This document shows positions 1 through 59,636 of a stretch of 59,636 bases of DNA, piece after piece; positions within the stretch are counted from its first letter, which is position 1; each line of letters starts with the position of its first letter. The DNA comes from a virus. The translations under genes were made by a program, and so were the position numbers. Location of the stretch: positions 1 through 59,636 of IMG/VR virus record IMGVR_UViG_3300011116_000547. The stretch is one strand, 5' to 3'. The notes below the pieces were generated by a model that did no database searches, had not been told where the DNA came from, and saw only the letters and a list, made by a program, of their open reading frames with translations.

Positions 1-127
1 TTAAACAAAAATAAAAAATTTATTTATGGAGAATATCTATTCACAATTGATTGGGCTCATCCAGAACCTAACATCATCGATACTGAACATTCTGAAATTC
101 CCGATCAGCATAAGTGTGCTCATGTAT
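1..127. repeat. Terminal direct repeat, left copy (circular contig overlap)
   Basis: Bases 1-127 are identical to 59510-59636. A 127-base overlap equals a common largest k-mer in de Bruijn assemblers, so this is most simply the closure overlap of a circular assembly rather than a biological terminal repeat. The junction lies inside a gene that reads through without interruption. Confidence 0.95.
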
Positions 128-312
128 TGGCTCTTGATGACGGCAATTTTGCAGCTCAGCCTAATAATCGTATTCTGTGGAGTATTCCTAGCTTTACAAC
201 TTCAACACACTGGCCGGATTATAAAGTGCAAACTACAGAGTGGAATGTTGAAAATAAAAACTGGAAATTAGAAGATACTGATGATATGTTTTATCAAGTG
301 GAGGATAAATGA
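1..312 (+). CDS. Conserved phage protein, 3' part (begins at 59171)
   Basis: C-terminal half of the junction-spanning 216-residue protein. Frame 1 is open from base 1 to the TGA at 310-312. This half contains a polar stretch with DWAHPEPN and ends in an acidic tail (MFYQVEDK). The stop overlaps the next start codon (ATGA), indicating translational coupling with the membrane protein at 309. The function is unknown. Confidence 0.85.
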   Translation, partial: LNKNKKFIYGEYLFTIDWAHPEPNIIDTEHSEIPDQHKCAHVLALDDGNFAAQPNNRILWSIPSFTTSTHWPDYKVQTTEWNVENKNWKLEDTDDMFYQVEDK

Positions 313-659
313 GCAGTGAATTTAAATTAAGTGATCAAACAAGTGTAGCGCTACCTATTAAAAATATAGTTGCTATTGTATCTGCTATTGTTGTAGCAGT
401 GTGGACTTATTTTGGTATTGTTGAAAGGCTTAATAGACTTGAAACTAATGAAAAATTAATGGCACAAGACCTTTTAAAGAAGGCAGAACAAACTCCAAAA
501 AATCAAGAGATGTATATGTTAATTGAATATCAAGCTAAAGCATTAGACAAACACTCTAAACAATTAGAAGAAAACGTTCACACTAAAGTATTAATAGCTC
601 AATTAGAAAAGAAAGTAGATAAACTAGAAAAAGAATTAGATTCATTACGAGGTAAGTAA
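309..659 (+). CDS. Small membrane protein with coiled coil, possible lysis accessory
   Basis: Protein of 116 residues. About 18 polar N-terminal residues precede one hydrophobic helix (roughly 19-40, NIVAIVSAIVVAVWTYFGIV), then a long charged helix with heptad-like Leu spacing that should form a coiled coil. It is the first of a tightly overlapping group leading to glucosaminidase and M15 peptidase genes, so a holin or spanin-like role is plausible. Single-helix membrane proteins with this layout are also common as structural or anti-host factors. The lysis role rests on neighbourhood only. Confidence 0.75.
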   Translation: MSSEFKLSDQTSVALPIKNIVAIVSAIVVAVWTYFGIVERLNRLETNEKLMAQDLLKKAEQTPKNQEMYMLIEYQAKALDKHSKQLEENVHTKVLIAQLEKKVDKLEKELDSLRGK

Positions 660-871
660 TGATTGAAATAGTATTTGCATTATTGATGTACATGAATAAT
701 AAGTTAGAAGGATATTCTCCAAAAAATAATCTTGCAGAATGTTTGGAACAAAAAAGAAAAGTAGAACGAGACCCAGGCACTAATGTAAACTGGAGCTGTA
801 AAGAAGTAAAAGCCATTATAGAAACTGATAAACATGGCGTCAAACGAATTAAAGAAGTTAAACAAGACTAA
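659..871 (+). CDS. Small protein with hydrophobic N-terminus and two Cys
   Basis: Seventy residues. The start overlaps the upstream stop (TAATG). The first 12 residues (MIEIVFALLMYM) are hydrophobic and could be a weak signal or membrane anchor. The rest is polar, with Cys at about residues 28 and 47 that could pair after export. Its place between a membrane protein and the peptidoglycan hydrolases suggests part of the lysis operon. I do not recognise a family. Confidence 0.65.
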   Translation: MIEIVFALLMYMNNKLEGYSPKNNLAECLEQKRKVERDPGTNVNWSCKEVKAIIETDKHGVKRIKEVKQD

Positions 872-924
872 TTGTATTAACAACCTAGCAGTTGGATGCT
901 GCCTCTCAAATTACTGTAAATGTT

Positions 925-1530
925 ATGATAACAAAGATTACGTTAATAAAATATTTGATAGTAGCTCTAGTAGCATTTGTATTAGGTACATTCTTCCCCA
1001 ACCCCGCCGCCAAGAGGAAGGTTCAGGTTGATACGATCAACTGGGCCACAAAACTCGGGTTTGGTATCCCGAGGTTTGAGTACTCAAACAACAAAGAATT
1101 CATCTCTTCTCTCACCAACTGTATCAATTATCTAAATTTCAATATCCCAAGACGACAAAGAGTAAACACAGAACTAATAATAGCGCAGGCTATCGTTGAA
1201 TCTAACTATGGAACATCTCGGTTTGCAAGGGAAGGCCACAATCTGTTTGGTATACGAGTATGGTCGAAAGAAGGTATGTTGCCACATAAACAACCAGATA
1301 CCATAGAATGGAGAGTTAGGGTCTTTAAAAGCAAATGCGAATCTGTTAGATATTACATAGAAATTCTAAATACAAAAAGAGTGTATGCAGAGTTTAGAAA
1401 AATTAGAGAGATCACATTAAATAAAGATCCTATTCTAATGGCAAAAGCTTTAGATAATTTTTCTACAAACAAAGAATACGAAAAACATGTTATTGAAGTT
1501 ATAGTTAAATTAAGAAATGAAACTAAGTGA
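925..1530 (+). CDS. Membrane-anchored glucosaminidase (peptidoglycan hydrolase)
   Basis: Protein of 201 residues when started at ATG 925; an in-frame TTG at 892 would add 11 residues and neither start has a clear Shine-Dalgarno. Residues 7-24 form a single hydrophobic helix, a signal anchor. The rest matches the mannosyl-glycoprotein endo-beta-N-acetylglucosaminidase fold: IIAQAIVESNYGTSRFA (residues 85-101) carries the likely catalytic Glu92, followed by NLFGIRVW. Such enzymes cleave the glycan strands of peptidoglycan. It overlaps the M15 peptidase gene by 14 bases, making a two-enzyme lysis pair. Family assignment is firm; whether it acts at lysis or entry is inferred. Confidence 0.9.
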   Translation: MITKITLIKYLIVALVAFVLGTFFPNPAAKRKVQVDTINWATKLGFGIPRFEYSNNKEFISSLTNCINYLNFNIPRRQRVNTELIIAQAIVESNYGTSRFAREGHNLFGIRVWSKEGMLPHKQPDTIEWRVRVFKSKCESVRYYIEILNTKRVYAEFRKIREITLNKDPILMAKALDNFSTNKEYEKHVIEVIVKLRNETK

Positions 1531-1972
1531 AAATTTTACATTAGATGAATTAACAAAGTCTCAAGAAGCAATAAGACTTGGAATAGATAATACACCAAAC
1601 GATGAGCATATCACTAATTTAATATTACTTTGTAAAAATATTCTTCAACCAATTAGAAATCATTTTAAAATTCCAGTATCAATATCTTCAGGTTACAGAT
1701 CAGCAGCTTTGTGTGAAGCCATAGGTTCATCATCAACGAGTCAACATACCAAGGGACAAGCAGCAGACTTTGAACTGTTTGGCATACATAACAGAGAGGT
1801 TAGTGATTGGATCGTTCAAAATTTAGATTTTGATCAATGTATACTTGAATTCTGGACTCCAAGTGATCCTAATTCTGGATGGATCCATTGCAGTTATAAC
1901 GATGCAGGCAATAGAAAATCTTATTTGAGCGCACAGAAATTAAATGGTAGAGTTGTATACACAGTAATGTAA
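1517..1972 (+). CDS. Peptidase M15A-type endolysin
   Basis: Protein of 151 residues of the D-Ala-D-Ala carboxypeptidase/peptidase M15 family. Visible hallmarks are SISSGYRS (55-62), the zinc motif SQHTKGQAADF with His77 and Asp84, and GWIHCS with His124 as the third ligand. The length fits a single catalytic domain without a cell-wall-binding domain, as usual for phages of Gram-negative hosts. It would cut peptide cross-links. There is no signal peptide, so export needs the holin (candidate at 18157). It overlaps the upstream glucosaminidase, and its stop codon overlaps the next start (TAATG). Confidence 0.93.
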   Translation: MKLSENFTLDELTKSQEAIRLGIDNTPNDEHITNLILLCKNILQPIRNHFKIPVSISSGYRSAALCEAIGSSSTSQHTKGQAADFELFGIHNREVSDWIVQNLDFDQCILEFWTPSDPNSGWIHCSYNDAGNRKSYLSAQKLNGRVVYTVM

Positions 1973-2202
1973 TGCAAAAACTAAAATTTAATTCGTCTAT
2001 GTTTATTGACAATGTACTTGGAATTTGTCCCGAATGTAAAGAAGAAGCATTTCTAGTTGCGATTGTACAAGACTATTATAGATGTACTAATTGTGGCGAA
2101 GATACTAGACAATATGTTAATGGACATATAAAGTATTTAAAAATCAATGATACAGACAAAGATTATATAAAGAAATATGGCAAAAAAAGTAGCGCTCGGT
2201 AA
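1972..2202 (+). CDS. Zinc-ribbon small protein
   Basis: Seventy-six residues with two CxxC knuckles, CPEC near residue 19 and CTNC near residue 38, separated by a short beta-rich stretch: a classic zinc ribbon. The C-terminal third is Lys/Asp/Tyr rich. Its start overlaps the peptidase stop, and its end overlaps the next small basic gene by 26 bases in another frame. The function is unknown; zinc ribbons of this size often bind nucleic acid or RNA polymerase. Confidence 0.8.
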   Translation: MQKLKFNSSMFIDNVLGICPECKEEAFLVAIVQDYYRCTNCGEDTRQYVNGHIKYLKINDTDKDYIKKYGKKSSAR

Positions 2203-2311
2203 CGGCAAGTTTATACAACAAACTAATAAAAAACGTCCTGGGAGACATTCTAAAAGACCTAATAAACGTAATAGTAGAAAACCATATAAAGGTCAGGGTC
2301 GAAAGCAATAG
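2177..2311 (+). CDS. Very basic 44-residue protein
   Basis: Starts at ATG 2177 inside the zinc-ribbon gene and ends at TAG 2309-2311. About a third of the residues are Lys or Arg, with the phrase RPGRHSKRPNKRNSRKP. I recall a similar RPGRHSK-S/R-PNK phrase in short basic proteins of marine phages, which supports it as a real gene. It is probably a nucleic-acid-binding or DNA-condensing peptide. The promoter for the next operon begins directly after its stop. Confidence 0.7.
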   Translation: MAKKVALGNGKFIQQTNKKRPGRHSKRPNKRNSRKPYKGQGRKQ

Positions 2312-2340
2312 TTGACTTCTATAATAATATGGGATAATAT
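2312..2340 (+). promoter_or_regulatory. Sigma70-like promoter for the small-gene operon
   Basis: TTGACT at 2312-2317, 17 bases, TAATAT at 2335-2340. It starts immediately after the stop of the preceding gene and lies about 30 bases before the next start. Other windows here share the same layout (5886, 10970, 52451), which raises confidence. Confidence 0.65.
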
Positions 2341-2371
2341 TCCATATTAAACAACTAACAGAAAGAAAAAA

Positions 2372-2542
2372 ATGACCGATGTAACTAAATATAAAAACGT
2401 ATCTTTATCTAAAGAGACTTATTTAAAAATAGATAAAATACGAAAAGTAATGGTGCCAAATACAGTGATTAGCAGATCTCAAACAGTTAACATATTAGTT
2501 AATGAGAAAGCGAAGGAACTTAATGGCAAACTATCAAAATAA
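2372..2542 (+). CDS. Small ribbon-helix-helix-like DNA-binding protein
   Basis: Fifty-six residues, with GAAAG upstream as a Shine-Dalgarno. The N-terminal half has the pattern of a short beta strand (KNVSLSKETYLKIDKI) followed by two helices, with SRSQTVNILVNE as the likely second helix; this resembles MetJ/Arc or CopG-type ribbon-helix-helix proteins. As first gene after a promoter it could autoregulate that promoter. The assignment is by pattern only. Confidence 0.65.
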   Translation: MTDVTKYKNVSLSKETYLKIDKIRKVMVPNTVISRSQTVNILVNEKAKELNGKLSK

Positions 2543-2861
2543 TTTAAATATGTTTAAGGAAGGAGAAGATTTTCTTCCAGAACAAAAATTATGGAGAGGT
2601 GTTCTTTGTCAAGCTTTGTATGACGCTTTATCTGATTTTAGAAATCAAATGATTACAGATGAAGATAAACAGGATGCAAAATATTGGTTTAGAGACAAAC
2701 CAAAAGACTTTTATACTGTTTGTAGAAATGCGGGCTTTGATCCAAACTATGTACATGAGAAAGTTAAAAAACTTATGAACCTAAAAGCTTTAAATAAATT
2801 AGGTATTGTTTGGAATCATCAAAGAAAAAATAAAATATATAACAATATGGAGTATAAATGA
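2523..2861 (+). CDS. Hypothetical early protein
   Basis: Protein of 112 residues. ATG 2523 is preferred over the in-frame ATG at 2502 because GAAGGAAC lies at proper distance upstream. It is mostly helical and contains ALYDALSDFRNQ, then a DAKYWF phrase, which resembles small phage proteins of unknown role that carry a nucleotide- or DNA-related helical domain. It overlaps the previous gene by 20 bases and the next start by 4 (ATGA). Confidence 0.75.
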   Translation: MANYQNNLNMFKEGEDFLPEQKLWRGVLCQALYDALSDFRNQMITDEDKQDAKYWFRDKPKDFYTVCRNAGFDPNYVHEKVKKLMNLKALNKLGIVWNHQRKNKIYNNMEYK

Positions 2862-3034
2862 GTGGTAAAGCAATATGTCCAGAGTGTAAAGGTAATGGTT
2901 ATATAACTGTTAAATTTCAAAAAGAAAAAGAACCAATACACAAAGACTGTAATTATTGCAATAATCAAGGAGAGATAGTTTTAGATAATAAAAAAATTGA
3001 AAGGTATTTAAACTATTCAAGAATGTTGCAATGA
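2858..3034 (+). CDS. Zinc-knuckle protein, DnaJ-type
   Basis: Fifty-eight residues. CPECKGNGYI (7-16) and CNYCNNQGEI (31-40) are two CxxCxxxGxx repeats as in the DnaJ cysteine-rich domain; together they can bind one zinc ion. The next gene has the same length and layout, so the two look like a tandem duplication. The function is unknown. Confidence 0.8.
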   Translation: MSGKAICPECKGNGYITVKFQKEKEPIHKDCNYCNNQGEIVLDNKKIERYLNYSRMLQ

Positions 3035-3207
3035 GTAATAAGTTAGTATGTCCAAAGTGTGGTGGTAAAAAATATTATTATATTTTTAATTACGACACTA
3101 GAAAAAGGATAATGTTAAACTGTGACTACTGCAAAGCAGAAGGTGAAGTAGAAATAAATGAAGAAACAATTAAGGATTTAACAGATGATGCAGGAGAATT
3201 ACAATGA
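3031..3207 (+). CDS. Zinc-knuckle protein, paralogue of the previous gene
   Basis: Also 58 residues. CPKCGGKKYY (7-16) and CDYCKAEGEV (31-40) occupy the same positions as the knuckles of its neighbour. It overlaps by four bases on each side (ATGA) and so belongs to one translational unit. Probably a diverged duplicate with zinc-binding ability retained. Confidence 0.8.
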   Translation: MSNKLVCPKCGGKKYYYIFNYDTRKRIMLNCDYCKAEGEVEINEETIKDLTDDAGELQ

Positions 3208-3320
3208 CTAAAACAAATTATTTAATGATGATAAAAAAATTAATTGCAGCATATAAAAAGAAATATGATGCACTTGGAAAGGAAAGAAAGAAAAATGGAT
3301 CTAAGAAATCACGAACCTAG
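3204..3320 (+). CDS. Short basic peptide
   Basis: Thirty-eight residues, with 14 Lys or Arg and few acidic residues. It begins with ATGA overlap to the upstream stop and its 3' end overlaps the next mini-gene. It may be a nucleic-acid-binding peptide; the support is gene packing only. Confidence 0.5.
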   Translation: MTKTNYLMMIKKLIAAYKKKYDALGKERKKNGSKKSRT

Positions 3321-3387
3321 TTTTTTAGCTTTAATAATAATTATACTTTGGATTCTATTAATTCTAACTATTATTATATACAAATGA
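3295..3387 (+). CDS. Thirty-residue single-helix membrane peptide
   Basis: Ten polar residues are followed by about 19 almost purely Leu/Ile residues with one Trp, then Tyr-Lys. The stop overlaps the next start (ATGA), and GGAAAGAAAG upstream could serve as a ribosome site. Such mini-membrane peptides are frequent in phage early regions; the target is unknown. Confidence 0.55.
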   Translation: MDLRNHEPSFLALIIIILWILLILTIIIYK

Positions 3388-3950
3388 TTAGAGGAGATAG
3401 TAAAGATTATAATTTATTAGATAATTGGGTTAGAGGATTAAAAGTAAACTCTAAAGATATATTATCTTGTGAAATCGGTGTTAGAGAAGGACTAGGATCC
3501 AAGATCATTATGGATGGTATCAAGGCCAATGGACCACGGACCTACATGCACATTGGAATTGATCCGTATGGTAATTTAAAATATCAACATTACGACAACT
3601 CTCCATCTTACACTGCAGATTATACTAATGAAATGCGATTACAACTTGAGAAAGATTTATCAGAGTATAAAGAATTTAAATTGTTTCATATGACTGATAA
3701 AGAATTTATGCGCCGTTATCCTGAATATGGACCATTTAACTTTGTACATTTTGATGGACCTCATATGACAAGAGATGTTGCAGATGAAGCAATGTTCTTT
3801 GCGCAAAGAAGTATAATTGGAACTAGATTTGTATTTGATGATTATAAAAATTTTCAAATGTCATTAATACAACAGATGTGTTCTTGGTATGGTTTTCAAG
3901 GAATAGATAAAGGAGATAATAAAATATGCCTAGAGAAACAGACACCATAA
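3384..3950 (+). CDS. Putative class I SAM-dependent methyltransferase
   Basis: Protein of 188 residues from ATG 3384, which overlaps the upstream stop; an in-frame TTG at 3348 is less likely. CEIGVREGLGSK (about 32-43) fits methyltransferase motif I (E-x-G-x-x-x-G-x-S), and IGIDPYG fits the following acidic strand that contacts the ribose. NFVHFDGPHM near residue 130 resembles the DFvHIDGdH phrase of the Methyltransf_24 group. The substrate is unknown; sugar or small-molecule targets are as likely as DNA. Confidence 0.7.
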   Translation: MIRGDSKDYNLLDNWVRGLKVNSKDILSCEIGVREGLGSKIIMDGIKANGPRTYMHIGIDPYGNLKYQHYDNSPSYTADYTNEMRLQLEKDLSEYKEFKLFHMTDKEFMRRYPEYGPFNFVHFDGPHMTRDVADEAMFFAQRSIIGTRFVFDDYKNFQMSLIQQMCSWYGFQGIDKGDNKICLEKQTP

Positions 3951-4099
3951 TTAGTTTACCAACTTATAGGCAGTATTGGGTACACACAAAGCCTTATGGT
4001 CATGACATTGTTATTTGGTCTGATACTGGAAAGATTACTATTCAGTGTAAATGGCCTGATATGGAAAGATCTAATAACAACAGAGTTAGAAGAAAATGA
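3926..4099 (+). CDS. Small hypothetical protein
   Basis: Fifty-seven residues. It overlaps the methyltransferase-like gene and ends in a 4-base overlap with the nuclease gene. A beta-rich middle (HDIVIWSDTGKITIQCKW) is followed by a basic tail. There are no recognisable motifs; coding status is supported by packing and start/stop overlaps. Confidence 0.6.
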   Translation: MPRETDTIISLPTYRQYWVHTKPYGHDIVIWSDTGKITIQCKWPDMERSNNNRVRRK

Positions 4100-5025
4100 T
4101 TATAAATATTAATAAATTAACCAATATTAAAAAAATAACTTTTGACTTAACCACAGAAGAAACTTGTATTTATTTTTTATTTCAAATTGATGAAGATACA
4201 CCTCGTTATAACCAGGTAAATGGAAAATATGTTGAAGATAAAAATGGTGCATTTATCATGGATAAAGGACCCAATTTCTTTAAACAAGAACCAAGGACCC
4301 TGGTTTATATAGGTCAAACTAAAAATTTTATGACTCGAATAAATGAACATTATTGGGCAGGAGTAAAAGGAAAAGATAAAAACAAACAAAGTTCAGTTAA
4401 AAAATTTAATTATTTTAGAAAAATAAAAAGCATTAAAGTATTTCAATATGATACAGTTCGTTCACATTATGAAAGAATATTAGTTAGAAAATTTTTACCT
4501 TACTATAATAACGCTTCCGAATTTTCAGAAAACCAAATTAGATTAATTAAAAATAGTAATGGTAGAATCAATCCAAGAGATCTTACAAAACCTTATGTCA
4601 TTAATCTTAAAGATATTATTAAAGCATCTGTTGCTTGGAAAACAGAAGACCCTGAATATCTTAAAAATGAATTTGCCAAACCAGTAACAAAAATGAAACA
4701 ATTAACAAAAATGGAAACACCTAATCAAAAATATTATCCAAAAGATTTATCTTATTACAGATTTAATAAAAAATATAATTTTGGAAAATTTGTTGATGAA
4801 ATTATTATTCCATTTCATAAAAAACAAAGAAAAGCTATTATTGAAGCAAGAGAAAGATTAAATACTTGGATTAAAATATTTGATCCAGAACGCCATAAAC
4901 GTAATGTAGAAAATGCTAAAATAAGAAATAAGAATAGGTATGAAGCTAATAAAGAATTTATTTCGAAAAGACAAAATGAATACAGAAGACTTTTAAAAAA
5001 AATTAATCAACCGGAGTTAATATAA
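4096..5025 (+). CDS. GIY-YIG nuclease-like protein
   Basis: Protein of 309 residues. The N-terminal half carries a degenerate GIY-YIG core: CIYFLF (24-29) replaces GIY, LVYIGQTKNF gives YIG at 71-73, followed by Arg81, His85, Glu126 in SHYERILVRKF and Asn138, in the order of catalytic residues in that fold. An insertion of about 40 residues separates the two halves of the signature. The C-terminal third is very basic and helical (HKRNVENAKIRNKNR), suited to DNA binding. It could be a free-standing homing endonuclease or a repair nuclease. No intron is seen nearby. Confidence 0.75.
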   Translation: MIININKLTNIKKITFDLTTEETCIYFLFQIDEDTPRYNQVNGKYVEDKNGAFIMDKGPNFFKQEPRTLVYIGQTKNFMTRINEHYWAGVKGKDKNKQSSVKKFNYFRKIKSIKVFQYDTVRSHYERILVRKFLPYYNNASEFSENQIRLIKNSNGRINPRDLTKPYVINLKDIIKASVAWKTEDPEYLKNEFAKPVTKMKQLTKMETPNQKYYPKDLSYYRFNKKYNFGKFVDEIIIPFHKKQRKAIIEARERLNTWIKIFDPERHKRNVENAKIRNKNRYEANKEFISKRQNEYRRLLKKINQPELI

Positions 5026-5081
5026 TGGAAATACTTGTTATAAACTTAGTTATTACATTAGCTTTATTTAGTTTACTGTGA
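5025..5081 (+). CDS. Eighteen-residue hydrophobic mini-ORF
   Basis: MEILVINLVITLALFSLL, starting by TAATG overlap with the nuclease stop and ending where the GTG of the lipoprotein gene begins. It is so short that it may serve only to couple translation of the lipoprotein, or it may be a membrane micropeptide. Confidence 0.35.
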   Translation: MEILVINLVITLALFSLL

Positions 5082-5215
5082 GATATATATTTGTATTATT
5101 AATATTAATTGGTTGTTCAAAAGATATTTCTTTTGATCCTACGACTACTATTAGTAAAGAGATAATAAGATTTTTGTATAATGAATCTAACAAAGAGAAA
5201 CCGGTAATGGAATGA
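5078..5215 (+). CDS. Predicted small lipoprotein
   Basis: Forty-five residues, GTG start overlapping the upstream stop. MRYIFVLLILIGC forms a compact signal peptide ending in a lipobox (LIGC, Cys13), so the mature protein would have about 33 residues anchored by lipid. Size and type fit outer spanins (Rz1-like) or superinfection-exclusion lipoproteins. It lies outside the lysis cluster, between two nuclease genes. Its stop overlaps the next start. Confidence 0.65.
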   Translation: MRYIFVLLILIGCSKDISFDPTTTISKEIIRFLYNESNKEKPVME

Positions 5216-5889
5216 AGTGGAATAAACGATTTAATTATCCCGCAAGTTCAAGGTCCTTGATTAATGATGAAAGGCATTATGAATTGGGAAAAGAAAAACT
5301 TCCGTCTGTGACAACGATACTACAAGCAACACAAACGGATGAAAAACGTGCAGCATTAGACGCATGGAAGGCACGAGTTGGCATGGATGAAGCAACACGG
5401 ACCAAGGACCAAGCAGCTGAAAGAGGCACAGCTATGCACAGGATATTAGAAAGTTATATACTAGGTCAAAATCATTTAGATTTAACTGACATAGGTCAAA
5501 ATGCTCATACCATGGCAAAACAAATCATTGATAATGGTTTAAAAGATTTAACTGAAATATGGGGATCTGAAGTTACTATTCACTACCCAGGATTGTATGC
5601 TGGCGCAACTGATTTAGCGGGTATTTATAATGGGTCGGAAAGTATAATAGACTTTAAACAGAGTAACAAGCCCAAAAGAAAGGAATGGATTACTGACTAT
5701 TTCCTACAATTAGGAGCGTATGCGATGGGTCATAACACTGTATATGGTACCAAAATAGACAGAGGTGTTGTCCTAATGTGTACAAAAGACAACCTTTTTC
5801 AACGTTTTGAAGTTGAAGGTAATGAGTTTGTTAATTACCAACATGAATTCTTAAGAAGAGTAGATCAATATTATAAAAATAAGATTTGA
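5212..5889 (+). CDS. PD-(D/E)XK exonuclease, RecB/Cas4-like
   Basis: Protein of 225 residues. The motif series of RecB-type nucleases is present: RGTAMH with His76, GLYAGATDLAGIY with Asp134, IIDFKQSNK with Asp147 and Lys149, and later YFLQLGAYAMG (the QxxxY-type helix). The length matches phage single-domain exonucleases. It probably processes double-strand DNA ends in recombination or degrades host DNA. It is in the early operon and its stop codon sits inside the next promoter. Confidence 0.85.
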   Translation: MKWNKRFNYPASSRSLINDERHYELGKEKLPSVTTILQATQTDEKRAALDAWKARVGMDEATRTKDQAAERGTAMHRILESYILGQNHLDLTDIGQNAHTMAKQIIDNGLKDLTEIWGSEVTIHYPGLYAGATDLAGIYNGSESIIDFKQSNKPKRKEWITDYFLQLGAYAMGHNTVYGTKIDRGVVLMCTKDNLFQRFEVEGNEFVNYQHEFLRRVDQYYKNKI

Positions 5890-5914
5890 CATAATCTCCC
5901 AGATTTGATATTAT
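5886..5914 (+). promoter_or_regulatory. Sigma70-like promoter
   Basis: TTGACA at 5886-5891 overlapping the exonuclease stop, 17 bases, TATTAT at 5909-5914. GAAAGGAAATAAAACT follows as ribosome site of the gene at 5939. Confidence 0.75.
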
Positions 5915-5938
5915 TATAGTTAGAAAGGAAATAAAACT

Positions 5939-6124
5939 ATGATGTGTATAAACTGTGAAGGTAAAGGTTATCTTGATGATGTTGTTTCAATAGGTGTTTC
6001 TGAAGGAGACTCTTATTTGGAACCTCATGTTGAGAGATGTGATGAATGTCAAGTGTTTGCTAATGATAAAGAAGCATTGAAAGAAACTATTAACCAGGAG
6101 ATGATTAATGAAGCTGCCGTTTAG
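5939..6124 (+). CDS. Small cysteine-knuckle protein
   Basis: Sixty-one residues. CINCEGKGYLD at the N-terminus is a DnaJ-type knuckle like those at 2858 and 3031, and CDEC near residue 34 is the second half. The protein is acidic overall. It is first gene after the 5886 promoter, and overlaps the next gene by 17 bases. Confidence 0.75.
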   Translation: MMCINCEGKGYLDDVVSIGVSEGDSYLEPHVERCDECQVFANDKEALKETINQEMINEAAV

Positions 6125-6461
6125 TTTATGGTCTGATGATGTTGGTAAGAAAGTTTATAGAGTAACTAAAACCTATCATTTAACTATTGAACAATATGTA
6201 AAAGCAAATAACGAAGATGAAGCCTTTGATATTAGTTTAGATAAAGGTGGAATTAACTTTGACAGAATAGATAAGCTTATAACTAATGAAGACTTTCAAT
6301 TCTGTGAAACAACTTATGTTGATGCTGAACCAGGAGACACTGACATTGAGTATAAAGGTACGATTATCAAAGAAGATGATGATATTAAATGTGATTACTT
6401 TGAACCGGAAAATAAAGACACTGTAGTTCCATTTAATAAACAATTTGGGAGACATGTATGA
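6108..6461 (+). CDS. Acidic hypothetical protein
   Basis: Protein of 117 residues, strongly acidic, beginning inside the upstream gene with CAGGAG as ribosome site. It contains KVYRVTKTYHLTIEQYVKAN near residue 15, similar to small phage proteins with an alternating beta pattern. No catalytic motifs. An acidic DNA-mimic or inhibitor role is possible but only a guess. Confidence 0.7.
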   Translation: MKLPFSLWSDDVGKKVYRVTKTYHLTIEQYVKANNEDEAFDISLDKGGINFDRIDKLITNEDFQFCETTYVDAEPGDTDIEYKGTIIKEDDDIKCDYFEPENKDTVVPFNKQFGRHV

Positions 6462-6679
6462 TGCACTTATTTAGAGCACCTAAAACTTCTGTATATATTT
6501 ACAAAGTTAGAGGAAAGAATATCTTTGGATGTTTAAAATTTAAAACAAAAGTAAAAACTGTTGAAGATATGTTTAATGAACTTAAAGCTGTTAAAGAAAC
6601 TTTAAGAAAAAAATATAAAACTAAAAAAATATCTATTATGAAAGATACGACAGGAAATAAAGAATGGATGGCTGTATGA
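6458..6679 (+). CDS. Small basic hypothetical protein
   Basis: Seventy-three residues; an ATGATG start overlaps the upstream stop. The N-terminal half is beta-rich and the C-terminal half is a Lys-rich helix followed by KISIMKDTTGNKEWMAV, which looks like a strand-turn-strand ending. The function is unknown. Confidence 0.65.
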   Translation: MMHLFRAPKTSVYIYKVRGKNIFGCLKFKTKVKTVEDMFNELKAVKETLRKKYKTKKISIMKDTTGNKEWMAV

Positions 6680-6711
6680 AAAATAAAAAACTTAATTACT
6701 TTTATGGATAA
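6676..6711 (+). CDS. Eleven-codon coupling mini-ORF
   Basis: Starts with ATGA overlap on the upstream stop and ends with a TAA that lies within the first codons of the gene at 6704. That gene has no Shine-Dalgarno, so re-initiation after this mini-ORF would explain its translation. Confidence 0.3.
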   Translation: MKNKKLNYFYG

Positions 6712-6892
6712 AGAAAAGAAAGTTTTAAAATTAATAAAAGATATAAAAAGTCCAAGACTACGAGCGGAAATTAGAAAGGATTTTATGAAACTAGTAGAAC
6801 TTAAAAGAAAGAAAGCAGAACTTGATTCTGCAGCATTTGATGAAGCTTTATCAAAACATAATATAAAATTTAAATCAACTAAACTACACTAA
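6704..6892 (+). CDS. Small helical charged protein
   Basis: Sixty-two residues, almost entirely helical with alternating Lys and Glu/Asp, no membrane segment. There is no ribosome site upstream; translation may be coupled to the 11-codon frame that ends inside its start. The function is unknown. Confidence 0.6.
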   Translation: MDKEKKVLKLIKDIKSPRLRAEIRKDFMKLVELKRKKAELDSAAFDEALSKHNIKFKSTKLH

Positions 6893-6901
6893 GGAGGAAA
6901 C

Positions 6902-7183
6902 ATGGATGTAAATAAAGATAGAAATGTAGAATTTATAAGTATTCAAGATGATATTTATAAATTTATTAGAGAAACTCAATTAAGAATGTCAAAAAATGGA
7001 TTTTCTGATCCTGTCGAAAGCTATGCTATATTTTTTGTAATATTGTGGCATGAAGTAGAAGCATTTATTAAGTTTATTGAAAAAACTAAGAAAAAAGATT
7101 TAACGGAAGTTAGAGAACATTTAAGATATAAAATTGAAGAGGTTATGGATGGTAATGGACCACCATCTATTAAATTTAACTAA
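6902..7183 (+). CDS. Hypothetical early protein
   Basis: Ninety-three residues with an excellent ribosome site (AAGGAGGAAAC). Helical; residues 40-58 (YAIFFVILWHEVEAFIKFI) are hydrophobic with acidic residues, more likely an amphipathic core helix than a membrane span. The function is unknown. Confidence 0.7.
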   Translation: MDVNKDRNVEFISIQDDIYKFIRETQLRMSKNGFSDPVESYAIFFVILWHEVEAFIKFIEKTKKKDLTEVREHLRYKIEEVMDGNGPPSIKFN

Positions 7184-7196
7184 CAAAGGAGGAAAG

Positions 7197-7388
7197 ATGA
7201 GTATAAAAGACTATGCAGTTCAAATGGTTGAAAAACAACTAGATGTTGTAAAGGAGTTATTGATTAATAATGAAATAACCCAGGCCCAAGCTGCAGATAA
7301 AATAGAAAAAATAGATAACATAGAATTGGTCACGAATATGGACCCAAGCGACATTGCCTATGAAATGGTAATGGAGACAAGAAGCTAA
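7197..7388 (+). CDS. Small acidic hypothetical protein
   Basis: Sixty-three residues from ATG 7197, chosen for the AAAGGAGGAAAG ribosome site; the in-frame ATG at 7134 lies inside the upstream gene without one. It is a helical acidic protein. It is the last gene before the origin-like region, and its stop codon adjoins the first 11-bp phased repeat. Confidence 0.7.
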   Translation: MSIKDYAVQMVEKQLDVVKELLINNEITQAQAADKIEKIDNIELVTNMDPSDIAYEMVMETRS

Positions 7389-7420
7389 TTGTGTCAAAAT
7401 TGTGGCAAGATTATGTCAAT
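7388..7420 (+). repeat. Three 11-bp phased repeats, operator or iteron-like
   Basis: ATTGTGTCAAA, ATTGTGGCAAG and ATTATGTCAAT follow each other at 7388, 7399 and 7410 without spacers, close to one helical turn each. Two inverted copies occur at 12401-12423. Regular helical phasing suggests binding of a protein on one DNA face. Confidence 0.65.
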
Positions 7421-7762
7421 TATGTGTAGTGTGACATAAATGTCACACATTTGTGGTGCTTCATGTGGAGAAAAAAAGTGAATATTTATGCGGTTTGTGG
7501 TGGTCATGTGGTGTTTTTCAAAATGACTAGAATCATTGGTATACATAGAGAATATTCATTTTGTGGTACTTGTGGTACTTTTTTTCCTGGAAAATAAAAA
7601 AAATTTTTTTTCAAACCCTAAAAAAATATCCTAAAAGCACCACAAAATAGGTTAAGTCATTGATTTATATGACTAAAGTGGTTTTTCAAAAGCACCACAC
7701 GGACACCACACAGCACCACATAACCCTATAAATAAGGTTTAAAATAAAATACATTGATTTAC
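7421..7762. other. Origin-like region: opposing TGTGGTGCT arrays around an A/T core
   Basis: Non-coding. A perfect 8-bp inverted repeat GTGTGACA/TGTCACAC with a 4-base spacer sits at 7429-7448. Forward elements based on TGTGGTGCT occur at 7452, 7464 (partial), 7496, 7507, 7562 and 7571 (the last two as tandem TGTGGTACT). Reverse-complement elements occur at 7636, 7691, 7703 and 7712 (AGCACCACA type). Between them, 7580-7635 is nearly pure A/T. A 6-bp inverted repeat AGTCAT/ATGACT lies at 7655-7674. Iterons flanking an A/T-rich core are the usual form of a replication origin; a large control region is the alternative. Confidence 0.55.
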
Positions 7763-8056
7763 ATGAGTAATTTCAATTATGACCTATATAAAATATCTTG
7801 GGAAGATATTTGTAGTGATTCTGGATGGGCTTCTGACGTTGAATTTAATAAATTATCTGTAAGTCATTGTATTTCAATCGGTTTTATTTTTAAGAAAAGT
7901 AAAAAATATTTATGGATATTTTCTTCCTATGAGATAAACGATCTTGGCGAAATTAACTTCGGAGATCGAACGGTAATTCCGCTATCTAACATAACCTCTA
8001 TGGAGAAAATCTATGGGCAAGAAAAAAAGCGAAACTATCCAAGACATACTGGATAG
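7763..8056 (+). CDS. Hypothetical protein
   Basis: Ninety-seven residues from ATG 7763 (an in-frame TTG at 7754 is less likely). It begins with a WEDICSDSGW phrase and has a beta-rich middle with several aromatic residues. It overlaps the next gene by 44 bases. I recall proteins with a similar opening in marine phages, without known function. Confidence 0.7.
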   Translation: MSNFNYDLYKISWEDICSDSGWASDVEFNKLSVSHCISIGFIFKKSKKYLWIFSSYEINDLGEINFGDRTVIPLSNITSMEKIYGQEKKRNYPRHTG

Positions 8057-8174
8057 AATTCAAGAAGACATAGATACAATCAGAGACAAAGCTGAAGAGT
8101 TAGAAAATCACGATTGTGATTCTGATTCTGACTCGGATGATTCTGATTGGTCTGATGAAGACGAAGACGAATAG
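8013..8174 (+). CDS. Small coiled protein with Asp/Ser tail
   Basis: Fifty-three residues: a Lys-rich start, a helix (IQDILDRIQEDIDTIRDKAEEL) and an acidic tail made of Asp, Ser and Glu. Its last 67 bases are antisense to the end of the small terminase gene, so the same DNA codes an Asp-rich tail on one strand and a Ser/Glu-rich tail on the other. Confidence 0.65.
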   Translation: MGKKKSETIQDILDRIQEDIDTIRDKAEELENHDCDSDSDSDDSDWSDEDEDE

Positions 8175-8767
8175 TTCACTAATATCTTCTCTTTCTTTGG
8201 GGGTCGTTGGGGTTTTCCTAATCTAATATCTTTTTGTTTTTGCACAACATCAGATTTTAGTTCTTCAACCTCAACACCTTCAAGGATCGGTGAATATTGA
8301 TCCAATACCTCTGCAATTCTTTTATCTAATTCCTCTTCAGATAAGTCATCTAACTTACCAGTCCTAATAATCTTTTGTTCAACATATAATCCAGCTACTT
8401 TTCCTCTGGCTACTTCAGCATTGACAGCAGCGCTCCAGGCTTTGTTTTTTAAAGCTTCATTTTTGATTTTACCTAGTTCTGTAATATGACTTTCAAAAGT
8501 AACATCATATTTCTTTTGATTTTCTGCTCTTAACTCTCCAATATATTGAACAACTAAAGGATACATTTTTGGATTTTGTAATTTGCTAGCAGCATTTTTA
8601 GCTGTATCAGGCGAATAGCCTGCAGCAATAGCCGCTTCCGTTCCAGTCATTCTTCCCTCATTGGTTACTAGTTCATGAGCGAATTTTATCTGCATTTCTG
8701 TAAGTCTTTTTGACAATCCCATACACTTGATCTTATAGGTTAACTTTGGTATAAATGCAATAATCAT
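8108..8767 (-). CDS. terS: Terminase small subunit (TerS)
   Basis: Protein of 219 residues from ATG 8767 (TGGAG upstream); an in-frame ATG at 8722 gives MGLSKRLTEMQIKFA, closer to usual TerS N-termini. LTEMQIKFAHELV followed by GTEAAIAAGYSP and KLQNPKMYPLV is the helix-turn-helix of the Terminase_2 family, which binds the packaging site. The central helices form the oligomerisation core. The C-terminus is Ser/Glu/Gln low complexity. It is on the minus strand and about 4 kb from TerL, unlike the usual adjacent pair, and so is probably expressed separately. Confidence 0.85.
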   Translation of the reverse strand: MIIAFIPKLTYKIKCMGLSKRLTEMQIKFAHELVTNEGRMTGTEAAIAAGYSPDTAKNAASKLQNPKMYPLVVQYIGELRAENQKKYDVTFESHITELGKIKNEALKNKAWSAAVNAEVARGKVAGLYVEQKIIRTGKLDDLSEEELDKRIAEVLDQYSPILEGVEVEELKSDVVQKQKDIRLGKPQRPPKKEKILVNYSSSSSSDQSESSESESESQS

Positions 8768-8786
8768 TCATCTCCAAATAAATGAT

Positions 8787-8844
8787 CCTGGGGTTGGCTT
8801 ACGAAGATGAACCTTGTAAAGTTAATCGGATACTGAGCCCCAGG
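8787..8844. other. Structured divergent intergenic element
   Basis: A 7-bp closing stem CCTGGGG/CCCCAGG (8787-8793 with 8838-8844) encloses two small hairpins, CTT-ac-AAG type near 8799 and CTTgtaAAG near 8813. It lies between the divergent small terminase and the gene at 8861 and so falls in a 5' leader of one or both. Too short and without a T-loop for a tRNA. Possibly a regulatory RNA structure. Confidence 0.4.
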
Positions 8845-8860
8845 TTAAAAAGGAATAGAA

Positions 8861-9088
8861 ATGCAAGGAAGATATTTAAGGCAGATTATAAATAAATTCA
8901 TGGTAGAATCTGAAGTTGCTAACAATGCAAGAGTTCAAGTTTATATGCCAAATGGAGAAACTTTTGATGTATCCGGTATTCAATTAATGGAAAATAAAAT
9001 CATTGGTGTAAGAGAATCACATAGATTAATCATTACAGTTGAGCCTACAAAATGGGGTATGGGTAAGATGATTAAGCGTATTTCATAA
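8861..9088 (+). CDS. Small conserved phage protein
   Basis: Seventy-five residues, AAAAAGGAATAGAA as ribosome site. A helix (QIINKFMVESEVANNARVQ) is followed by strands typical of a small SH3-like or Sm-like barrel (VYMPNGETFDVSGIQLMENK), suggesting RNA or DNA binding. It has no Cys. It is downstream of the structured leader at 8787-8844. The function is unknown. Confidence 0.75.
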   Translation: MQGRYLRQIINKFMVESEVANNARVQVYMPNGETFDVSGIQLMENKIIGVRESHRLIITVEPTKWGMGKMIKRIS

Positions 9089-9112
9089 TGTAATGGTTAA
9101 CTTGAATTTGAA

Positions 9113-9475
9113 GTGAAACCAGAGTCTAAATTTTGGCAAGAAGTTAAAAAAAATATTACAGAAATTTCTTTTACAAGGCTTGAATCTTGGGCCTCGGCTG
9201 GTGTTCCAGATCTCTTGTGCTATAACAAATCCGGTAAATTTTTCACAATTGAATTAAAGGTAACCAAAGGTGATTTTCCAAGGTTCTCTCCTCATCAAAT
9301 TAGCTTCCATGTAAGACATCCCAATAATACTTTCATCTTGCAAAAGGCCCTCGGTCCTTTGTCCATAAAACTTTATGAAGGATCACAGATCATGAAGCTT
9401 GTGAACCATGAGCCTTGTGCCTTTGTTGCAGAAGGATGGACCAAGGTTCAAGAACATCTTGTCAATGTGACATAA
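9113..9475 (+). CDS. PD-(D/E)XK nuclease, VRR-NUC or resolvase-like
   Basis: Protein of 120 residues, GTG start. SWASAGVPDLLCY with Asp33 and FFTIELKV with Glu47 and Lys49 form the PD...ExK core, with Glu24 upstream as the alpha-helix acid. DFPRFSPHQISFH matches the Q-x-x-F/H region of VRR-NUC proteins. Stand-alone domains of this size occur in phages, where they can cut branched DNA. It may resolve junctions for packaging. A codon-poor GC-rich spacer follows. Confidence 0.8.
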   Translation: MKPESKFWQEVKKNITEISFTRLESWASAGVPDLLCYNKSGKFFTIELKVTKGDFPRFSPHQISFHVRHPNNTFILQKALGPLSIKLYEGSQIMKLVNHEPCAFVAEGWTKVQEHLVNVT

Positions 9476-9495
9476 TGTCGCACCCCAACTAAAAA

Positions 9496-9515
9496 CCTGT
9501 GGGCGGGTCCCACCC
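9496..9515. repeat. GC-rich hairpin repeat, copy 1
   Basis: Core CCTGTGGGCGGGTCCCACCC, preceded by ACTAAAAA. GTGGG and CCCAC can pair around CGGGT. Five more copies lie at 10842, 10884, 10926, 12486 and 12519; none lies in a gene. Confidence 0.85.
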
Positions 9516-9520
9516 ACGTT

Positions 9521-9716
9521 TGCTTGCGGCTTGTGCCTGCTGCTTGTTGGTACTTGTCACTTGTTCCTTGGCTCAAGGCAATAAAAAACTTGCGGGCGGG
9601 AATCCCTCCCGCTTGTGAGCTTGTGAGCTTGTGGCTTGTGCCTGCTGCTTGTGGGTACGGCCCGACCCCGAGTCTCCCCGGGTAGACACTCTAATGAGAA
9701 ATGATATCGGGCCATG
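9521..9716. repeat. CTTG-rich repeat tract and GC hairpin
   Basis: A 20-base direct repeat GGCTTGTGCCTGCTGCTTGT occurs at 9528-9547 and 9633-9652. Several GCTTGTG units (9611-9640) follow each other. At 9592-9612 GCGGGCGGG and CCCTCCCGC form a hairpin with one mismatch around AAT. The composition is far more GC-rich than the genes on either side, which suggests an acquired or selfish sequence. No gene is seen. Confidence 0.75.
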
Positions 9717-10322
9717 TTAATGTTTACCGTATGCAATGTTTTTAACATTACGATCCCAACAAGCCCGGCAACTTTTGCACTTGTTATCTTGCTCAGCGGC
9801 CGGGCATGTTTTTTCTGACGTAACAACGGTAGACGTCCAGGGCCAAAATGTTGCGGCCTTGCCGTCTACTTTATGGGCAGAAAACCTTATAATTAAATTT
9901 GATGGTACTTGATCCGGTGTTATACAACCAATAATTGAAGCTTCTCTTGTGGGTAACCAATGCTTAATATTCGGCGTTAGTTTACACACTTCAAAAATTT
10001 TCTTTAAATGATCTAATGACTGTAAATCTCCGGAATCGTGCCATCTAAAAAACTCTGTTTTTGTTTCTAGTATGCTTGTTGCCATGGCCTGGACCCATAG
10101 AGGATGGGTTAAAGAATCTAATCTACGTTGCATTGCATCTTTTACGTTTGGAAAACGGTACCTGCCTTTTAAAGCATAACAACCAAAGCAAACGGACCCT
10201 GGAATCTTAACAAGTTTACTACCTGTAATACATTTTGTGGCCGGTAAGTTATAACTATAACCAGGCATTTTGGAGGGCTTACTGAGCCCTCCAGTTATTA
10301 ATTTTAATTGATGCTTATCCAT
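9717..10322 (-). CDS. GP88-family cysteine-rich protein
   Basis: Protein of 201 residues resembling the phage gene product 88 family. It starts with GLSKPSKMPGYSYNLPATKC, then CFGCYALKGRYRF (Cys45, Cys48; Cys31 precedes), a conserved FFRWHDSGDL, PTREASI and a C-terminal CxxCxxC (Cys182, 185, 188, with Cys173). These cysteines could bind zinc or an iron-sulfur cluster. The biochemical role of the family is not settled. It is on the minus strand, coupled by TAATG overlap to a small upstream gene, and surrounded by GC-rich non-coding DNA. Codon use looks richer in GC than in the head genes. Confidence 0.8.
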   Translation of the reverse strand: MDKHQLKLITGGLSKPSKMPGYSYNLPATKCITGSKLVKIPGSVCFGCYALKGRYRFPNVKDAMQRRLDSLTHPLWVQAMATSILETKTEFFRWHDSGDLQSLDHLKKIFEVCKLTPNIKHWLPTREASIIGCITPDQVPSNLIIRFSAHKVDGKAATFWPWTSTVVTSEKTCPAAEQDNKCKSCRACWDRNVKNIAYGKH

Positions 10323-10492
10323 TACCTTTTAATTTTTTTCTTTATTGGAGCCTGGGCCCTGAAATTTGAATCAAAGCTGTTTAATCTTGCAGGCGTTAAC
10401 TCATACATATGAAACCCTGGCTCAGTTTTAATTTTCTTAAAACCTAAGTCTTCTAATTGTTTCATGCCGTTATTATTAACTCTAACTTTCAT
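10322..10492 (-). CDS. Small basic protein coupled to the GP88 gene
   Basis: Fifty-six residues with GGAGGAAAAAAC upstream of its ATG at 10492. A strand-helix start (MKVRVNNNGMKQLEDLGFKK) ends in a basic tail (PIKKKIKR). Its stop codon overlaps the GP88 start by one base, so the two form an operon and may act together. Confidence 0.75.
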   Translation of the reverse strand: MKVRVNNNGMKQLEDLGFKKIKTEPGFHMYELTPARLNSFDSNFRAQAPIKKKIKR

Positions 10493-10513
10493 GTTTTTTC
10501 CTCCGTTGTTATG

Positions 10514-10545
10514 TATACCCGGACCTCTTTCTCAGTCCGGGTATA
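10514..10545. other. Perfect 11-bp stem-loop upstream of the GP88 operon
   Basis: TATACCCGGAC (10514-10524) pairs perfectly with GTCCGGGTATA (10535-10545) around a 10-base loop. There is no T-run on either side, so it is not a standard terminator. On the minus strand it lies just before the ribosome site of the gene at 10322-10492, i.e. in the leader. Confidence 0.7.
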
Positions 10546-10833
10546 GCAAGGACTGATAATACACAGTATTTTAGCCAACGATTAAACGTTGTAACAGGAT
10601 TGCTGTATCACCTTTAACACCGAAACGATCTGGCCGAGTTTACGGCTCTATCTCTTTGCTTTCGCATTCATCGGTTGACTAGGAAGGGATGTGTGATCTA
10701 TTTCGCTAGCACCTTCTGTCAATTGAAATACTATCCCATCTAATCCCAGAAAGCAAGAATTAAATTTTAATGATTTGCCCCGGTCCTTGATCAACTAATC
10801 TTTATAAGTCAATGCGACATAGTGTCGCAGGCT
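10546..10833. other. Non-coding stretch with several hairpins, possible structured RNA
   Basis: No convincing gene on either strand. Visible stems: AATAC/GTATT (10558-10570), CAACG/CGTTG (10576-10591), GCCG/CGGC (10633-10646), GC-GAAA-GC tetraloop on the minus strand (about 10667-10674), and GGGAT/ATCCC (10686-10690 with 10733-10737). It includes GCTAGC. Composition is balanced unlike coding DNA here. Either a leader RNA of the minus-strand operon or an independent non-coding RNA; no known class recognised. Confidence 0.35.
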
Positions 10834-10945
10834 ACTAAATACCTGTGGGCGGGCCCCACCCAAGAATAATAAAACACTAAACACCTGTGGGCGGGCCCCA
10901 CCCAAGAATAATAAAACACTAAACACCTGTGGGCGGGCCCCACCC
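10834..10945. repeat. Tandem 42-bp repeats containing GC hairpins, copies 2-4
   Basis: Three hairpin cores CCTGTGGGCGGGCCCCACCC at 10842-10861, 10884-10903 and 10926-10945, spaced exactly 42 bases. The unit begins with ACTAAAYACC and ends with AAGAATAATAAAAC. The three lie just upstream of a promoter. Confidence 0.9.
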
Positions 10946-10969
10946 TAAAAAAAACATAAAAGATTATAG

Positions 10970-10998
10970 TTGACTTAATCTGGGATATTATGTTATAC
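10970..10998 (+). promoter_or_regulatory. Strong sigma70-like promoter
   Basis: TTGACT at 10970-10975, 17 bases, TTATAC at 10993-10998, about 30 bases before the start of the gene at 11028. ACAACGAAAGGAATAGT gives the ribosome site. Confidence 0.75.
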
Positions 10999-11027
10999 TT
11001 TCAAAAACTAACAACGAAAGGAATAGT

Positions 11028-11579
11028 ATGTCAAAAGCAATGACTAAATATCAGCTCGACCACTTTAGAGATAAAGTTAAGAGAGAGCTCGACCCTATGA
11101 TTGAACAACAAGAATTACTTGTTCGTCAATATGTATCACAGGCAACCGACACAGCTTCTAAAAAACTTGCCAAAAAAATAGGTGCTCAATCTATTATTGA
11201 TAAGTTAAAACAAGCTGAACAATACCTATTGGAAGCACAGGCAACAGCTAAAACTTTCTTTAAAAAGAAAGCTAACAATGAAAGCTTAAAAGGAAAACTT
11301 GATTACAAGTTTGCTTCTAATGATATTAAAGAGGATAGGATAACAGTTGCTCTTTGTGAGGAACAAATAAGAGAGTGGGCTAGTGAGCTTGCTCAACAAG
11401 AAATAGAAAAAAGACCAGAGGGCAAAAAACTTTCTGAATTGAAACAAGTTAAGAGAGTGGCACTTGATACAATAATGGAAGCACACGCCCCAGCCGAATT
11501 GATTGCTAATCTAGATAAAGTATTACAAGCTAGTATTGGTATCGGCTGGAATAATACAGCACCAAAAATTAGCGCATAA
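11028..11579 (+). CDS. Hypothetical helical protein, single-gene transcription unit
   Basis: Protein of 183 residues, mostly charged helix with heptad-like patterns and no membrane segment. It is isolated: its own promoter lies upstream and a strong terminator lies 8 bases after the stop. Genes with private promoter and terminator in phages are often expressed early and strongly. I do not recognise a family. Confidence 0.8.
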   Translation: MSKAMTKYQLDHFRDKVKRELDPMIEQQELLVRQYVSQATDTASKKLAKKIGAQSIIDKLKQAEQYLLEAQATAKTFFKKKANNESLKGKLDYKFASNDIKEDRITVALCEEQIREWASELAQQEIEKRPEGKKLSELKQVKRVALDTIMEAHAPAELIANLDKVLQASIGIGWNNTAPKISA

Positions 11580-11587
11580 ATAAAAAA

Positions 11588-11613
11588 GGGAACAGGGCAA
11601 AGGCCCTGTTCCC
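11588..11613. terminator. Bidirectional rho-independent terminator
   Basis: GGGAACAGGGC (11588-11598) pairs perfectly with GCCCTGTTCCC (11603-11613) around AAAG. On the minus strand the stem is followed by TTTTTTATTTA, a proper U-tract; on the plus strand a T-run comes about 15 bases later. It separates the convergent units at 11028 (+) and 11631-12337 (-). Confidence 0.9.
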
Positions 11614-11630
11614 TGTTCCAAGTTTCAATA

Positions 11631-11786
11631 TTATTTTTTTCTACTTTCCCTGTACTTTGTATCGAAATCCTTTTCTTGCCTTTTCTCTACTAGTAAAACA
11701 ATCCAATAGAATAAAACAGCAATCAACAAGGACAACGAAACAAATGTAATAAAGTAATCATAAAGTTCGTTTATTGTTTCAAGCAT
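11631..11786 (-). CDS. Small single-span membrane protein
   Basis: Fifty-one residues: short acidic start, hydrophobic helix about 13-34 (FITFVSLSLLIAVLFYWIVLLV), then a charged tail. It is last in a four-gene minus-strand operon and starts inside the upstream stop region (ATATGCTTGA). The function is unknown. Confidence 0.7.
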   Translation of the reverse strand: MLETINELYDYFITFVSLSLLIAVLFYWIVLLVEKRQEKDFDTKYRESRKK

Positions 11787-11961
11787 ATATTACCTTTGTT
11801 GTTTCCCTTTCATCGTAAGTTGATATTAAATCGTCTGTTAATGTATCATCACATTTAGTTAAAATAAAAGAACGAGTTTCCCCCTCTTTTATTGTGAAAC
11901 CTTGCTCAACAAATCGTTGAGCAAGATTATCAGTTATATTTATTTCAGTATTATATTCCAT
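11779..11961 (-). CDS. Small acidic hypothetical protein
   Basis: Sixty residues, acidic, with NITDNLAQRFVEQGFTIKEGE suggesting a helix then strands. It directly follows the 79-residue gene upstream with no gap (11962) and overlaps the membrane protein gene downstream. The function is unknown. Confidence 0.65.
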   Translation of the reverse strand: MEYNTEINITDNLAQRFVEQGFTIKEGETRSFILTKCDDTLTDDLISTYDERETTKVIYA

Positions 11962-12201
11962 TTAGACAACAGCCTCTATTTGATTAAAGTGTGCCCAACG
12001 AGGACCTTTGTATTCATCCTCGTATGATATTGTCCCAATGTAATCTAGTTCAGTATCATATTCCTTTACTTGGATAGCTGAATCCATTTCAGCTTTTTTG
12101 TCGTGATAGTCTAATGAAATATTAATAGCTTCAATAGTTCCTATTACTACACCCCTATCCCAAGTTCTTATTTTTACTTTATCATCTAACTTTATTTTCA
12201 T
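11962..12201 (-). CDS. Small SH3-like hypothetical protein
   Basis: Seventy-nine residues. The pattern DKVKIRTWDRGVVIGTIEAIN at the N-terminus, with short beta strands throughout and RWAHFNQIEAVV at the end, suggests a small SH3-like barrel as in small phage or ribosomal proteins. AAGGACTATAAT serves as ribosome site. Confidence 0.65.
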   Translation of the reverse strand: MKIKLDDKVKIRTWDRGVVIGTIEAINISLDYHDKKAEMDSAIQVKEYDTELDYIGTISYEDEYKGPRWAHFNQIEAVV

Positions 12202-12202
12202 A

Positions 12203-12337
12203 TTATAGTCCTTTATTTTTAGAACACACTCTTAATACATCTTGTTCTATTTTCTTAACTCTCTTTGTTATTAGATAAAGTATATCAAGTATTTGTGTTA
12301 TCTTTTCTTTTTGTGTCATCTTTCTTTTTGTTTCCAT
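12203..12337 (-). CDS. Small basic helical protein, first gene of minus-strand operon
   Basis: Forty-four residues, Lys-rich helix with ILDILYLI in the centre. CGAAAGTAATAAT precedes the ATG at 12337 and the TAA ends just before the next start. It lies downstream of the operator-like repeats at 12401-12423. Could be a DNA-binding regulator, but this is not shown. Confidence 0.55.
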   Translation of the reverse strand: METKRKMTQKEKITQILDILYLITKRVKKIEQDVLRVCSKNKGL

Positions 12338-12400
12338 ATTATTACTTTCGTTGTTAGTGATTATATCTTACTATTTTATAGGATATTATGTATATAGTTA

Positions 12401-12423
12401 TCAGCCACAATCTTGCCACAATT
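12401..12423 (-). repeat. Two 11-bp phased repeats, operator-like
   Basis: On the minus strand ATTGTGGCAAG is followed directly by ATTGTGGC, the same element as at 7399. The exact match with 7398-7412 is 15 bases (AATTGTGGCAAGATT, inverted). A possible promoter for the minus-strand operon (TTGTGG, 16 bases, TAATAT) overlaps it, so a protein bound here could control that operon. Confidence 0.55.
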
Positions 12424-12485
12424 CAAAAGATATTTGTATTATAATTCAATAGGATATTCTGTGATATTTTTACCACTACTAAATA

Positions 12486-12538
12486 CCTGTGGGCGGGTCC
12501 CACCCATGGTACTAAATACATGTGGGCGGGTCCCACCC
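12486..12538. repeat. GC-rich hairpin repeats, copies 5 and 6
   Basis: Cores at 12486-12505 (CCTGTGGGCGGGTCCCACCC) and 12519-12538 (CATGTGGGCGGGTCCCACCC), spaced 33 bases, each preceded by ACTAAATAC. Same family as at 9496 and 10842-10945. Confidence 0.85.
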
Positions 12539-12744
12539 TTACCATAGAGGTCCCAATGGGTTTACGATTTACTTTTATTCTAAGGAGGGGGGAGAGGGTA
12601 AATCAATTAAAGGGGTCCCAGACATACCCTTTAGTCTAAGATTTACATAGTTATAGTTAATAAATTCGTTTTGGGTTCCAAATTACCTATGGATTTATGC
12701 CCCCGGGGGTGTTAAAAATATTTTAGGTACCATAATTAAACATT
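12539..12744. other. TerL leader with G-rich tract and GC palindrome, packaging-site candidate
   Basis: No gene seen. It holds a purine run AAGGAGGGGGGAGAGGG (12582-12598), three GGTCCCA/GGGTTCCA-like motifs, a TCTAAG/GATTTAC pair repeated near 12577 and 12636, and the 10-bp palindrome CCCCCGGGGG at 12700-12709, all out of character with the AT-rich genome. Being directly upstream of TerL, it could be the pac or cos site or a control region. Confidence 0.4.
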
Positions 12745-14238
12745 ATGCTTGATATAGAAAAATTAAAAAAATTTAGAAATATAAATAAACTTACAGACCC
12801 TAAAGTTAGAAAAAAAGCTAAATTAGATTTATTGATGTCCTTTAAAAAAAATAAGGATAAAACTATTCGTTCTGATTTTTTAACTTTTGTAAAATATATT
12901 TGGCCAGATTTTATTGAAGGATCTCATCATAAAACTATTGCAGATAAATTTAATAGATTAAGATCTGGAGAGCTTACAAGATTAATTATCAATATGCCAC
13001 CAAGGCATACTAAATCAGAATTTGCTTCTTACTTTTTACCTGCATGGATGATTGGAAATAATCCTAAATTAAAAATTATTCAAGCAACTCACACAGCAGA
13101 ACTTGCAGTAAGATTCGGTCGTAAAACAAAAAACTTAATTGACTCAGCTGAATACAGAGAAATATTTAATACAAGATTACAAGAAGATTCAAAAGCAGCT
13201 GGACGTTGGGAAACTGATAAAGGTGGTGAATACTTTGCAGTCGGTGTCCAAGGTGCGGTAACCGGTAGAGGTGCTGATTTACTCATTATCGATGATCCAC
13301 ATTCAGAGCAAGATGCAAATTCTTCAACAGCTTTTGATAAAGCATATGAATGGTACACATCAGGACCACGTCAACGATTGCAACCTGGTGGACGTATTGT
13401 TTTAGTTATGACCAGATGGAGTACAAAAGATTTAACTGCACAATTGATCAAGGCTCAAGGAGCAGAAGAGAAAGCTGATAAATGGGAAGTAGTTGAATTT
13501 CCAGCTATCATGCCAAGTGGTAAACCTTGCTGGCCACAATATTGGAAGTTAGAAGATTTATTTGCAGTCAAAGCTTCAGCTGGTGTTTCTAAATGGAATG
13601 CACAATACATGCAAAATCCAACCTCAGAAGAAGGAGCAATTATCAAACGTGAATGGTGGAAAGATTGGGAAGAAGATTATGTACCTGCAATTGAACATGT
13701 TATTCAATCTTATGATACTGCATTTTTAAAAAAAGAAACTGCGGATTATTCAGCGATAACTACTTGGGGCGTGTTCTATCCAGATCAGGACTCTGGTCCA
13801 AATTTAATACTGCTTGATGCTATAAAAAAACGTGTAGAGTTTCCTGAACTAAGGCGCCTGGCTCACGAACAATATATGTATTGGAAACCTGAAACTGTTT
13901 TAGTTGAGGCTAAAGCTTCAGGATTACCTTTAACTTATGAACTTAGACAAATGGGAATACCAGTTGTTAATTATTCACCATCAAAAGGAAATGATAAACA
14001 TGCACGAGTAAATGCGGTAGCTCCTTTATTTGAATCCGGAAAGATATGGGCTCCTAAATCTAAACAATTTGCACAGGAAGTTATTGAAGAATGTGCTGCA
14101 TTTCCACATGGAGATAATGACGATTTAGTAGATTCTATGACCCAAGCTTTAATGAGATTTAGACAAGGTGGGTTGATTTCTCACCCAGAAGACTATAAAG
14201 ATGAGGTTATCCCAAGAGTAAATAGAACTTACTATTAA
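12745..14238 (+). CDS. terL: Terminase large subunit (TerL)
   Basis: Protein of 497 residues with both halves of a packaging motor. The ATPase has PPRHTKSE (85-92) as Walker A variant and LLIIDDPH with Asp183-Asp184 as Walker B and catalytic acid region. The RNase H-like nuclease has SYDTAF with Asp324, VLVEAKASG with Glu388 and DNDDLVDSM with Asp459-463. The length is normal. It moves DNA into the prohead through the portal and cuts concatemers. No ribosome site is obvious at ATG 12745. Confidence 0.96.
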   Translation: MLDIEKLKKFRNINKLTDPKVRKKAKLDLLMSFKKNKDKTIRSDFLTFVKYIWPDFIEGSHHKTIADKFNRLRSGELTRLIINMPPRHTKSEFASYFLPAWMIGNNPKLKIIQATHTAELAVRFGRKTKNLIDSAEYREIFNTRLQEDSKAAGRWETDKGGEYFAVGVQGAVTGRGADLLIIDDPHSEQDANSSTAFDKAYEWYTSGPRQRLQPGGRIVLVMTRWSTKDLTAQLIKAQGAEEKADKWEVVEFPAIMPSGKPCWPQYWKLEDLFAVKASAGVSKWNAQYMQNPTSEEGAIIKREWWKDWEEDYVPAIEHVIQSYDTAFLKKETADYSAITTWGVFYPDQDSGPNLILLDAIKKRVEFPELRRLAHEQYMYWKPETVLVEAKASGLPLTYELRQMGIPVVNYSPSKGNDKHARVNAVAPLFESGKIWAPKSKQFAQEVIEECAAFPHGDNDDLVDSMTQALMRFRQGGLISHPEDYKDEVIPRVNRTYY

Positions 14239-14239
14239 T

Positions 14240-15181
14240 ATGATTGAGAAAAAAATTAGTTACGAGATTAACATTGAAAAACCAAGTAAGACAAAACCTG
14301 TTAAACAAGGTGGAGTTTTAAATTATTTAGGAAAACAAAAAACAGTTAATGCTCCAGTTAAATGGAGATCATCACCTAAACATCCTATTGCACATCTTTC
14401 CTATATTACAAAAGATGAAGAAAAAATTTTAATAGATTTAAATTTATATGGTTCACTAAAAGGTAAACCCAACAGAGGTCCATTTGGACTTCCATCATTA
14501 CAAGGATCAGGTGGTGGCGCTGGCGGTGGAGACGGAGGCGGCGGTGGAGACGGAGGCGGCGGTGGAGATTCAGGAGCATCAGATAGTGGACCAGGAGGAT
14601 CAGATGATGGAACTGGACATGGGGGACCAGGACCAGGAGATTCAGGAGTATCAGGACCAGGTGGATCAGAAGGATTCGGCACTGACACTGGACCAGGGCC
14701 AGGAGAAGCAGCAGGAATGGGAGGACCATCAGGACCAGGTGGAACAGAAGGATTTAGTACTGACACTGGACCAGGACCAGGTGAGGCAGTTGGAATGGGT
14801 GAACAATCTGGAATTTCTGCAGCAGTAAATGCTGTGAATCAAGCAGTTCAAAATGCTGTAAATCAAGCAGTTCAAAATGCTGTGAATAATCCTGTTGCAA
14901 CAGCTGTTGGAATTATTGGAGGACCTGTTGCCGGAATGGTCGCAAATGCAATTAGCTCTGCTGTAAGTGCTGCTAACAGAGGAGCAACTGGACCAAGTGA
15001 TGATACTCAAGAAACTTCTTCAGTTCAAACTGGACCAGCAACTAGTACATCTACTGATGGAGGAATAACTACATTACCTCAATATGCACCATTATATAAT
15101 CAAGCAACAGGGGATCCTTTACTAGATTCATTAATTGCAAGATACAGAGCTAATATATCTCCTTCTTCTTTTGGAGTATGA
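14240..15181 (+). CDS. Gly/Pro-rich collagen-like virion-module protein
   Basis: Protein of 313 residues. The N-terminal 85 residues look globular. About 90-190 is built of Gly-rich runs, then Gly-Pro-rich repeats (SGPGGSEGF...TDTGPGPGEA twice). About 195-245 has a repeat NAVNQAVQNAV and a hydrophobic segment AVGIIGGPVAGMVANAISSAV. The C-terminus (LPQYAPLYNQATGDPLLDSLI) looks like a short docking tail. It lies between TerL and portal, so it is probably virion-associated. The Gly-Pro tract is a possible substrate for the prolyl-hydroxylase-like genes at 31.8-34.9 kb (inference). Confidence 0.8.
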   Translation: MIEKKISYEINIEKPSKTKPVKQGGVLNYLGKQKTVNAPVKWRSSPKHPIAHLSYITKDEEKILIDLNLYGSLKGKPNRGPFGLPSLQGSGGGAGGGDGGGGGDGGGGGDSGASDSGPGGSDDGTGHGGPGPGDSGVSGPGGSEGFGTDTGPGPGEAAGMGGPSGPGGTEGFSTDTGPGPGEAVGMGEQSGISAAVNAVNQAVQNAVNQAVQNAVNNPVATAVGIIGGPVAGMVANAISSAVSAANRGATGPSDDTQETSSVQTGPATSTSTDGGITTLPQYAPLYNQATGDPLLDSLIARYRANISPSSFGV

Positions 15182-15327
15182 TGAAAAAATTAACAACAAC
15201 TATACCACCTAAATCAGGTCCTAACCCACAGGGCTTGAATGTTACGTATAATAAGGTTAAGATAGTAAGTTCGGAGAAATTAAATGGCAACTATAGACAA
15301 GTCACTTCCAAACGAAGTTACAAATAA
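15181..15327 (+). CDS. Short conserved protein overlapping the portal start
   Basis: Forty-eight residues (49 from the preceding ATG 15178). It begins at the upstream stop (ATGATG) and overlaps the portal gene by 44 bases. It contains TTTIPPKSGPNPQGLNV, a phrase I recall in short proteins next to portals of uncultured marine phages. It is basic at the C-terminus. The function is unknown. Confidence 0.7.
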   Translation: MKKLTTTIPPKSGPNPQGLNVTYNKVKIVSSEKLNGNYRQVTSKRSYK

Positions 15328-17749
15328 GATTGAAATAGAGAGTCCAGAAGCTGCAACTGAAGAAATTGTAGAACTTCAAGAATCTATTCCAGATATAGGT
15401 AACACAGAAATTACACCAACAGCAGATGGTGGAGTTGAAATTAATTTTCAACCAGGAGCTTTTAATCAAGGCGAAAGTGTAAATCATTTTGATAATTTAG
15501 CAGAGTTATTACCAGAAAATATTTTAGGACCTTTAGGTTCAGAACTTTATCAAAACTTTGAAGACTATAAAAATTCAAGAAGAGATTGGGAACAAACTTA
15601 TACTCAAGGTTTAGATTTACTTGGATTTAAATATGATCAAAGAACAGAACCATTTCAAGGAGCATCAGGTGCAACTCATCCAGTATTAGCAGAAGCTGTA
15701 ACACAGTTTCAAGCATTAGCTTACAAAGAATTATTACCAGCAGATGGACCAGTTAGAACACAAATAATTGGAAACTCTTCAAGAGAAAAAGAAGATCAAG
15801 CAACTCGTGTTAGAGATTTTATGAACTATCAGATTATGGATGTCATGAAAGAATATGAACCAGAGTTTGATCAAATGTTATTTTATTTACCACTATCAGG
15901 ATCTACATTTAAAAAAGTTTATTATGATGATTTACTTGGTAGAGCTGTTTCAAAATTTGTACCAGCAGAAGATTTAGTAGTTCCTTATGCAGCAACATCA
16001 TTAGATGATGCAGAAGCAATTATGCATGTTATAAAAATTTCTGCAAATGAATTAAGAAAACAACAAGTAGCTGGATTTTACAAAGATATAGATTTATTGC
16101 CAAGTGATGATTCTGTCACTGAAGCAGATGATGTAAAATCAAAAGAAAGAGAAATCGAAGGAGTCACTAAATCAGGTAATGAAGATATCTTTACTTTAAT
16201 TGAGTGTCATGTAAACTTGGATCTCGAGGGCTTTGAAGATCGTGATCCCAACGGGGAAATGACTGGAATTAAACTTCCTTATATCGTGACGATAGAAGAA
16301 GGCTCTCGTGAAATTTTATCTATTCGTAGAAATTACGAAATAGGTGATCCTAAAAAAAATAAAATTCAATATTTTGTTCATTTTAAATTTTTACCTGGTT
16401 TAGGATTTTATGGATTTGGATTAATTCATATGATTGGTGGTTTATCAAGAACAGCCACATCAGCATTAAGACAATTAATTGATGCAGGAACTTTATCTAA
16501 TTTACCTGCAGGATTTAAAATGCGTGGTATTAGAATTAGAGATGATGCTCAATCTATTCAACCTGGTGAATGGAGAGATGTAGATGCTCCTGGAGGAAAC
16601 TTAAGAGATGCATTTATGACTTTACCATACAAAGAACCGTCACAAACTTTATTAGCATTAATGGGGGTCGTGGTTCAAGCAGGTCAGCGCTTTGCTTCAA
16701 TTGCTGACATGCAAGTAGGGGATGGGAATCAGCAAGCAGCAGTGGGCACGACCGTGGCTTTGCTGGAAAGAGGAAGCAGAACAATGTCTGCAATTCACAA
16801 AAGATTATACTCATCACTTAAATTAGAATTTAAATTATTATCAAGAGTATTTAAATTATATTTACCTGAAGAATATCCATACGATGTTGTAGGTGGAGAA
16901 AAAAATATTAAACAAGCAGACTTTGATGATAGAATAGATATTGTTCCAGTTGCTGATCCAAATATATTTTCTCAAACACAAAGAATTAGTTTAGCACAAA
17001 CTGAATTACAACTTGCTCAATCTAATCCACAAATTCATAACTTATATGAAATTTACAGAAAAATGTATGAAGCATTAGGTGTAAAAGATATTGATAAAAT
17101 TTTAATTCAACCTGCAAAACCAACTCCTAAAGATCCGGCATTAGAACATATTGATGCATTAGGTGGACAACCTTTCCAAGCATTTAGAGGACAAGATCAT
17201 AGAGCACATATCACTGCGCATTTAAATTTTATGTCAACTAATATTGCAAAAAATAATCCAATGATAATGGGATCATTAGAGAAAAATATTTTTGAACATA
17301 TTTCTTTAATGGCTTTAGAACAAGTTGAATTAGAATTTGCACAAGAGTTACAACAAATACAAATTTTATCTCAAAATCCTCAAGCAGTACAAGATCCTGC
17401 AATTCAAGCACAGGTTCAAGAGTTTCAAATGAAATTAGAATCTAGAAAAGCAATCTTAATAGCTGAGATGATGGATGAATTTATGAAGGAAGAGAGAAAA
17501 ATAACTTCTCAATTTGATAATGATCCTATTGCTGCATTAAAATCTAGAGAACTTGACCTACAAGCTCAAGAAAATAGTAGAAAAAAACAAGAGGGACAAG
17601 AAAGAATCAATCTAGACAAGATGAGAGCTATGATGAATCAGATGAATACACAAGAAAAACTGCAACAAAATGAAGATTTAGCTGAATTAAGGGCTGCAAC
17701 ATCTATTGCAAAACAGCAATTTTCTAATATGAATAAGAAAATACAATAA
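15284..17749 (+). CDS. Portal protein
   Basis: Protein of 821 residues placed after TerL. The acidic N-terminal 90 residues precede a conserved body with DLLGFKYDQRTEPFQGASGATHP (about 110-130), PVRTQIIGN, and a C-terminal long helical region (about 690-820) rich in Gln/Glu that fits the portal barrel. Size resembles the large portals of podoviruses. It would form the dodecameric DNA channel for packaging and ejection. AGTTCGGAGAAATTAA is the ribosome site. Confidence 0.85.
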   Translation: MATIDKSLPNEVTNKIEIESPEAATEEIVELQESIPDIGNTEITPTADGGVEINFQPGAFNQGESVNHFDNLAELLPENILGPLGSELYQNFEDYKNSRRDWEQTYTQGLDLLGFKYDQRTEPFQGASGATHPVLAEAVTQFQALAYKELLPADGPVRTQIIGNSSREKEDQATRVRDFMNYQIMDVMKEYEPEFDQMLFYLPLSGSTFKKVYYDDLLGRAVSKFVPAEDLVVPYAATSLDDAEAIMHVIKISANELRKQQVAGFYKDIDLLPSDDSVTEADDVKSKEREIEGVTKSGNEDIFTLIECHVNLDLEGFEDRDPNGEMTGIKLPYIVTIEEGSREILSIRRNYEIGDPKKNKIQYFVHFKFLPGLGFYGFGLIHMIGGLSRTATSALRQLIDAGTLSNLPAGFKMRGIRIRDDAQSIQPGEWRDVDAPGGNLRDAFMTLPYKEPSQTLLALMGVVVQAGQRFASIADMQVGDGNQQAAVGTTVALLERGSRTMSAIHKRLYSSLKLEFKLLSRVFKLYLPEEYPYDVVGGEKNIKQADFDDRIDIVPVADPNIFSQTQRISLAQTELQLAQSNPQIHNLYEIYRKMYEALGVKDIDKILIQPAKPTPKDPALEHIDALGGQPFQAFRGQDHRAHITAHLNFMSTNIAKNNPMIMGSLEKNIFEHISLMALEQVELEFAQELQQIQILSQNPQAVQDPAIQAQVQEFQMKLESRKAILIAEMMDEFMKEERKITSQFDNDPIAALKSRELDLQAQENSRKKQEGQERINLDKMRAMMNQMNTQEKLQQNEDLAELRAATSIAKQQFSNMNKKIQ

Positions 17750-17781
17750 TTATTGTTAAATAATAAAAAAGGAGTATAAAC

Positions 17782-18153
17782 ATGGTTATGAAAATGACAA
17801 AATCACAAAAAAAGATTGGTAAAGTAATGAGAGAGTTCAAAAAAGGTGAACTTAACATTGGTCAATCAAAACAAAAAGTAAAAAATCCTAAACAAGCAAT
17901 TGCTATTGCATTGTCGGAAGCTGGAAAAAGCAGAAAACAAATGGCAGTAGGCGGATTAGCTAATGCAACAAGAACTTTTACTGCTGATTCAAAAGCAAAA
18001 GAAGTAAATCATTCAAAATTTACTGATGCTCAAGGTTATTTAGTTGGCGGAGTAGATGTTGAAATGTCAAATCCTCAAGAAACTCAAGTTCAAGAAGTAC
18101 AAGGTCAAGGAAGCGTCCTTTCAGAAAAAAGAAGATCAGCAAAGTGGTATTAA
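17782..18153 (+). CDS. Small basic virion-module protein
   Basis: Protein of 123 residues, AAAGGAGTATAAAC upstream. The N-terminal half is Lys-rich with KNPKQAIAIALSEAGKSRK, a phrase I know from small phage proteins of unknown role with DUF6496-like pattern. Residues 55-59 (AVGGL) carry the x-G-G-hydrophobic motif that recurs in neighbours. The C-terminus is acidic/Gln rich, ending in basic KRRSAKWY. Confidence 0.75.
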   Translation: MVMKMTKSQKKIGKVMREFKKGELNIGQSKQKVKNPKQAIAIALSEAGKSRKQMAVGGLANATRTFTADSKAKEVNHSKFTDAQGYLVGGVDVEMSNPQETQVQEVQGQGSVLSEKRRSAKWY

Positions 18154-18156
18154 GTT

Positions 18157-18585
18157 ATGATTCAAATGCTAGGAGCTGTTGCACCTCTTGCAAAAATCCT
18201 ATTTAATACAATTGAAAAGTCCGTTCCTGATAAAGATCTTCAAGAAAAATTAAAAGCACAATTACAAACACAACTACTACAATCTAATACACAAGAATTA
18301 CAAGCTGCAGCTAAAATAGTCGAAGCTGAAGCAAAGGCGGGATGGTTTGCATCATCTTGGAGACCTTTACTAATGTATGTCTTAATATTTATTTTAGTTT
18401 GGAACTATGTTATAGGACCAGTTATAAAAGTATTCACAGGAGCTGTTATCTCCTTTGAATTACCTGGTGACGTTTGGACTTTATTAAACGTTGGATTAGG
18501 TGGTTATGTGGTGGGTCGTTCTGCTGAATCTGTTGCAAGAACTTTAGCTAATAGACCTGTAAATAAAGAACAAGAAAATGGATAA
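18157..18585 (+). CDS. Holin, three-transmembrane gene-transfer-release type
   Basis: Protein of 142 residues. A polar helix (to about 60) precedes GWFASSWRPLLMYVLIFILV (hydrophobic, about 63-90), a second span around VIGPVIKVFTGAV and a third around VWTLLNVGLGGYVVGRSAESVA. The WRPL and LGGYVxGRSxE phrases match the holin family with three TM segments described for gene transfer agent release. It would permeabilise the inner membrane for the endolysins at 0.9-2 kb. It sits in the head module, far from the endolysins, as in other marine phages of this sort. Confidence 0.85.
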   Translation: MIQMLGAVAPLAKILFNTIEKSVPDKDLQEKLKAQLQTQLLQSNTQELQAAAKIVEAEAKAGWFASSWRPLLMYVLIFILVWNYVIGPVIKVFTGAVISFELPGDVWTLLNVGLGGYVVGRSAESVARTLANRPVNKEQENG

Positions 18586-18594
18586 GGAGTTAAC

Positions 18595-18807
18595 ATGAGA
18601 AACGACTACGGAATAAGACCAAGAGCAAAATTAAAAAAAGGTAGTTTTCCAGATTTAAATAAAGATGGAAAAATTACTAAAGCCGATATTTTAAAAGGAA
18701 GAAAAGTTCCTGGTTTTAAAAAAGGTGGTATGTCAAAAAAAGCCGATATGATGACAAAAGATATGTCTGAAAAGAAAAAAGGCAAAATGATGAAGAGTAA
18801 AAGATAA
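18595..18807 (+). CDS. Small EF-hand-like protein
   Basis: Seventy residues. DLNKDGKITKADIL (20-33) fits a calcium-binding EF-hand/dockerin loop (Asp-x-Asn-x-Asp-Gly-x-Ile). KKGGM follows (42-46) and the C-terminus is Lys/Met rich. AAGGAGTTAAC upstream; the stop overlaps the next start. Calcium binding is predicted only. Confidence 0.75.
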   Translation: MRNDYGIRPRAKLKKGSFPDLNKDGKITKADILKGRKVPGFKKGGMSKKADMMTKDMSEKKKGKMMKSKR

Positions 18808-19013
18808 TGGGTGATATTGCACTTAGAGGACAAGGAAGAGCTCTTTTAAAGAAAGGTAACAAAGCCATAGATATGTCTGAAGAACATGAGAGTATGGAAT
18901 CCGAAGCTGAAGAAGCTGAGGAGTATGAAATGGAAGAAGAAGGTTATGAAGAAACCGAATCAGGCAAAATGGTAAAGAAGAAGAAAAAAAATAAAAAAAA
19001 GAAGAAAAAATAA
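18807..19013 (+). CDS. Small protein with acidic middle and poly-Lys tail
   Basis: Sixty-eight residues in three blocks: MGDIALRGQGRALLKKG, a Glu-rich middle (25-52) and a C-terminal run of Lys. The first 12 residues are identical to those of the gene at 20004, so one arose from the other by duplication. The charge segregation suggests DNA or capsid contact. Confidence 0.7.
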   Translation: MGDIALRGQGRALLKKGNKAIDMSEEHESMESEAEEAEEYEMEEEGYEETESGKMVKKKKKNKKKKKK

Positions 19014-19226
19014 ATGGGTAAATCTAAAAGAAAACAATTTATTGATTTAGCTAGAAAAGGTGGAACAAGACAAGATTTTATTGATCTTGCCGAAGAACTT
19101 GAAGTTGGTGGAACAAAAGAAGATGAAGTTGTTGTTCCAATACAACCAGCTGAACCAAAACCTCCAGGTAAAGCTAAAGGTGGATTGATTAGAGGTTTAC
19201 CAAAAATTGCATTGAGAGGTTATTAA
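19014..19226 (+). CDS. Small virion-module protein with GG motif
   Basis: Seventy residues; adjacent to its neighbours without gaps. KQFIDLARKGGTRQDFIDLAEEL contains a duplicated FIDLA unit. PPGKAKGGLIRGLPKIALRGY at the C-terminus has the K-x-GG-L motif and an IALRG ending similar to the start of genes 18807 and 20004. The function is unknown. Confidence 0.7.
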   Translation: MGKSKRKQFIDLARKGGTRQDFIDLAEELEVGGTKEDEVVVPIQPAEPKPPGKAKGGLIRGLPKIALRGY

Positions 19227-19477
19227 TGGCTAAACTTTGTCCAAAAGGAAAAGCTGCTGCAAAAAGAAAATTTAAGGTCTATCCGAGTGCCTATGCAAAT
19301 ATGTATGCATCAGCAGTTTGTTCTGGAAAAATAGTTCCTGGTGGACGTAAGAAAAAAGCAGAAGGTGGAAGTATTTCTCAGGAAAGAAAAATGGTATCTA
19401 ATTATAAACAAGGTGGAATAGCTAAAGGTTGCGGGGCAGTTTTAGAAAATAGAAGAAAAGTAACTAAAAAATATTAA
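19226..19477 (+). CDS. Conserved basic phage protein (KVYPSAYANMYA type)
   Basis: Eighty-three residues, overlapping the previous stop by one base. CPKGKAAAKRKFKVYPSAYANMYASAVCSGKI is a phrase I recall as common in marine phages and in DUF5872-like proteins. Two GG motifs follow (AEGGSIS, KQGGIAKG), with Cys5, 32 and 69. Strongly basic; perhaps bound to packaged DNA. Confidence 0.78.
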   Translation: MAKLCPKGKAAAKRKFKVYPSAYANMYASAVCSGKIVPGGRKKKAEGGSISQERKMVSNYKQGGIAKGCGAVLENRRKVTKKY

Positions 19478-19478
19478 T

Positions 19479-19757
19479 ATGGCACAAAACGGTCTTAGAA
19501 AATGGGTTGCGGAAAAATGGGTTGATATTGGATCAAGACGTAAAGATGGTTCATTTGCTCCATGTGGAAGATCTAAAGGAGAAAAAAGAAAAGGTTATCC
19601 AAAATGTGTGCCACTAGCAAAAGCTAGAGCAATGTCAGAATCTCAAAGAAGATCTGCTGTTCAAAGAAAAAGAGCTGCAGGAAATACTGGACCTAAACCT
19701 ACTAATGTTAAAACTTTTGCAAATAGAAAAGATATGAGATCAGGAGGATTAGTATAA
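19479..19757 (+). CDS. Conserved basic phage protein (DUF5872-like)
   Basis: Ninety-two residues. WVDIGSRRKDGSFAPCGR and YPKCVPLAKARAMS are hallmarks of a short basic family seen in phages and some eukaryotic viruses (DUF5872-like, recalled). The C-terminus ends RSGGLV, again x-GG-L. It overlaps the next start by one base. Confidence 0.78.
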   Translation: MAQNGLRKWVAEKWVDIGSRRKDGSFAPCGRSKGEKRKGYPKCVPLAKARAMSESQRRSAVQRKRAAGNTGPKPTNVKTFANRKDMRSGGLV

Positions 19758-20002
19758 TGGCTGGTGATAAATATTACAAAGCTGAAAAAGCAAGACAAAA
19801 AAAATTTAGAGAAGCTGAAAAAGAGATGGATGAAAATTATAAAAAAGTTCGTAGAGAAGAATCTGAATTTGAATATTTAAATTCATTATTTCCAGAAGAT
19901 TCAACACGAGAATATAATCCAGTTGAGCATTATAAAGATGGTGGATTAGTAAGTAGAGGACAAGGAAGAGTTATTAAAAGTAAAAAAACTAAAATGTATT
20001 AA
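19757..20002 (+). CDS. Small charged protein with GG motif
   Basis: Eighty-one residues, starting with a charged helix (YKAEKARQKKFREAEKEMDE), ending with YKDGGLVSRGQGRVIKSKK, which combines the GG-L motif and the RGQGR phrase found at the N-terminus of genes 18807 and 20004. Confidence 0.7.
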   Translation: MAGDKYYKAEKARQKKFREAEKEMDENYKKVRREESEFEYLNSLFPEDSTREYNPVEHYKDGGLVSRGQGRVIKSKKTKMY

Positions 20003-20003
20003 T

Positions 20004-20330
20004 ATGGGTGATATTGCATTAAGAGGACAAGGTAGAGCAATGCTTGCATCAGGATCAACTCCAGCATGGCAACGTAAAGAAGGTAAATCTGAATCCGGTG
20101 GATTAAATAGAAAAGGTATTGCATCTTATAGAGCTGCTAATCCTGGATCTAAATTATCAATGGCAGTTACAACAAAGCCTTCTAAATTAAAACCAGGTTC
20201 TAAATCTGCTAAAAGAAGAAAATCATTTTGTGCTAGAATGAAAGGCATGAAAAAAAGATTAACATCAGCTAAAACTGCAAGAGATCCGAATTCAAGAATT
20301 AATAAATCTCTACGTAAGTGGAATTGTTAA
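20004..20330 (+). CDS. Conserved basic phage protein (DUF6321-like)
   Basis: Protein of 108 residues. It begins MGDIALRGQGRA like the gene at 18807, then AWQRKEGKSESGGLNRKG, KLKPGSKSAKRRKSFCARM and SAKTARDPNSRINKSLRKWNC at the C-terminus, a set typical of a basic family often found in marine phage head regions (DUF6321-like, recalled). Very basic, probably DNA-associated in the virion. Confidence 0.8.
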   Translation: MGDIALRGQGRAMLASGSTPAWQRKEGKSESGGLNRKGIASYRAANPGSKLSMAVTTKPSKLKPGSKSAKRRKSFCARMKGMKKRLTSAKTARDPNSRINKSLRKWNC

Positions 20331-20353
20331 TATAACCAACAAAGGAGAAAGAT

Positions 20354-20605
20354 ATGGATGCAGTCACGTTTTTAAGTAAATTACAGAAGTTTATTAGGGA
20401 TCAATACCAAGGCATTGGTGATTCTATGATATCTGGTAATGTTGACAGTATGGAAAAATACAAGTATATGCAAGGACAGGCAAATGCCTACCAAACAGTA
20501 ATTCAGGAAATCTCTAACCTGCTAAATGAAGGAGCAAAAAAAGATGATAAAGGAAACGTTATCGACCTCGGAAAAGGAAGTTCCAAAGATAAACCTAGGT
20601 CTTGA
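20354..20605 (+). CDS. Small helical virion-module protein
   Basis: Eighty-three residues with AAAGGAGAAAGAT as ribosome site. A helical pattern throughout (LSKLQKFIRDQYQGIGD, ANAYQTVIQEISNLL) with a basic tail. It resembles small phage proteins of the head-closure region but carries no recognised motif. Its end overlaps the GroES-like gene by 62 bases in another frame. Confidence 0.72.
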   Translation: MDAVTFLSKLQKFIRDQYQGIGDSMISGNVDSMEKYKYMQGQANAYQTVIQEISNLLNEGAKKDDKGNVIDLGKGSSKDKPRS

Positions 20606-21011
20606 AGAAAAGTATAAGGAACAAAAAGTAGTAGAAGATAAAACAGTAAGAGCAGAAAATATTACTGAATCTTTAATTGATAGTTTACCTCAACCGTCTG
20701 GTTGGAGACTATTAGTTTTACCATTTACACCTAAAGATAAAACTTCAGGTGGATTAATCATATCACAAGAATCTTTAGACAAAGCACGAATCGCAACTAA
20801 TTGCGGTTATGTTTTAAAGATTGGACCATTAGCTTATTTGGATAAAGAAAAATATCCAACAGGCCCATGGTGCAAGGAAAAAGATTGGGTGATCTTTGCC
20901 AGATACGCTGGTTCAAGACTTCCAATCGAAGGCGGTGAAGTTCGTCTATTAAATGACGATGAAGTCTTAGGGACAATTAAAAATCCTGAAGATGTACTTC
21001 ACTATATATAA
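20544..21011 (+). CDS. GroES-like co-chaperonin
   Basis: Protein of 155 residues from ATG 20544, chosen for AAGGAG nine bases upstream; ATG 20526 would add six residues. After a charged start, QPSGWRLLVLPFTPKDKTSGGLIISQES (about 50-77) matches the first strands and the mobile loop of GroES (Cpn10), GYVLKIGPLAY matches the barrel, and DWVIFARYAGSRL with LLNDDEVLGTI matches the C-terminal half. Phage co-chaperonins such as T4 Gp31 replace host GroES for capsid folding. Position just before scaffold and capsid supports that. Confidence 0.85.
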   Translation: MIKETLSTSEKEVPKINLGLEEKYKEQKVVEDKTVRAENITESLIDSLPQPSGWRLLVLPFTPKDKTSGGLIISQESLDKARIATNCGYVLKIGPLAYLDKEKYPTGPWCKEKDWVIFARYAGSRLPIEGGEVRLLNDDEVLGTIKNPEDVLHYI

Positions 21012-21027
21012 ACCATAGGAGAAAACT

Positions 21028-22038
21028 ATGCCAGAAGACAAAAACGCAAAGACTGTTGACATAGATACATCAGGTCCAGGAGCCGAGGTCGAATTAGACG
21101 TAAAGCAACCTGAATCAAACGAGATAGAGGTATCAAATGAAAAGGACAACGTTAAGTCCATTGACACAGTTGCGGAATCTAATGAGCAACCTGTTGTTAA
21201 GGCAGATAAACAAGAAACAGAAAACAAGGACCAAGGAACAGAAATAGCGTCCGAAGATACAGATAACAAGAAAGAATTAGAAGACTATAGTGAAGGTGTT
21301 AAAAAGAGAATTGCAAAATTAACCAAGAAAATGCGTGAAGCTGAAAGACAGCGTGAAGCTGCCATTGAGTATGCACGTAAAATTCAGGTTGAAAAAGATT
21401 CTCTAGCTGGAAGACTTACCAAATTAGATACAGGTTATGTATCTGAAATGGAAAGAAGAATTAAATCATCCATGGAATCAGCTGCTGCTAAATTAGCACA
21501 AGCTAGAGTTGATGGGGATTTAAAAGCTGAAATCGCCGCACAAACTGAAATATCTAAATTAGGATATGAAGAAGCAAGACTTCTTGATCTTAAATCTAGA
21601 CAATCAGAAGCAAAGGAAGTTGAACCAAAAATTCAACTAAATCAACAACAAGCTGTTCAACAAGAACAACCTATAACTCCAGACCCTAAAGCTCAAAATT
21701 GGGCTCAAAAAAATACGTGGTTTGGACAAGATGAGGCAATGACGTACACAGCCTTTGGATTACACAAAAAACTTGTGGAAGAAGAAGGATATGATGCTCA
21801 AAGTGACGAATATTATGCAGAAATTGATAAAAGAATAAGACTTGAATTTCCGCATAAATTTGCTACAACATCACAAACGATAACTGCAAAACCAGTTCAA
21901 AATGTAGCTTCGGCTAATAGAAGTGGAAAAAACAGTAATCGCAAAACTGTGAGACTCACGCCTTCTCAAGTAGCTATTGCTAAAAAATTAGGTGTGCCAC
22001 TTGAAGAATATGCGAAACATATAATCACGAAGGAGTAA
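21028..22038 (+). CDS. Capsid scaffolding protein
   Basis: Protein of 336 residues. It has an acidic disordered first 90 residues, a long coiled coil (about 90-200, KKRIAKLTKKMREAERQREA), a Gln-rich linker, and a C-terminal helix-turn-helix-like end (LTPSQVAIAKKLGVPLEEYAKHI) typical of scaffolding proteins that contact the capsid protein. It lies between portal and major capsid genes with AGGAGAAAACT as ribosome site. Confidence 0.85.
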   Translation: MPEDKNAKTVDIDTSGPGAEVELDVKQPESNEIEVSNEKDNVKSIDTVAESNEQPVVKADKQETENKDQGTEIASEDTDNKKELEDYSEGVKKRIAKLTKKMREAERQREAAIEYARKIQVEKDSLAGRLTKLDTGYVSEMERRIKSSMESAAAKLAQARVDGDLKAEIAAQTEISKLGYEEARLLDLKSRQSEAKEVEPKIQLNQQQAVQQEQPITPDPKAQNWAQKNTWFGQDEAMTYTAFGLHKKLVEEEGYDAQSDEYYAEIDKRIRLEFPHKFATTSQTITAKPVQNVASANRSGKNSNRKTVRLTPSQVAIAKKLGVPLEEYAKHIITKE

Positions 22039-22509
22039 ATGCATATGGAAAAAAACAAAAATATTAAGACCCCTCGTGCGAGCCAAACTAGGACTACTGA
22101 AAAGAGACCTACAACTTGGACTCCACCGTCATCTTTAGATGCACCGCCAGCACCAGATGGTTTTAGACATAGATGGATTCGTACTGAAGTTTTAGGCTTC
22201 GACGATACCAAAAATATGACTGGTAAAATGAGATCAGGATGGGAGCTTGTAAGAGCTGACGAATATCCTGGATCCATTTACCCTGAAATCAAAGATGGTA
22301 AATATGCGGGTGTTATCGGAGTTGGTGGCCTTGTGTTGGCAAGGATACCGGAAGAGATCGCAAAATCTCGTGAAGCTTACTTTAGGAAACAAATAGAAGC
22401 TCGTGAGGAAGCAATTGAAAACGATCTTTATAAGGATCAACACAAAAGTATGCCTATCAATAGTGAGAGGCAGACTCGTGTAACTTTTGGTGGTACGAAC
22501 AAAAAGTAA
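22039..22509 (+). CDS. Hypothetical head-module protein
   Basis: Protein of 156 residues, or 154 from ATG 22045, which is better spaced from GAAGGAG. A Pro-rich start (about 20-45) precedes GFRHRWIRTEVLGFDDTKNM and a C-terminal helix (IPEEIAKSREAYFRKQIEAREE). I recall similar RHRWIR proteins next to scaffold genes in marine phages. Perhaps a head-assembly cofactor. Confidence 0.78.
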   Translation: MHMEKNKNIKTPRASQTRTTEKRPTTWTPPSSLDAPPAPDGFRHRWIRTEVLGFDDTKNMTGKMRSGWELVRADEYPGSIYPEIKDGKYAGVIGVGGLVLARIPEEIAKSREAYFRKQIEAREEAIENDLYKDQHKSMPINSERQTRVTFGGTNKK

Positions 22510-22560
22510 TTTTTTGGCAATACCAACGAAGTAAAAATAAACTTAAACAAGGAAAAAACT

Positions 22561-23130
22561 ATGGCTAATAGAAGCTCAGTAGGCTTCGGTCTTAGACCGA
22601 TTGGCAAAGTTGGTCAAAATAGAGACGCCCAAGGTTTAACTGAATACCTAGTAAGTGATAGTCCAACTATCATTTATTTTAACGATGCTGTAAAAGCTAC
22701 AAACGAAGGAACAATCGCTGTAGCTGGTGGAACAGATAAGTTATTAGGATCACTAAACGGTGCGTTCTATACTGACCCAACAACTCAAAAACCGACATGG
22801 AGGAATTATGTACCTTCGGTTGCAGCGACAGATATCGTTGCATTCGTAAGTGATGATCCTTATGAAAGATTTGAGATCAGATCAAATAACACAGGCGCTT
22901 CAGCAACTAGCGATATCTTCAACAATGCAGATATCACTTATTTAGCTGGGGACTCAGCAAACTACGTATCAAGAAGCAGATTGAATGATGCTACTTTAAG
23001 CACAAATTCAGCTCAACTTCAGATACTTGGTTCAACAAAAGATACTGGTGACAATAATATCACTCAATCACACGTTGTGTGGGTTGTGAGAATTAATGAA
23101 CATCAGTTAACATCTACAACAGGAGTATAA
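22561..23130 (+). CDS. Capsid-associated (decoration-like) protein
   Basis: Protein of 189 residues, AAGGAAAAAACT as ribosome site. Beta-rich, starting RSSVGFGLRPIGKVGQNRDAQG, with no Cys. It lies immediately upstream of the major capsid gene and has similar codon use, typical of a highly expressed head protein. Its size and position suggest a decoration or cement protein. Confidence 0.78.
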   Translation: MANRSSVGFGLRPIGKVGQNRDAQGLTEYLVSDSPTIIYFNDAVKATNEGTIAVAGGTDKLLGSLNGAFYTDPTTQKPTWRNYVPSVAATDIVAFVSDDPYERFEIRSNNTGASATSDIFNNADITYLAGDSANYVSRSRLNDATLSTNSAQLQILGSTKDTGDNNITQSHVVWVVRINEHQLTSTTGV

Positions 23131-23134
23131 GAAT

Positions 23135-24040
23135 ATGGCTATCTCAAGAGGACAACTAGTTAAAGAACTAGAACCAGGATTGAATGCTTTATTCGGCCTG
23201 GAGTACAAACGTTATGAAAATCAACATCTAGAAATCTTTGATGTAGAAACTTCTGACAGAGCTTTTGAAGAAGAAGTAATGTTATCAGGTTTCGCAAATG
23301 CTCAAATTAAACCAGAAGGTTCTGGCGTTACATTTGACAATGCTCAAGAAACATTCACAGCTAGATACACTCATAACACTATAGCACTTGCTTTCTCAAT
23401 CACTGAAGAAGCGATTGAAGACAACTTGTATGACAGACTTGCATCTCGTTATACAAAAGCATTAGCAAGATCTATGGCAAACACTAAGCAGGTAACGGCT
23501 GCTAACGTATTAAACAATGCGTTTTCAAGCTCTTATCCAGGTGGAGATGGTCAACCTTTATTAGACCAAGCTCACCCTACTATTGCTGGTTCATTTAGAA
23601 ATGAACTTGCAACTGCTGCTGACTTAAACGAAACTTCATTAGAACAGTCATTGATTGATATCAATGCGTTTACTGATGAACGTGGTTTAAAGATTGCTGC
23701 AAGAGGTGTTAAATTAATTATTCCAAGTGAATTACAATTCACAGCGGAAAGATTAATGGCAACTCAAGGTAGAACTGGTACTGCTAATAACGATATCAAT
23801 GCAATCAAATCTATGGGAATGATTCCACAAGGTTATGTGGTTAACAATTTCTTAACTGATTCTGATGCATTCTTTATCAAAACTGACGTTCCAAACGGTA
23901 TGAAGATGTTCGTAAGAGCAGCTATCAAAACGTCTATGGAAGGTGATTTTGATACTGGTAACGTTAGATACAAAGCTAGAGAAAGATACAGCTTCGGCTG
24001 GTCTGACCCTAGAGGTTTGTTTGGCTCACCAGGTGCTTAA
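23135..24040 (+). CDS. Major capsid protein
   Basis: Protein of 301 residues. Order after scaffold, size and composition fit an HK97-fold capsid protein. Notable segments: FDVETSDRAFEEEVMLSGFANA (about 34-55), YTHNTIALAFSITEEAIEDN, and IPSELQFTAERLMATQGRTGT (about 192-212), which is the P-domain helix region of Mu-like head subunits. The GC-richer, more even codon use than in neighbours fits high expression. The ribosome site is AGGAGTATAAGAAT. A strong stem-loop follows. Confidence 0.88.
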   Translation: MAISRGQLVKELEPGLNALFGLEYKRYENQHLEIFDVETSDRAFEEEVMLSGFANAQIKPEGSGVTFDNAQETFTARYTHNTIALAFSITEEAIEDNLYDRLASRYTKALARSMANTKQVTAANVLNNAFSSSYPGGDGQPLLDQAHPTIAGSFRNELATAADLNETSLEQSLIDINAFTDERGLKIAARGVKLIIPSELQFTAERLMATQGRTGTANNDINAIKSMGMIPQGYVVNNFLTDSDAFFIKTDVPNGMKMFVRAAIKTSMEGDFDTGNVRYKARERYSFGWSDPRGLFGSPGA

Positions 24041-24058
24041 TATATAAGCATTTTTTAT

Positions 24059-24089
24059 TTAATGGGGTGGGTATATCTCACCCCATTAA
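24059..24089 (+). terminator. Stem-loop after the major capsid gene
   Basis: TTAATGGGGTG (24059-24069) pairs perfectly with CACCCCATTAA (24079-24089). There is no U-tract after it, so it may be a weak terminator, a 3'-end protecting structure or a processing site that sets capsid mRNA abundance. Confidence 0.65.
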
Positions 24090-24109
24090 TGTGTTAGAAA
24101 GAATGAATT

Positions 24110-24352
24110 ATGACAAAACTGTTTCAAGTAAAGATTAGAGCTTATGGTCACATGGCTGATTTTAAGATTGAAGCAGAAGATAGTGCAGAAAGTATAGAGA
24201 GAGCTATCCTTGACAAAATAGGAAAAAAAGGTATATTACTAAAAGACAGCATGAGATCCTTTGCTAAGGATAAATGCTGGATAACCTATGAGGAGGTTGT
24301 AGATGATATCAGTTCAAGACCTTTACAAGAAGAAAAGGTCATTAGAACTTGA
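24110..24352 (+). CDS. Small hypothetical protein
   Basis: Eighty residues. Starts KLFQVKIRAYGHMADFKIEAEDSAESIERAI, a strand-strand-helix pattern like a ferredoxin-like half; contains single Cys. It overlaps the next gene by 50 bases. The function is unknown. Confidence 0.7.
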   Translation: MTKLFQVKIRAYGHMADFKIEAEDSAESIERAILDKIGKKGILLKDSMRSFAKDKCWITYEEVVDDISSRPLQEEKVIRT

Positions 24353-24518
24353 TTGGGAGCAACACTACATTCAAGAGGGTAAATACACTCTTGATATGGT
24401 TAAGATTGACGAAAAGATAAAAGACGTCATTAACCAGATTAAAATGTCTGAAGCAGAAATTGCTCACAGACAAATTAAAGTAGAATTAGCTGCTCCTGAA
24501 TTTTCTGTAGCTAGCTAA
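24303..24518 (+). CDS. Small coiled-coil protein
   Basis: Seventy-one residues. The GAGGAGG ribosome site lies inside the upstream gene, confirming this start. One long amphipathic helix (about 3-62), then a hydrophobic tail. Possibly a structural or chaperone component. Its stop lies in a direct/inverted repeat of CTAGC at 24510-24530. Confidence 0.7.
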   Translation: MISVQDLYKKKRSLELDWEQHYIQEGKYTLDMVKIDEKIKDVINQIKMSEAEIAHRQIKVELAAPEFSVAS

Positions 24519-24681
24519 AACTAGCTATTTATATCCGAAAAGTAGATTTTCGATGCAGGTACCCCTTGCGCTATTCAATAAATTAAGTTATATTTTAATT
24601 ACTATACACTAACTTTCTAATATCGACGCAGTATAGTCGACAGCCTAGAGACGATATTGGAATAACTAGGAGAATAAACTT
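24519..24681 (+). other. Structured leader between capsid genes and next structural gene
   Basis: Non-coding, 163 bases. Stems: TAGCTA/TAGCTA-type around 24511-24530, CGAAAA/TTTTCG (about 24536-24553), TCGAC/GTCGA (about 24624-24642) nested in AATATCG/CGATATT (about 24619-24661). The last hairpin ends about 20 bases before the next start, near its ribosome site ACTAGGAG. A regulatory 5' leader or small RNA is likely; no known class recognised. Confidence 0.45.
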
Positions 24682-25152
24682 ATGGCAAATACAACTTTTT
24701 CTGGCCCAATTAGAGCTGGAAATATTTTTGATACAACAGGAACTACACTTGGAACAAACGTTAAAAACGTTGGACCAGTTGTATTAACTCAATCATCAAC
24801 TGTAGCATTAACACATGCAACAACAACTGCTACTGCACTTGGAATTATAATTCCTGCAAACAGTCAAATCATTAGTGTGTCAATTCAAGTAGAATCACTT
24901 TTTACTGCTTCTAACACAACTACAATTGCTGTTGGTAAAAGTTCAGCGAGTGCTACAAACTTAGCTGCAGCAACTGCTGTATCAGCAACTGCAACTGGAG
25001 CTTCAATGTTACCAGCAAGCGCAGGTGCATGGAGAACTATTGGTACTTCTGATGTTGAATTATATGGAATAACAGTTGCTAACTCTGCAACAGCAGGTAA
25101 AGCAAGAATTGTTGTAACTTATAGTCAAAACGCAGCATTAGCGGCACTATAA
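24682..25152 (+). CDS. Structural beta-rich protein
   Basis: Protein of 156 residues rich in Ala, Thr and Ser, with FSGPIRAGNIFDTTGTTLGTN at the start and no Cys or Trp-rich region except WRTIG. Low charge and repetitive strands fit a head or tail structural protein, e.g. decoration. A similar opening occurs in uncultured marine phage structural proteins (recalled). Confidence 0.72.
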   Translation: MANTTFSGPIRAGNIFDTTGTTLGTNVKNVGPVVLTQSSTVALTHATTTATALGIIIPANSQIISVSIQVESLFTASNTTTIAVGKSSASATNLAAATAVSATATGASMLPASAGAWRTIGTSDVELYGITVANSATAGKARIVVTYSQNAALAAL

Positions 25153-25161
25153 TAAATTAAT

Positions 25162-25187
25162 TTAAGGAGCTCGAAAGGGCTCCTTAA
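25162..25187 (+). terminator. Stem-loop between structural genes
   Basis: TTAAGGAGC (25162-25170) pairs with GCTCCTTAA (25179-25187) around an 8-base loop. There is no U-tract. It hides an AAGGAG-like sequence, so it may be an mRNA stability or processing structure as well as an attenuator. Confidence 0.55.
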
Positions 25188-25202
25188 TACAAGGAGAAAA
25201 AA

Positions 25203-25523
25203 ATGAGTTTTAAAAGTGATATACAAGCTACAAGATCAACAGCTGCTGCAGGAGCTACTGCAATTATTTCAGGGCCAATTCGTTTAAGAGGAATTATCAT
25301 GGCTTCTGATGGTGGTGGACTTGGTGCATTAGAATTAACTACAACTTCTAATTCAGGTTCAACTTTATTTTATGGTGATGTTCCAAGCGGTGATGTTATT
25401 AATTTTAGTTTTCCTGAAGATGGAATTTTATTTCCAAAAGGAATTTTTTGTAAAACAAAAACTAATATTGCAGCTTATACATTATTAACAGATAAATATT
25501 CTGGACCTGGGTTAACAGCGTAG
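25203..25523 (+). CDS. Small structural protein
   Basis: Protein of 106 residues, ACAAGGAGAAAAAA upstream. Low charge, rich in Gly, Ala, Ser and Thr with beta pattern and ISGPIRLRGIIM, which resembles the SGPIRAGNIF phrase of the preceding protein. Likely a small virion protein related to the gene at 38306, which has the same length and style. Confidence 0.7.
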   Translation: MSFKSDIQATRSTAAAGATAIISGPIRLRGIIMASDGGGLGALELTTTSNSGSTLFYGDVPSGDVINFSFPEDGILFPKGIFCKTKTNIAAYTLLTDKYSGPGLTA

Positions 25524-25533
25524 GAGAAGCTAA

Positions 25534-26496
25534 ATGGCTAACACTACTTCTGGAACTACAACTTTTGAAAAAACCTTTTATATAGATAAAATTATAGAAG
25601 AGGCTTACGAAAGAATTGGTATGTCTGCGCCAAGAACGGGACAAGATTTAGAATCAACAAGACGATCTCTAAATATAATGTTCCAAGAGTGGTCAAACAG
25701 AGGTCTTCATTATTGGGAAGTAGCAAGTAATACTATTTCCATGGTCAATGGTCAAAGTACCTATACAATTTATAGATCAGCATCAGATGGTACTTCTGAT
25801 GGTACTTTAAGTTATTTAAATGGTGGAATTGATGCATCTCAAACTACAATTACATTAGATTCAGTTTGGCAATTTCCTGAAACTGGAACTTTATTAATTG
25901 GATCTGAACAAATAAATTATACAGGAACAGATACTAATTCTATGACTATTACAGGATGCACTCGTGGTGCAAATGGCACAACTGCTGCAATCCATGCAGA
26001 TAATACTGCAGTTTACGATTATAATTCTATTACTTATGGACCTGATGATATTTTAGAAATGGTTTATAGAAATACAGAACAAGTTCCTGTAGTAGATTTT
26101 CCACTTACAAAAATTAACAGATCCCAATACAGCGGATTATCTTCTAAATATTCTACAGGTCAACCTACACAATATTATGTGCAAAGATTTATAGATAAAA
26201 TTACAATTACCTTATATTTAACTCCAGGTACAGATCAGGTAAATAATGTCATTCAATATTACTATGCTAAAAGAATTCAAGATGTTGGAGCTTATACAAA
26301 TGCAACAGATGTTCCATATAGATTTGTTCCGTGCATGTGCGCAGGACTTGCTTATTATGTATCATTAAAACTTGCTCCACAAAGAACACAAGAGTTAAGA
26401 TTATTATACGAAGATGAATTAAAAAGAGCATTAGAACAAGATGGCTCTTCTTCTAGTTCATTTATAACACCAAAAACTTATTATCCAAATGTCTAA
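25534..26496 (+). CDS. Head-tail adaptor/tail tube-like structural protein
   Basis: Protein of 320 residues. The N-terminal helix IDKIIEEAYERIGMSAPRTGQDLESTRRSLNIMFQEWSNRG (about 16-56) is typical of phage adaptor proteins that seat below the portal (P22 gp4/tail accessory type). A beta domain follows (STYTIYRSASDGT), and YRFVPCMCAGLAYYVSLK near residue 255 lies in the C-terminal helical part. The Ser-rich ending precedes TPKTYYPNV. Confidence 0.75.
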   Translation: MANTTSGTTTFEKTFYIDKIIEEAYERIGMSAPRTGQDLESTRRSLNIMFQEWSNRGLHYWEVASNTISMVNGQSTYTIYRSASDGTSDGTLSYLNGGIDASQTTITLDSVWQFPETGTLLIGSEQINYTGTDTNSMTITGCTRGANGTTAAIHADNTAVYDYNSITYGPDDILEMVYRNTEQVPVVDFPLTKINRSQYSGLSSKYSTGQPTQYYVQRFIDKITITLYLTPGTDQVNNVIQYYYAKRIQDVGAYTNATDVPYRFVPCMCAGLAYYVSLKLAPQRTQELRLLYEDELKRALEQDGSSSSSFITPKTYYPNV

Positions 26497-27070
26497 AAAC
26501 TCAAGAGGAAAATATTCATATATGATTTCTGACCGATCAGGTCAAAGATTTCCATATCAAGAAATGGTGCAAGAATGGAATGGATCATGGGTACATATTT
26601 CTGAATATGAACCAAAACAACCACAACTTGAACCAAAACCAACAACAGCAGATCCACAAGGATTAAGATATGCTCATCCTGATAGAATAGAACCTCCTGT
26701 AATTATAGAGTTAACTCCAAATCCATTTACAACAATTAAATATGCAGGAAATACTTACATCAATGTGTTTTCACAAAATCATGGAAGACAAACAGGTAAT
26801 GTTGTTAGATTTAGAGGACCACCACAAGTTAATACTGTAGGAATTCCTTCAAGAGAAGATTCATTTGATGATGTTCCACATTTTGATAACGTCACAGATA
26901 TCTCAAATGCAAATGGTTTTACAATTACAGTTGGTAAAATAGATTCAAGTGGTTTAGTAAGTGATCCATTGAATTATTTTTATTTCTTAAGTACAAGTAC
27001 AGCAACAACAGGAAATATTTCTGGTGGTGGAGCACAATGTTCTGCAGGTCCAGTAACTTTACAGGCTTAA
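26489..27070 (+). CDS. Hypothetical tail-region protein
   Basis: Protein of 193 residues overlapping the previous gene by 8 bases. SKNSRGKYSYMISDRSGQRFPYQEMVQEWNG (start) resembles a small domain seen beside adaptors in marine phages. A Pro-rich linker (about 38-70) and a beta-rich C-terminal domain follow. The function is unknown; a tail accessory protein is likely. Confidence 0.72.
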   Translation: MSKNSRGKYSYMISDRSGQRFPYQEMVQEWNGSWVHISEYEPKQPQLEPKPTTADPQGLRYAHPDRIEPPVIIELTPNPFTTIKYAGNTYINVFSQNHGRQTGNVVRFRGPPQVNTVGIPSREDSFDDVPHFDNVTDISNANGFTITVGKIDSSGLVSDPLNYFYFLSTSTATTGNISGGGAQCSAGPVTLQA

Positions 27071-27071
27071 T

Positions 27072-27716
27072 ATGACATATTCAGAATTAGTTACAAAAAT
27101 TAGAGATTATACAGAAGTAGACTCAAATGTATTTACTTCAACTATTATAAATGGATTTATTCAAGATGCTGAATTTAGAATATTGAGAGATGTAGATTCT
27201 GATAATAATAGAAAATATGCAACATCTTCAGTTGTAATAACTCAAAAATATTTCACAGTTCCAGATAACTGTTTAATTATTAGATCTGTACAAGTATTTA
27301 ATACTGATGGAAGTATATCTTTTTTAGATGTTAGAGATATGACATTTATTAATGAATATAATCAAAGTAATACAACAGGAATACCTAAATATTATGCTAA
27401 CTGGGATGAAAATACAGTTATTGTGGCTCCAACTCCAGATCAAGCTTATACAATTCAAGCAAATTATATCTTGAAACCAACTGGATTATCTAGTACAAAC
27501 ACGACTACATATTTAAGTCAGCAGTTTCCCAATGGCTTATTATATGCTTGCCTAGTTGAGGCATATGGGTTCTTAAAGGGTCCACAAGATATGTTGCAAT
27601 ATTATGAAAATAGATATAAGCAAGCTATCGAAGGATTCTCATTAGAACAAATGGGAAGAAGACGAACTGATGAGTTTCTAGATGGAGAACCTCGTATAGT
27701 TCGTAAACCACAATAA
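27072..27716 (+). CDS. Tail adaptor-like protein
   Basis: Protein of 214 residues. TYSELVTKIRDYTEVDSNVFTSTIINGFIQDAEFRILRDVD (1-42) is the helical start of the Gp11/gp4-like head-to-tail adaptor type. FTVPDNCLIIRSVQV and YLSQQFPNGLLYACLVEAYGFLKGP fit the tail-tubular-A-like pattern of podoviruses (T7 gp11). The end is basic (RRRTDEF). Confidence 0.78.
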   Translation: MTYSELVTKIRDYTEVDSNVFTSTIINGFIQDAEFRILRDVDSDNNRKYATSSVVITQKYFTVPDNCLIIRSVQVFNTDGSISFLDVRDMTFINEYNQSNTTGIPKYYANWDENTVIVAPTPDQAYTIQANYILKPTGLSSTNTTTYLSQQFPNGLLYACLVEAYGFLKGPQDMLQYYENRYKQAIEGFSLEQMGRRRTDEFLDGEPRIVRKPQ

Positions 27717-27728
27717 GGAGAAACAAGT

Positions 27729-28169
27729 ATGGCTATTACACAAGCGTTACCAAATAGTTTTAAAAAACAACTATTAGATGGTGATCAAGATTTTTCAACT
27801 GCTGGTGGCGGTGGTGATAAGTTCAAGTTAGCTCTTTATGTATCAACTGCAACACTAAGTGCTGCAACAACTTCCTACACAGCAAGTGGTGAAGTTAGTT
27901 CTTCAGGAACTAATTACACAACAGGTGGAAAAGCGTTAGTAAATTCTGGAACTTCAGTTGTATCAACTGTTGCATTCACAGATTTCGCTGATGTGTCTTT
28001 CACAAATGTAACACTAACTGCAAGAGGTTGTTTGATATATAACACTTCATTTTCTAACTCTGCAGTTGCAGTTTTAAATTTTGGAGCAGATAAAACAGCT
28101 ACGTCAGGAACTTTCACTATTCAATTTCCAGCCTTCACATCTACAGCGGCTATCATCAGAATCTCTTAA
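27729..28169 (+). CDS. Structural protein, beta-rich
   Basis: Protein of 146 residues with AAGGAGAAACAAGT upstream. Low charge with many Ser, Thr and Ala; begins ITQALPNSFKKQLLDGDQDF, then continuous beta pattern. Likely a tail or fiber accessory protein; a similar opening is known in many phage proteins located before fibers. Confidence 0.75.
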   Translation: MAITQALPNSFKKQLLDGDQDFSTAGGGGDKFKLALYVSTATLSAATTSYTASGEVSSSGTNYTTGGKALVNSGTSVVSTVAFTDFADVSFTNVTLTARGCLIYNTSFSNSAVAVLNFGADKTATSGTFTIQFPAFTSTAAIIRIS

Positions 28170-28184
28170 TAGGAGTAATCTGGC

Positions 28185-29327
28185 ATGGCCAATGCAGCTT
28201 GGGGTGATTTAAGTTGGAGTGCAGGAACATTTGGTGGAGAAAATGATGTTACTGTTACAGTAACAGGACAATTATTAACATCTGCTATAAATTCTGTTTC
28301 TATTACAGGGACAGGTGTAACTGATTTAACTGGTCAGTCTCTTACATTAAGTTTAAATTCTGTATCTATATCTATTAATGTAGACGTATCTGCAACAGGT
28401 CAATCATTAACAACTACATTAAATGATGTTGATCCAAATCCAGATGCAAACCTTACTGGAATTCAATTAACATCTGCTGTTGGAAGTGTAGATGCTTCTA
28501 ATGCTCAAGGATGGGGAAGATTAACTTGGGGATCTTTAACTTGGGGTGGAGATATTCAAGATGTTGTAGTTTCATTAACAGGGCAATTATTAACAGGAAC
28601 AATAAATTCAGTTACAATAAGTGGAACTGGAAATACTTCTTTAACAGGTGAATTATTAAATGTTTCTTTAAATTCTGTAAATGCATTAGCAAACTCAGAT
28701 GTTTCTATAACAGGACAATCATTAACAACAAATTTAGATTCTGTAACAATTACTGGAACAGGTAATGTTCCTTTAACTGGTGAATTTTTAACAACAACAT
28801 TAGGTGATATTGATCCAGGTCCGGATGCTAACGTAACTGGTCAACAATTAACTTTAACATTAAATAGTATAGACATTGATATATCAACAGATGTTCCTGT
28901 AACTGGTCAATTAATAATTTCATCATTAAATTCAGTAACAGTAAGTGGAACAGCTAATATTCCTTTAACTGGACAAAATTTAACAACAAATTTAAATTCA
29001 GTAACTATTTCAGGAGATGCAAATACTTCTGTAACAGGAGAAATTTTAACAACAGTATTAGGAAATGTTGATCCTTCTCCAGATGCTGAAGTCACTGGAA
29101 TTCAATTAACCACTGCATTAAGTTCAGTAACAATTGATTTAAATACTCCTGTAAATGTAACTGGTGAAAATTTAACCACTGCATTAGGTTCTGTTACAAT
29201 TGCTTTAAATACCCCTGTAAATGTTACAGGAAATAGCTTGACAGGACGTACCGGTCAGTTATATGTAGGTGCTTGGACTCCTGTAGATACTGGCCAATCT
29301 ATCAACTGGACAGAAGTTGCAGCATAA
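28185..29327 (+). CDS. Tail fiber-like protein with about 20-residue repeats
   Basis: Protein of 380 residues made of roughly fifteen degenerate repeats of the form VTGQxLTTxLNSVTIxxxAN. Two tryptophan-rich segments, WGDLSWSAGTFGGEND at the start and GWGRLTWGSLTWGGD near residue 110, interrupt them. Such repeats fit a beta-solenoid fiber. Strong Thr/Ser/Leu/Val bias and no Cys. The protein probably contacts the host surface. The repeat number can vary by recombination. Confidence 0.78.
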   Translation: MANAAWGDLSWSAGTFGGENDVTVTVTGQLLTSAINSVSITGTGVTDLTGQSLTLSLNSVSISINVDVSATGQSLTTTLNDVDPNPDANLTGIQLTSAVGSVDASNAQGWGRLTWGSLTWGGDIQDVVVSLTGQLLTGTINSVTISGTGNTSLTGELLNVSLNSVNALANSDVSITGQSLTTNLDSVTITGTGNVPLTGEFLTTTLGDIDPGPDANVTGQQLTLTLNSIDIDISTDVPVTGQLIISSLNSVTVSGTANIPLTGQNLTTNLNSVTISGDANTSVTGEILTTVLGNVDPSPDAEVTGIQLTTALSSVTIDLNTPVNVTGENLTTALGSVTIALNTPVNVTGNSLTGRTGQLYVGAWTPVDTGQSINWTEVAA

Positions 29328-29343
29328 TATAGGGGTTGATTAA

Positions 29344-29372
29344 TTGACAAAATATGATAAATATTTTAAAAG
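29344..29372 (+). promoter_or_regulatory. Possible promoter before tail fiber gene
   Basis: TTGACA at 29344-29349, 17 bases, TAAAAG at 29367-29372. The -10 is poor, so this is tentative. It lies in the 68-base spacer between two fiber genes. Confidence 0.3.
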
Positions 29373-29395
29373 TTAAAAACAAAGGAATTTAAAAT

Positions 29396-30637
29396 ATGCC
29401 TTCTACATATACTACAGATCTAGCAATACAATTAATGGCAACTGGCGAAAACGCTGGTACCTGGGGACAAATTACAAATACAAATTTAGTGGTGGTTCAA
29501 CAAGCAATTGCTGGCTATGAATCTATTTCTATTGCAGGAGGTGCAGGAACAACTGCTCTTGTAATGACACAAAATGCATTAGCAACAGCAAGAAATGCTG
29601 TTATTAAATTAACAGGTACGATTACAGGAAATAGAATAGTCACAGTTCCAAATGGAATTGAAAAAACTTGGATCGTATCCAATGGAACAACAGGTGCATT
29701 CACAGTTCAATTTAAATATGCATCAACTGGAACTGGACAAACTTGGTCAACAACAGATAAAGGAATTAAAATTTTATATTCTGATGGATCAGATATTCAA
29801 GTTGTAGATTTATCTACATTATCAGGAACAGTAGCCACAGCTCAAATTGCAAACTTTGCAGTTACTACAGCTAAATTAGACACTAATGCAGTTACAGCAG
29901 TTAAAATTACACAATCAACAATTACACAAGCTAAACTTGCAGCTAACTCTGTTGGAGCAAATCAAATAGTTCAATCAACAATTACACAAGCTAAACTAGC
30001 GGCTAATTCTGTTGGATCAAATCAATTAATTAATACTGCAGTTACTCCTGCAACTTATACAGCAGCAACTATTACAGTTGATGCTGATGGTCGAATTACT
30101 GCTGCATCCTCTGGATCAGCAGGAGCTGGAATGGGAATACCAACATTAATGGTTTATGGACCTGCTTCAGGAACTTATACAGCAGCTCCAACTGCAAATA
30201 GAATAGGTGTATACCTGTATGGAGGTGCTAGTGGAGGAAGAGCCACTCCAGTGGCTTCACCTGGTTCAAATGGTGGTGGTGGTTTTTGGAATAAACCAAT
30301 TACACAACCTTTTTCTCAGCCATACAGTGTTGGTGGTGGTGGTAATTTTAGTCCTATGGCTTCTCCCGGAGCTGGTGGAGCTACAAATATAACAAATGTT
30401 GGAACTGCTAATGGAGGAAGTGGAGCGTCTACTCCTGGTAATCAACCAGGATCTGATTTAACAGTTCCTATAAACTTTAGAGGCGGTCCTTTCCAAAACG
30501 TTGGTTTTGGATTTCCACAATCTCCACAATTTGGTTTTGGAGGAGCTGGTTTAGGTGGTAATTATATGTGCGGAGATGCTACAGGTAGTCAGGGACTTGC
30601 AGGTGCAATAATAGTTTTTGAAAATACAGGTACTTAA
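29396..30637 (+). CDS. Tail fiber protein with Gly-rich tip
   Basis: Protein of 413 residues. STYTTDLAIQLMATGENAGTWG at the start is a widespread fiber N-terminus. About 150-215 holds repeats ITQSTITQAKLAANSVGxNQ (two clean copies), the beta-helical stalk type. About 230-413 is the C-terminal receptor-binding region with poly-Gly loops (GGASGGRATP, NGGGGFW, GGGGNF), similar to Gly-rich adhesin tips. AAAGGAATTTAAAAT is the ribosome site. The oxygenase cassette begins straight after. Confidence 0.85.
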   Translation: MPSTYTTDLAIQLMATGENAGTWGQITNTNLVVVQQAIAGYESISIAGGAGTTALVMTQNALATARNAVIKLTGTITGNRIVTVPNGIEKTWIVSNGTTGAFTVQFKYASTGTGQTWSTTDKGIKILYSDGSDIQVVDLSTLSGTVATAQIANFAVTTAKLDTNAVTAVKITQSTITQAKLAANSVGANQIVQSTITQAKLAANSVGSNQLINTAVTPATYTAATITVDADGRITAASSGSAGAGMGIPTLMVYGPASGTYTAAPTANRIGVYLYGGASGGRATPVASPGSNGGGGFWNKPITQPFSQPYSVGGGGNFSPMASPGAGGATNITNVGTANGGSGASTPGNQPGSDLTVPINFRGGPFQNVGFGFPQSPQFGFGGAGLGGNYMCGDATGSQGLAGAIIVFENTGT

Positions 30638-30638
30638 A

Positions 30639-31085
30639 ATGGCTTATTTTATTTTTCAAAAAAATTTAGATAATATTGAAGGAACATTATATAGAATTGC
30701 TGAAAATCAAGAAGATTTTAATAATTTAAATATTAATGATGATGATTATAAAATTATTGAAGATTCCTCTGAAAATTTTAATTTTGTAAAATTAAATCAA
30801 AAAAATGCTATAAAGTATAATCAAAACACAATTATTTATATAAATATTGTTAGTAGTTTTAAAAGTTCAAAAGACTTAAATTCTTACATTGATAGTTTAA
30901 AAAATTTAATTAAAGATTTTTTAAATAATAATCCGAATAATTCAGCTTACAATAAATGGAATAATTATTTAAATCAACTAACCTCATTAAACACTTCATC
31001 AATAACCTATCCATTAAATAAATCATTAGAACAATATTTTAATGATTTAGGACAACCTTCATTAAATATTTTACAAATACCATAA
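30639..31085 (+). CDS. Hypothetical protein after the fiber gene
   Basis: Protein of 148 residues from ATG 30639, which follows the fiber stop by one base; an in-frame ATG at 30618 lies inside the fiber gene. Starts AYFIFQKNLDNIEGTLYRIAEN. Very Asn/Lys/Ile rich: local AT content rises sharply here and stays high until 34.9 kb. A tail-fiber assembly chaperone is possible by position. Confidence 0.65.
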   Translation: MAYFIFQKNLDNIEGTLYRIAENQEDFNNLNINDDDYKIIEDSSENFNFVKLNQKNAIKYNQNTIIYINIVSSFKSSKDLNSYIDSLKNLIKDFLNNNPNNSAYNKWNNYLNQLTSLNTSSITYPLNKSLEQYFNDLGQPSLNILQIP

Positions 31086-31104
31086 AAAATGCTATTAAGT
31101 TAGC

Positions 31105-31860
31105 ATGTTTGATAAAGAAATAGAGTTTAGTGCTCATGAAGATTATTTTGCATTAAAAGAAGATTATCCAATCCCTGCAAAATTAAATATTCCAGATTGG
31201 TATAAAAATTTAGAACATACTGTTTTAAATAAAACAATTAAAGGATGTATACCTTTTTTAGATTCTTTAACAGCTGGGTATTTATTAAAAATGCCTCAAG
31301 ATTTTCATGTTAGACATAATGTTGATAATAAAAATAAAAAAGAAGAAACATTTAAAGACTCTTTTCAAACTTTTGGAATGCATGATCAGTCGCAATTATT
31401 ACATGCAAAACATATAAATTTAAATTCTGGATTTGATACACATTCAATAAAACAGTTAGAAGGGTCTCCTTTAGTAGAAAAAAATAAAAATTTACCTTTT
31501 TATAAAATATTAAACCCATGGAAAATAAAAACACCAAAAGGATATTCTTGTTTATTCGTTTCACCATTAAACAATTCTGACGATAGATTTTCAATTATCC
31601 CTGGAATTGTAGATACAGATTCTTTTCCACTTGAAGTAAATTTTCCAATTATAATTAATGGAGATAAATATCCTGTTTTAGAAACAACAATTAAAAAAGG
31701 AACGCCTTATGCTCAAGTAATACCTTTTAAAAGAGATTCATGGAAAATGATAGTAAAATCAAGGGAACAAAAAGAAATACAAAATTTTAGAATTTTTTAT
31801 GGGTTAAAATTATTAAATATATATAAAGATAAATATTGGAATAAGAAATCATGGAAATAA
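31105..31860 (+). CDS. DUF6065-like protein
   Basis: Protein of 251 residues. IPAKLNIPDWYKNLE, GCIPFLDSLTAGYLLKMPQDFHV and a PWKIKTPKGYSCLFVSP segment (about 130-145) followed by FPIIIN and GTPYAQVIPFKR fit a DUF6065-like family that occurs in marine phages and bacteria near 2OG oxygenases (recalled). The biochemical role is unknown; the double-stranded beta character may mean a cupin-like fold. It overlaps the first oxygenase gene by 10 bases, so it is part of the cassette. Confidence 0.72.
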   Translation: MFDKEIEFSAHEDYFALKEDYPIPAKLNIPDWYKNLEHTVLNKTIKGCIPFLDSLTAGYLLKMPQDFHVRHNVDNKNKKEETFKDSFQTFGMHDQSQLLHAKHINLNSGFDTHSIKQLEGSPLVEKNKNLPFYKILNPWKIKTPKGYSCLFVSPLNNSDDRFSIIPGIVDTDSFPLEVNFPIIINGDKYPVLETTIKKGTPYAQVIPFKRDSWKMIVKSREQKEIQNFRIFYGLKLLNIYKDKYWNKKSWK

Positions 31861-32414
31861 AAAATTTTATAAAGATATATGATGAAGTATTACCTTGGAA
31901 GGTATTGTCTAATTTAATTCGTTTTGCAAATAATTCAAAATTTGTAGAAACAAAAGTAGGTGTAGATGTTAAAATAGATTTTAATATAAGAAAAACATAT
32001 ACTTTACCATTATCTAATTTAGATAATTCTATGTCTAATGTGCATTGGTTTAATTTACTTTTTCATTATTTTGATAAAAATTTAAAACAATATAGATTTG
32101 ATGCAAATATATTAGACTATGATTATAGAAATATTTTTGACATAGAAATTTTAAAATATGAAAACACTGGATTTTATACTTGGCATGTTGATCATTTTGC
32201 AACAATTCCAAGAACAATGAGTTGTATTTTACTTCTTAATAATGATTACGAAGGTGGTAATTTATGTTTTAGAAATCCAGATGGATCAGGAGAATGGGAA
32301 GTAGAAGTTAAGCCCAATAGAATGATTATTTGGCCAAGTAATTTTTTATATCCTCATACGGTTAAACCAGTGACGAAAGGAACAAGGTATTCAGTTGTAG
32401 CATGGGCACTATAA
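31851..32414 (+). CDS. 2OG-Fe(II) oxygenase, prolyl-4-hydroxylase-like
   Basis: Protein of 187 residues with the complete ligand set: YTWHVDH gives His112 and Asp114, LYPHTVKPV gives His169, GTRYSVVAW gives Arg179 for 2-oxoglutarate. EGGNLCFRNPDG and WPSNFLYPH match the PiuC/prolyl-4-hydroxylase branch. It should hydroxylate a substrate with O2, Fe(II) and 2OG. It overlaps genes on both sides, within a cassette of five related genes. Confidence 0.88.
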   Translation: MEIKNFIKIYDEVLPWKVLSNLIRFANNSKFVETKVGVDVKIDFNIRKTYTLPLSNLDNSMSNVHWFNLLFHYFDKNLKQYRFDANILDYDYRNIFDIEILKYENTGFYTWHVDHFATIPRTMSCILLLNNDYEGGNLCFRNPDGSGEWEVEVKPNRMIIWPSNFLYPHTVKPVTKGTRYSVVAWAL

Positions 32415-32947
32415 GAGATTTTAAATATAAATTAATAAATAATTTTTTAAGTAAAGAAGAAATTAAACTATTAACAGATTATTGTAGAATTAAACATAGA
32501 ATTAATTTTGATTCTTTTGAGTTTTTACAAGGTGATAACGGAGATACTTGTTTTTATGGAGATCCATTAATGGAATCTCTTATGGTTAATAAATTAGAAT
32601 TAATGCAAAAAGAAACTGGTTTAGAATTATTGCCAACTTATGCATTCTGGAGAATGTATACAATAAATGCTGATTTAAAAAAACACATTGACAGACCATC
32701 ATGTGAAATAAGTGTTACAGCAATGATTGGTTCAGATGGAACATCTTGGCCTATATTTATAGATGGAAAAAAGATAGAATTGAAACCAGGAGATGCTGCT
32801 ATATATCTTGGATGTGAAGTAGAACATTGGAGAGAAGAATTTAAAGGAGATTGGCATGCACAAACATTTTTACATTATGTAGATAAAAATGGATTAAATA
32901 AAGAATGGTTTAAGGATAAAAGATTATTATACGGAACACAAAAATGA
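32402..32947 (+). CDS. 2OG-Fe(II) oxygenase-like protein
   Basis: Protein of 181 residues. HIDRPSCEISVTAMIG gives His95 and Asp97; CEVEHWREEF gives His142; the usual distal Arg/Lys is not certain (Arg144 is too close to His). LKPGDAAIYLG is the strand before the last His. The HxDRxSCExS opening is a distinct subtype. It overlaps both neighbours (13 bases upstream, 4 downstream). Confidence 0.82.
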   Translation: MGTIRDFKYKLINNFLSKEEIKLLTDYCRIKHRINFDSFEFLQGDNGDTCFYGDPLMESLMVNKLELMQKETGLELLPTYAFWRMYTINADLKKHIDRPSCEISVTAMIGSDGTSWPIFIDGKKIELKPGDAAIYLGCEVEHWREEFKGDWHAQTFLHYVDKNGLNKEWFKDKRLLYGTQK

Positions 32948-33504
32948 ACTTTGATTTAAAAGTTAAAGATATTTCTATAGAAACATATATTTTGACAGGT
33001 AAAATAGATAATCAAGAAGTAATTAATAATTTAATTAATTTTATAAAAATTTCAAAAGATGAAGAATTAAGCTATAAAACACATGTTAAAGGTCATTTTA
33101 CAGGTTTTAAAAGTTTAATAGAAAATAAAGATTTTTTTAATTTTTTAAAAATTATTCAAGAAAATATAAAAATTATTTATAATAAGAATTTTATAATTAA
33201 TGATGCATGGGGAAATATTTGTAAAAAAGGAGAAGAGGTAGTAGAACACAATCATGGAAGTATTACTGGTTTTTGTGGTATACTTTATTTAACTGAAAAT
33301 GGACCTGGGACTTATTTTAAAGACTATGATTTATTAATTAAAGAAGAAATAGGAAAATACATTTTATTTCATCCAAAATTATTTCATAAAGTTGAAAAAA
33401 TAACAAATGATATAGAAAGAATAACTGTTGCTTTTAATATGAATGAAATTAAAACTTGGGATAATTTAACAAACATAAAATGGGTAAATAAAAATGAAAT
33501 TTAA
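32944..33504 (+). CDS. 2OG-Fe(II) oxygenase-like protein (HxH type)
   Basis: Protein of 186 residues. EHNHGSITGFCGILYLT (101-117) fits the 2OG-FeII_Oxy_5 pattern HxHxxSxxSGxxYL with His102 and His104. FHPKLFHKVEK gives His148 and ERITVAFN gives Arg159. YFKDYDLL lies between, on the lid. Asp is absent from the first position pair, as is usual in this subfamily. Substrate unknown. Confidence 0.78.
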   Translation: MNFDLKVKDISIETYILTGKIDNQEVINNLINFIKISKDEELSYKTHVKGHFTGFKSLIENKDFFNFLKIIQENIKIIYNKNFIINDAWGNICKKGEEVVEHNHGSITGFCGILYLTENGPGTYFKDYDLLIKEEIGKYILFHPKLFHKVEKITNDIERITVAFNMNEIKTWDNLTNIKWVNKNEI

Positions 33505-33712
33505 ACAATATGAAAATGGGTCTTGTGATATAGAGTTTTCTGTAAAAGAAAGATGGATTATTTTAAAAAAAGGAAAAATACATTTATCAGATGAAGCATT
33601 ACGACATTTTGGTAATAAACTCGTGCAAATGGTTGCGGATTGGAATTTAAAATTTAATGAAGAGTTAAAAAATAAACTTACTTTTAATGATACTAAAATA
33701 GAAGGAAAATAA
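33494..33712 (+). CDS. Small hypothetical protein within the oxygenase cassette
   Basis: Seventy-two residues, overlapping the flanking genes by 11 and 1 bases. MKFKQYENGSCDIEFSVKERWIILKKGKIHLSDEALRHF begins with a beta hairpin and then a helix; no catalytic motif. It resembles small phage proteins of unknown function that usually lie elsewhere; could be a cofactor or a stray insertion. Confidence 0.65.
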   Translation: MKFKQYENGSCDIEFSVKERWIILKKGKIHLSDEALRHFGNKLVQMVADWNLKFNEELKNKLTFNDTKIEGK

Positions 33713-34344
33713 TGTTTTTTTCAAGTTCAATATACATAGAAGAAGAACTTTCTTTTTTAGAAAATTTTAATAAACATACTAATTCTTATATTGAAAATTC
33801 AAGGAATAAAAACAAACAAAAAATGTTTAATAATAGAGATTTTGGATTAGTTCATCATTCAGATTCACTATTAAATGATTTAAATTTTTTTAATTTTATA
33901 AAATTAATATGCAAAAAATCTTACAATATTTTAGATAAACAAGGGTATGACTTGTCAAATTTTTTATTAGTTGCATCGGAAATGTGGGTTCAAGAATTTT
34001 CAAAAGAAGGAGGTGGTTTTCACAGTTTACACACTCATTGGAATGGACATATTTCTGGGTTTTATTTTTTAAAATGTTCAGATAAAACATCTTTTCCAAT
34101 TTTTCATGATCCAAGACCTGGTAAAATGATGATTCAATTACCTGAAAAAAATGAAAATGAAATTTCAGATTCTTCTGAAAAAATAATTTTTAAACCAAAA
34201 CCTGGAACTCTTGTATTTTTTAATTCATATTTACCACATGAATTTGTGGTTGATCAAGGGGTGGATCCTTTTAGGTTTATTCATTTTAACGTACAGGCCA
34301 TTCAAAAAAGATTAATTAATGGTGATATTAAAAAAATAAATTAA
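33712..34344 (+). CDS. 2OG-Fe(II) oxygenase (2OG-FeII_Oxy_5-like)
   Basis: Protein of 210 residues. FHSLHTHWNGHISGFYFL gives His107 and His109, FHDPRPGK is the family's conserved middle motif, LVFFNSYLPHEF gives His176, and PFRFIHFNVQA gives Arg188. It is the best match in the cassette to the 2OG-FeII_Oxy_5 family. Start at the end of the previous stop (TAATG). Confidence 0.85.
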   Translation: MFFSSSIYIEEELSFLENFNKHTNSYIENSRNKNKQKMFNNRDFGLVHHSDSLLNDLNFFNFIKLICKKSYNILDKQGYDLSNFLLVASEMWVQEFSKEGGGFHSLHTHWNGHISGFYFLKCSDKTSFPIFHDPRPGKMMIQLPEKNENEISDSSEKIIFKPKPGTLVFFNSYLPHEFVVDQGVDPFRFIHFNVQAIQKRLINGDIKKIN

Positions 34345-34932
34345 ATGAAAAATAATCATGAATTTATTAAATTATTTGAAACTTTTGTTTTATTTAATAA
34401 ATTAAATTTAGACTTAGAAAAATATTTAAAATATATTTACGATATTTATAAAATTGATAATAATGGAAGAAAAATATCTAACTTTGGAGGTTGGCAAAGT
34501 AATTTTTTAAATTTATCTGATTCTATTTTAGAACCATTCTTAAATGAAATTTCCAAAAATAGTAAAATTTTATTAGAAAATTATTCACTTAATAATAGAA
34601 ATTATAAAATAGAAAGTATGTGGGCAAATATAAATAAATATAAAGATTCAAATCACGTTCATCATCATAGCGGATCTGTAATATCTGGGGTTTTTTATTT
34701 AAAAACTAATAAAGATTGTGGATCAATAGTTTTTAAACATCCTTCAGAAATAATTAATTTTTGTTGGAGACGTGATGATTATAAAGAATACAATCAAACA
34801 AATGGATTTTTTTATGAATTTCAACCAGAAGATAATGCTTTATTATTATTTCCATCTTGGCTTAATCATTATGTAAATCCTAATTTAAACAAAGAAGTAG
34901 ATAGGGTCTCTATTTCTTTTAATATTGTTTAA
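34345..34932 (+). CDS. 2OG-Fe(II) oxygenase (2OG-FeII_Oxy_5-like)
   Basis: Protein of 195 residues beginning right after the previous stop. HVHHHSGSVISGVFYL supplies His104 and His106, FKHPSEI is the middle motif, LFPSWLNHYVNP gives His175 and DRVSISFNIV gives Arg187. Last of the cassette. A 49-base spacer with no clear terminator separates it from the next tail gene. Confidence 0.85.
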   Translation: MKNNHEFIKLFETFVLFNKLNLDLEKYLKYIYDIYKIDNNGRKISNFGGWQSNFLNLSDSILEPFLNEISKNSKILLENYSLNNRNYKIESMWANINKYKDSNHVHHHSGSVISGVFYLKTNKDCGSIVFKHPSEIINFCWRRDDYKEYNQTNGFFYEFQPEDNALLLFPSWLNHYVNPNLNKEVDRVSISFNIV

Positions 34933-34981
34933 AAATAACTCTTTATTGTTAAATATGTAGATATAGGGTATAAGAACCTTT

Positions 34982-36898
34982 ATGCCTTTAAAAAAAATAC
35001 CAATAAAAGCTGGATTTAATAAACAAGATACCGCAACTGCCGCTGAGGGTCAGTGGATAGATGGGGATTATGTACGCTTTCGTTATGGCTATCCTGAGAA
35101 AATAGGTGGCTGGCAACAATTACTTCCTGAAACATTAGCCGGTGTTGCAAGAGCTCAGCACACATGGACAGATTTAAGTGGAAAGAAATATGCAGCTATT
35201 GGAACAAATAAAATATTAGCTATTTATTATGAGGGAGCTTTTTATGACATTACTCCACTTGGAACAGCTTTAACATCTTGTACATTAGCTTCTACAACAT
35301 CATCAACTACTGTAACTGTTACAAAAGCAGGACATGGTTTATCAGTTGGAGATTACATTAGATTTACTTCTCCTTCTCTTGCAGGCGGAGGTGTTACAAC
35401 TTTTTCAAATGCTAATTTTACAACAAATACTTTTGAAGTAAAAACAGTTCCATCATCTTCTACTTTTACTGTCACCATGCCTGTTACAGAAGGTGGTACA
35501 GGAATGTCTGGAGGTGGTTCTACAATTACTACAACTCCTTACATATTTGTAGGTCCGGTTAATCAAACTTATGGTTATGGATGGGGAACTTCAACTTGGG
35601 GAACAGTTGCATGGGGAGAAGCATCCTCATCTCCTACCGTTGTTCTTTCTCCAGCTAGCTGGTCGCTAGATAATTTTGGACAAATATTAGTTGCAACCGT
35701 TAAAGATGGTAAAACATTTTCATGGGATCCATCCGTTGGAGGAGCTCTCACAACACGAGCGACTGCAATATCAAATGCTCCAACAAAATCTACAATGACT
35801 ATTGTATCAGATAGAGATAGACATTTAATTGCACTTGGAACAGAAACAACTATAGGATCTCCTTCTACACAAGATCCAATGTTTATAAGATTTTCAAACC
35901 AAGAAGATTACAATACTTGGGCTCCAACTGCAACAAATACTGCTGGAACATTTAGACTGGATACCGGAAACTACATTGTTGGAGCCGTACAAGGAAAAGA
36001 TTATATATTTATTTTAACGGATCAGGCAGCTTACACTATGCAATTTGTTGGTCCTCCTTTTGTATTTTCAATAAGACAGGTTGGAACGAATTGTGGGTGT
36101 ATTGGTCAGCATTCAATAGTCTTTGCTCAAGGAGCTGTGTTTTGGATGGGCTTTGGGGGAGGATTCTTTGTGTATGATGGAACTGTAAAACAATTACCAT
36201 CATTAGTTGAAGATTATGTATTTACAACAGGAGGAGGTAATTTAGGAATAAATTACAATGCCTCTGATATTGTTTATGGTTCTCACAATAGTTTATTTAA
36301 TGAAATAGTTTGGTTTTACCCAACAGCAAATTCAACAGCAGTTAATGCATCGGTAGTTTATAACTTCGTTGAAAATACTTGGACTACAATGTCACTTGCT
36401 AGAACAACTTATTCAGATGCACAAACTTATGATAAGCCATATGCTACAAAATGGAATTCAACAGCAACACCAAGTTTTCCAACTATTAATGGTGTAACAA
36501 ATACTTATGGTGCATCTATTTATTATGAACATGAAACAGGTGTTAATGAAGTAAGTTACACTGGAGTTAAAACAGCTATTCCTGCTTACATTGAATCAGG
36601 TGACTTTGATTTAGATGTAGAAGGAGATGGTCAATATTTAATGAAAATAAATAGGTTTATTCCAGACTTTAAAATCCTTACAGGAAATGCTAAGGTGACT
36701 TTATTGTTAAGAGATTATCCATCTCAAACACAAAATAGTCAGATGTTAGGACCATATACGGTTACTTCATCTACAACTAAAATAGATACAAGAGCAAGAA
36801 ATAGATTAATGAGTATTAAAGTTGAAAATGAATCTACAGATGAAAACTGGAGATATGGATTATTTAGAGTAGATATTCAACCTGATGGAAGAAGATAA
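34982..36898 (+). CDS. Large tail structural protein
   Basis: Protein of 638 residues. PLKKIPIKAGFNKQDTATAAEGQWIDGDYVRFRYGYPEKIGGW (start) and repeated WxDLSG, TIVSDRDRHLIALG, YIVGAVQGKDYIFILTDQAAYTM motifs suggest a beta-propeller like P22 gp10/tail stabilisation proteins. An inserted domain around 95-175 (TVTVTKAGHGLSVGDYIRFT) is Thr/Ser rich. YGWGTSTWGTVAWGE near residue 200 resembles the WG segments of the fiber at 28185. Confidence 0.8.
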   Translation: MPLKKIPIKAGFNKQDTATAAEGQWIDGDYVRFRYGYPEKIGGWQQLLPETLAGVARAQHTWTDLSGKKYAAIGTNKILAIYYEGAFYDITPLGTALTSCTLASTTSSTTVTVTKAGHGLSVGDYIRFTSPSLAGGGVTTFSNANFTTNTFEVKTVPSSSTFTVTMPVTEGGTGMSGGGSTITTTPYIFVGPVNQTYGYGWGTSTWGTVAWGEASSSPTVVLSPASWSLDNFGQILVATVKDGKTFSWDPSVGGALTTRATAISNAPTKSTMTIVSDRDRHLIALGTETTIGSPSTQDPMFIRFSNQEDYNTWAPTATNTAGTFRLDTGNYIVGAVQGKDYIFILTDQAAYTMQFVGPPFVFSIRQVGTNCGCIGQHSIVFAQGAVFWMGFGGGFFVYDGTVKQLPSLVEDYVFTTGGGNLGINYNASDIVYGSHNSLFNEIVWFYPTANSTAVNASVVYNFVENTWTTMSLARTTYSDAQTYDKPYATKWNSTATPSFPTINGVTNTYGASIYYEHETGVNEVSYTGVKTAIPAYIESGDFDLDVEGDGQYLMKINRFIPDFKILTGNAKVTLLLRDYPSQTQNSQMLGPYTVTSSTTKIDTRARNRLMSIKVENESTDENWRYGLFRVDIQPDGRR

Positions 36899-37074
36899 TG
36901 GCAAAGATTACAACATACATTCCTGAGCCGAGTCAGGAGTATTCACCGGATAATCAAAGACAAGTTTTACAAGCTTTAGAGACATTAAAAGATCAATTAA
37001 ATTTTTCTTTTCAAGAAGATTTAAGACAGGAGCTTCAAAGATTTACATGGTTTAATATGAGGTTTGGCTGCTAA
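36898..37074 (+). CDS. Small virion-region protein
   Basis: Fifty-eight residues, starting and ending with one-base overlaps (TAATG both sides). TTYIPEPSQEYSPDNQRQVLQALETLKDQLNFSF: short strand, Pro-rich turn, then one helix. The pattern PEPxQEYxxxNQRQ is known to me from short phage tail-region proteins. It may be a trimeric coiled-coil adaptor. Confidence 0.7.
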   Translation: MAKITTYIPEPSQEYSPDNQRQVLQALETLKDQLNFSFQEDLRQELQRFTWFNMRFGC

Positions 37075-38306
37075 TGTCTATTTGTAATAATATCAATGAA
37101 GGTGATGGCCAACTAGTTACTTTTGGTGGAAATAATTTAGATGCATTTGGAAGACTACGTGTATCTAATCCTCTTACAATCTTTGACAGTAAAAGTATTA
37201 TGTCAAAGAACACTTTATTTGATGAATCAACTGCAAATGGAGGAACAGTTTCTTACACAGCTAATAAATCAACAGTTAATTTAAATGTAGTTGAAACAGC
37301 AGGATCTAAAACAATAAGACAATCTAAAAGAGTTATGTCTTATCAACCTGGTAAGTCTTTGCTTATTTTTAATACATTTGTAATGAATGAACCAATAGCT
37401 AATCTTAAACAAAAGGTTGGTTTATTTGATGCTAACAATGGAATCTTTTTTACAGCAGATGGTACAACTTTAAAAATAGTAAGACGAACCTATACATCAG
37501 GAGCACCTGTTGACACTGAAGTATCTCAATCATCTTGGAATGGAGATAAGTTAAATGGAACAGGGCCAAGTGGATTTACATTATCTGCTGATAAATCAAA
37601 TATATTATTTATAGATATTGAATGGTTAGGGGTTGGATCTGTTAGAGTTGGATTTGTTATTAATGGTCAATTGATTACAGCTCATACTTTTAATAATGCA
37701 AATAGTTTAACAACTGTTTATATGCAAACTGCAAATTTACCAATTAGATATGAAATTGAAAGATCTGGAACATTAGCAGCTGGAACTTATACACTGCAAC
37801 AAATATGTTCTTCTTGTATTTCTGAAGGTGGTTATTCTCCAGAAGGGTTACAAAAAATGATAGGAACATCTCAAATAAATAGTGGTGTAAATTTAACAAC
37901 AGCAAATACTTATTATAATATTGCAACTATTAAAATTAAATCATCAAGACCATATGCTGTTATAGTTCCTGCGGGAATAGACGTATTAAATATATCTAAC
38001 AATGATTTTGAATGGGGTTTATTTTTTAATGCAACACCTTCTTCTGCATTTAGTTATACAAGTTTTGATGATAATGTAGAATATGATTTAACAACAGTTG
38101 ATTTAACTGCAACAGGTACAAGAGTTGCAGGAGGTTATATGGGAGGTAAAACTGCTCCGTTTGCTTTAGGTGGAGATTTTATAGCTTTTTCAAATCAACT
38201 TGGACAAACAATTAGTGGAACATCTGATACTTTAACATTAGGTGTAAGATCCGGAACTGGAAATGGAGATGTATCTGGTTTAATTAAATGGTTTGATTTA
38301 ACATAA
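37074..38306 (+). CDS. Tail/fiber structural protein
   Basis: Protein of 410 residues. FGGNNLDAFGRLRVSNPLTIFDSKSIMSKN at the start is a widespread phage phrase. The body is a jelly-roll-like, beta-rich domain with SYQPGKSLLIFNTFVMN and IEWLGVGSVRVGFVING (concanavalin-like pattern). Likely binds carbohydrates or forms part of the tail. It sits among structural genes and is coupled to them. Confidence 0.8.
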   Translation: MSICNNINEGDGQLVTFGGNNLDAFGRLRVSNPLTIFDSKSIMSKNTLFDESTANGGTVSYTANKSTVNLNVVETAGSKTIRQSKRVMSYQPGKSLLIFNTFVMNEPIANLKQKVGLFDANNGIFFTADGTTLKIVRRTYTSGAPVDTEVSQSSWNGDKLNGTGPSGFTLSADKSNILFIDIEWLGVGSVRVGFVINGQLITAHTFNNANSLTTVYMQTANLPIRYEIERSGTLAAGTYTLQQICSSCISEGGYSPEGLQKMIGTSQINSGVNLTTANTYYNIATIKIKSSRPYAVIVPAGIDVLNISNNDFEWGLFFNATPSSAFSYTSFDDNVEYDLTTVDLTATGTRVAGGYMGGKTAPFALGGDFIAFSNQLGQTISGTSDTLTLGVRSGTGNGDVSGLIKWFDLT

Positions 38307-38647
38307 TGGCAAATTTTTATAAAAACGCATTCTATGACCCAACTACAACATCTGTTGTTGCGGTATATACGTGTCCATCAAATGCTAATGCAATCATTCA
38401 AAATATACAAATAACAAATGAATCTGGAAGTAAAGTAGTAAAGGCATCTATTAATGATGATTCAACTTCTACCGTTTTTCAAATAGCTTATGCTTCTCTT
38501 ACAGGACCAACTATTTGTAATCTTGCAAGTGGGCCTATTATATTAGAAGAAAATGATGTTATAAGACTTGAAAGCTCTGATATTTCTGGTATAAGTGCTA
38601 CATTAGCAATATTAGAAATAAATAGAGACGATCAAAACGGACAATAG
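38306..38647 (+). CDS. Small tail structural protein
   Basis: Protein of 113 residues, TAATG-coupled to the previous gene. NFYKNAFYDPTTTSVVAVYTCPSNANAIIQNIQITNESG, then a single beta domain with DVIRLESSD. Such proteins follow fibers in many marine phages. Similar in style to the 106-residue protein at 25203. Confidence 0.75.
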   Translation: MANFYKNAFYDPTTTSVVAVYTCPSNANAIIQNIQITNESGSKVVKASINDDSTSTVFQIAYASLTGPTICNLASGPIILEENDVIRLESSDISGISATLAILEINRDDQNGQ

Positions 38648-38649
38648 AA

Positions 38650-38784
38650 ATGTTTTATTTTTGGCATACAGCGATAGTAATATTATTCTTAGCCTTCTCA
38701 TTTTTTATGGGTTATAAAATGGGAAAGAAAAATGTTAATAAGACGGAAGAAATTAAAAGAAAATGTCCAATGGGATTTAATTAA
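38650..38784 (+). CDS. Small single-span membrane protein
   Basis: Forty-four residues: hydrophobic helix 3-24 (YFWHTAIVILFLAFSFFMGYKM) followed by a basic tail with one Cys. It lies two bases after the previous stop. Could be a lysis or superinfection factor. Confidence 0.6.
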   Translation: MFYFWHTAIVILFLAFSFFMGYKMGKKNVNKTEEIKRKCPMGFN

Positions 38785-38787
38785 AAT

Positions 38788-38982
38788 ATGGATAAGAAAG
38801 AATATCATATAGATACAGAAACTGTTACAGTAATAAAGAATAAGAAAACAGGATATGTTTATAAAGATGAAGAAGAACTTAAAGCTGCAAACGTTGACCC
38901 TAATGATATTAGTCGTGATGTTGTAGTAAGAGTAACTAATAAAGGACTAGAATTGTTTAAGAAATTCATGAATGATAAATGA
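38788..38982 (+). CDS. Small acidic hypothetical protein
   Basis: Sixty-four residues. EYHIDTETVTVIKNKKTGYVYKDEEELKAANVDPNDI: strands then a short helix; ends LFKKFMNDK. It overlaps the glycosyltransferase start (ATGATAAATGA). I recall the KNKKTGxxYKdeEE phrase as frequent in marine phages. The function is unknown. Confidence 0.7.
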   Translation: MDKKEYHIDTETVTVIKNKKTGYVYKDEEELKAANVDPNDISRDVVVRVTNKGLELFKKFMNDK

Positions 38983-39911
38983 AACCTAGAGGTGGAACCG
39001 AATTACAATTTGAATTTTTAGAAAAACATGTATCTAAAGAATTATTAGATCAGGTACAGATTTGTACATCTGTTCCAGGTAAAGTTCCATTACATCCAAC
39101 TAAATTAAATATCCTTTGGCAAAAAAATTCATATGATCAACCAAATCTTGCGCCTTGGTTCAAGGACAAATCTAATCATGATAAATACGATTGGTATGTA
39201 TTTAACTCTCATTGGAACTATGAAAAGTTTAGATATTACTTTGATATTCCAACACATAAATCTATTGTCATTAAAAATGGGGTAGTGCCAATTGTACCAA
39301 GAACAAGACATGTTAAAGGTGAACCTATTAAATTAATATTTCATCCAACACCATGGAGAGGATTAAATGTAATATTAGCTGCAATGCAATTAGTTAAAAA
39401 TCCACTCGTTAGTTTAGATGTATATTCTTCAACACAAGTTTATGGTGATTCATTTAAAGAAGCTAATGATGATGTATATAAAGAATTATATGACCAGGCT
39501 AAAACATTACCTAATGTAAATTACATTGGTTATAAACCTCATGAATACATAAGAGAGAATTTACATAAATATCACATCTTTGCATTTCCAAGTATTTGGG
39601 AAGAGACATTTTGTATATCGGCACTTGAAGCAATGGCCGCTGGACTTTATTGTATAACCACGGACCTTGGAGCTCTTTATGAAACAGGAGCTGAGTTTAT
39701 AACATTCATTCCTTATGAAAAATCATTTACAAGTTTAGCGCATAAATTTGCATATGCAATTGATCATGCTGCAGACACGCTAGATCATCCTGCTATCAGA
39801 CAGCATTTAGATATGCAAATAGATTACACTAATAGATTCTATAATTGGAATAAAATTGGATATGCCTGGACTAACTTTTTAAAAGGAGCTCTTAATGCAA
39901 GATTCAAGTAA
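38979..39911 (+). CDS. Glycosyltransferase, GT4-like
   Basis: Protein of 310 residues. KPRGGTELQFEFLEKH (start) is the GG loop of GT-B enzymes, HPTPWRGLNVILAAMQLV (about 115-132) the conserved donor-site region, IGYKPHEYIRENLHKYHIFAFPSIWEETFCISALEAMAAGLYCITTD (about 185-231) the E-x7-E-type donor motif. A short N-terminal Rossmann lobe makes it smaller than cellular enzymes. It may glycosylate phage fibers, DNA or host surface; pairs with the next gene. Confidence 0.85.
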   Translation: MKPRGGTELQFEFLEKHVSKELLDQVQICTSVPGKVPLHPTKLNILWQKNSYDQPNLAPWFKDKSNHDKYDWYVFNSHWNYEKFRYYFDIPTHKSIVIKNGVVPIVPRTRHVKGEPIKLIFHPTPWRGLNVILAAMQLVKNPLVSLDVYSSTQVYGDSFKEANDDVYKELYDQAKTLPNVNYIGYKPHEYIRENLHKYHIFAFPSIWEETFCISALEAMAAGLYCITTDLGALYETGAEFITFIPYEKSFTSLAHKFAYAIDHAADTLDHPAIRQHLDMQIDYTNRFYNWNKIGYAWTNFLKGALNARFK

Positions 39912-40746
39912 ACCTATTTGGTTTAAGCAACCTGAAATAAAAACAGAAACCTCTACAAGTTTTAATTTTAAAAATACAAAGTTATTAATTGCAACTCCAG
40001 TACATTCTGATGTTTCTATTCATTACACAGAGTCTTTATTATCATTACAAGGAATGGGACATTCATTAGGTCTTAGTATGGATTTTTTATTATTAAAATC
40101 TTCTTTAGTTACACAGGGTAGAAATTTATGTGTTGCCAATTTTTTAGCAAAAGAAGAATATACACATTTACTTTTTATAGATGCAGATATTTCTTTTGAG
40201 CCTTCTCTTGTGGTTAAACTATTAAATTGTGATAAAGAAGTCATATCTATTCCCTATCCAATGAAAACTATTAATTGGAATAAAATACATCAAAGAATCA
40301 AAGAGAATATTAATGCAGATGAATTATCAAAGTCTGGTTTTACTTATCCAATAAAAGTAGAAGATCAAGAAAATATAACTGTAAAGAAAGGTATTATGGA
40401 AGTTACTCATTCTCCAACAGGATTTATGTTAATAAAAAAAGAAGCTATTAAAAAGATGATTGAACACTATCCTAATTTAAAGATTATTCAACCTACTATT
40501 ATGAATGGGGAACCTACAGAAAAAGATCATTTATGGAATTTTTTTGATACTTGGTTTGATGAAAAAACAAATAGATATTACGGAGAAGATTTTGCTTTTT
40601 GTCACAAGTTTACAAATATTGGTGGTAAATGTTATTGTTATATTGAAGATTTTATAACTCATGTGGGAGAATATCAGTTTTCTGGTAGATTTAAGGACGA
40701 ATTAATAAACACCAAAATTATTGACGAATCAGATAAAAACAAGTAA
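39895..40746 (+). CDS. Glycosyltransferase, GT-A fold
   Basis: Protein of 283 residues overlapping the previous gene by 17 bases. LLFIDADISFEPSLVVKLL gives the DxD metal/nucleotide-sugar motif (Asp-Ala-Asp), preceded by QGRNLCVANFLAK. HSPTGFMLIKKEAI and YGEDFAFCHKF supply the acceptor-loop and ED catalytic region typical of Anp1/GT2-like phage glycosyltransferases. It probably works with the GT4-like gene on a virion or surface glycan. Confidence 0.82.
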   Translation: MQDSSKPIWFKQPEIKTETSTSFNFKNTKLLIATPVHSDVSIHYTESLLSLQGMGHSLGLSMDFLLLKSSLVTQGRNLCVANFLAKEEYTHLLFIDADISFEPSLVVKLLNCDKEVISIPYPMKTINWNKIHQRIKENINADELSKSGFTYPIKVEDQENITVKKGIMEVTHSPTGFMLIKKEAIKKMIEHYPNLKIIQPTIMNGEPTEKDHLWNFFDTWFDEKTNRYYGEDFAFCHKFTNIGGKCYCYIEDFITHVGEYQFSGRFKDELINTKIIDESDKNK

Positions 40747-40797
40747 AGTCTACTGTTTTCAGGACTTTGTACCTGCCTTATTAACTATTATTAATTT

Positions 40798-42189
40798 ATG
40801 ACAATAGCAAGATCGCAAATGAATAGACAATTATATCAATTAGGTGGTGGCATAATGCAATTAAACAATGGCCAAGAACAACCTATATTTCCAAGACTAG
40901 AAACCCTAAGTCAAAACTTAGGTCAGGCAGAACAAACTCTTGGTGAACCTAGTAATCAATTTAATGCATCTTCTATAACAACTGCAATCACGGGTAGACC
41001 CCCTATGAATAGAGGTGGAGTTGCAAGTTTAGTTGATCGTGAAAAATATGGTTTAGGAAGTAAGATTAAAAAATTTGTAAGAAATATTATACCAAATGAA
41101 GTAGCTCAAGTTGCTTCAGTTGCAGCACCATTTGTTGCACCATTTAATCCAATACTTGCAGGAGCAATGGCAGGTCTTGGAAGTTTTGATAAAACAGGAA
41201 GAATAGGATCATCTTTATTAAGAGGTGGTTTAACTTATGCAGGAGGACAAGCTGCAAGATATCTTGGAGGGGCTGGACTTCAACAAGGCTTTAGTCCATT
41301 TGGTGGATTAGGAACAAATCCTTCTACTCTTTTAGGAGTACCTTATTCAAGTCCGATTGGACAACGAACAGGATTAGAATTGGGACAATTTTTTGAAAGC
41401 CCAGCTATGGAATTTACTACAGGTGATCAAACTGTTCAAAAACCAATTATGGAATTTACTACCGGTAGACAAGAGGGAATAGGAGAACAAATAGGAAAAA
41501 TATTTAGTCCAAGTTCAAATATTGATTTAGCAACAAGAGCTAGAACTGCCATGAATTTAACAGGTGATGTTATTAAAAATATATATACAGATCCTAGAAC
41601 AGGAAAAGTTGACTTTAGAGCAGTCATTTCTACTATTTCATTAGTGCCTAGTTATTTAGATGCTAAGAAAAAAGCTCAAGAAGCAGGTATACCACCAGAT
41701 CAATTTAATGAACAAGTTTTTAATCAAGAAAAAGAATTTTTTAGACAAAAATATGCATCAGCTACTTCAGACTCTGCTTTTGGATTAACAGCTCCAACAG
41801 GAAGAATTCCTGTAGCATCTATTCCAACGCCAGTAGTACAAGCAGCTGAAGGTGGATTAATGGATGATACTGGAGGAATATTAAGCATTAAACTAACACC
41901 AGCACAAGCTAAAGCAAAAGGTGGTATAATGGGTAGTGAGATACCTGTTAGACAAAATCCAGGTGGAATAACAGAATTGGACTTAAGAGCCAAAGGTGGA
42001 TATATTCCAGTTGGAATTAAAGAAAAAGCAGATGATGTTCCTGCTATGTTAAGTAAGAATGAATTCGTATTTACAGCAGATGCAGTAAGAGGTGCAGGTA
42101 ATGGAAATATTAACAAAGGCGCTCAAAAGATGTATAAGTTAATGAAGTCTTTAGAGAAAAAAGTTAAAAAAATTAAAAAGGTAGCATAA
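40798..42189 (+). CDS. Internal virion-like protein with repeated GG motifs
   Basis: Protein of 463 residues. It has a hydrophobic Gly/Ala-rich middle (about 100-170: VAAPFVAPFNPILAGAMAGLGSF), several x-GG-hydrophobic motifs (LGGGIM, NRGGVA, AEGGLM, AKGGIM, AKGGYI) and the ending VPAMLSKNEFVFTADAVRGAGNG followed by a Lys-rich tail. The last phrase recurs in marine phage structural genes known to me. It is likely an ejected internal protein. The stop overlaps the next start. Confidence 0.75.
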   Translation: MTIARSQMNRQLYQLGGGIMQLNNGQEQPIFPRLETLSQNLGQAEQTLGEPSNQFNASSITTAITGRPPMNRGGVASLVDREKYGLGSKIKKFVRNIIPNEVAQVASVAAPFVAPFNPILAGAMAGLGSFDKTGRIGSSLLRGGLTYAGGQAARYLGGAGLQQGFSPFGGLGTNPSTLLGVPYSSPIGQRTGLELGQFFESPAMEFTTGDQTVQKPIMEFTTGRQEGIGEQIGKIFSPSSNIDLATRARTAMNLTGDVIKNIYTDPRTGKVDFRAVISTISLVPSYLDAKKKAQEAGIPPDQFNEQVFNQEKEFFRQKYASATSDSAFGLTAPTGRIPVASIPTPVVQAAEGGLMDDTGGILSIKLTPAQAKAKGGIMGSEIPVRQNPGGITELDLRAKGGYIPVGIKEKADDVPAMLSKNEFVFTADAVRGAGNGNINKGAQKMYKLMKSLEKKVKKIKKVA

Positions 42190-43091
42190 TGGCAGAACCA
42201 CAAACAGTCATATCAAGACCGGCCCCGTACTTAGAAGCAGCTGGACAAAATTTTTTAGATTTATTAACAGCTAAAACTGGACAAGCTCCAACAGCTGAAC
42301 AACTAACAGCAATGTCACCACAGATTGCTGGACAAAATGTTTTAACACAAGCAGCACAACAAGCAGCCGCTACACAAGCTGGACTTGGTGCGTTAACCTT
42401 TGACCCTACTACAGGAGCAGTTACTGGAGCTGGAACAGGAACAGGTATTGCAGGCTATCAACCTTTCTTACAACAAGCACAAGCATATTCAGGACCAAGT
42501 GCATATCAACAATTTATGTCTCCATATCAACAAGACGTTATTAATACTACACTTGCTGAATTTGATAGACAAAGACAAATTCAACAAAGAAATATTCCAG
42601 CTGCAGCTATTGCACAAGGAGCTTTTGGTGGTGGTCGTGAAGGAGTTCAATTAGCAGAATTTGGTGCAGAGAGTTTAAGAAACAGAGCAGCATTACAAGC
42701 TCAGTTATTAGAACAAGGATTTGGTAAAGCTCAACAGGCTGCACAAACAGCTTTCTCTCAACAGCAACAACTTGCAGCATTACAACCGACTCTTGCTACA
42801 AGTGGAATTACACAACTAGGTGCTGCAGGAACACAAAACTTAGCTTATCAACAAGCACTGTTAGATGCACAAAGACAAGCTGCACAATTCGCTTATCAAG
42901 AACCATATCAAAGATTATCGGTGCTTGGTTCAGGAATAACTAGTTTATTAGCAGGACAACCTAGCGCTCCATATTCAACTCAAGTAACTCCAACAGGCGG
43001 AGCAGCTCAACAACAGCTTAGTCCTTTAAGTCAAGCTTTAGCTACTGCTGCTAACGTATACGGATTAGGTAGTATATTCGGAGGAAGATAA
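42189..43091 (+). CDS. Gln/Ala-rich internal virion-like protein
   Basis: Protein of 300 residues with about a fifth Gln and many Ala. PYLEAAGQNFLDLLTAKTG begins it, YQQFMSPYQQDVINTTLAEFDRQRQ is a characteristic stretch, and RNIPAAAIAQGAFGGGREGV follows. The helical Gln/Ala repeats suggest a membrane-active or coiled internal protein. ATG overlaps the upstream stop (TAATG). Confidence 0.77.
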   Translation: MAEPQTVISRPAPYLEAAGQNFLDLLTAKTGQAPTAEQLTAMSPQIAGQNVLTQAAQQAAATQAGLGALTFDPTTGAVTGAGTGTGIAGYQPFLQQAQAYSGPSAYQQFMSPYQQDVINTTLAEFDRQRQIQQRNIPAAAIAQGAFGGGREGVQLAEFGAESLRNRAALQAQLLEQGFGKAQQAAQTAFSQQQQLAALQPTLATSGITQLGAAGTQNLAYQQALLDAQRQAAQFAYQEPYQRLSVLGSGITSLLAGQPSAPYSTQVTPTGGAAQQQLSPLSQALATAANVYGLGSIFGGR

Positions 43092-43092
43092 A

Positions 43093-44601
43093 ATGTTTAA
43101 CGTATTTAAAAGACCAATGTTTAAATTAGGTGGTCAGGCTGATCAAGGATCAGGGATCATGTCTACTGTTGAACCTAGACAAAATTATATGTTTGGAAAC
43201 ATCGTTCAACCATTAACACCATTTCAAAGTACTTACACAGAACTTCCTGCTTATGCTATGAGCGGAAGAATAGGTTATGCTAATGGACCAGGACCAGTGC
43301 TTCCTGGAGCTAAGCAATCAACTATTCCTACATTTGGACAAAGAGAAGCTATTGAATCTTTATATGGAAAACAAAATATTGAAAACGCTTATCAAAAAGA
43401 AGTTCAAACATATATGGATAATATAAGAAATCTACAAGCAAGAACTGGAATGCTTTCACAAGATCCTGAGTCAGGAGGATTTATTCCTGGTGTTGAAAGA
43501 GACATTGGTAGAGCAGAAATAGAACTTGCAAAATTACAAAGTCCTGAAGGTAAAAGAGCTTTTGAAGCTAGAAAAGCACAAGAACTTAATAAAATTAGAA
43601 CAGAGGTTGGATTACCTAGTTTAGTTGTTAAAGAAGAACCTAAAGAAACTACTGGTGGAGACGACGTTGAAATAAAAGCTAAAGACTATGGAACTAAAGA
43701 AGGTAAGAAAACAGATCCAAGAGAAATAATTAAAGAAGAAGCAGATATGTTAAAAGGATTATTAAAAGATGAAGGATTAACTACAGCTGAAAATGCTTTA
43801 ATAGTTGCAAAAGCATTATCTACTCCTGGAGGATTTAACGCAAAAGTTCAAGCTGCTGCTGATCTAGCTCTTCCTATTTTAAGACAAAGATCTAAATTAG
43901 ATAGAGAAACAGTATTAGAAGCTTATAAAACATCTAAAGAAATTGAAAAAGCTAAAATAGCTGCAGGTAAGAGAAGTCCTACTCAAGAAATATTAGAAGA
44001 ATCTGTTCAAGCGCAATTAAGTGTAGCTAAAAAAACAAAAGATCCAGTTACAGGTGAAACTTTATATAATGGAAAAACAAAAGATCAAATAAGAAATCAA
44101 GTATACGCTGCTTACACTCAAAAAATACCTTATGCACAACAACAAGCTGCAGCTGCACAAATAGAAAAAGCTAAAGAAAATATTGCAAGAATAACGGAAG
44201 AAGCTGCAAAAAAACAAAAACAACCTGATCAAAAAGTGATTGATAAATACAAAAGAGATATTGAATTAGCAGAAAAACTTTTATCTGGTCAGTTATATGC
44301 AAAAGGTGGAAGAGTTAAAAAACAATTAGGTGGTATGAGTAATGAAACTGAAACAGATACTCAAACATCAGAAGTATTAGTAGATACTAATGTCGAGGGT
44401 GTTCCAGAAAAACCTGTTCAAAAATTAAGCTTTGAAGAAATTAGAACCAGACTTCCAAAAGAAATAACAGATGACATTGTTAGACTTATTGCAAACAGTG
44501 CGGAAGCATTACAAGATTTTTCTTACATAAGAACTCAACAAGATGTAAATGAATTTAATATTAAATATGGAGTTAATCTAGTATTACCTCAAGGCGCATA
44601 G
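43093..44601 (+). CDS. Internal virion-like protein with GG motifs
   Basis: Protein of 502 residues. FKRPMFKLGGQADQGSGIMSTVEPR opens with a GG motif, then helices, a Lys/Glu-rich coiled coil (about 350-400) and YAKGGRVKKQLGGMSN (about 403-418). C-terminal DITDDIVRLIANSAEALQDF-type helix and YGVNLVLPQ end it. Likely part of the ejection or tail-tip complex together with neighbours. Confidence 0.75.
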   Translation: MFNVFKRPMFKLGGQADQGSGIMSTVEPRQNYMFGNIVQPLTPFQSTYTELPAYAMSGRIGYANGPGPVLPGAKQSTIPTFGQREAIESLYGKQNIENAYQKEVQTYMDNIRNLQARTGMLSQDPESGGFIPGVERDIGRAEIELAKLQSPEGKRAFEARKAQELNKIRTEVGLPSLVVKEEPKETTGGDDVEIKAKDYGTKEGKKTDPREIIKEEADMLKGLLKDEGLTTAENALIVAKALSTPGGFNAKVQAAADLALPILRQRSKLDRETVLEAYKTSKEIEKAKIAAGKRSPTQEILEESVQAQLSVAKKTKDPVTGETLYNGKTKDQIRNQVYAAYTQKIPYAQQQAAAAQIEKAKENIARITEEAAKKQKQPDQKVIDKYKRDIELAEKLLSGQLYAKGGRVKKQLGGMSNETETDTQTSEVLVDTNVEGVPEKPVQKLSFEEIRTRLPKEITDDIVRLIANSAEALQDFSYIRTQQDVNEFNIKYGVNLVLPQGA

Positions 44602-44610
44602 GAGTAGGCT

Positions 44611-47600
44611 ATGGCAACTTTTGATATATTTAATATAAAAGACGAAGAAGAAGAGAGTCTACAACCTGGAAGTATTGGAAATATTTTTGGAAGAGATTCT
44701 TCTGATGAAATATTACAACCTAGAGGATCTCCAACATTTACTGATTATCTTAGTGATACATTTTTTCAAGGACCAGCAAGAGGTGCTGGATTAGCAGCAA
44801 AAGCAATCTCTCAATTAGTTGCATCTGGTATTGATATTATTTTTGATACCGATACAGTAAATGGATTAGAAAATTTTTTTAGTGAAGGTTTTTTTAAAAT
44901 ACCTGAAACACAAACTACACTAGGAGATATTACAGCTACATTAGTTCAATACGGAGTTCCAGGTGGTGCAGCTACTAAAATAGCTCCCCTTATCCCTGGA
45001 TTAAAAGGTTTAAGTACTTTTACAAGATTAGATGCGATACCTAGTATTGCAGGTAAGGCAGGAGAAATAGCAAGAAGAGCTGGATACTTTGGAGCAATAG
45101 GTGGAGCAACTGATTTTGTAGTTTCTGATCCTGAAACAAATAAAACTCTTGCAGAACAACTTGATATTATAGAAGGGTATCAAGGTGAGGATTTAAAAGG
45201 TAGAGAAAAAGCAATTGAGTTAATTAAAAGTAAATTAAAATTTGGAGCAGAAGGTGCAACGATTGCAGGAGCAATTCCATTACTTCCTGTAGCAGGAACA
45301 TTAGGTTTTAGATATGGATTAAAACCAGCCGGTACTGCTTTAGCTTATGTTGGTGACAAAACAATAAGAGCTGTTGATTATTCTGTTATAAATCCAATAG
45401 GATCACTTATAGCTGGTAGAAAAATAGCTAATATTGATGTGCCTAAGCTTATTCCCAAAGCAATAGAAAAAATACAAAGTGGAATGGATGTCGTTGGTGA
45501 AAAAGCTGTTAAATTATTATTACCACCAAAAGACACTGCGTTAGGTAAAACTATAGACAATTCAATAGCTAAATTTAAAGAGTGGTTTACTAGTAATGGT
45601 GGTGTTAGACCAGAGTTTCTTGGTTTAAGGAACCAAATATTTAACAATGCAGATGTTAGGGGAAGAAATGCATTTAATACCTTCGCAGCTTTAAACAAAA
45701 CTTTAGAAGAAAATATAATTGGTAAATATTATAAAATTTTTAATGGAGGGGAATCTCAACAAATAATAAAACTAGAACAAAGTAAATTATTAGATTATTT
45801 TAATAACAATGGAATTATAACTCCAGTATCAAAAAAGAAAATACAAATTGATCCTGTAACAGGTGAAAAAAAAGTGATCTTTGAAAAAGATCCAATAACA
45901 GGTAAGAGATTAATTGAATACAAATATGAAGAAAGTGAAATTACTAAAGAAATATTAAAATCATTAGATCCTAATGTTTCTAAAGATGTAAAAGAATATG
46001 CAAAACAATTAAAACAACAGCTGTTGGATATACAGGCAGAACTAAGACCTTATATAAAAGGAGGTGATGTAAAACAAGAATTTGTAAATTATTTAGGAAC
46101 TTCTTTTAAACAAACATTGGCTTCTTTTAATAATGCTAGATTTAAATTTGATCCATTAAGAGAAAAAGCAGTAATTAATTTTTTTAAAGATGAATGGTTG
46201 TTAAGAGCACAAGATGCAAGAAAACCTGTTTTAGCTAAACTATCAAAGGAAAATAAAATTAACGAAGATGTTTTTACTAATATAAAAAATAAAAATGGAA
46301 CTATTAATGAAATATTAGAAGTTAATAAAAATAATTTAAACAATTTTAATAAAAAATATAATTTAGATTTAGATATTAAAAGTGTTGATGATTTTAAAAA
46401 AGCACTTACCGAAACAGCTGAAAATAGAGTTAGACAAATAAAAGCAGCTGCAATAGGAACTGACATAGATCCAAAAACTGTTTTTGGTAAAATATCTACA
46501 CAACTTGATATTAAAGGAAAAGAATCAATAACTAGTTTAAATAAACTTTATAATAAAATTGAAAGTTTAGGTGGTAAAGGAAAAACTAATTTAAGTTCTA
46601 TTGTTGATTATTTATCTATACCAAAAGGGGCTGAAGCTACTGTAAGAGGTAAAAAAGTTGCTATTCCAGATTCTGATTATAGTACAGGAATTTTAGGTAG
46701 TATTTTATTTTTAAATAAACAGGAAGCTTATAGAAGATTTTTTGATTCTTTAATTAAATTAAATGATAATTTACCAGTTGGTAAAAAATTAATTTATACA
46801 GCCGATGAAGCAGTTGAGTTTGTAAATACAGAGAATTTAAAAAATATAACTTTTAAAAATAAAGAATTTGCAGAGAATGTATATGATGTTAAATTATTAA
46901 AAGGTGGTAAACTAGATGAGACTACAAACGAAATAATTGGAAAATATCAAGCAAGACCAGAAATAGTAAATGCTTTAAGAGGAACTGATGCGGTATTTTC
47001 TGGATTATACGATAGTTCTCTTTACGCTAATTTCATGAAATTAAAAGCAGTAGCTCAAGTTGGAGGAACAATATTTTCTCCAGTAGCTCAAGTAAGAAAC
47101 GTAACCGGTAACGCATTTATTGCATTAGTTAATGGTTTATATGGAGGATCAACTTCTTTAAAAGATAGTTTTAAAATCATAACGCAAGACATATTTAAAG
47201 GAGCAAAAATAAATCCAAAAGCACTTCAAGATAAAATTGATGATTTAGTAAGAAGAGGGATCATTGATCAAAACGTTCAAGTTCAAGAATTAAAACAATT
47301 ATTTGATCAAGCTAATAAAGGTAAGATTAGTTTAGAAACTTTTATGAATAATGAGTACGTTAAAAAAGCAATTGATATTTATCAAGGTGCCGATAGTGGT
47401 TGGAAAATATTTGCAGATTCTTTTTATCAAGATGCATTTAAAACAGCTTTAAGATCTGGAGATCCTTCTTTATTAAAAAAAGGAACAAAAGCTTATGATG
47501 ATTTTATGAGAGAAACTAAAGATTGGTATAGAACAGTTGCAAAACAAGAGTTTGATCCTACTAATTATTTAACAGGATTAGAAAAAACTCCACAAGATAT

Positions 47601-49131
47601 AGTTGGTGAAATGTCTTCGTTTTTAGTTAGAAACACTATGCCTACTTACAGTCAAGTTCCTAAAGCAGTAAGAGGACTTAGAAATTTACCTATTGGTAAC
47701 TTCGTATCTTTTCCAGCAGAAATACTTAGAAATAGTGCAAACATAATTGCTATTGGAGCAAGAGAACTTACAAGTACAAATCCATTTATTAGACAAATGG
47801 GAGCAAGAAGATTAATGGGAGCTGCCGCTGGATTTGGAGGATTAGGATATACTGTTCAAAAAACAGCAGAAGCTTTGACAGGTGTAGATGAAGAAAAAAT
47901 GGAAGCTTATCAAAGATCATTTGCTCCATCTTATCAAAAAAATTCAACATTAGTTCCAGTTACTACGATAGATGAAAATGGTAATTTTAAATATTATAAT
48001 TTTTCTTACACTAATCCATATGACACTTTATTAAGACCAATTAATGCAGTTTTAAATGCATTTGCTGATGGATCATTAAATAATGAAAGTGTTGATAAAA
48101 TAATAATGAACGCATTGTTCGGAGCACCAGGTGCAGGAAGATCTGGAGCAATTGGAGAATTCTTTTCACCTTTCGTTGATGAATCTATTGGAACAGAAAG
48201 AGTGTTTGATATTATTGCAAGAGGTGGAGTAAAAAGAGAAGGTGGTAAAGTTTTTTACCCTCAAGATGATATTAACACTGTTATTTCAAAAAGTATTCAA
48301 CATATTGCAGGTGGTATTGTACCAGGAGCTGTTAGATCTGCACAAAGAATATGGGAAGGTGCTACAGGTAAATTTACAGACGCAGGAACAATAAGAGACA
48401 TGGGAACAGAATTTACTGCAATAACTACAGGAGTTAGAATTGAAGATGCAAAACCATTTGCAAGTATGCCATTTATTGTTACTTCTTATAATAAAGATAA
48501 ACAAAATGTAGATAAAAAATTTGCGGAAATAGCTTATAGACCTTCTGTTACTGCAGAGCAAAGATTAGATGCATATAGAAATTATTTAGTTGAAGCTTAT
48601 GATTCTCAAAATAGAATGTACCAAGTAATACAAGACGGAATTAAGATAGGTCTTGATGAAAGGGATTTAAAAGAAATTGTTCAAAATAGATTAAATAATA
48701 AAAAAGAAACGGAGTCTTTATTTAATGGAATATATAAAGTTCCAACTTATAATGAAAAAGCATTTGATTCTATGATTAAAAGATTAGAAAGAGAAAATCC
48801 ATCTGCTGCAATAAAAGTTGATGAACAAGTAAATACAATTAAAGAAATATTTAATGATTTAAATAGGACATTTCAAAACTTTGATTTAGGTGGTTCAAAA
48901 GATAATTTTGAAAATATTATAGATAGAGAATTAACTCCTGGTGTTAGAGAAATAAGAAGACAACCTCAAACTATTAATTTAGTACCTACTGGCTCTTCTT
49001 CAAGAGTACCTGGAGTTCCTTTTACTATAAATACTCCTCCTGTTTCAGCTAATATAGTAAATGCTAATCAACAACAGCAACAACCACAAACATTTGGAGA
49101 ACGATTTGCTCTCCTATTCCCAAGAGGTTAA
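44611..49131 (+). CDS. Large internal virion (ejection) protein
   Basis: Protein of 1506 residues, the largest gene here. The N-terminal region has hydrophobic stretches (about 105-125, GDITATLVQYGVPGG; and 200-250). Long Lys/Asn-rich helical regions follow, and residues 820-1060 contain hydrophobic Gly-rich segments (AVAQVGGTIFSPVAQVRNVTG). The C-terminus has Pro/Gln-rich ending. Its size and end-of-operon position fit T7 gp16-like or N4-like ejected proteins. No lysozyme motif identified. Confidence 0.78.
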   Translation: MATFDIFNIKDEEEESLQPGSIGNIFGRDSSDEILQPRGSPTFTDYLSDTFFQGPARGAGLAAKAISQLVASGIDIIFDTDTVNGLENFFSEGFFKIPETQTTLGDITATLVQYGVPGGAATKIAPLIPGLKGLSTFTRLDAIPSIAGKAGEIARRAGYFGAIGGATDFVVSDPETNKTLAEQLDIIEGYQGEDLKGREKAIELIKSKLKFGAEGATIAGAIPLLPVAGTLGFRYGLKPAGTALAYVGDKTIRAVDYSVINPIGSLIAGRKIANIDVPKLIPKAIEKIQSGMDVVGEKAVKLLLPPKDTALGKTIDNSIAKFKEWFTSNGGVRPEFLGLRNQIFNNADVRGRNAFNTFAALNKTLEENIIGKYYKIFNGGESQQIIKLEQSKLLDYFNNNGIITPVSKKKIQIDPVTGEKKVIFEKDPITGKRLIEYKYEESEITKEILKSLDPNVSKDVKEYAKQLKQQLLDIQAELRPYIKGGDVKQEFVNYLGTSFKQTLASFNNARFKFDPLREKAVINFFKDEWLLRAQDARKPVLAKLSKENKINEDVFTNIKNKNGTINEILEVNKNNLNNFNKKYNLDLDIKSVDDFKKALTETAENRVRQIKAAAIGTDIDPKTVFGKISTQLDIKGKESITSLNKLYNKIESLGGKGKTNLSSIVDYLSIPKGAEATVRGKKVAIPDSDYSTGILGSILFLNKQEAYRRFFDSLIKLNDNLPVGKKLIYTADEAVEFVNTENLKNITFKNKEFAENVYDVKLLKGGKLDETTNEIIGKYQARPEIVNALRGTDAVFSGLYDSSLYANFMKLKAVAQVGGTIFSPVAQVRNVTGNAFIALVNGLYGGSTSLKDSFKIITQDIFKGAKINPKALQDKIDDLVRRGIIDQNVQVQELKQLFDQANKGKISLETFMNNEYVKKAIDIYQGADSGWKIFADSFYQDAFKTALRSGDPSLLKKGTKAYDDFMRETKDWYRTVAKQEFDPTNYLTGLEKTPQDIVGEMSSFLVRNTMPTYSQVPKAVRGLRNLPIGNFVSFPAEILRNSANIIAIGARELTSTNPFIRQMGARRLMGAAAGFGGLGYTVQKTAEALTGVDEEKMEAYQRSFAPSYQKNSTLVPVTTIDENGNFKYYNFSYTNPYDTLLRPINAVLNAFADGSLNNESVDKIIMNALFGAPGAGRSGAIGEFFSPFVDESIGTERVFDIIARGGVKREGGKVFYPQDDINTVISKSIQHIAGGIVPGAVRSAQRIWEGATGKFTDAGTIRDMGTEFTAITTGVRIEDAKPFASMPFIVTSYNKDKQNVDKKFAEIAYRPSVTAEQRLDAYRNYLVEAYDSQNRMYQVIQDGIKIGLDERDLKEIVQNRLNNKKETESLFNGIYKVPTYNEKAFDSMIKRLERENPSAAIKVDEQVNTIKEIFNDLNRTFQNFDLGGSKDNFENIIDRELTPGVREIRRQPQTINLVPTGSSSRVPGVPFTINTPPVSANIVNANQQQQQPQTFGERFALLFPRG

Positions 49132-49133
49132 TC

Positions 49134-49355
49134 ATGGCTAACGGAAAAGAACCAAAGACAACTGGCGAACATATTATAGCTCTTTATGGCCATATAACTG
49201 GCGTAAAAAGAGATTTAAAAGAACTTCGAGAAGAGTCTTCACAAATGCATGAAAAGTTTGAAAGAAAGTTTGATGCTTTAACTTGGTGGATCATTGCAGG
49301 ACTAGGATCAACTATAGCACTTCTACTCACATTAGCTTTTAATTTAATAAAATAA
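49134..49355 (+). CDS. Small membrane protein, XhlA/holin-like
   Basis: Seventy-three residues. Charged helix (about 15-48, VKRDLKELREESSQMHEKFERKF) then WWIIAGLGSTIALLLTLAFNLI as one membrane span. The coiled-coil-plus-C-terminal-span architecture is like XhlA-type haemolysin proteins and small holins, a second lysis candidate besides 18157. It begins two bases after the large gene ends. Confidence 0.7.
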   Translation: MANGKEPKTTGEHIIALYGHITGVKRDLKELREESSQMHEKFERKFDALTWWIIAGLGSTIALLLTLAFNLIK

Positions 49356-49364
49356 ACTATTGAT

Positions 49365-49384
49365 TATAGTTTTAAAAAACTATA
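49365..49384. promoter_or_regulatory. Perfect 20-bp palindrome before the AdoMetDC gene
   Basis: TATAGTTTTAAAAAACTATA at 49365-49384 is perfectly self-complementary, ten bases before the next start codon and overlapping the ribosome-site area. It may be an operator, or a terminator-like hairpin after the structural operon. TTGATT at 49360 and TATATT at 49381 could form a poorly spaced promoter. Confidence 0.5.
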
Positions 49385-49394
49385 TTAGGCGTTT

Positions 49395-49967
49395 ATGAAT
49401 AAACTTTTAGTACATAAACATTTAATTGTTCGTGCCGAAGCTAAAAATCCTCCAATGGATGTTGCTGTTCTTCGTAAATGGTTTCAAAAATTTATAAATG
49501 AAATTGGAATGAAAGTGATGATGGGTCCTTATATTAAATATTCTCACATGGTGGGTAATCGTGGTATTACTGGAGCTGCAATCATAGAAACTTCCCACAT
49601 AGTAATGCATGTATGGGACGAACCTGACCCCGCCTTATTACAATTTGATGTTTACTCTTGTGGTGAATTTGATCCTGAAACAATATGCAATAAGATAAAG
49701 AAAGATTTTAATACAACAAAAATAGAATATAAATTTTTAGATCGTGAACATGATCTACAAGAAATACACACTTTAACATACACAGATCCAATAGTTAAAA
49801 ATTATGAAAATAAAGAAATAGAAAAGAAAAATAATGCATTACTAAAAAGTAGAAAAGAAGTCGAGATTAATGGAAGTGGTACACATGGATATAGAATTAA
49901 AGAAGGTGTTCATAAAGGCACAGTTGTTGGCCATATTACAAGAGAAAAATCTGTACTTGAAAATTAA
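49395..49967 (+). CDS. speH: S-adenosylmethionine decarboxylase-like protein
   Basis: Protein of 190 residues. GITGAAIIETSHIVMHVWDEPDPALLQFDVYSCGEFDPE matches the pyruvoyl-dependent AdoMet decarboxylase of the SpeH type: Ser67 (processing site), His72 and Cys89 fit the catalytic set of the Thermotoga enzyme; the residue before Ser is Thr, with Glu one further upstream. The C-terminal 60 residues are a basic extension without a clear counterpart. Decarboxylated AdoMet feeds spermidine synthesis, which could aid DNA packaging or host physiology. It is an auxiliary metabolic gene. Confidence 0.82.
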   Translation: MNKLLVHKHLIVRAEAKNPPMDVAVLRKWFQKFINEIGMKVMMGPYIKYSHMVGNRGITGAAIIETSHIVMHVWDEPDPALLQFDVYSCGEFDPETICNKIKKDFNTTKIEYKFLDREHDLQEIHTLTYTDPIVKNYENKEIEKKNNALLKSRKEVEINGSGTHGYRIKEGVHKGTVVGHITREKSVLEN

Positions 49968-50042
49968 TAAATAATCATTATATATTCCCTTGGTTGCATC
50001 ATGTGGATGGACCAATTAACTTGCTTAACAAAGGAGATAATT

Positions 50043-50465
50043 ATGACAAACCTAGAAGTTTTCAATAATTTAAGCAAACAAATGTTCAATGGATCAACAA
50101 AGTTTTTTGATGATGCATTTGAAAATATTTTTGACACGTGGTCAAAAGTACAATCATTCCCTTTCTATAACGTAGTAAAATACTCAAAAGGTAAATACGG
50201 ATTAGAAATCGGTTTAGCTGGCTACAATAAAGAGAATGTACTTGTAGAAGTTAAAGACGGTATCTTAACAGTAGAAGGAAAAGTAGATAATAAAAATGTA
50301 GACTATATTAAACAAGGTCTAGCATTTAGACAATTTTTCAAACAGTTTGAATTAGCTAAAGATGTAATAGTTGATGAAGCTGAAATGAAAGATGGTTTAC
50401 TTAAAATTAAATTTGGTTTTAACGAACCTAAAGAAATTGAAGGCGTTAAAATAAACATTAAATAA
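50043..50465 (+). CDS. Hsp20-family small heat-shock protein
   Basis: Protein of 140 residues from ATG 50043 (CAAAGGAGATAATT upstream). The alpha-crystallin domain runs from about 45 to 130: YGLEIGLAGYNKENVLVEVKDGILTVEGK and LAFRQFFKQFELAKDVIVDEAEMKDGLLKIKF, with a typical A-x-x-x-x-GvLxI-like ending. The C-terminal IxI/V anchor is VKINIK. Phage Hsp20 genes in marine phages may guard virion assembly. Codon use is GC-richer than neighbours, suggesting high expression. Confidence 0.9.
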   Translation: MTNLEVFNNLSKQMFNGSTKFFDDAFENIFDTWSKVQSFPFYNVVKYSKGKYGLEIGLAGYNKENVLVEVKDGILTVEGKVDNKNVDYIKQGLAFRQFFKQFELAKDVIVDEAEMKDGLLKIKFGFNEPKEIEGVKINIK

Positions 50466-50548
50466 TGAGTATACCTTTACAACTTTTATTTATTTTTACA
50501 GTTGCTGCGGTAATTGTATTTTTAATTATCTACAATAATTATAAATAA
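50465..50548 (+). CDS. Twenty-seven-residue membrane peptide
   Basis: MSIPLQLLFIFTVAAVIVFL then IIYNNYK; one hydrophobic helix. TAATG overlap with the Hsp20 stop suggests translation by coupling. Too short for a family assignment. Confidence 0.5.
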   Translation: MSIPLQLLFIFTVAAVIVFLIIYNNYK

Positions 50549-50567
50549 TGTTCCCTTATAACGAGGA

Positions 50568-50591
50568 GGAGTGGAAGTTTATATCCACTCC
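50568..50591. terminator. Stem-loop between convergent genes
   Basis: GGAGTGGA (50568-50575) pairs with TCCACTCC (50584-50591) around an 8-base loop. It lies at the meeting point of the plus-strand Hsp20 operon and the minus-strand helicase gene, whose stop codon is inside the stem-loop. No clear U-tract on either side. Confidence 0.5.
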
Positions 50592-52021
50592 TTCAACTCT
50601 TCACCCATAACTTGAGAAGCAATATCAATCTTCTTACGTAAAGCTTTTACAATTTTTTCATCAACTGTATCTTGTGCTATAATATCAATGTAAGTCATTT
50701 TTCTAACCTGACCGTGTCTATTAATTCTAGCTTCTGATTGAGTTCTTTTTTCTAAATCATAACCATTAGAATAATAAATCATTGTATTAGCTTCTGTTAA
50801 TGTAATTCCATATCCACCAGTTTGAGGTGTACCAATTAAGAATCTAACTTTACTATTTGGATCCTGTAATAGTTTAATATTATTTTGTCTTTCACTTTGT
50901 GGAGTATCTCCATAGTAAGTAACATAAGAATCCTTACCAAATTCTTTTTCAACAGCTTTAATAATAGCGTGAATATCATATCTATAATGAGCCCAGATAA
51001 CTGCTTTGTTTTCAACTTCCCTCAATATATCTATTAATGCATCTAATCTTTCATTTTTGATTTCTTTAATAGAACCATCATCGGCAGTAAAATGTCCACA
51101 AGTTATTTGATGTAATCTCATTAATTGAACAAGTGCTGTAGCTGTAGTCATTACTTTACCATCCATAGCAGCAAGAGCTATTTGTTTCATGGAATTATAA
51201 ATCTTTTTTTGTTCTGGACTTAATTGAATAATTCTTTTTGTAAAGACATAATCTGGTAAATCTAAACAATCTTCTTTTAAAACTCTATATGAGAATGGTT
51301 CAAGCTTTCTAGATAACTCATCAAGATTACGATAACCAACAACAAGTTGAATAGATCGTCCGCCAAAGTTAGCTGTCTTTAAAACTGCATAACGTGTTCT
51401 GAAAGCGTAATAAGAAGAGTAATCCAATAAATAAGGATCAAGGAACTCACATTGTTTATATAAGTCTAATGGAGATTTAGTAACAGGAGATCCTGTTAAT
51501 ATTCTTCTATATTTAGCTTGTCTACCTAAATTTACAATTGACTTAGTTCTAATAGCATCTGGATTTTTAATAGTAGTTGATTCGTCTATGGCCATTAAAG
51601 TTTTATGGCAACTTAAAAATGTTTCAGCAAATGACACACCATTTTTAGTAGATAGGGCTTCTACATTCATAATTAGTATATGAAGTTCATGTCCTGGTTC
51701 AAATAAAGGATCGGCTTCTAGTGCAACTATTTTACCACCTTTTATAAAAGAAGATTTCCATAAAACTTTTTTAACTTCTATATGACTTGGTAAATGAGTT
51801 GGAATTTCAATGTCACTCCATGTTTGATAAACACCTTTTGGTGCTATAATTAAAGCGCCATCAATCTTTCCTTTGTCATAAAGCATTGCGATATTGTCAA
51901 TAAGAACTTTTGATTTACCGGTTCCCATTTCCATAAAATAAGCAAATACTTCCTTATTCCAGGACTTTTCTAACGCAGTTATTTGATGCGCATATGGCTT
52001 TGTCTTAAACTTATAATTCAT
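50579..52021 (-). CDS. SNF2/DEAD-type helicase
   Basis: Protein of 480 residues of helicase superfamily 2. FMEMGTGKSKVLI (31-41) is Walker A, LMAIDESTTIKNP with Asp146-Glu147 is motif II (DEST variant), ILTGSPV is motif III, and QSEARINRHGQ (about 440) is motif VI of SNF2-like enzymes. The family translocates on or remodels DNA; phage members are common in replication modules. It is on the opposite strand to other replication genes, with its own promoter. Confidence 0.9.
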   Translation of the reverse strand: MNYKFKTKPYAHQITALEKSWNKEVFAYFMEMGTGKSKVLIDNIAMLYDKGKIDGALIIAPKGVYQTWSDIEIPTHLPSHIEVKKVLWKSSFIKGGKIVALEADPLFEPGHELHILIMNVEALSTKNGVSFAETFLSCHKTLMAIDESTTIKNPDAIRTKSIVNLGRQAKYRRILTGSPVTKSPLDLYKQCEFLDPYLLDYSSYYAFRTRYAVLKTANFGGRSIQLVVGYRNLDELSRKLEPFSYRVLKEDCLDLPDYVFTKRIIQLSPEQKKIYNSMKQIALAAMDGKVMTTATALVQLMRLHQITCGHFTADDGSIKEIKNERLDALIDILREVENKAVIWAHYRYDIHAIIKAVEKEFGKDSYVTYYGDTPQSERQNNIKLLQDPNSKVRFLIGTPQTGGYGITLTEANTMIYYSNGYDLEKRTQSEARINRHGQVRKMTYIDIIAQDTVDEKIVKALRKKIDIASQVMGEELKEWI

Positions 52022-52053
52022 ATAATTAACACTTTATCTTTCTATAAAAACGA

Positions 52054-52083
52054 ATTATAACATACTTACTATTAATTTGTCAA
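52054..52083 (-). promoter_or_regulatory. Sigma70-like promoter for the helicase gene
   Basis: On the minus strand TTGACA (52083-52078), 17-18 bases, TTATAAT (52060-52054). It lies about 30 bases upstream of the helicase ATG and overlaps the leader of the divergent gene at 52094. Confidence 0.8.
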
Positions 52084-52093
52084 ATACGAAAGT

Positions 52094-52447
52094 ATGGAAA
52101 ATACCGTTTATATTATACAGGAATTACCTGGTACAAGGATTGGACAACCAAAATTTAATATTTTGGGAGCACAGAAATTTGGTAAATTAAAAACATTATT
52201 ACCAGAATATTCACAAATGATATTAAGTCCAGGACCATTAGTTGCAAAACTAAGATCATTATTAAAAGATTATACACCTAAGGATTATTTACTACTTACA
52301 GGTGATCCTGCCATAATTGGTGTAGCATGTTCTATAGTATCAGATATTACAAATGGCAGATATAATCTATTAAAATGGGATAGACAGGAACAAACTTATT
52401 ATCCCATAGAAATTAATTTATATGAGAAAGGAAATATTGAATCCTAG
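52094..52447 (+). CDS. Hypothetical protein divergent from the helicase
   Basis: Protein of 117 residues. ENTVYIIQELPGTRIGQPKFNI, then an IILSPGPLVAKLRSLLKDYTPKDYLLLTGDPAIIGVACSIVSDI region with Rossmann-like alternation. I recall this as a frequent small gene beside phage replication genes, with no known role. CGAAAG serves as weak ribosome site. Confidence 0.78.
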   Translation: MENTVYIIQELPGTRIGQPKFNILGAQKFGKLKTLLPEYSQMILSPGPLVAKLRSLLKDYTPKDYLLLTGDPAIIGVACSIVSDITNGRYNLLKWDRQEQTYYPIEINLYEKGNIES

Positions 52448-52450
52448 ATA

Positions 52451-52496
52451 TTGACATAATAATAAAATTAATATATACTTCCAATTATGAAGTATA
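52451..52496 (+). promoter_or_regulatory. Promoter with overlapping inverted repeat for the replication operon
   Basis: TTGACA at 52451-52456, 17 bases, TATACT at 52474-52479. A perfect 8-bp inverted repeat TATACTTC/GAAGTATA (52474-52481 and 52489-52496) with a 7-base loop begins at the -10 and covers the start site, which fits an operator for a repressor, or a start-site hairpin in the mRNA. Confidence 0.78.
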
Positions 52497-52533
52497 ATAG
52501 AAAGAAAGATAACAACAAACAGAAAGAAATAAA

Positions 52534-53085
52534 ATGCAAAATATAAACTTTGAACAAGACCAAACAGAATCATTAACACAAGTTAATGACGCTAAAGTTT
52601 TATCTGATCAAGTAGTTAAATTAAAAAATCTTGAAGATAAAATATTACAAGCAGAAGAGAATTTAAAAAAATTAAAAGAGGAAGCAGATGTTCTATCAGG
52701 GGAAGTTATTCCTACTATGATGACTGAAATGAATATCTCAACATTGAAATTAGCAGATGGTACCGCTGTAGAAGTAAAACCCATCTACGGTGCTTCAATT
52801 TCCGCTGAAAGGAAAGAAGAAGCATTTAACTGGCTTCGTGAAAACGGTCTTGGTGACCTTATTAAAAATGAGGTTACGGTTTCTTTTGGCCGCAACGAAG
52901 ATAACAAGGCAATTGCTTATGCAAACCTTGCAGCAGAGAATGGATATCAACCAGCCCAGAGATTAAAGGTTGAACCCATGACTCTCAAAGCATTGGTCAG
53001 AGAGCGTATCGAAGCTGGGAAAGATATGCCCTCTGATCTATTTAACGTGTTCGCAGGAAACAGAACCAAAATAATAAGGAAATAA
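52534..53085 (+). CDS. Replication-operon protein, DUF7173-like
   Basis: Protein of 183 residues. A coiled coil (about 25-60, NLEDKILQAEENLKKLKEEA) precedes SGEVIPTMMTEMNISTLKLADGTAVEVKPIYGASIS (about 55-90), a phrase typical of a phage family often encoded with ssDNA-binding and recombination proteins. It is the first gene after the 52451 promoter. Function unknown; perhaps a partner of the next protein. Confidence 0.8.
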   Translation: MQNINFEQDQTESLTQVNDAKVLSDQVVKLKNLEDKILQAEENLKKLKEEADVLSGEVIPTMMTEMNISTLKLADGTAVEVKPIYGASISAERKEEAFNWLRENGLGDLIKNEVTVSFGRNEDNKAIAYANLAAENGYQPAQRLKVEPMTLKALVRERIEAGKDMPSDLFNVFAGNRTKIIRK

Positions 53086-53087
53086 AC

Positions 53088-53900
53088 ATGAACAAAGCAC
53101 AAAGTACAATGGACCAAGGAACAAAAAAGTCCAATGCAGTAGCTGAGAAAGTAGCTGCAGGAGCTTTAGCTGTTAGCTTCTTTGAAGCAGATGCAGATAA
53201 AGGTCTAAGTAATATGGGTCATGAAGATCTAGCATTACCTTTTCTCAAAATACTAGGACAGTTATCTCCAGAAGTTAATAAGAGAGATGGTAAATATGTT
53301 CAAGGTGCAGAGCCTGGAATGATTTACAACTCTGTAACAGGAGAACTGTTTAATGGTGAAACAGGAATAGATGTCATTCCTTGTCATTACAAATTGGAAT
53401 ATATTGAATGGCAAGATAGAGGAGAAGGTTCTGGCGCTCCAGTTGGAATACACCCATCATCAAGTGACATACTAACAAAAACAAAAAGAGATGCTTCTTT
53501 TAAAGACAGATTACCAAGTGGTAATTATGTTGAAAAGACTGCAAGTCATTTCTTAATTGTATGTGGTCAAACTCCAACGACTGCTCTATTAGCTATGAAA
53601 TCTACGCAATTAAAGATTAGTAGAAAATGGAATAGTATGATGGCAAGCATAAAGATGAAAGGTAAAAATGGATTATTTACTCCGGCATCTTTTAGCCACA
53701 TTTATAAGTTAAGAACTGTACAACAGTCTAACGATAAAGGAACTTGGTTTGGTTGGGAAGTAAGTAAAGTAGGTCCTGTAGAGGATGCTTCTTTATATCA
53801 ACAAGCTAAGTCGTTTGCTGAAAGTGTTTCAAGAGGAGACATTAAAGTTAAACATGGTGAGTCCAATGGGTCTGAAAAGACTTCTGAAGCCCACTTCTAA
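53088..53900 (+). CDS. Putative ssDNA-binding protein
   Basis: Protein of 270 residues. NMGHEDLALPFLKILGQLSPEVNKRDGKYVQGAEPGMIYNSVTGELFNGETGIDVIPCHYKLEYIEW (about 42-108) is a hallmark of a widespread phage family next to the DUF7173-like gene, with an OB-like beta content. The C-terminus is acidic/Ser rich (GESNGSEKTSEAHF), as in SSBs that recruit partners. Binding to ssDNA is inferred from context; I could not see a classical SSB motif. Confidence 0.68.
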   Translation: MNKAQSTMDQGTKKSNAVAEKVAAGALAVSFFEADADKGLSNMGHEDLALPFLKILGQLSPEVNKRDGKYVQGAEPGMIYNSVTGELFNGETGIDVIPCHYKLEYIEWQDRGEGSGAPVGIHPSSSDILTKTKRDASFKDRLPSGNYVEKTASHFLIVCGQTPTTALLAMKSTQLKISRKWNSMMASIKMKGKNGLFTPASFSHIYKLRTVQQSNDKGTWFGWEVSKVGPVEDASLYQQAKSFAESVSRGDIKVKHGESNGSEKTSEAHF

Positions 53901-53948
53901 TTAATACTAGGGGCAAGGTAATACTTGCCCCAAACAACAAGGGCATTT

Positions 53949-55604
53949 ATGGAGAAAGAATTTGCTGAGATATTCAGCGGACTAAAAAGAAATTTTGGTG
54001 TTGCTTATTTAGATGAATTTACAGTTGATCCTAATACAGGAAAGAAAAAACCAAAAAAATATGGATGGTCTTTTAAAGAGATAACTGAAAAACATTATCT
54101 AGATCATTTAAATGGTGTAACTTCTATTGGTATTCAACCATGTGATGATGATGGCATGGCAAGCTTTGGGGCTATTGATATTGATGATAAAGAACATAGT
54201 TATTCAAATTTTCCATATAAAAGATATTTAGATATTATAAAAGAAAACAATCTTCCATTAATTCCAGTTAAATCAAAAAGTGGAGGACTTCATTTATATT
54301 TATTTTTAAAAGAAAAAGTAAGAGCTGTATTTTTAAGAAATTTTTTAGAAAGTTTATTGTATGTTTTAAAATTGAAACCAAGTACAGAAGTATATCCGAA
54401 ACAAACTGAACTTGGATTTGATGAAGAGAAAAAAGAATATTCAAATGGTCAATATATAAATCTTCCATACTTTAATTGTAATGAAAGAGTTGCAATTAAT
54501 TATGATGGTACTCCTTTTACCGTAGAACAATTCATTAAAGTTGTTAATCATAACAAAAAAAGTAAACAAGAATTAGAAGAGTTTTCTCTCGCCCTAGTGA
54601 AAACTGTCTTACAAGGAGGTCCAGATGAATTTAATGATGGCCCTCCTTGTCTACAGATTATGGCTAAAGAACCATTGAGTGATGCTAGAGATAGATGGTT
54701 ATATAACTACATGGTGTTTGCTAAGAAAAAGTATCCTGATAATTGGCAAGAAGTTCTTAAAGCAGCTCCACAAAAATATTTTATAAAAGACTCTAATGGT
54801 GTTGTGTTAGATCATTGGGGATCAGAGAAAAAAATAATAGATAAAATCAGATCTTGGAAAAAAGATAATACAAAAGGTTATACATGCACTCAAGAACCTA
54901 TTGTTAATTTCTGTATGAAAGTTGAATGTCTTAAAAAGAAATATGGTGTTGGATCCGACAGAAAAAAAATGTTTCCACCATTATCTAATTTAGTAAAAAT
55001 AAATTATCCAGAACCAGAATATACTTTTAATGTTGAACTTCCAGATAATAAAGGAAGTAAAGTCATTAGAGCTAAAGATATGAAACAAATTAAAGATCAA
55101 GAAGAATTACGAACATTAATAATGAAGACAGCAAATATCTATGTTGCAAAAGTAAAAGGAGATGATTTTGAAAATGTTATTGCTAAGTTACTACCTCCAG
55201 TAGAGATACATCAACCACCTAAAGGAACAACACCAGATGAATTATTACATGAATACCTGGAAGAATATCTTAATGGACCAAAAGCAAAATCATATGCTTC
55301 TTTTAAATCCGGCGCTGTATTAGTAGAAGAAGGATTTGCATATTTTAAATTTGCAAACTTTTATAACACTTTAAAAAATAAAGAATGGAAAGAAAGAAAA
55401 GAAAGAACAGCTCAAAGAATAAAAGAAAGATATAAAGCAGAATTTGGAATTAAAAAAAGATTTCCGAAATTAAATAATGAAGCTGCAAATTATGAAGCAA
55501 TAGAAGTTGTAAAAATAAATTTAAAAGCTGAAGGAAATGAACTTTTAAAAGAAATAGTTAAAACAGAATTAGTTAAGATGAAAGGAAATAAAGACGTATT
55601 CTAA
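53949..55604 (+). CDS. Primase-polymerase, archaeo-eukaryotic primase type
   Basis: Protein of 551 residues from ATG 53949; an in-frame TTG at 53925 is possible. SFGAIDIDD supplies Asp77 and Asp79, and VKSKSGGLHLYLFL supplies His115: the DxD...sxH pattern of AEP primases (TOTE-type/PrimPol). A C-terminal segment around 320-345 with CTQEPIVNFCMKVECLKKKYG holds three cysteines that recall PriL/PriCT iron-sulfur or zinc regions. It would prime DNA synthesis for the PolA below. No DnaG-type primase is present, which supports this role. Confidence 0.82.
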   Translation: MEKEFAEIFSGLKRNFGVAYLDEFTVDPNTGKKKPKKYGWSFKEITEKHYLDHLNGVTSIGIQPCDDDGMASFGAIDIDDKEHSYSNFPYKRYLDIIKENNLPLIPVKSKSGGLHLYLFLKEKVRAVFLRNFLESLLYVLKLKPSTEVYPKQTELGFDEEKKEYSNGQYINLPYFNCNERVAINYDGTPFTVEQFIKVVNHNKKSKQELEEFSLALVKTVLQGGPDEFNDGPPCLQIMAKEPLSDARDRWLYNYMVFAKKKYPDNWQEVLKAAPQKYFIKDSNGVVLDHWGSEKKIIDKIRSWKKDNTKGYTCTQEPIVNFCMKVECLKKKYGVGSDRKKMFPPLSNLVKINYPEPEYTFNVELPDNKGSKVIRAKDMKQIKDQEELRTLIMKTANIYVAKVKGDDFENVIAKLLPPVEIHQPPKGTTPDELLHEYLEEYLNGPKAKSYASFKSGAVLVEEGFAYFKFANFYNTLKNKEWKERKERTAQRIKERYKAEFGIKKRFPKLNNEAANYEAIEVVKINLKAEGNELLKEIVKTELVKMKGNKDVF

Positions 55605-57106
55605 TGATAAAGAAAGTATTAGGTCCTCCTGGAACAGGTAAAACAATGACATTATTGAATGAAGTTAATAATTATTTAATGAAGGGAGTTCCATTAAATA
55701 AGATAGGTTATTTTGCATTTACAAGAAAAGCTGCGGCAGAAGCAAGAGAAAGATTTTTAAACAAGCACAAAGATTATGTTAGAACCGATGTTAAATTTTT
55801 TCAAACACTTCATTCATTAGCCTTTCATACATTAGGCATGAGTGAAGAAAGTGTAATGCAACCAGTACATTATGAACAATTAGGAAAAGAATTAAGTATA
55901 AGAGTTAATTATTATTCAGAATCAGATGAAAGTGGTTATTTAAATTGTGATAATGAATACTTTAGATTGATTAATAAAGCACGAATCAAGGACACATCTA
56001 TTGAAGATGAATTCAATACTAATGAATGGAGTAGAGAGATTGATTTTGAAGTATTGAATCACATATATGAAAATTTTTTAAACTATAAAAAGTCTTATAA
56101 TCTTTATGATTATACAGACATGCTTACTCAATTTGTAAATAATAAAGATAAGTGCCCAACATTTGATGTTGTGTTTATTGACGAAGCACAAGACTTATCT
56201 CCTATTCAATGGAAAATGTTTGATATCTTAAATGAAAGATCAAAAGATATTTTTATAGCAGGAGATGATGATCAGGCTATCTTTGCATGGGCTGGAGCTG
56301 ATGTTAATAGATTTATTAATCAACCTGCAAAAGAAGAAGTATTACAACAATCAGTGCGTATACCACAAGCAGTTCAAGAGATTTCAAATATCGTGCTAGA
56401 TAGAATACAAGGTAATAGAAAAGAAAAAATTTATTTTCCTAAAAAAGATAAAGAAGGAAATATTGTGCAAGGAAAAGTAGAATCAATATTTAACTTTGAC
56501 AACATAGATATTAACAATGGTAAGTGGTTAATATTAACAAGAACTGTATATAGAGCTTTAGAAATATCAAATCAATTAAAACAAAATAATCTCTATTATA
56601 AAAATATGTATGGTAAAAGTTATGACAATAAACTTTATAAATCAGTTTTAAGGTGGACTTCTTTAACAGAAGGTAATGCAATATCAATTGCTGACTGTAA
56701 AGATTTATATGATTATTTAGAAGAAAATTTTAATGAAGATAAATTTAAAAATAAATTGACAGTTACTATTGACGATCTTGAATTTAACAAAGACATGAAA
56801 TGGTATGATGCCTTTGTAAATGTTGATCACAATGAAGAATTTTATATTAGAAGTATGTTATCTAATGGAGAAAGATTATCTGAAGAACCAAGAATAGAAG
56901 TATCAACCATTCATGCAGCAAAAGGTGGTGAATGTAAGAACGTTATTCTTGTATTAGATAATGCTAGAAAGATCAGAGAATCTACTTCTGAAAATGTAGA
57001 CAAACAAGATGAAGAGCACAGAGTTTGGTACGTTGGTGTAACAAGATCTATGGAAAATCTTTATTTATTTAAATCAAAAAAGGAAAGGTACGGTTATCAA
57101 CTATGA
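55604..57106 (+). CDS. UvrD-like superfamily 1 DNA helicase
   Basis: Protein of 500 residues, TAATG-coupled to the primase. VLGPPGTGKTMTL (5-17) is Walker A, GYFAFTRKAAAEARERF is motif Ia, VFIDEAQDLSPIQW (about 195-208) is motif II, IFIAGDDDQAIFAWAGA is motif III, and VSTIHAAKGGECKNVILVL and RVWYVGVTRSMENLYLF are motifs V and VI. Likely the replicative or recombination helicase. Confidence 0.93.
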   Translation: MIKKVLGPPGTGKTMTLLNEVNNYLMKGVPLNKIGYFAFTRKAAAEARERFLNKHKDYVRTDVKFFQTLHSLAFHTLGMSEESVMQPVHYEQLGKELSIRVNYYSESDESGYLNCDNEYFRLINKARIKDTSIEDEFNTNEWSREIDFEVLNHIYENFLNYKKSYNLYDYTDMLTQFVNNKDKCPTFDVVFIDEAQDLSPIQWKMFDILNERSKDIFIAGDDDQAIFAWAGADVNRFINQPAKEEVLQQSVRIPQAVQEISNIVLDRIQGNRKEKIYFPKKDKEGNIVQGKVESIFNFDNIDINNGKWLILTRTVYRALEISNQLKQNNLYYKNMYGKSYDNKLYKSVLRWTSLTEGNAISIADCKDLYDYLEENFNEDKFKNKLTVTIDDLEFNKDMKWYDAFVNVDHNEEFYIRSMLSNGERLSEEPRIEVSTIHAAKGGECKNVILVLDNARKIRESTSENVDKQDEEHRVWYVGVTRSMENLYLFKSKKERYGYQL

Positions 57107-57315
57107 GTAACAAAGCATTTTTTAAACAAATAGGAGGAGCACATTATAAAAAATATGAAATACAACCCTCTTTATTTATCAACAAGAATAAGATACTGTT
57201 CGCTGAAGGCAATGCAATTAAATATATTTGCAGACACCAAGATAAAGGAAAGAAAGAAGATTTATTAAAAGCAATACATTATATACAAATGATTATTGAA
57301 AGGGATTACGAATGA
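57103..57315 (+). CDS. DUF3310 protein (T7 gp1.7-like)
   Basis: Seventy residues, overlapping by four bases on both sides. IGGAHYKKYEIQPSLFI, FAEGNAIKYICRHQDKGKKEDLLKAIHYIQMII match the DUF3310 family (GG-x-HY ... GNAIKYI-x-R ... K-x-x-DL-x-KA-x-HY). T7 gp1.7, of the same family, is a nucleotide kinase; here a role in nucleotide metabolism is inferred. Confidence 0.88.
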   Translation: MSNKAFFKQIGGAHYKKYEIQPSLFINKNKILFAEGNAIKYICRHQDKGKKEDLLKAIHYIQMIIERDYE

Positions 57316-59168
57316 AAGTACCTCTGTTTGAAGCACAAAAGGAATGGGTTGAACCGGAAGAATTTCCTGATCTAAGATCTTATGATGAGATTGCAGTAGA
57401 CTTAGAAACAAGAGATCCTGATTTAAAAAAGAAAGGATCTGGTTCTGTTATCGGTAATGGAGATGTTGTAGGTATAGCTGTTGCTGTACCAGGACGATCT
57501 TTTTATTTTCCAATAGCACACGGATCAGGTCCTAACATGGATCGTAAAAAAGTTTTATCTTGGTTTGCTGATACAATGGCTTCACCATCATTAAAAGTGT
57601 TTCATAATGCAATGTATGACGTATGTTGGATAAAGAAATTAGGTATTAAAATCAATGGTTTAATCGTAGATACTATGATTGCGGCCTCTTTAGTTGATGA
57701 AAACAGATTTAGATATTCTCTAAATGAATTGTCTTGGGACTTTCTTGGTTATGGTAAAAGTGAAGTTGCTTTGAACGAAGCAGCCAAATCTAGAGGATTA
57801 GATCCAAAAGAAGATTTATGGCAACTACCAGCAATGGAAGTTGGAGCTTATGCTGAAAAAGATGCTGAGCTTACATTAGAGCTATGGCAAATGTTTAAGA
57901 AAGAAATTGTTCATCAAGATATTGAATCCGTATTTAATTTAGAAACTGATTTGTTTCCATGTTTAGTTGATATGAGATTCAAAGGAGTAAGAGTTGATAT
58001 AGAACGTGCACACAAACTGAAACAACAGTTAACAGCACAAGAGAATGAATTGTTATTAAAAGTAAAACAAGAAACAGGGATAGAGCCGCAGATTTGGGCA
58101 GCAAGAAGCATTGCAAAAGTTTTTGATAAGCTTGGCTTACCTTATGACACAACTGAAAAATCATCAGCGCCTTCCTTTACAAAGAATTTTTTACAAGAAC
58201 ATCCTAACCCTATAGTGCAAATGATTGCTAAAGCAAGAGAAATCAATAAGGCTCATACAACTTTTATTGATACGATCATCAGATACGAGCACAAAGGTCG
58301 TATTCATGCAGAGATCAATCAAATAAGATCAGATCAAGGTGGAACTGTTACAGGACGATTTAGTTATAATAATCCAAACCTACAGCAACTTCCAGCAAGG
58401 AACAAGGATCTTGGACCATTGATTAGATCTTTATTCTTACCGGAAGAAAAACATACATGGGGTTGCTTTGACTATTCACAACAAGAACCAAGATTGGTTG
58501 TACACTATGCATCATTACATCAATTTCCTTCAGTATATCCTGTAATAGATTCTTATAAGAATAATCCTAATACAGACTTTCACCAGATTGTTGCTGATAT
58601 GGCAAACATTCCAAGATCACAAGCCAAAACTATTAACCTTGGTTTGTTTTATGGAATGGGTAAGACAAAACTTCAAGCTGAACTTGGTGTATCAAAAGAA
58701 AAAGCTGCAGAATTATTTGATCAGTATCATGCTAAGGTTCCATTTGTTAAACAGTTAATGAACTCTGCATCTAATAGAGCACAGGAACGTGGTCAGATTA
58801 GAACATTACTTGGTAGATTATGTAGGTTTCATTTATGGGAACCAAATAGTTTCGGTATGCATAAAGCCATGCCTCATGAAGAAGCACTCCAGGAACACGG
58901 ACCAGGGATTAAAAGAGCGTATACATACAAAGCTTTAAATAAATTAATTCAAGGTTCTGCTGCTGATATGACAAAAAAATCTATGTTGGAATTATATAAA
59001 GAAGGAATAGTTGCTCATATTCAAATTCATGATGAATTAGATTTATCAGTTGAATCTCCAGAACATGCTAAAAAAATTATTGATATAATGGAAAACGCAG
59101 TAGAACTCGATGTTCCAAACAAAGTAGATTATGAATCTGGTGAAACATGGGGTGATATATATGATTGA
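57312..59168 (+). CDS. polA: DNA polymerase I family (PolA) with 3'-5' exonuclease
   Basis: Protein of 618 residues: exonuclease domain to about 200 and polymerase domain after about 290, no 5'-3' exonuclease. Exo I VDLETRD (Asp30, Glu32), Exo II FHNAMYD (Asp103), Exo III AYAEKDAELT (Tyr180, Asp184). Motif A CFDYSQQEPRL (Asp387), motif B RSQAKTINLGLFYG (Arg435, Lys439, Tyr447), motif C QIHDELDL (His573-Asp574). The residue aligned with E. coli Phe762 is Leu443. It is the replicative polymerase, at the end of the replication operon. Confidence 0.96.
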   Translation: MKVPLFEAQKEWVEPEEFPDLRSYDEIAVDLETRDPDLKKKGSGSVIGNGDVVGIAVAVPGRSFYFPIAHGSGPNMDRKKVLSWFADTMASPSLKVFHNAMYDVCWIKKLGIKINGLIVDTMIAASLVDENRFRYSLNELSWDFLGYGKSEVALNEAAKSRGLDPKEDLWQLPAMEVGAYAEKDAELTLELWQMFKKEIVHQDIESVFNLETDLFPCLVDMRFKGVRVDIERAHKLKQQLTAQENELLLKVKQETGIEPQIWAARSIAKVFDKLGLPYDTTEKSSAPSFTKNFLQEHPNPIVQMIAKAREINKAHTTFIDTIIRYEHKGRIHAEINQIRSDQGGTVTGRFSYNNPNLQQLPARNKDLGPLIRSLFLPEEKHTWGCFDYSQQEPRLVVHYASLHQFPSVYPVIDSYKNNPNTDFHQIVADMANIPRSQAKTINLGLFYGMGKTKLQAELGVSKEKAAELFDQYHAKVPFVKQLMNSASNRAQERGQIRTLLGRLCRFHLWEPNSFGMHKAMPHEEALQEHGPGIKRAYTYKALNKLIQGSAADMTKKSMLELYKEGIVAHIQIHDELDLSVESPEHAKKIIDIMENAVELDVPNKVDYESGETWGDIYD

Positions 59169-59170
59169 TT

Positions 59171-59636
59171 ATGTCTTATCTTAATGCTAACATTCCGCCG
59201 ATTTATTGTAAGATAAGGAGAGAATATTTATATGACTTACGAAAACATAAAGGCGAAACTGAAGATTGTGTGGTCTTTGCTATTGCAAGTATTCCAGGGC
59301 GTGCAATCTTATTTCATGCTTTACTTACGAATGGTGCAATATATTGGAGGCTTCCTATCTCTGCTTTTGTTCAAAGAGGAAGCAGCAGTAGTATGCATAA
59401 AGGAAAAATGGAATCTCCAAATCTCGAAGATCTTGAGTTATGGAATTCATTTAGTTATTATCCTGCTATTACTACTTTTGATTTTTTAATCGGACAACGT
59501 TGTAAATATTTAAACAAAAATAAAAAATTTATTTATGGAGAATATCTATTCACAATTGATTGGGCTCATCCAGAACCTAACATCATCGATACTGAACATT
59601 CTGAAATTCCCGATCAGCATAAGTGTGCTCATGTAT
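59171..59636 (+). CDS. Conserved phage protein, 5' part (gene continues at 1-312)
   Basis: The ATG lies two bases after the stop of the DNA polymerase gene (TGATTATG), so it is probably co-translated with it. The frame is open to the contig end and continues at base 1; joined across the overlap it encodes 216 residues. The N-terminus (MSYLNANIPPIY) is followed by a charged helix and a globular region with several Trp, Tyr and Cys residues. I see no signal peptide or membrane segment and no motif I can tie to a function. Proteins of this type sit between DNA polymerase and lysis genes in uncultured marine phages (recalled, not searched). Confidence 0.85.
   Translation, partial: MSYLNANIPPIYCKIRREYLYDLRKHKGETEDCVVFAIASIPGRAILFHALLTNGAIYWRLPISAFVQRGSSSSMHKGKMESPNLEDLELWNSFSYYPAITTFDFLIGQRCKYLNKNKKFIYGEYLFTIDWAHPEPNIIDTEHSEIPDQHKCAHV
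59510..59636. repeat. Terminal direct repeat, right copy (circular contig overlap)
   Basis: Exact copy of bases 1-127. Removing one copy gives a 59,509-bp circle. Circular closure is expected for a circularly permuted or terminally redundant linear virion genome as well as for a truly circular replicating form. Confidence 0.95.

Follow-up and report, generated by a model that had tools for sequence, protein, structure and literature searches.

Few unexplained genes are as common in marine phages as those for 2OG-Fe(II) oxygenases, which are generally assigned to host metabolism. The locus described here raises the question of what a whole row of them is doing beside a tail fibre gene. The window, that is, the entire stretch of DNA analysed, is a 59.6 kb virus record (59,636 nucleotides; IMG/VR record IMGVR_UViG_3300011116_000547) that encodes an SU10-type portal, a T4-type terminase and a family A DNA polymerase, and it is related to Pelagibacter phages. 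RNA families and tRNAs were looked for in the window and none were found. Eight genes separate the fibre gene (29396) from a virion structural gene (34982, phrog_3287), and a group-1 glycosyltransferase gene is located downstream at 38979. An earlier note, made from the sequence alone, had proposed five different 2OG-Fe(II)-type genes between the fibre and a large structural gene. This arrangement is upheld; the open reading frames at 31105, 31851, 32402, 32944, 33494, 33712 and 34345 are present as claimed and overlap or almost abut. The features are as follows.

29396..30637, + strand: fibre, putative receptor-binding protein; backbone-linked N-terminal anchor and variable Gly-rich, Pro-Gly-containing C-terminal tip from about residue 230
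30639..31085, + strand: orf155, conserved in the interval between fibre and core; possible fibre chaperone
31105..31860, + strand: g1, phrog_7084 with a weak DUF6065 match; invariant core gene
31851..32414, + strand: ox1, PF13640 prolyl-4-hydroxylase-like 2OG-Fe(II) oxygenase; invariant core gene
32402..32947, + strand: ox2, phrog_2954, mislabelled "ferrochelatase"; double-stranded beta-helix oxygenase according to its model; invariant core gene
32944..33504, + strand: ox3, PF13759 oxygenase with the pattern HxH...H...R; slot gene in the ox2/s72 slot
33494..33712, + strand: s72, a 72-aa protein; core gene in 196/202 relatives
33712..34344, + strand: ox4, PF13759 oxygenase; slot gene in the s72/tail slot
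34345..34932, + strand: ox5, PF13759 oxygenase; slot gene in the s72/tail slot
34982..36898, + strand: flanking virion structural protein (tail gene), phrog_3287; tracks the backbone, not the module

Four of the five oxygenases have Pfam matches above the cut-off, ox1 to PF13640 (2e-18) and ox3, ox4 and ox5 to PF13759 (1e-7, 1e-15 and 1e-22, respectively). Their iron ligands and distal Arg are kept in relatives (ox1, H112xD114/H169/R179; ox3, H102xH104/H148/R159; ox4, H107xH109/H176/R188; ox5, H106xH108/H175/R187), which places all four in the 2OG-Fe(II) superfamily, and the sequence of ox1 matches prolyl 4-hydroxylases. ox2 matches no Pfam family; it retains H95xD97/H142 in relatives but has Q154 and R144 where the other four have the distal Arg. 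The alignment of relatives thus bears out the predicted pattern of two HxD and three HxH proteins with a distal Arg in four, and the loss of ligands that the earlier note had named as evidence against it was not seen.

The identity of ox2 needs separate consideration. The protein belongs to phrog_2954, which carries the label "ferrochelatase," and two pelagiphage papers treat such genes as ferrochelatases partnering 2OG oxygenases (PMC9599517, PMC11561400). The ferrochelatase profile PF00762 gave no match in the window, with control genomes positive. A search by sequence for solved relatives of ox2 or g1 found none, and profile comparison of ox2 with ox1 detected no relation at the sequence level, so a comparison of folds was needed. 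An AlphaFold2 model of ox2 built from 29 relatives (pLDDT 92.4) has a double-stranded beta-helix like that of solved 2OG oxygenases, and its best matches in the PDB are the HIF prolyl hydroxylase PHD2 and a Pseudomonas prolyl-4-hydroxylase (E ∼3e-8). For ox2, the jelly-roll-type fold expected by the earlier note is therefore present in a confident model. Residues H95, D97, H142, R84, R144 and Q154 are invariant in the window and in 20 cell-genome loci, among them one pelagiphage-like contig. Q154 sits near the usual spacing of the distal basic residue that binds 2OG, and R144 and R84 are invariant. Relative to prolyl 4-hydroxylases and PHD2, then, ox1 is alike by sequence and ox2 by modelled fold, although ox2 lacks the usual distal Arg/Lys. 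With no PF00762 match, a prolyl-hydroxylase-like fold and 2OG-type ligands, ferrochelatase identity was rejected; judged from the model and the ligands, the label is wrong for the family, and ox2 looks like another 2OG-type oxygenase.

The bacterial relatives of ox2 give an indication of its possible substrates. One (L437) is next to a LanM gene and an NHLP-type leader peptide, a second (L451) is near an NHLP-like C39 exporter and a third (L390) lies between NRPS genes; all three have identical ligands. Other cellular relatives adjoin unrelated genes. Outside cells, distant relatives of ox2 also occur in a DNA-replication region of cyanophage P-SSM7. The LanM, NHLP and NRPS neighbors point to peptidyl or aminoacyl groups as the probable substrates.

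To what extent the row is shared was determined from IMG/VR searches, which yielded 202 non-redundant loci that run from g1 to the tail gene. Both of these genes are present in all 202 by selection, and loci found with ox2 as query contain ox2 by construction, a constraint that does not apply to those found with g1 or the tail gene. Within this set g1, ox1 and ox2 occur together in 202/202 loci and s72 in 196/202. The remaining genes, including ox3–ox5, are variable and occupy three slots (ox1/ox2, ox2/s72 and s72/tail), giving 105 gene orders. Oxygenase-like genes number two in 65 loci, three in 59, four in 45, five in 23, six in 9 and seven in 1, where slot calls come from custom profiles seeded from clusters, several of the seeds being weak in Pfam and a few tentative. 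A bare core of g1, two oxygenases and s72 with no transferase makes up 53/202 modules; the module in the window has five oxygenases and no transferase. Elsewhere the slots hold an O-carbamoyltransferase (34 loci), a DXD glycosyltransferase (21), a QueC-like ligase (8), sulfotransferases (7, in many cases accompanied by a small kinase and a nucleotidyltransferase), a Trp halogenase (7) or a CmcI-type methyltransferase (2). As predicted from their families, these are kinds of enzymes that decorate hydroxyls or aromatic rings. Five oxygenases in one cassette had been thought special, single genes being known; given that relatives hold two to seven and that arrays exist in T4-like phages too, this cannot be maintained, five being a high number but not a unique one.

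The cassette has a GC content of 21%–27%, against ∼33%–39% across most of the flanks, confirming the AT-richness first noted. Acquisition as one foreign AT-rich block, which had been suggested from it, does not follow: the core is present in all relatives, the AT-rich region is found in 157/157 measurable ones, which leaves a recent acquisition unsupported, and the slots alone turn over.

Less can be said about the other proteins of the core. The gene described as DUF6065-like exists, but g1 reaches PF19541 only at E 0.08 and 12.8 bits (cut-off 26.6) and instead matches the phrog_7084 profile over its full length (3e-45, residues 4–246). Its structural model (pLDDT 64) gave a weak Foldseek match to dUTPases (E 4e-3), a hint of a beta-clip fold of that kind, and was set aside as too poor to serve as evidence. 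One may speculate that g1, if its fold is trimeric, would be well shaped to partner a fibre that is itself a trimer. Tailed viruses of haloarchaea also conserve g1, which closes their fibre/baseplate block and partly keeps the motif PGIVDTD...GTPxxQVIPFKR; no annotated oxygenases were found near it there. s72, inside the row at 33494, is a conserved core member that was missing from the earlier list of cassette genes.

Evidence that the core belongs with the fibre tip comes from inheritance. Every one of the 163 distinct tips is rich in Gly (median 28%), contains Pro-Gly (median four) and has variable loops. Mantel distance tests were carried out on 34–40 loci with the 27072 homologue as the upstream gene and 130 residues as the fibre N terminus. 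The upstream and tail genes correlate with each other at about 0.6–0.7 (0.72 in the 40 loci with both flanks), whereas neither closely tracks g1 or ox2 (0.00–0.17, 40 loci). The two ends of the fibre behave differently (n = 34): the N terminus tracks both flanks (upstream gene, 0.77; tail gene, 0.63), and the tip follows g1 (0.67) rather than the upstream gene (0.10). Given both flanks, the tip correlates with g1 (0.62), ox1 (0.47), ox2 (0.61) and s72 (0.55; all p = 0.0005), and with ox2 even when g1 is added to the controls (0.34, p = 0.0005). In the 163 loci the values were 0.74 for tip and g1, 0.65 for tip and ox1 and 0.34 for tip and tail gene, part of the tip-core correlation being due to a two-clade structure. 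Within the distant clade alone (n = 23), tip and g1 gave 0.36 and tip and ox2 0.46 (p = 0.001). In one close subset (n = 17) the tip-core correlation was nowhere significant; in another close set (n = 54) it was 0.41 for g1 (p 0.0015), against 0.02 for tip and tail gene. Tip and enzyme core have thus been exchanged together relative to the phage backbone. Such co-inheritance reflects linkage of neighboring genes and is no proof of function; adjacency alone, however, leaves unexplained why the other half of the fibre follows the backbone.

The slot genes do not share this behavior. In 54 loci their association with the tip was weak (ox4, FWER 0.04; ox5, FWER 0.02; Mantel 0.14, p 0.03), and in 163 loci, with g1 and tail gene controlled, it was gone (partial r −0.02). 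The idea that slot genes are matched to tip sequence was consequently dropped. Oxygenase number likewise does not rise with Pro-Gly count. Given no dependence on the tip, the targets of the slot enzymes may be regions that the fibres have in common, or may lie elsewhere.

A Gly-rich protein beside oxygenases is also seen in other phages. A scan of three Pelagibacter phages, HTVC033P, HTVC023P and Mosig, found strongly Gly-rich proteins nowhere but beside oxygenase clusters (coverage was all but ∼3 kb in HTVC033P and all but ∼11 kb in HTVC023P); Mosig has exactly one such protein in 141 kb, two genes from its array, and further 2OG genes beside uvsW/uvsY. In S-CREM1, eight 2OG genes stand in tandem in the neighborhood of a Trp halogenase and a collagen-like protein. 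No Gly-rich protein was present in the examined stretch of S-SCSM1, whose arrays adjoin tail-fibre genes. The arrays of the isolated T4-like phages Mosig, S-SCSM1 and S-CREM1 (six genes in Mosig, two mislabelled ones included) lie beside tail-fibre genes as in the window; they differ in phage type, and tblastn for a g1 homologue in their records was negative. Gly-rich phage adhesins such as T-even gp38 function without such enzymes.

Oxygenase-rich pelagiphages and fibre-side 2OG arrays are already on record. HTVC023P and HTVC033P (PMC9599517; seasonal enrichment, PMC11561400) resemble the window in having relatives of ox1, ox4 and ox2 adjacent. Gene groups of the HTVC023P type were interpreted there as belonging to auxiliary metabolism and heme; as far as the available text goes, a tip-linked core, slots, co-inheritance and a non-ferrochelatase fold are absent from those accounts. 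A description of metaviromic islands of marine phages places Fe(II)-dependent oxygenases of variable islands under host recognition (PMC3909814), as is proposed here; in the part available, it gives neither a module structure nor a mechanism that ties enzymes to the tip. In the open-access literature, neither a link between phage oxygenases and fibre modification nor a report of the ferrochelatase mislabel, the tip-linked core or the slot system was found.

What, then, might the module do? In Tfa-type cassettes, a fibre tip and its cognate chaperone are exchangeable. Here too tip and helper genes swap as a unit and the fibre N terminus stays; in contrast, the helpers are mainly oxygenases. The best explanation, and one to which we attach about an even chance, is a module for maturation of the adhesin tip that is swapped between phages together with the tip. 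The recombination unit would comprise tip, orf155, g1, ox1, ox2 and s72, with one breakpoint within the fibre gene and the other ahead of the next structural gene. The prolyl hydroxylase match of ox1, the peptide-cluster kin of ox2 and the types of slot enzyme make hydroxylation of the tip the best-supported reading: the prolyl-hydroxylase-like ox1 and ox2 would hydroxylate side chains of the Gly-rich tip late in infection, perhaps at Pro-Gly, with g1, s72 and orf155 as partners or chaperones. ox3–ox5 and the halogenases may modify other residues of the same protein, and other slot enzymes could add carbamoyl, sulfate, methyl or sugar to the new hydroxyls. The outcome would be a changed fit to the receptor, or protection from host decoys and proteases. 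Several observations weigh against this reading: slot content does not covary with the tip, oxygenase number is unrelated to Pro-Gly count, Gly-rich adhesins such as gp38 need no such enzymes, and 2OG-type genes also occur in the replication region of P-SSM7 and beside uvsW/uvsY in Mosig. The multi-step modification of a glycan, protein or nucleotide first envisaged is in this respect probable as a multi-step system, with the likely target narrowed to the fibre tip. Cellular ox2 kin in LanM/NHLP clusters, where oxygenases tailor RiPPs, share its ligands; in the phage, by contrast, the proposed substrate is a virion protein of full size instead of a short precursor peptide.

The enzymes could instead alter polysaccharide at the host cell surface in the course of infection, and so prevent superinfection or stop phages from re-adsorbing to debris; the tip would then travel with them because it has to match the altered surface. 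Co-inheritance of tip and core is compatible with this; surface glycans typically involve glycosyl-, sulfo- and carbamoyltransferases, and the window has the group-1 glycosyltransferase at 38979. We nonetheless regard it as unlikely, since 53 of the 202 modules have no transferase, genes in a structural and presumably late block would come late for exclusion, and ox1 and ox2 resemble protein hydroxylases. It is less probable still that the locus is simply a recombination hot spot beside the fibre gene, its cargo lacking a common function and tip and core traveling together as neighbors. Fibre loci are known variable islands (PMC3909814), and the slots do not covary with tip sequence; against this, ox1 and ox2 are always beside g1 in 202 loci, with conserved ligands, and Mosig, an unrelated phage of the T4-like type, likewise pairs a Gly-rich fibre with a 2OG array.

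Two further proposals we hold to be very improbable. Published annotation and co-occurrence (PMC9599517, PMC11561400) favor auxiliary or iron/heme metabolism, in which oxygenases and the "ferrochelatase" alter host metabolism, but the missing PF00762 match and the modelled fold of ox2 speak against it, and it fails to account for where the genes lie and for their inheritance along with the fibre tip. DNA or nucleotide hypermodification by TET/JBP-like oxidation and subsequent glycosyl or carbamoyl transfer is similarly doubtful: carbamoyl- and glycosyltransferases do act after TET in some phage systems of DNA modification and the g1 model is weakly dUTPase-like, but that model is of low confidence (pLDDT 64), the five window genes have no TET/JBP match, and their location among tail genes and joint inheritance with the tip argue otherwise.

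Returning to maturation of the tip, we offer as a tentative view that in aquatic phages not only sequence but also chemistry diversifies receptor recognition. Each tip would pass on together with hydroxylases of its own and a combinatorial set of further oxygenases, halogenases and group transferases, much like a RiPP maturation line serving a virion protein. Pelagiphage seasonality has been discussed via "ferrochelatase" and oxygenases (PMC11561400). A widespread gene set inherited with a receptor-binding tip, and a "ferrochelatase" with an apparent oxygenase fold, shift the question from metabolism to host recognition. If this is true, fibre sequence alone would be insufficient for full prediction of host range.

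The name 'DNA endonuclease (V)' may be another wrong label for oxygenases, because phage genes and families so called match ox1, the prolyl-4-hydroxylase-like oxygenase of the window. These are a gene at 9660-10172 of L158, from the T4-like phage Mosig, and the families phrog_2297 and phrog_274. In Mosig (MT647606.1, 54-72 kb; L387), a large gene cluster behind the tail fibres encodes Asp/Arg hydroxylases, a carbamoyltransferase, MoaA-type enzymes, aminotransferases and methyltransferases.

In the window, upstream of the terminase, positions 9000-12700 hold few long ORFs and contain strand switches, with GC reaching 0.42 and no match to an RNA family. Flanked by terminase and portal, a 313-aa protein (14240-15181) contains nine Pro-Gly and up to 47% Gly over a 100-residue stretch; local GC rises to 0.43, and the protein matched no family. 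The late part of the genome carries an S-adenosylmethionine decarboxylase (PF02675; 49395-49967), and a primase-like protein (53925-55604) matches PF22548, the archaeo-eukaryotic primase domain of TOTE conflict systems.

In relatives (L034, L037, L038, L122, L057 and L359), the variable slots of the module combine a sulfotransferase, a small APS-kinase-like P-loop protein and a nucleotidyltransferase, possibly a set for making PAPS and transferring sulfate. Downstream of the module in the window lies a group-1 glycosyltransferase (38979-39911). Since gp77 of Pelagibacter phage HTVC023P, also a group-1 glycosyltransferase, is similarly placed, this enzyme may belong to the module's modification pathway.
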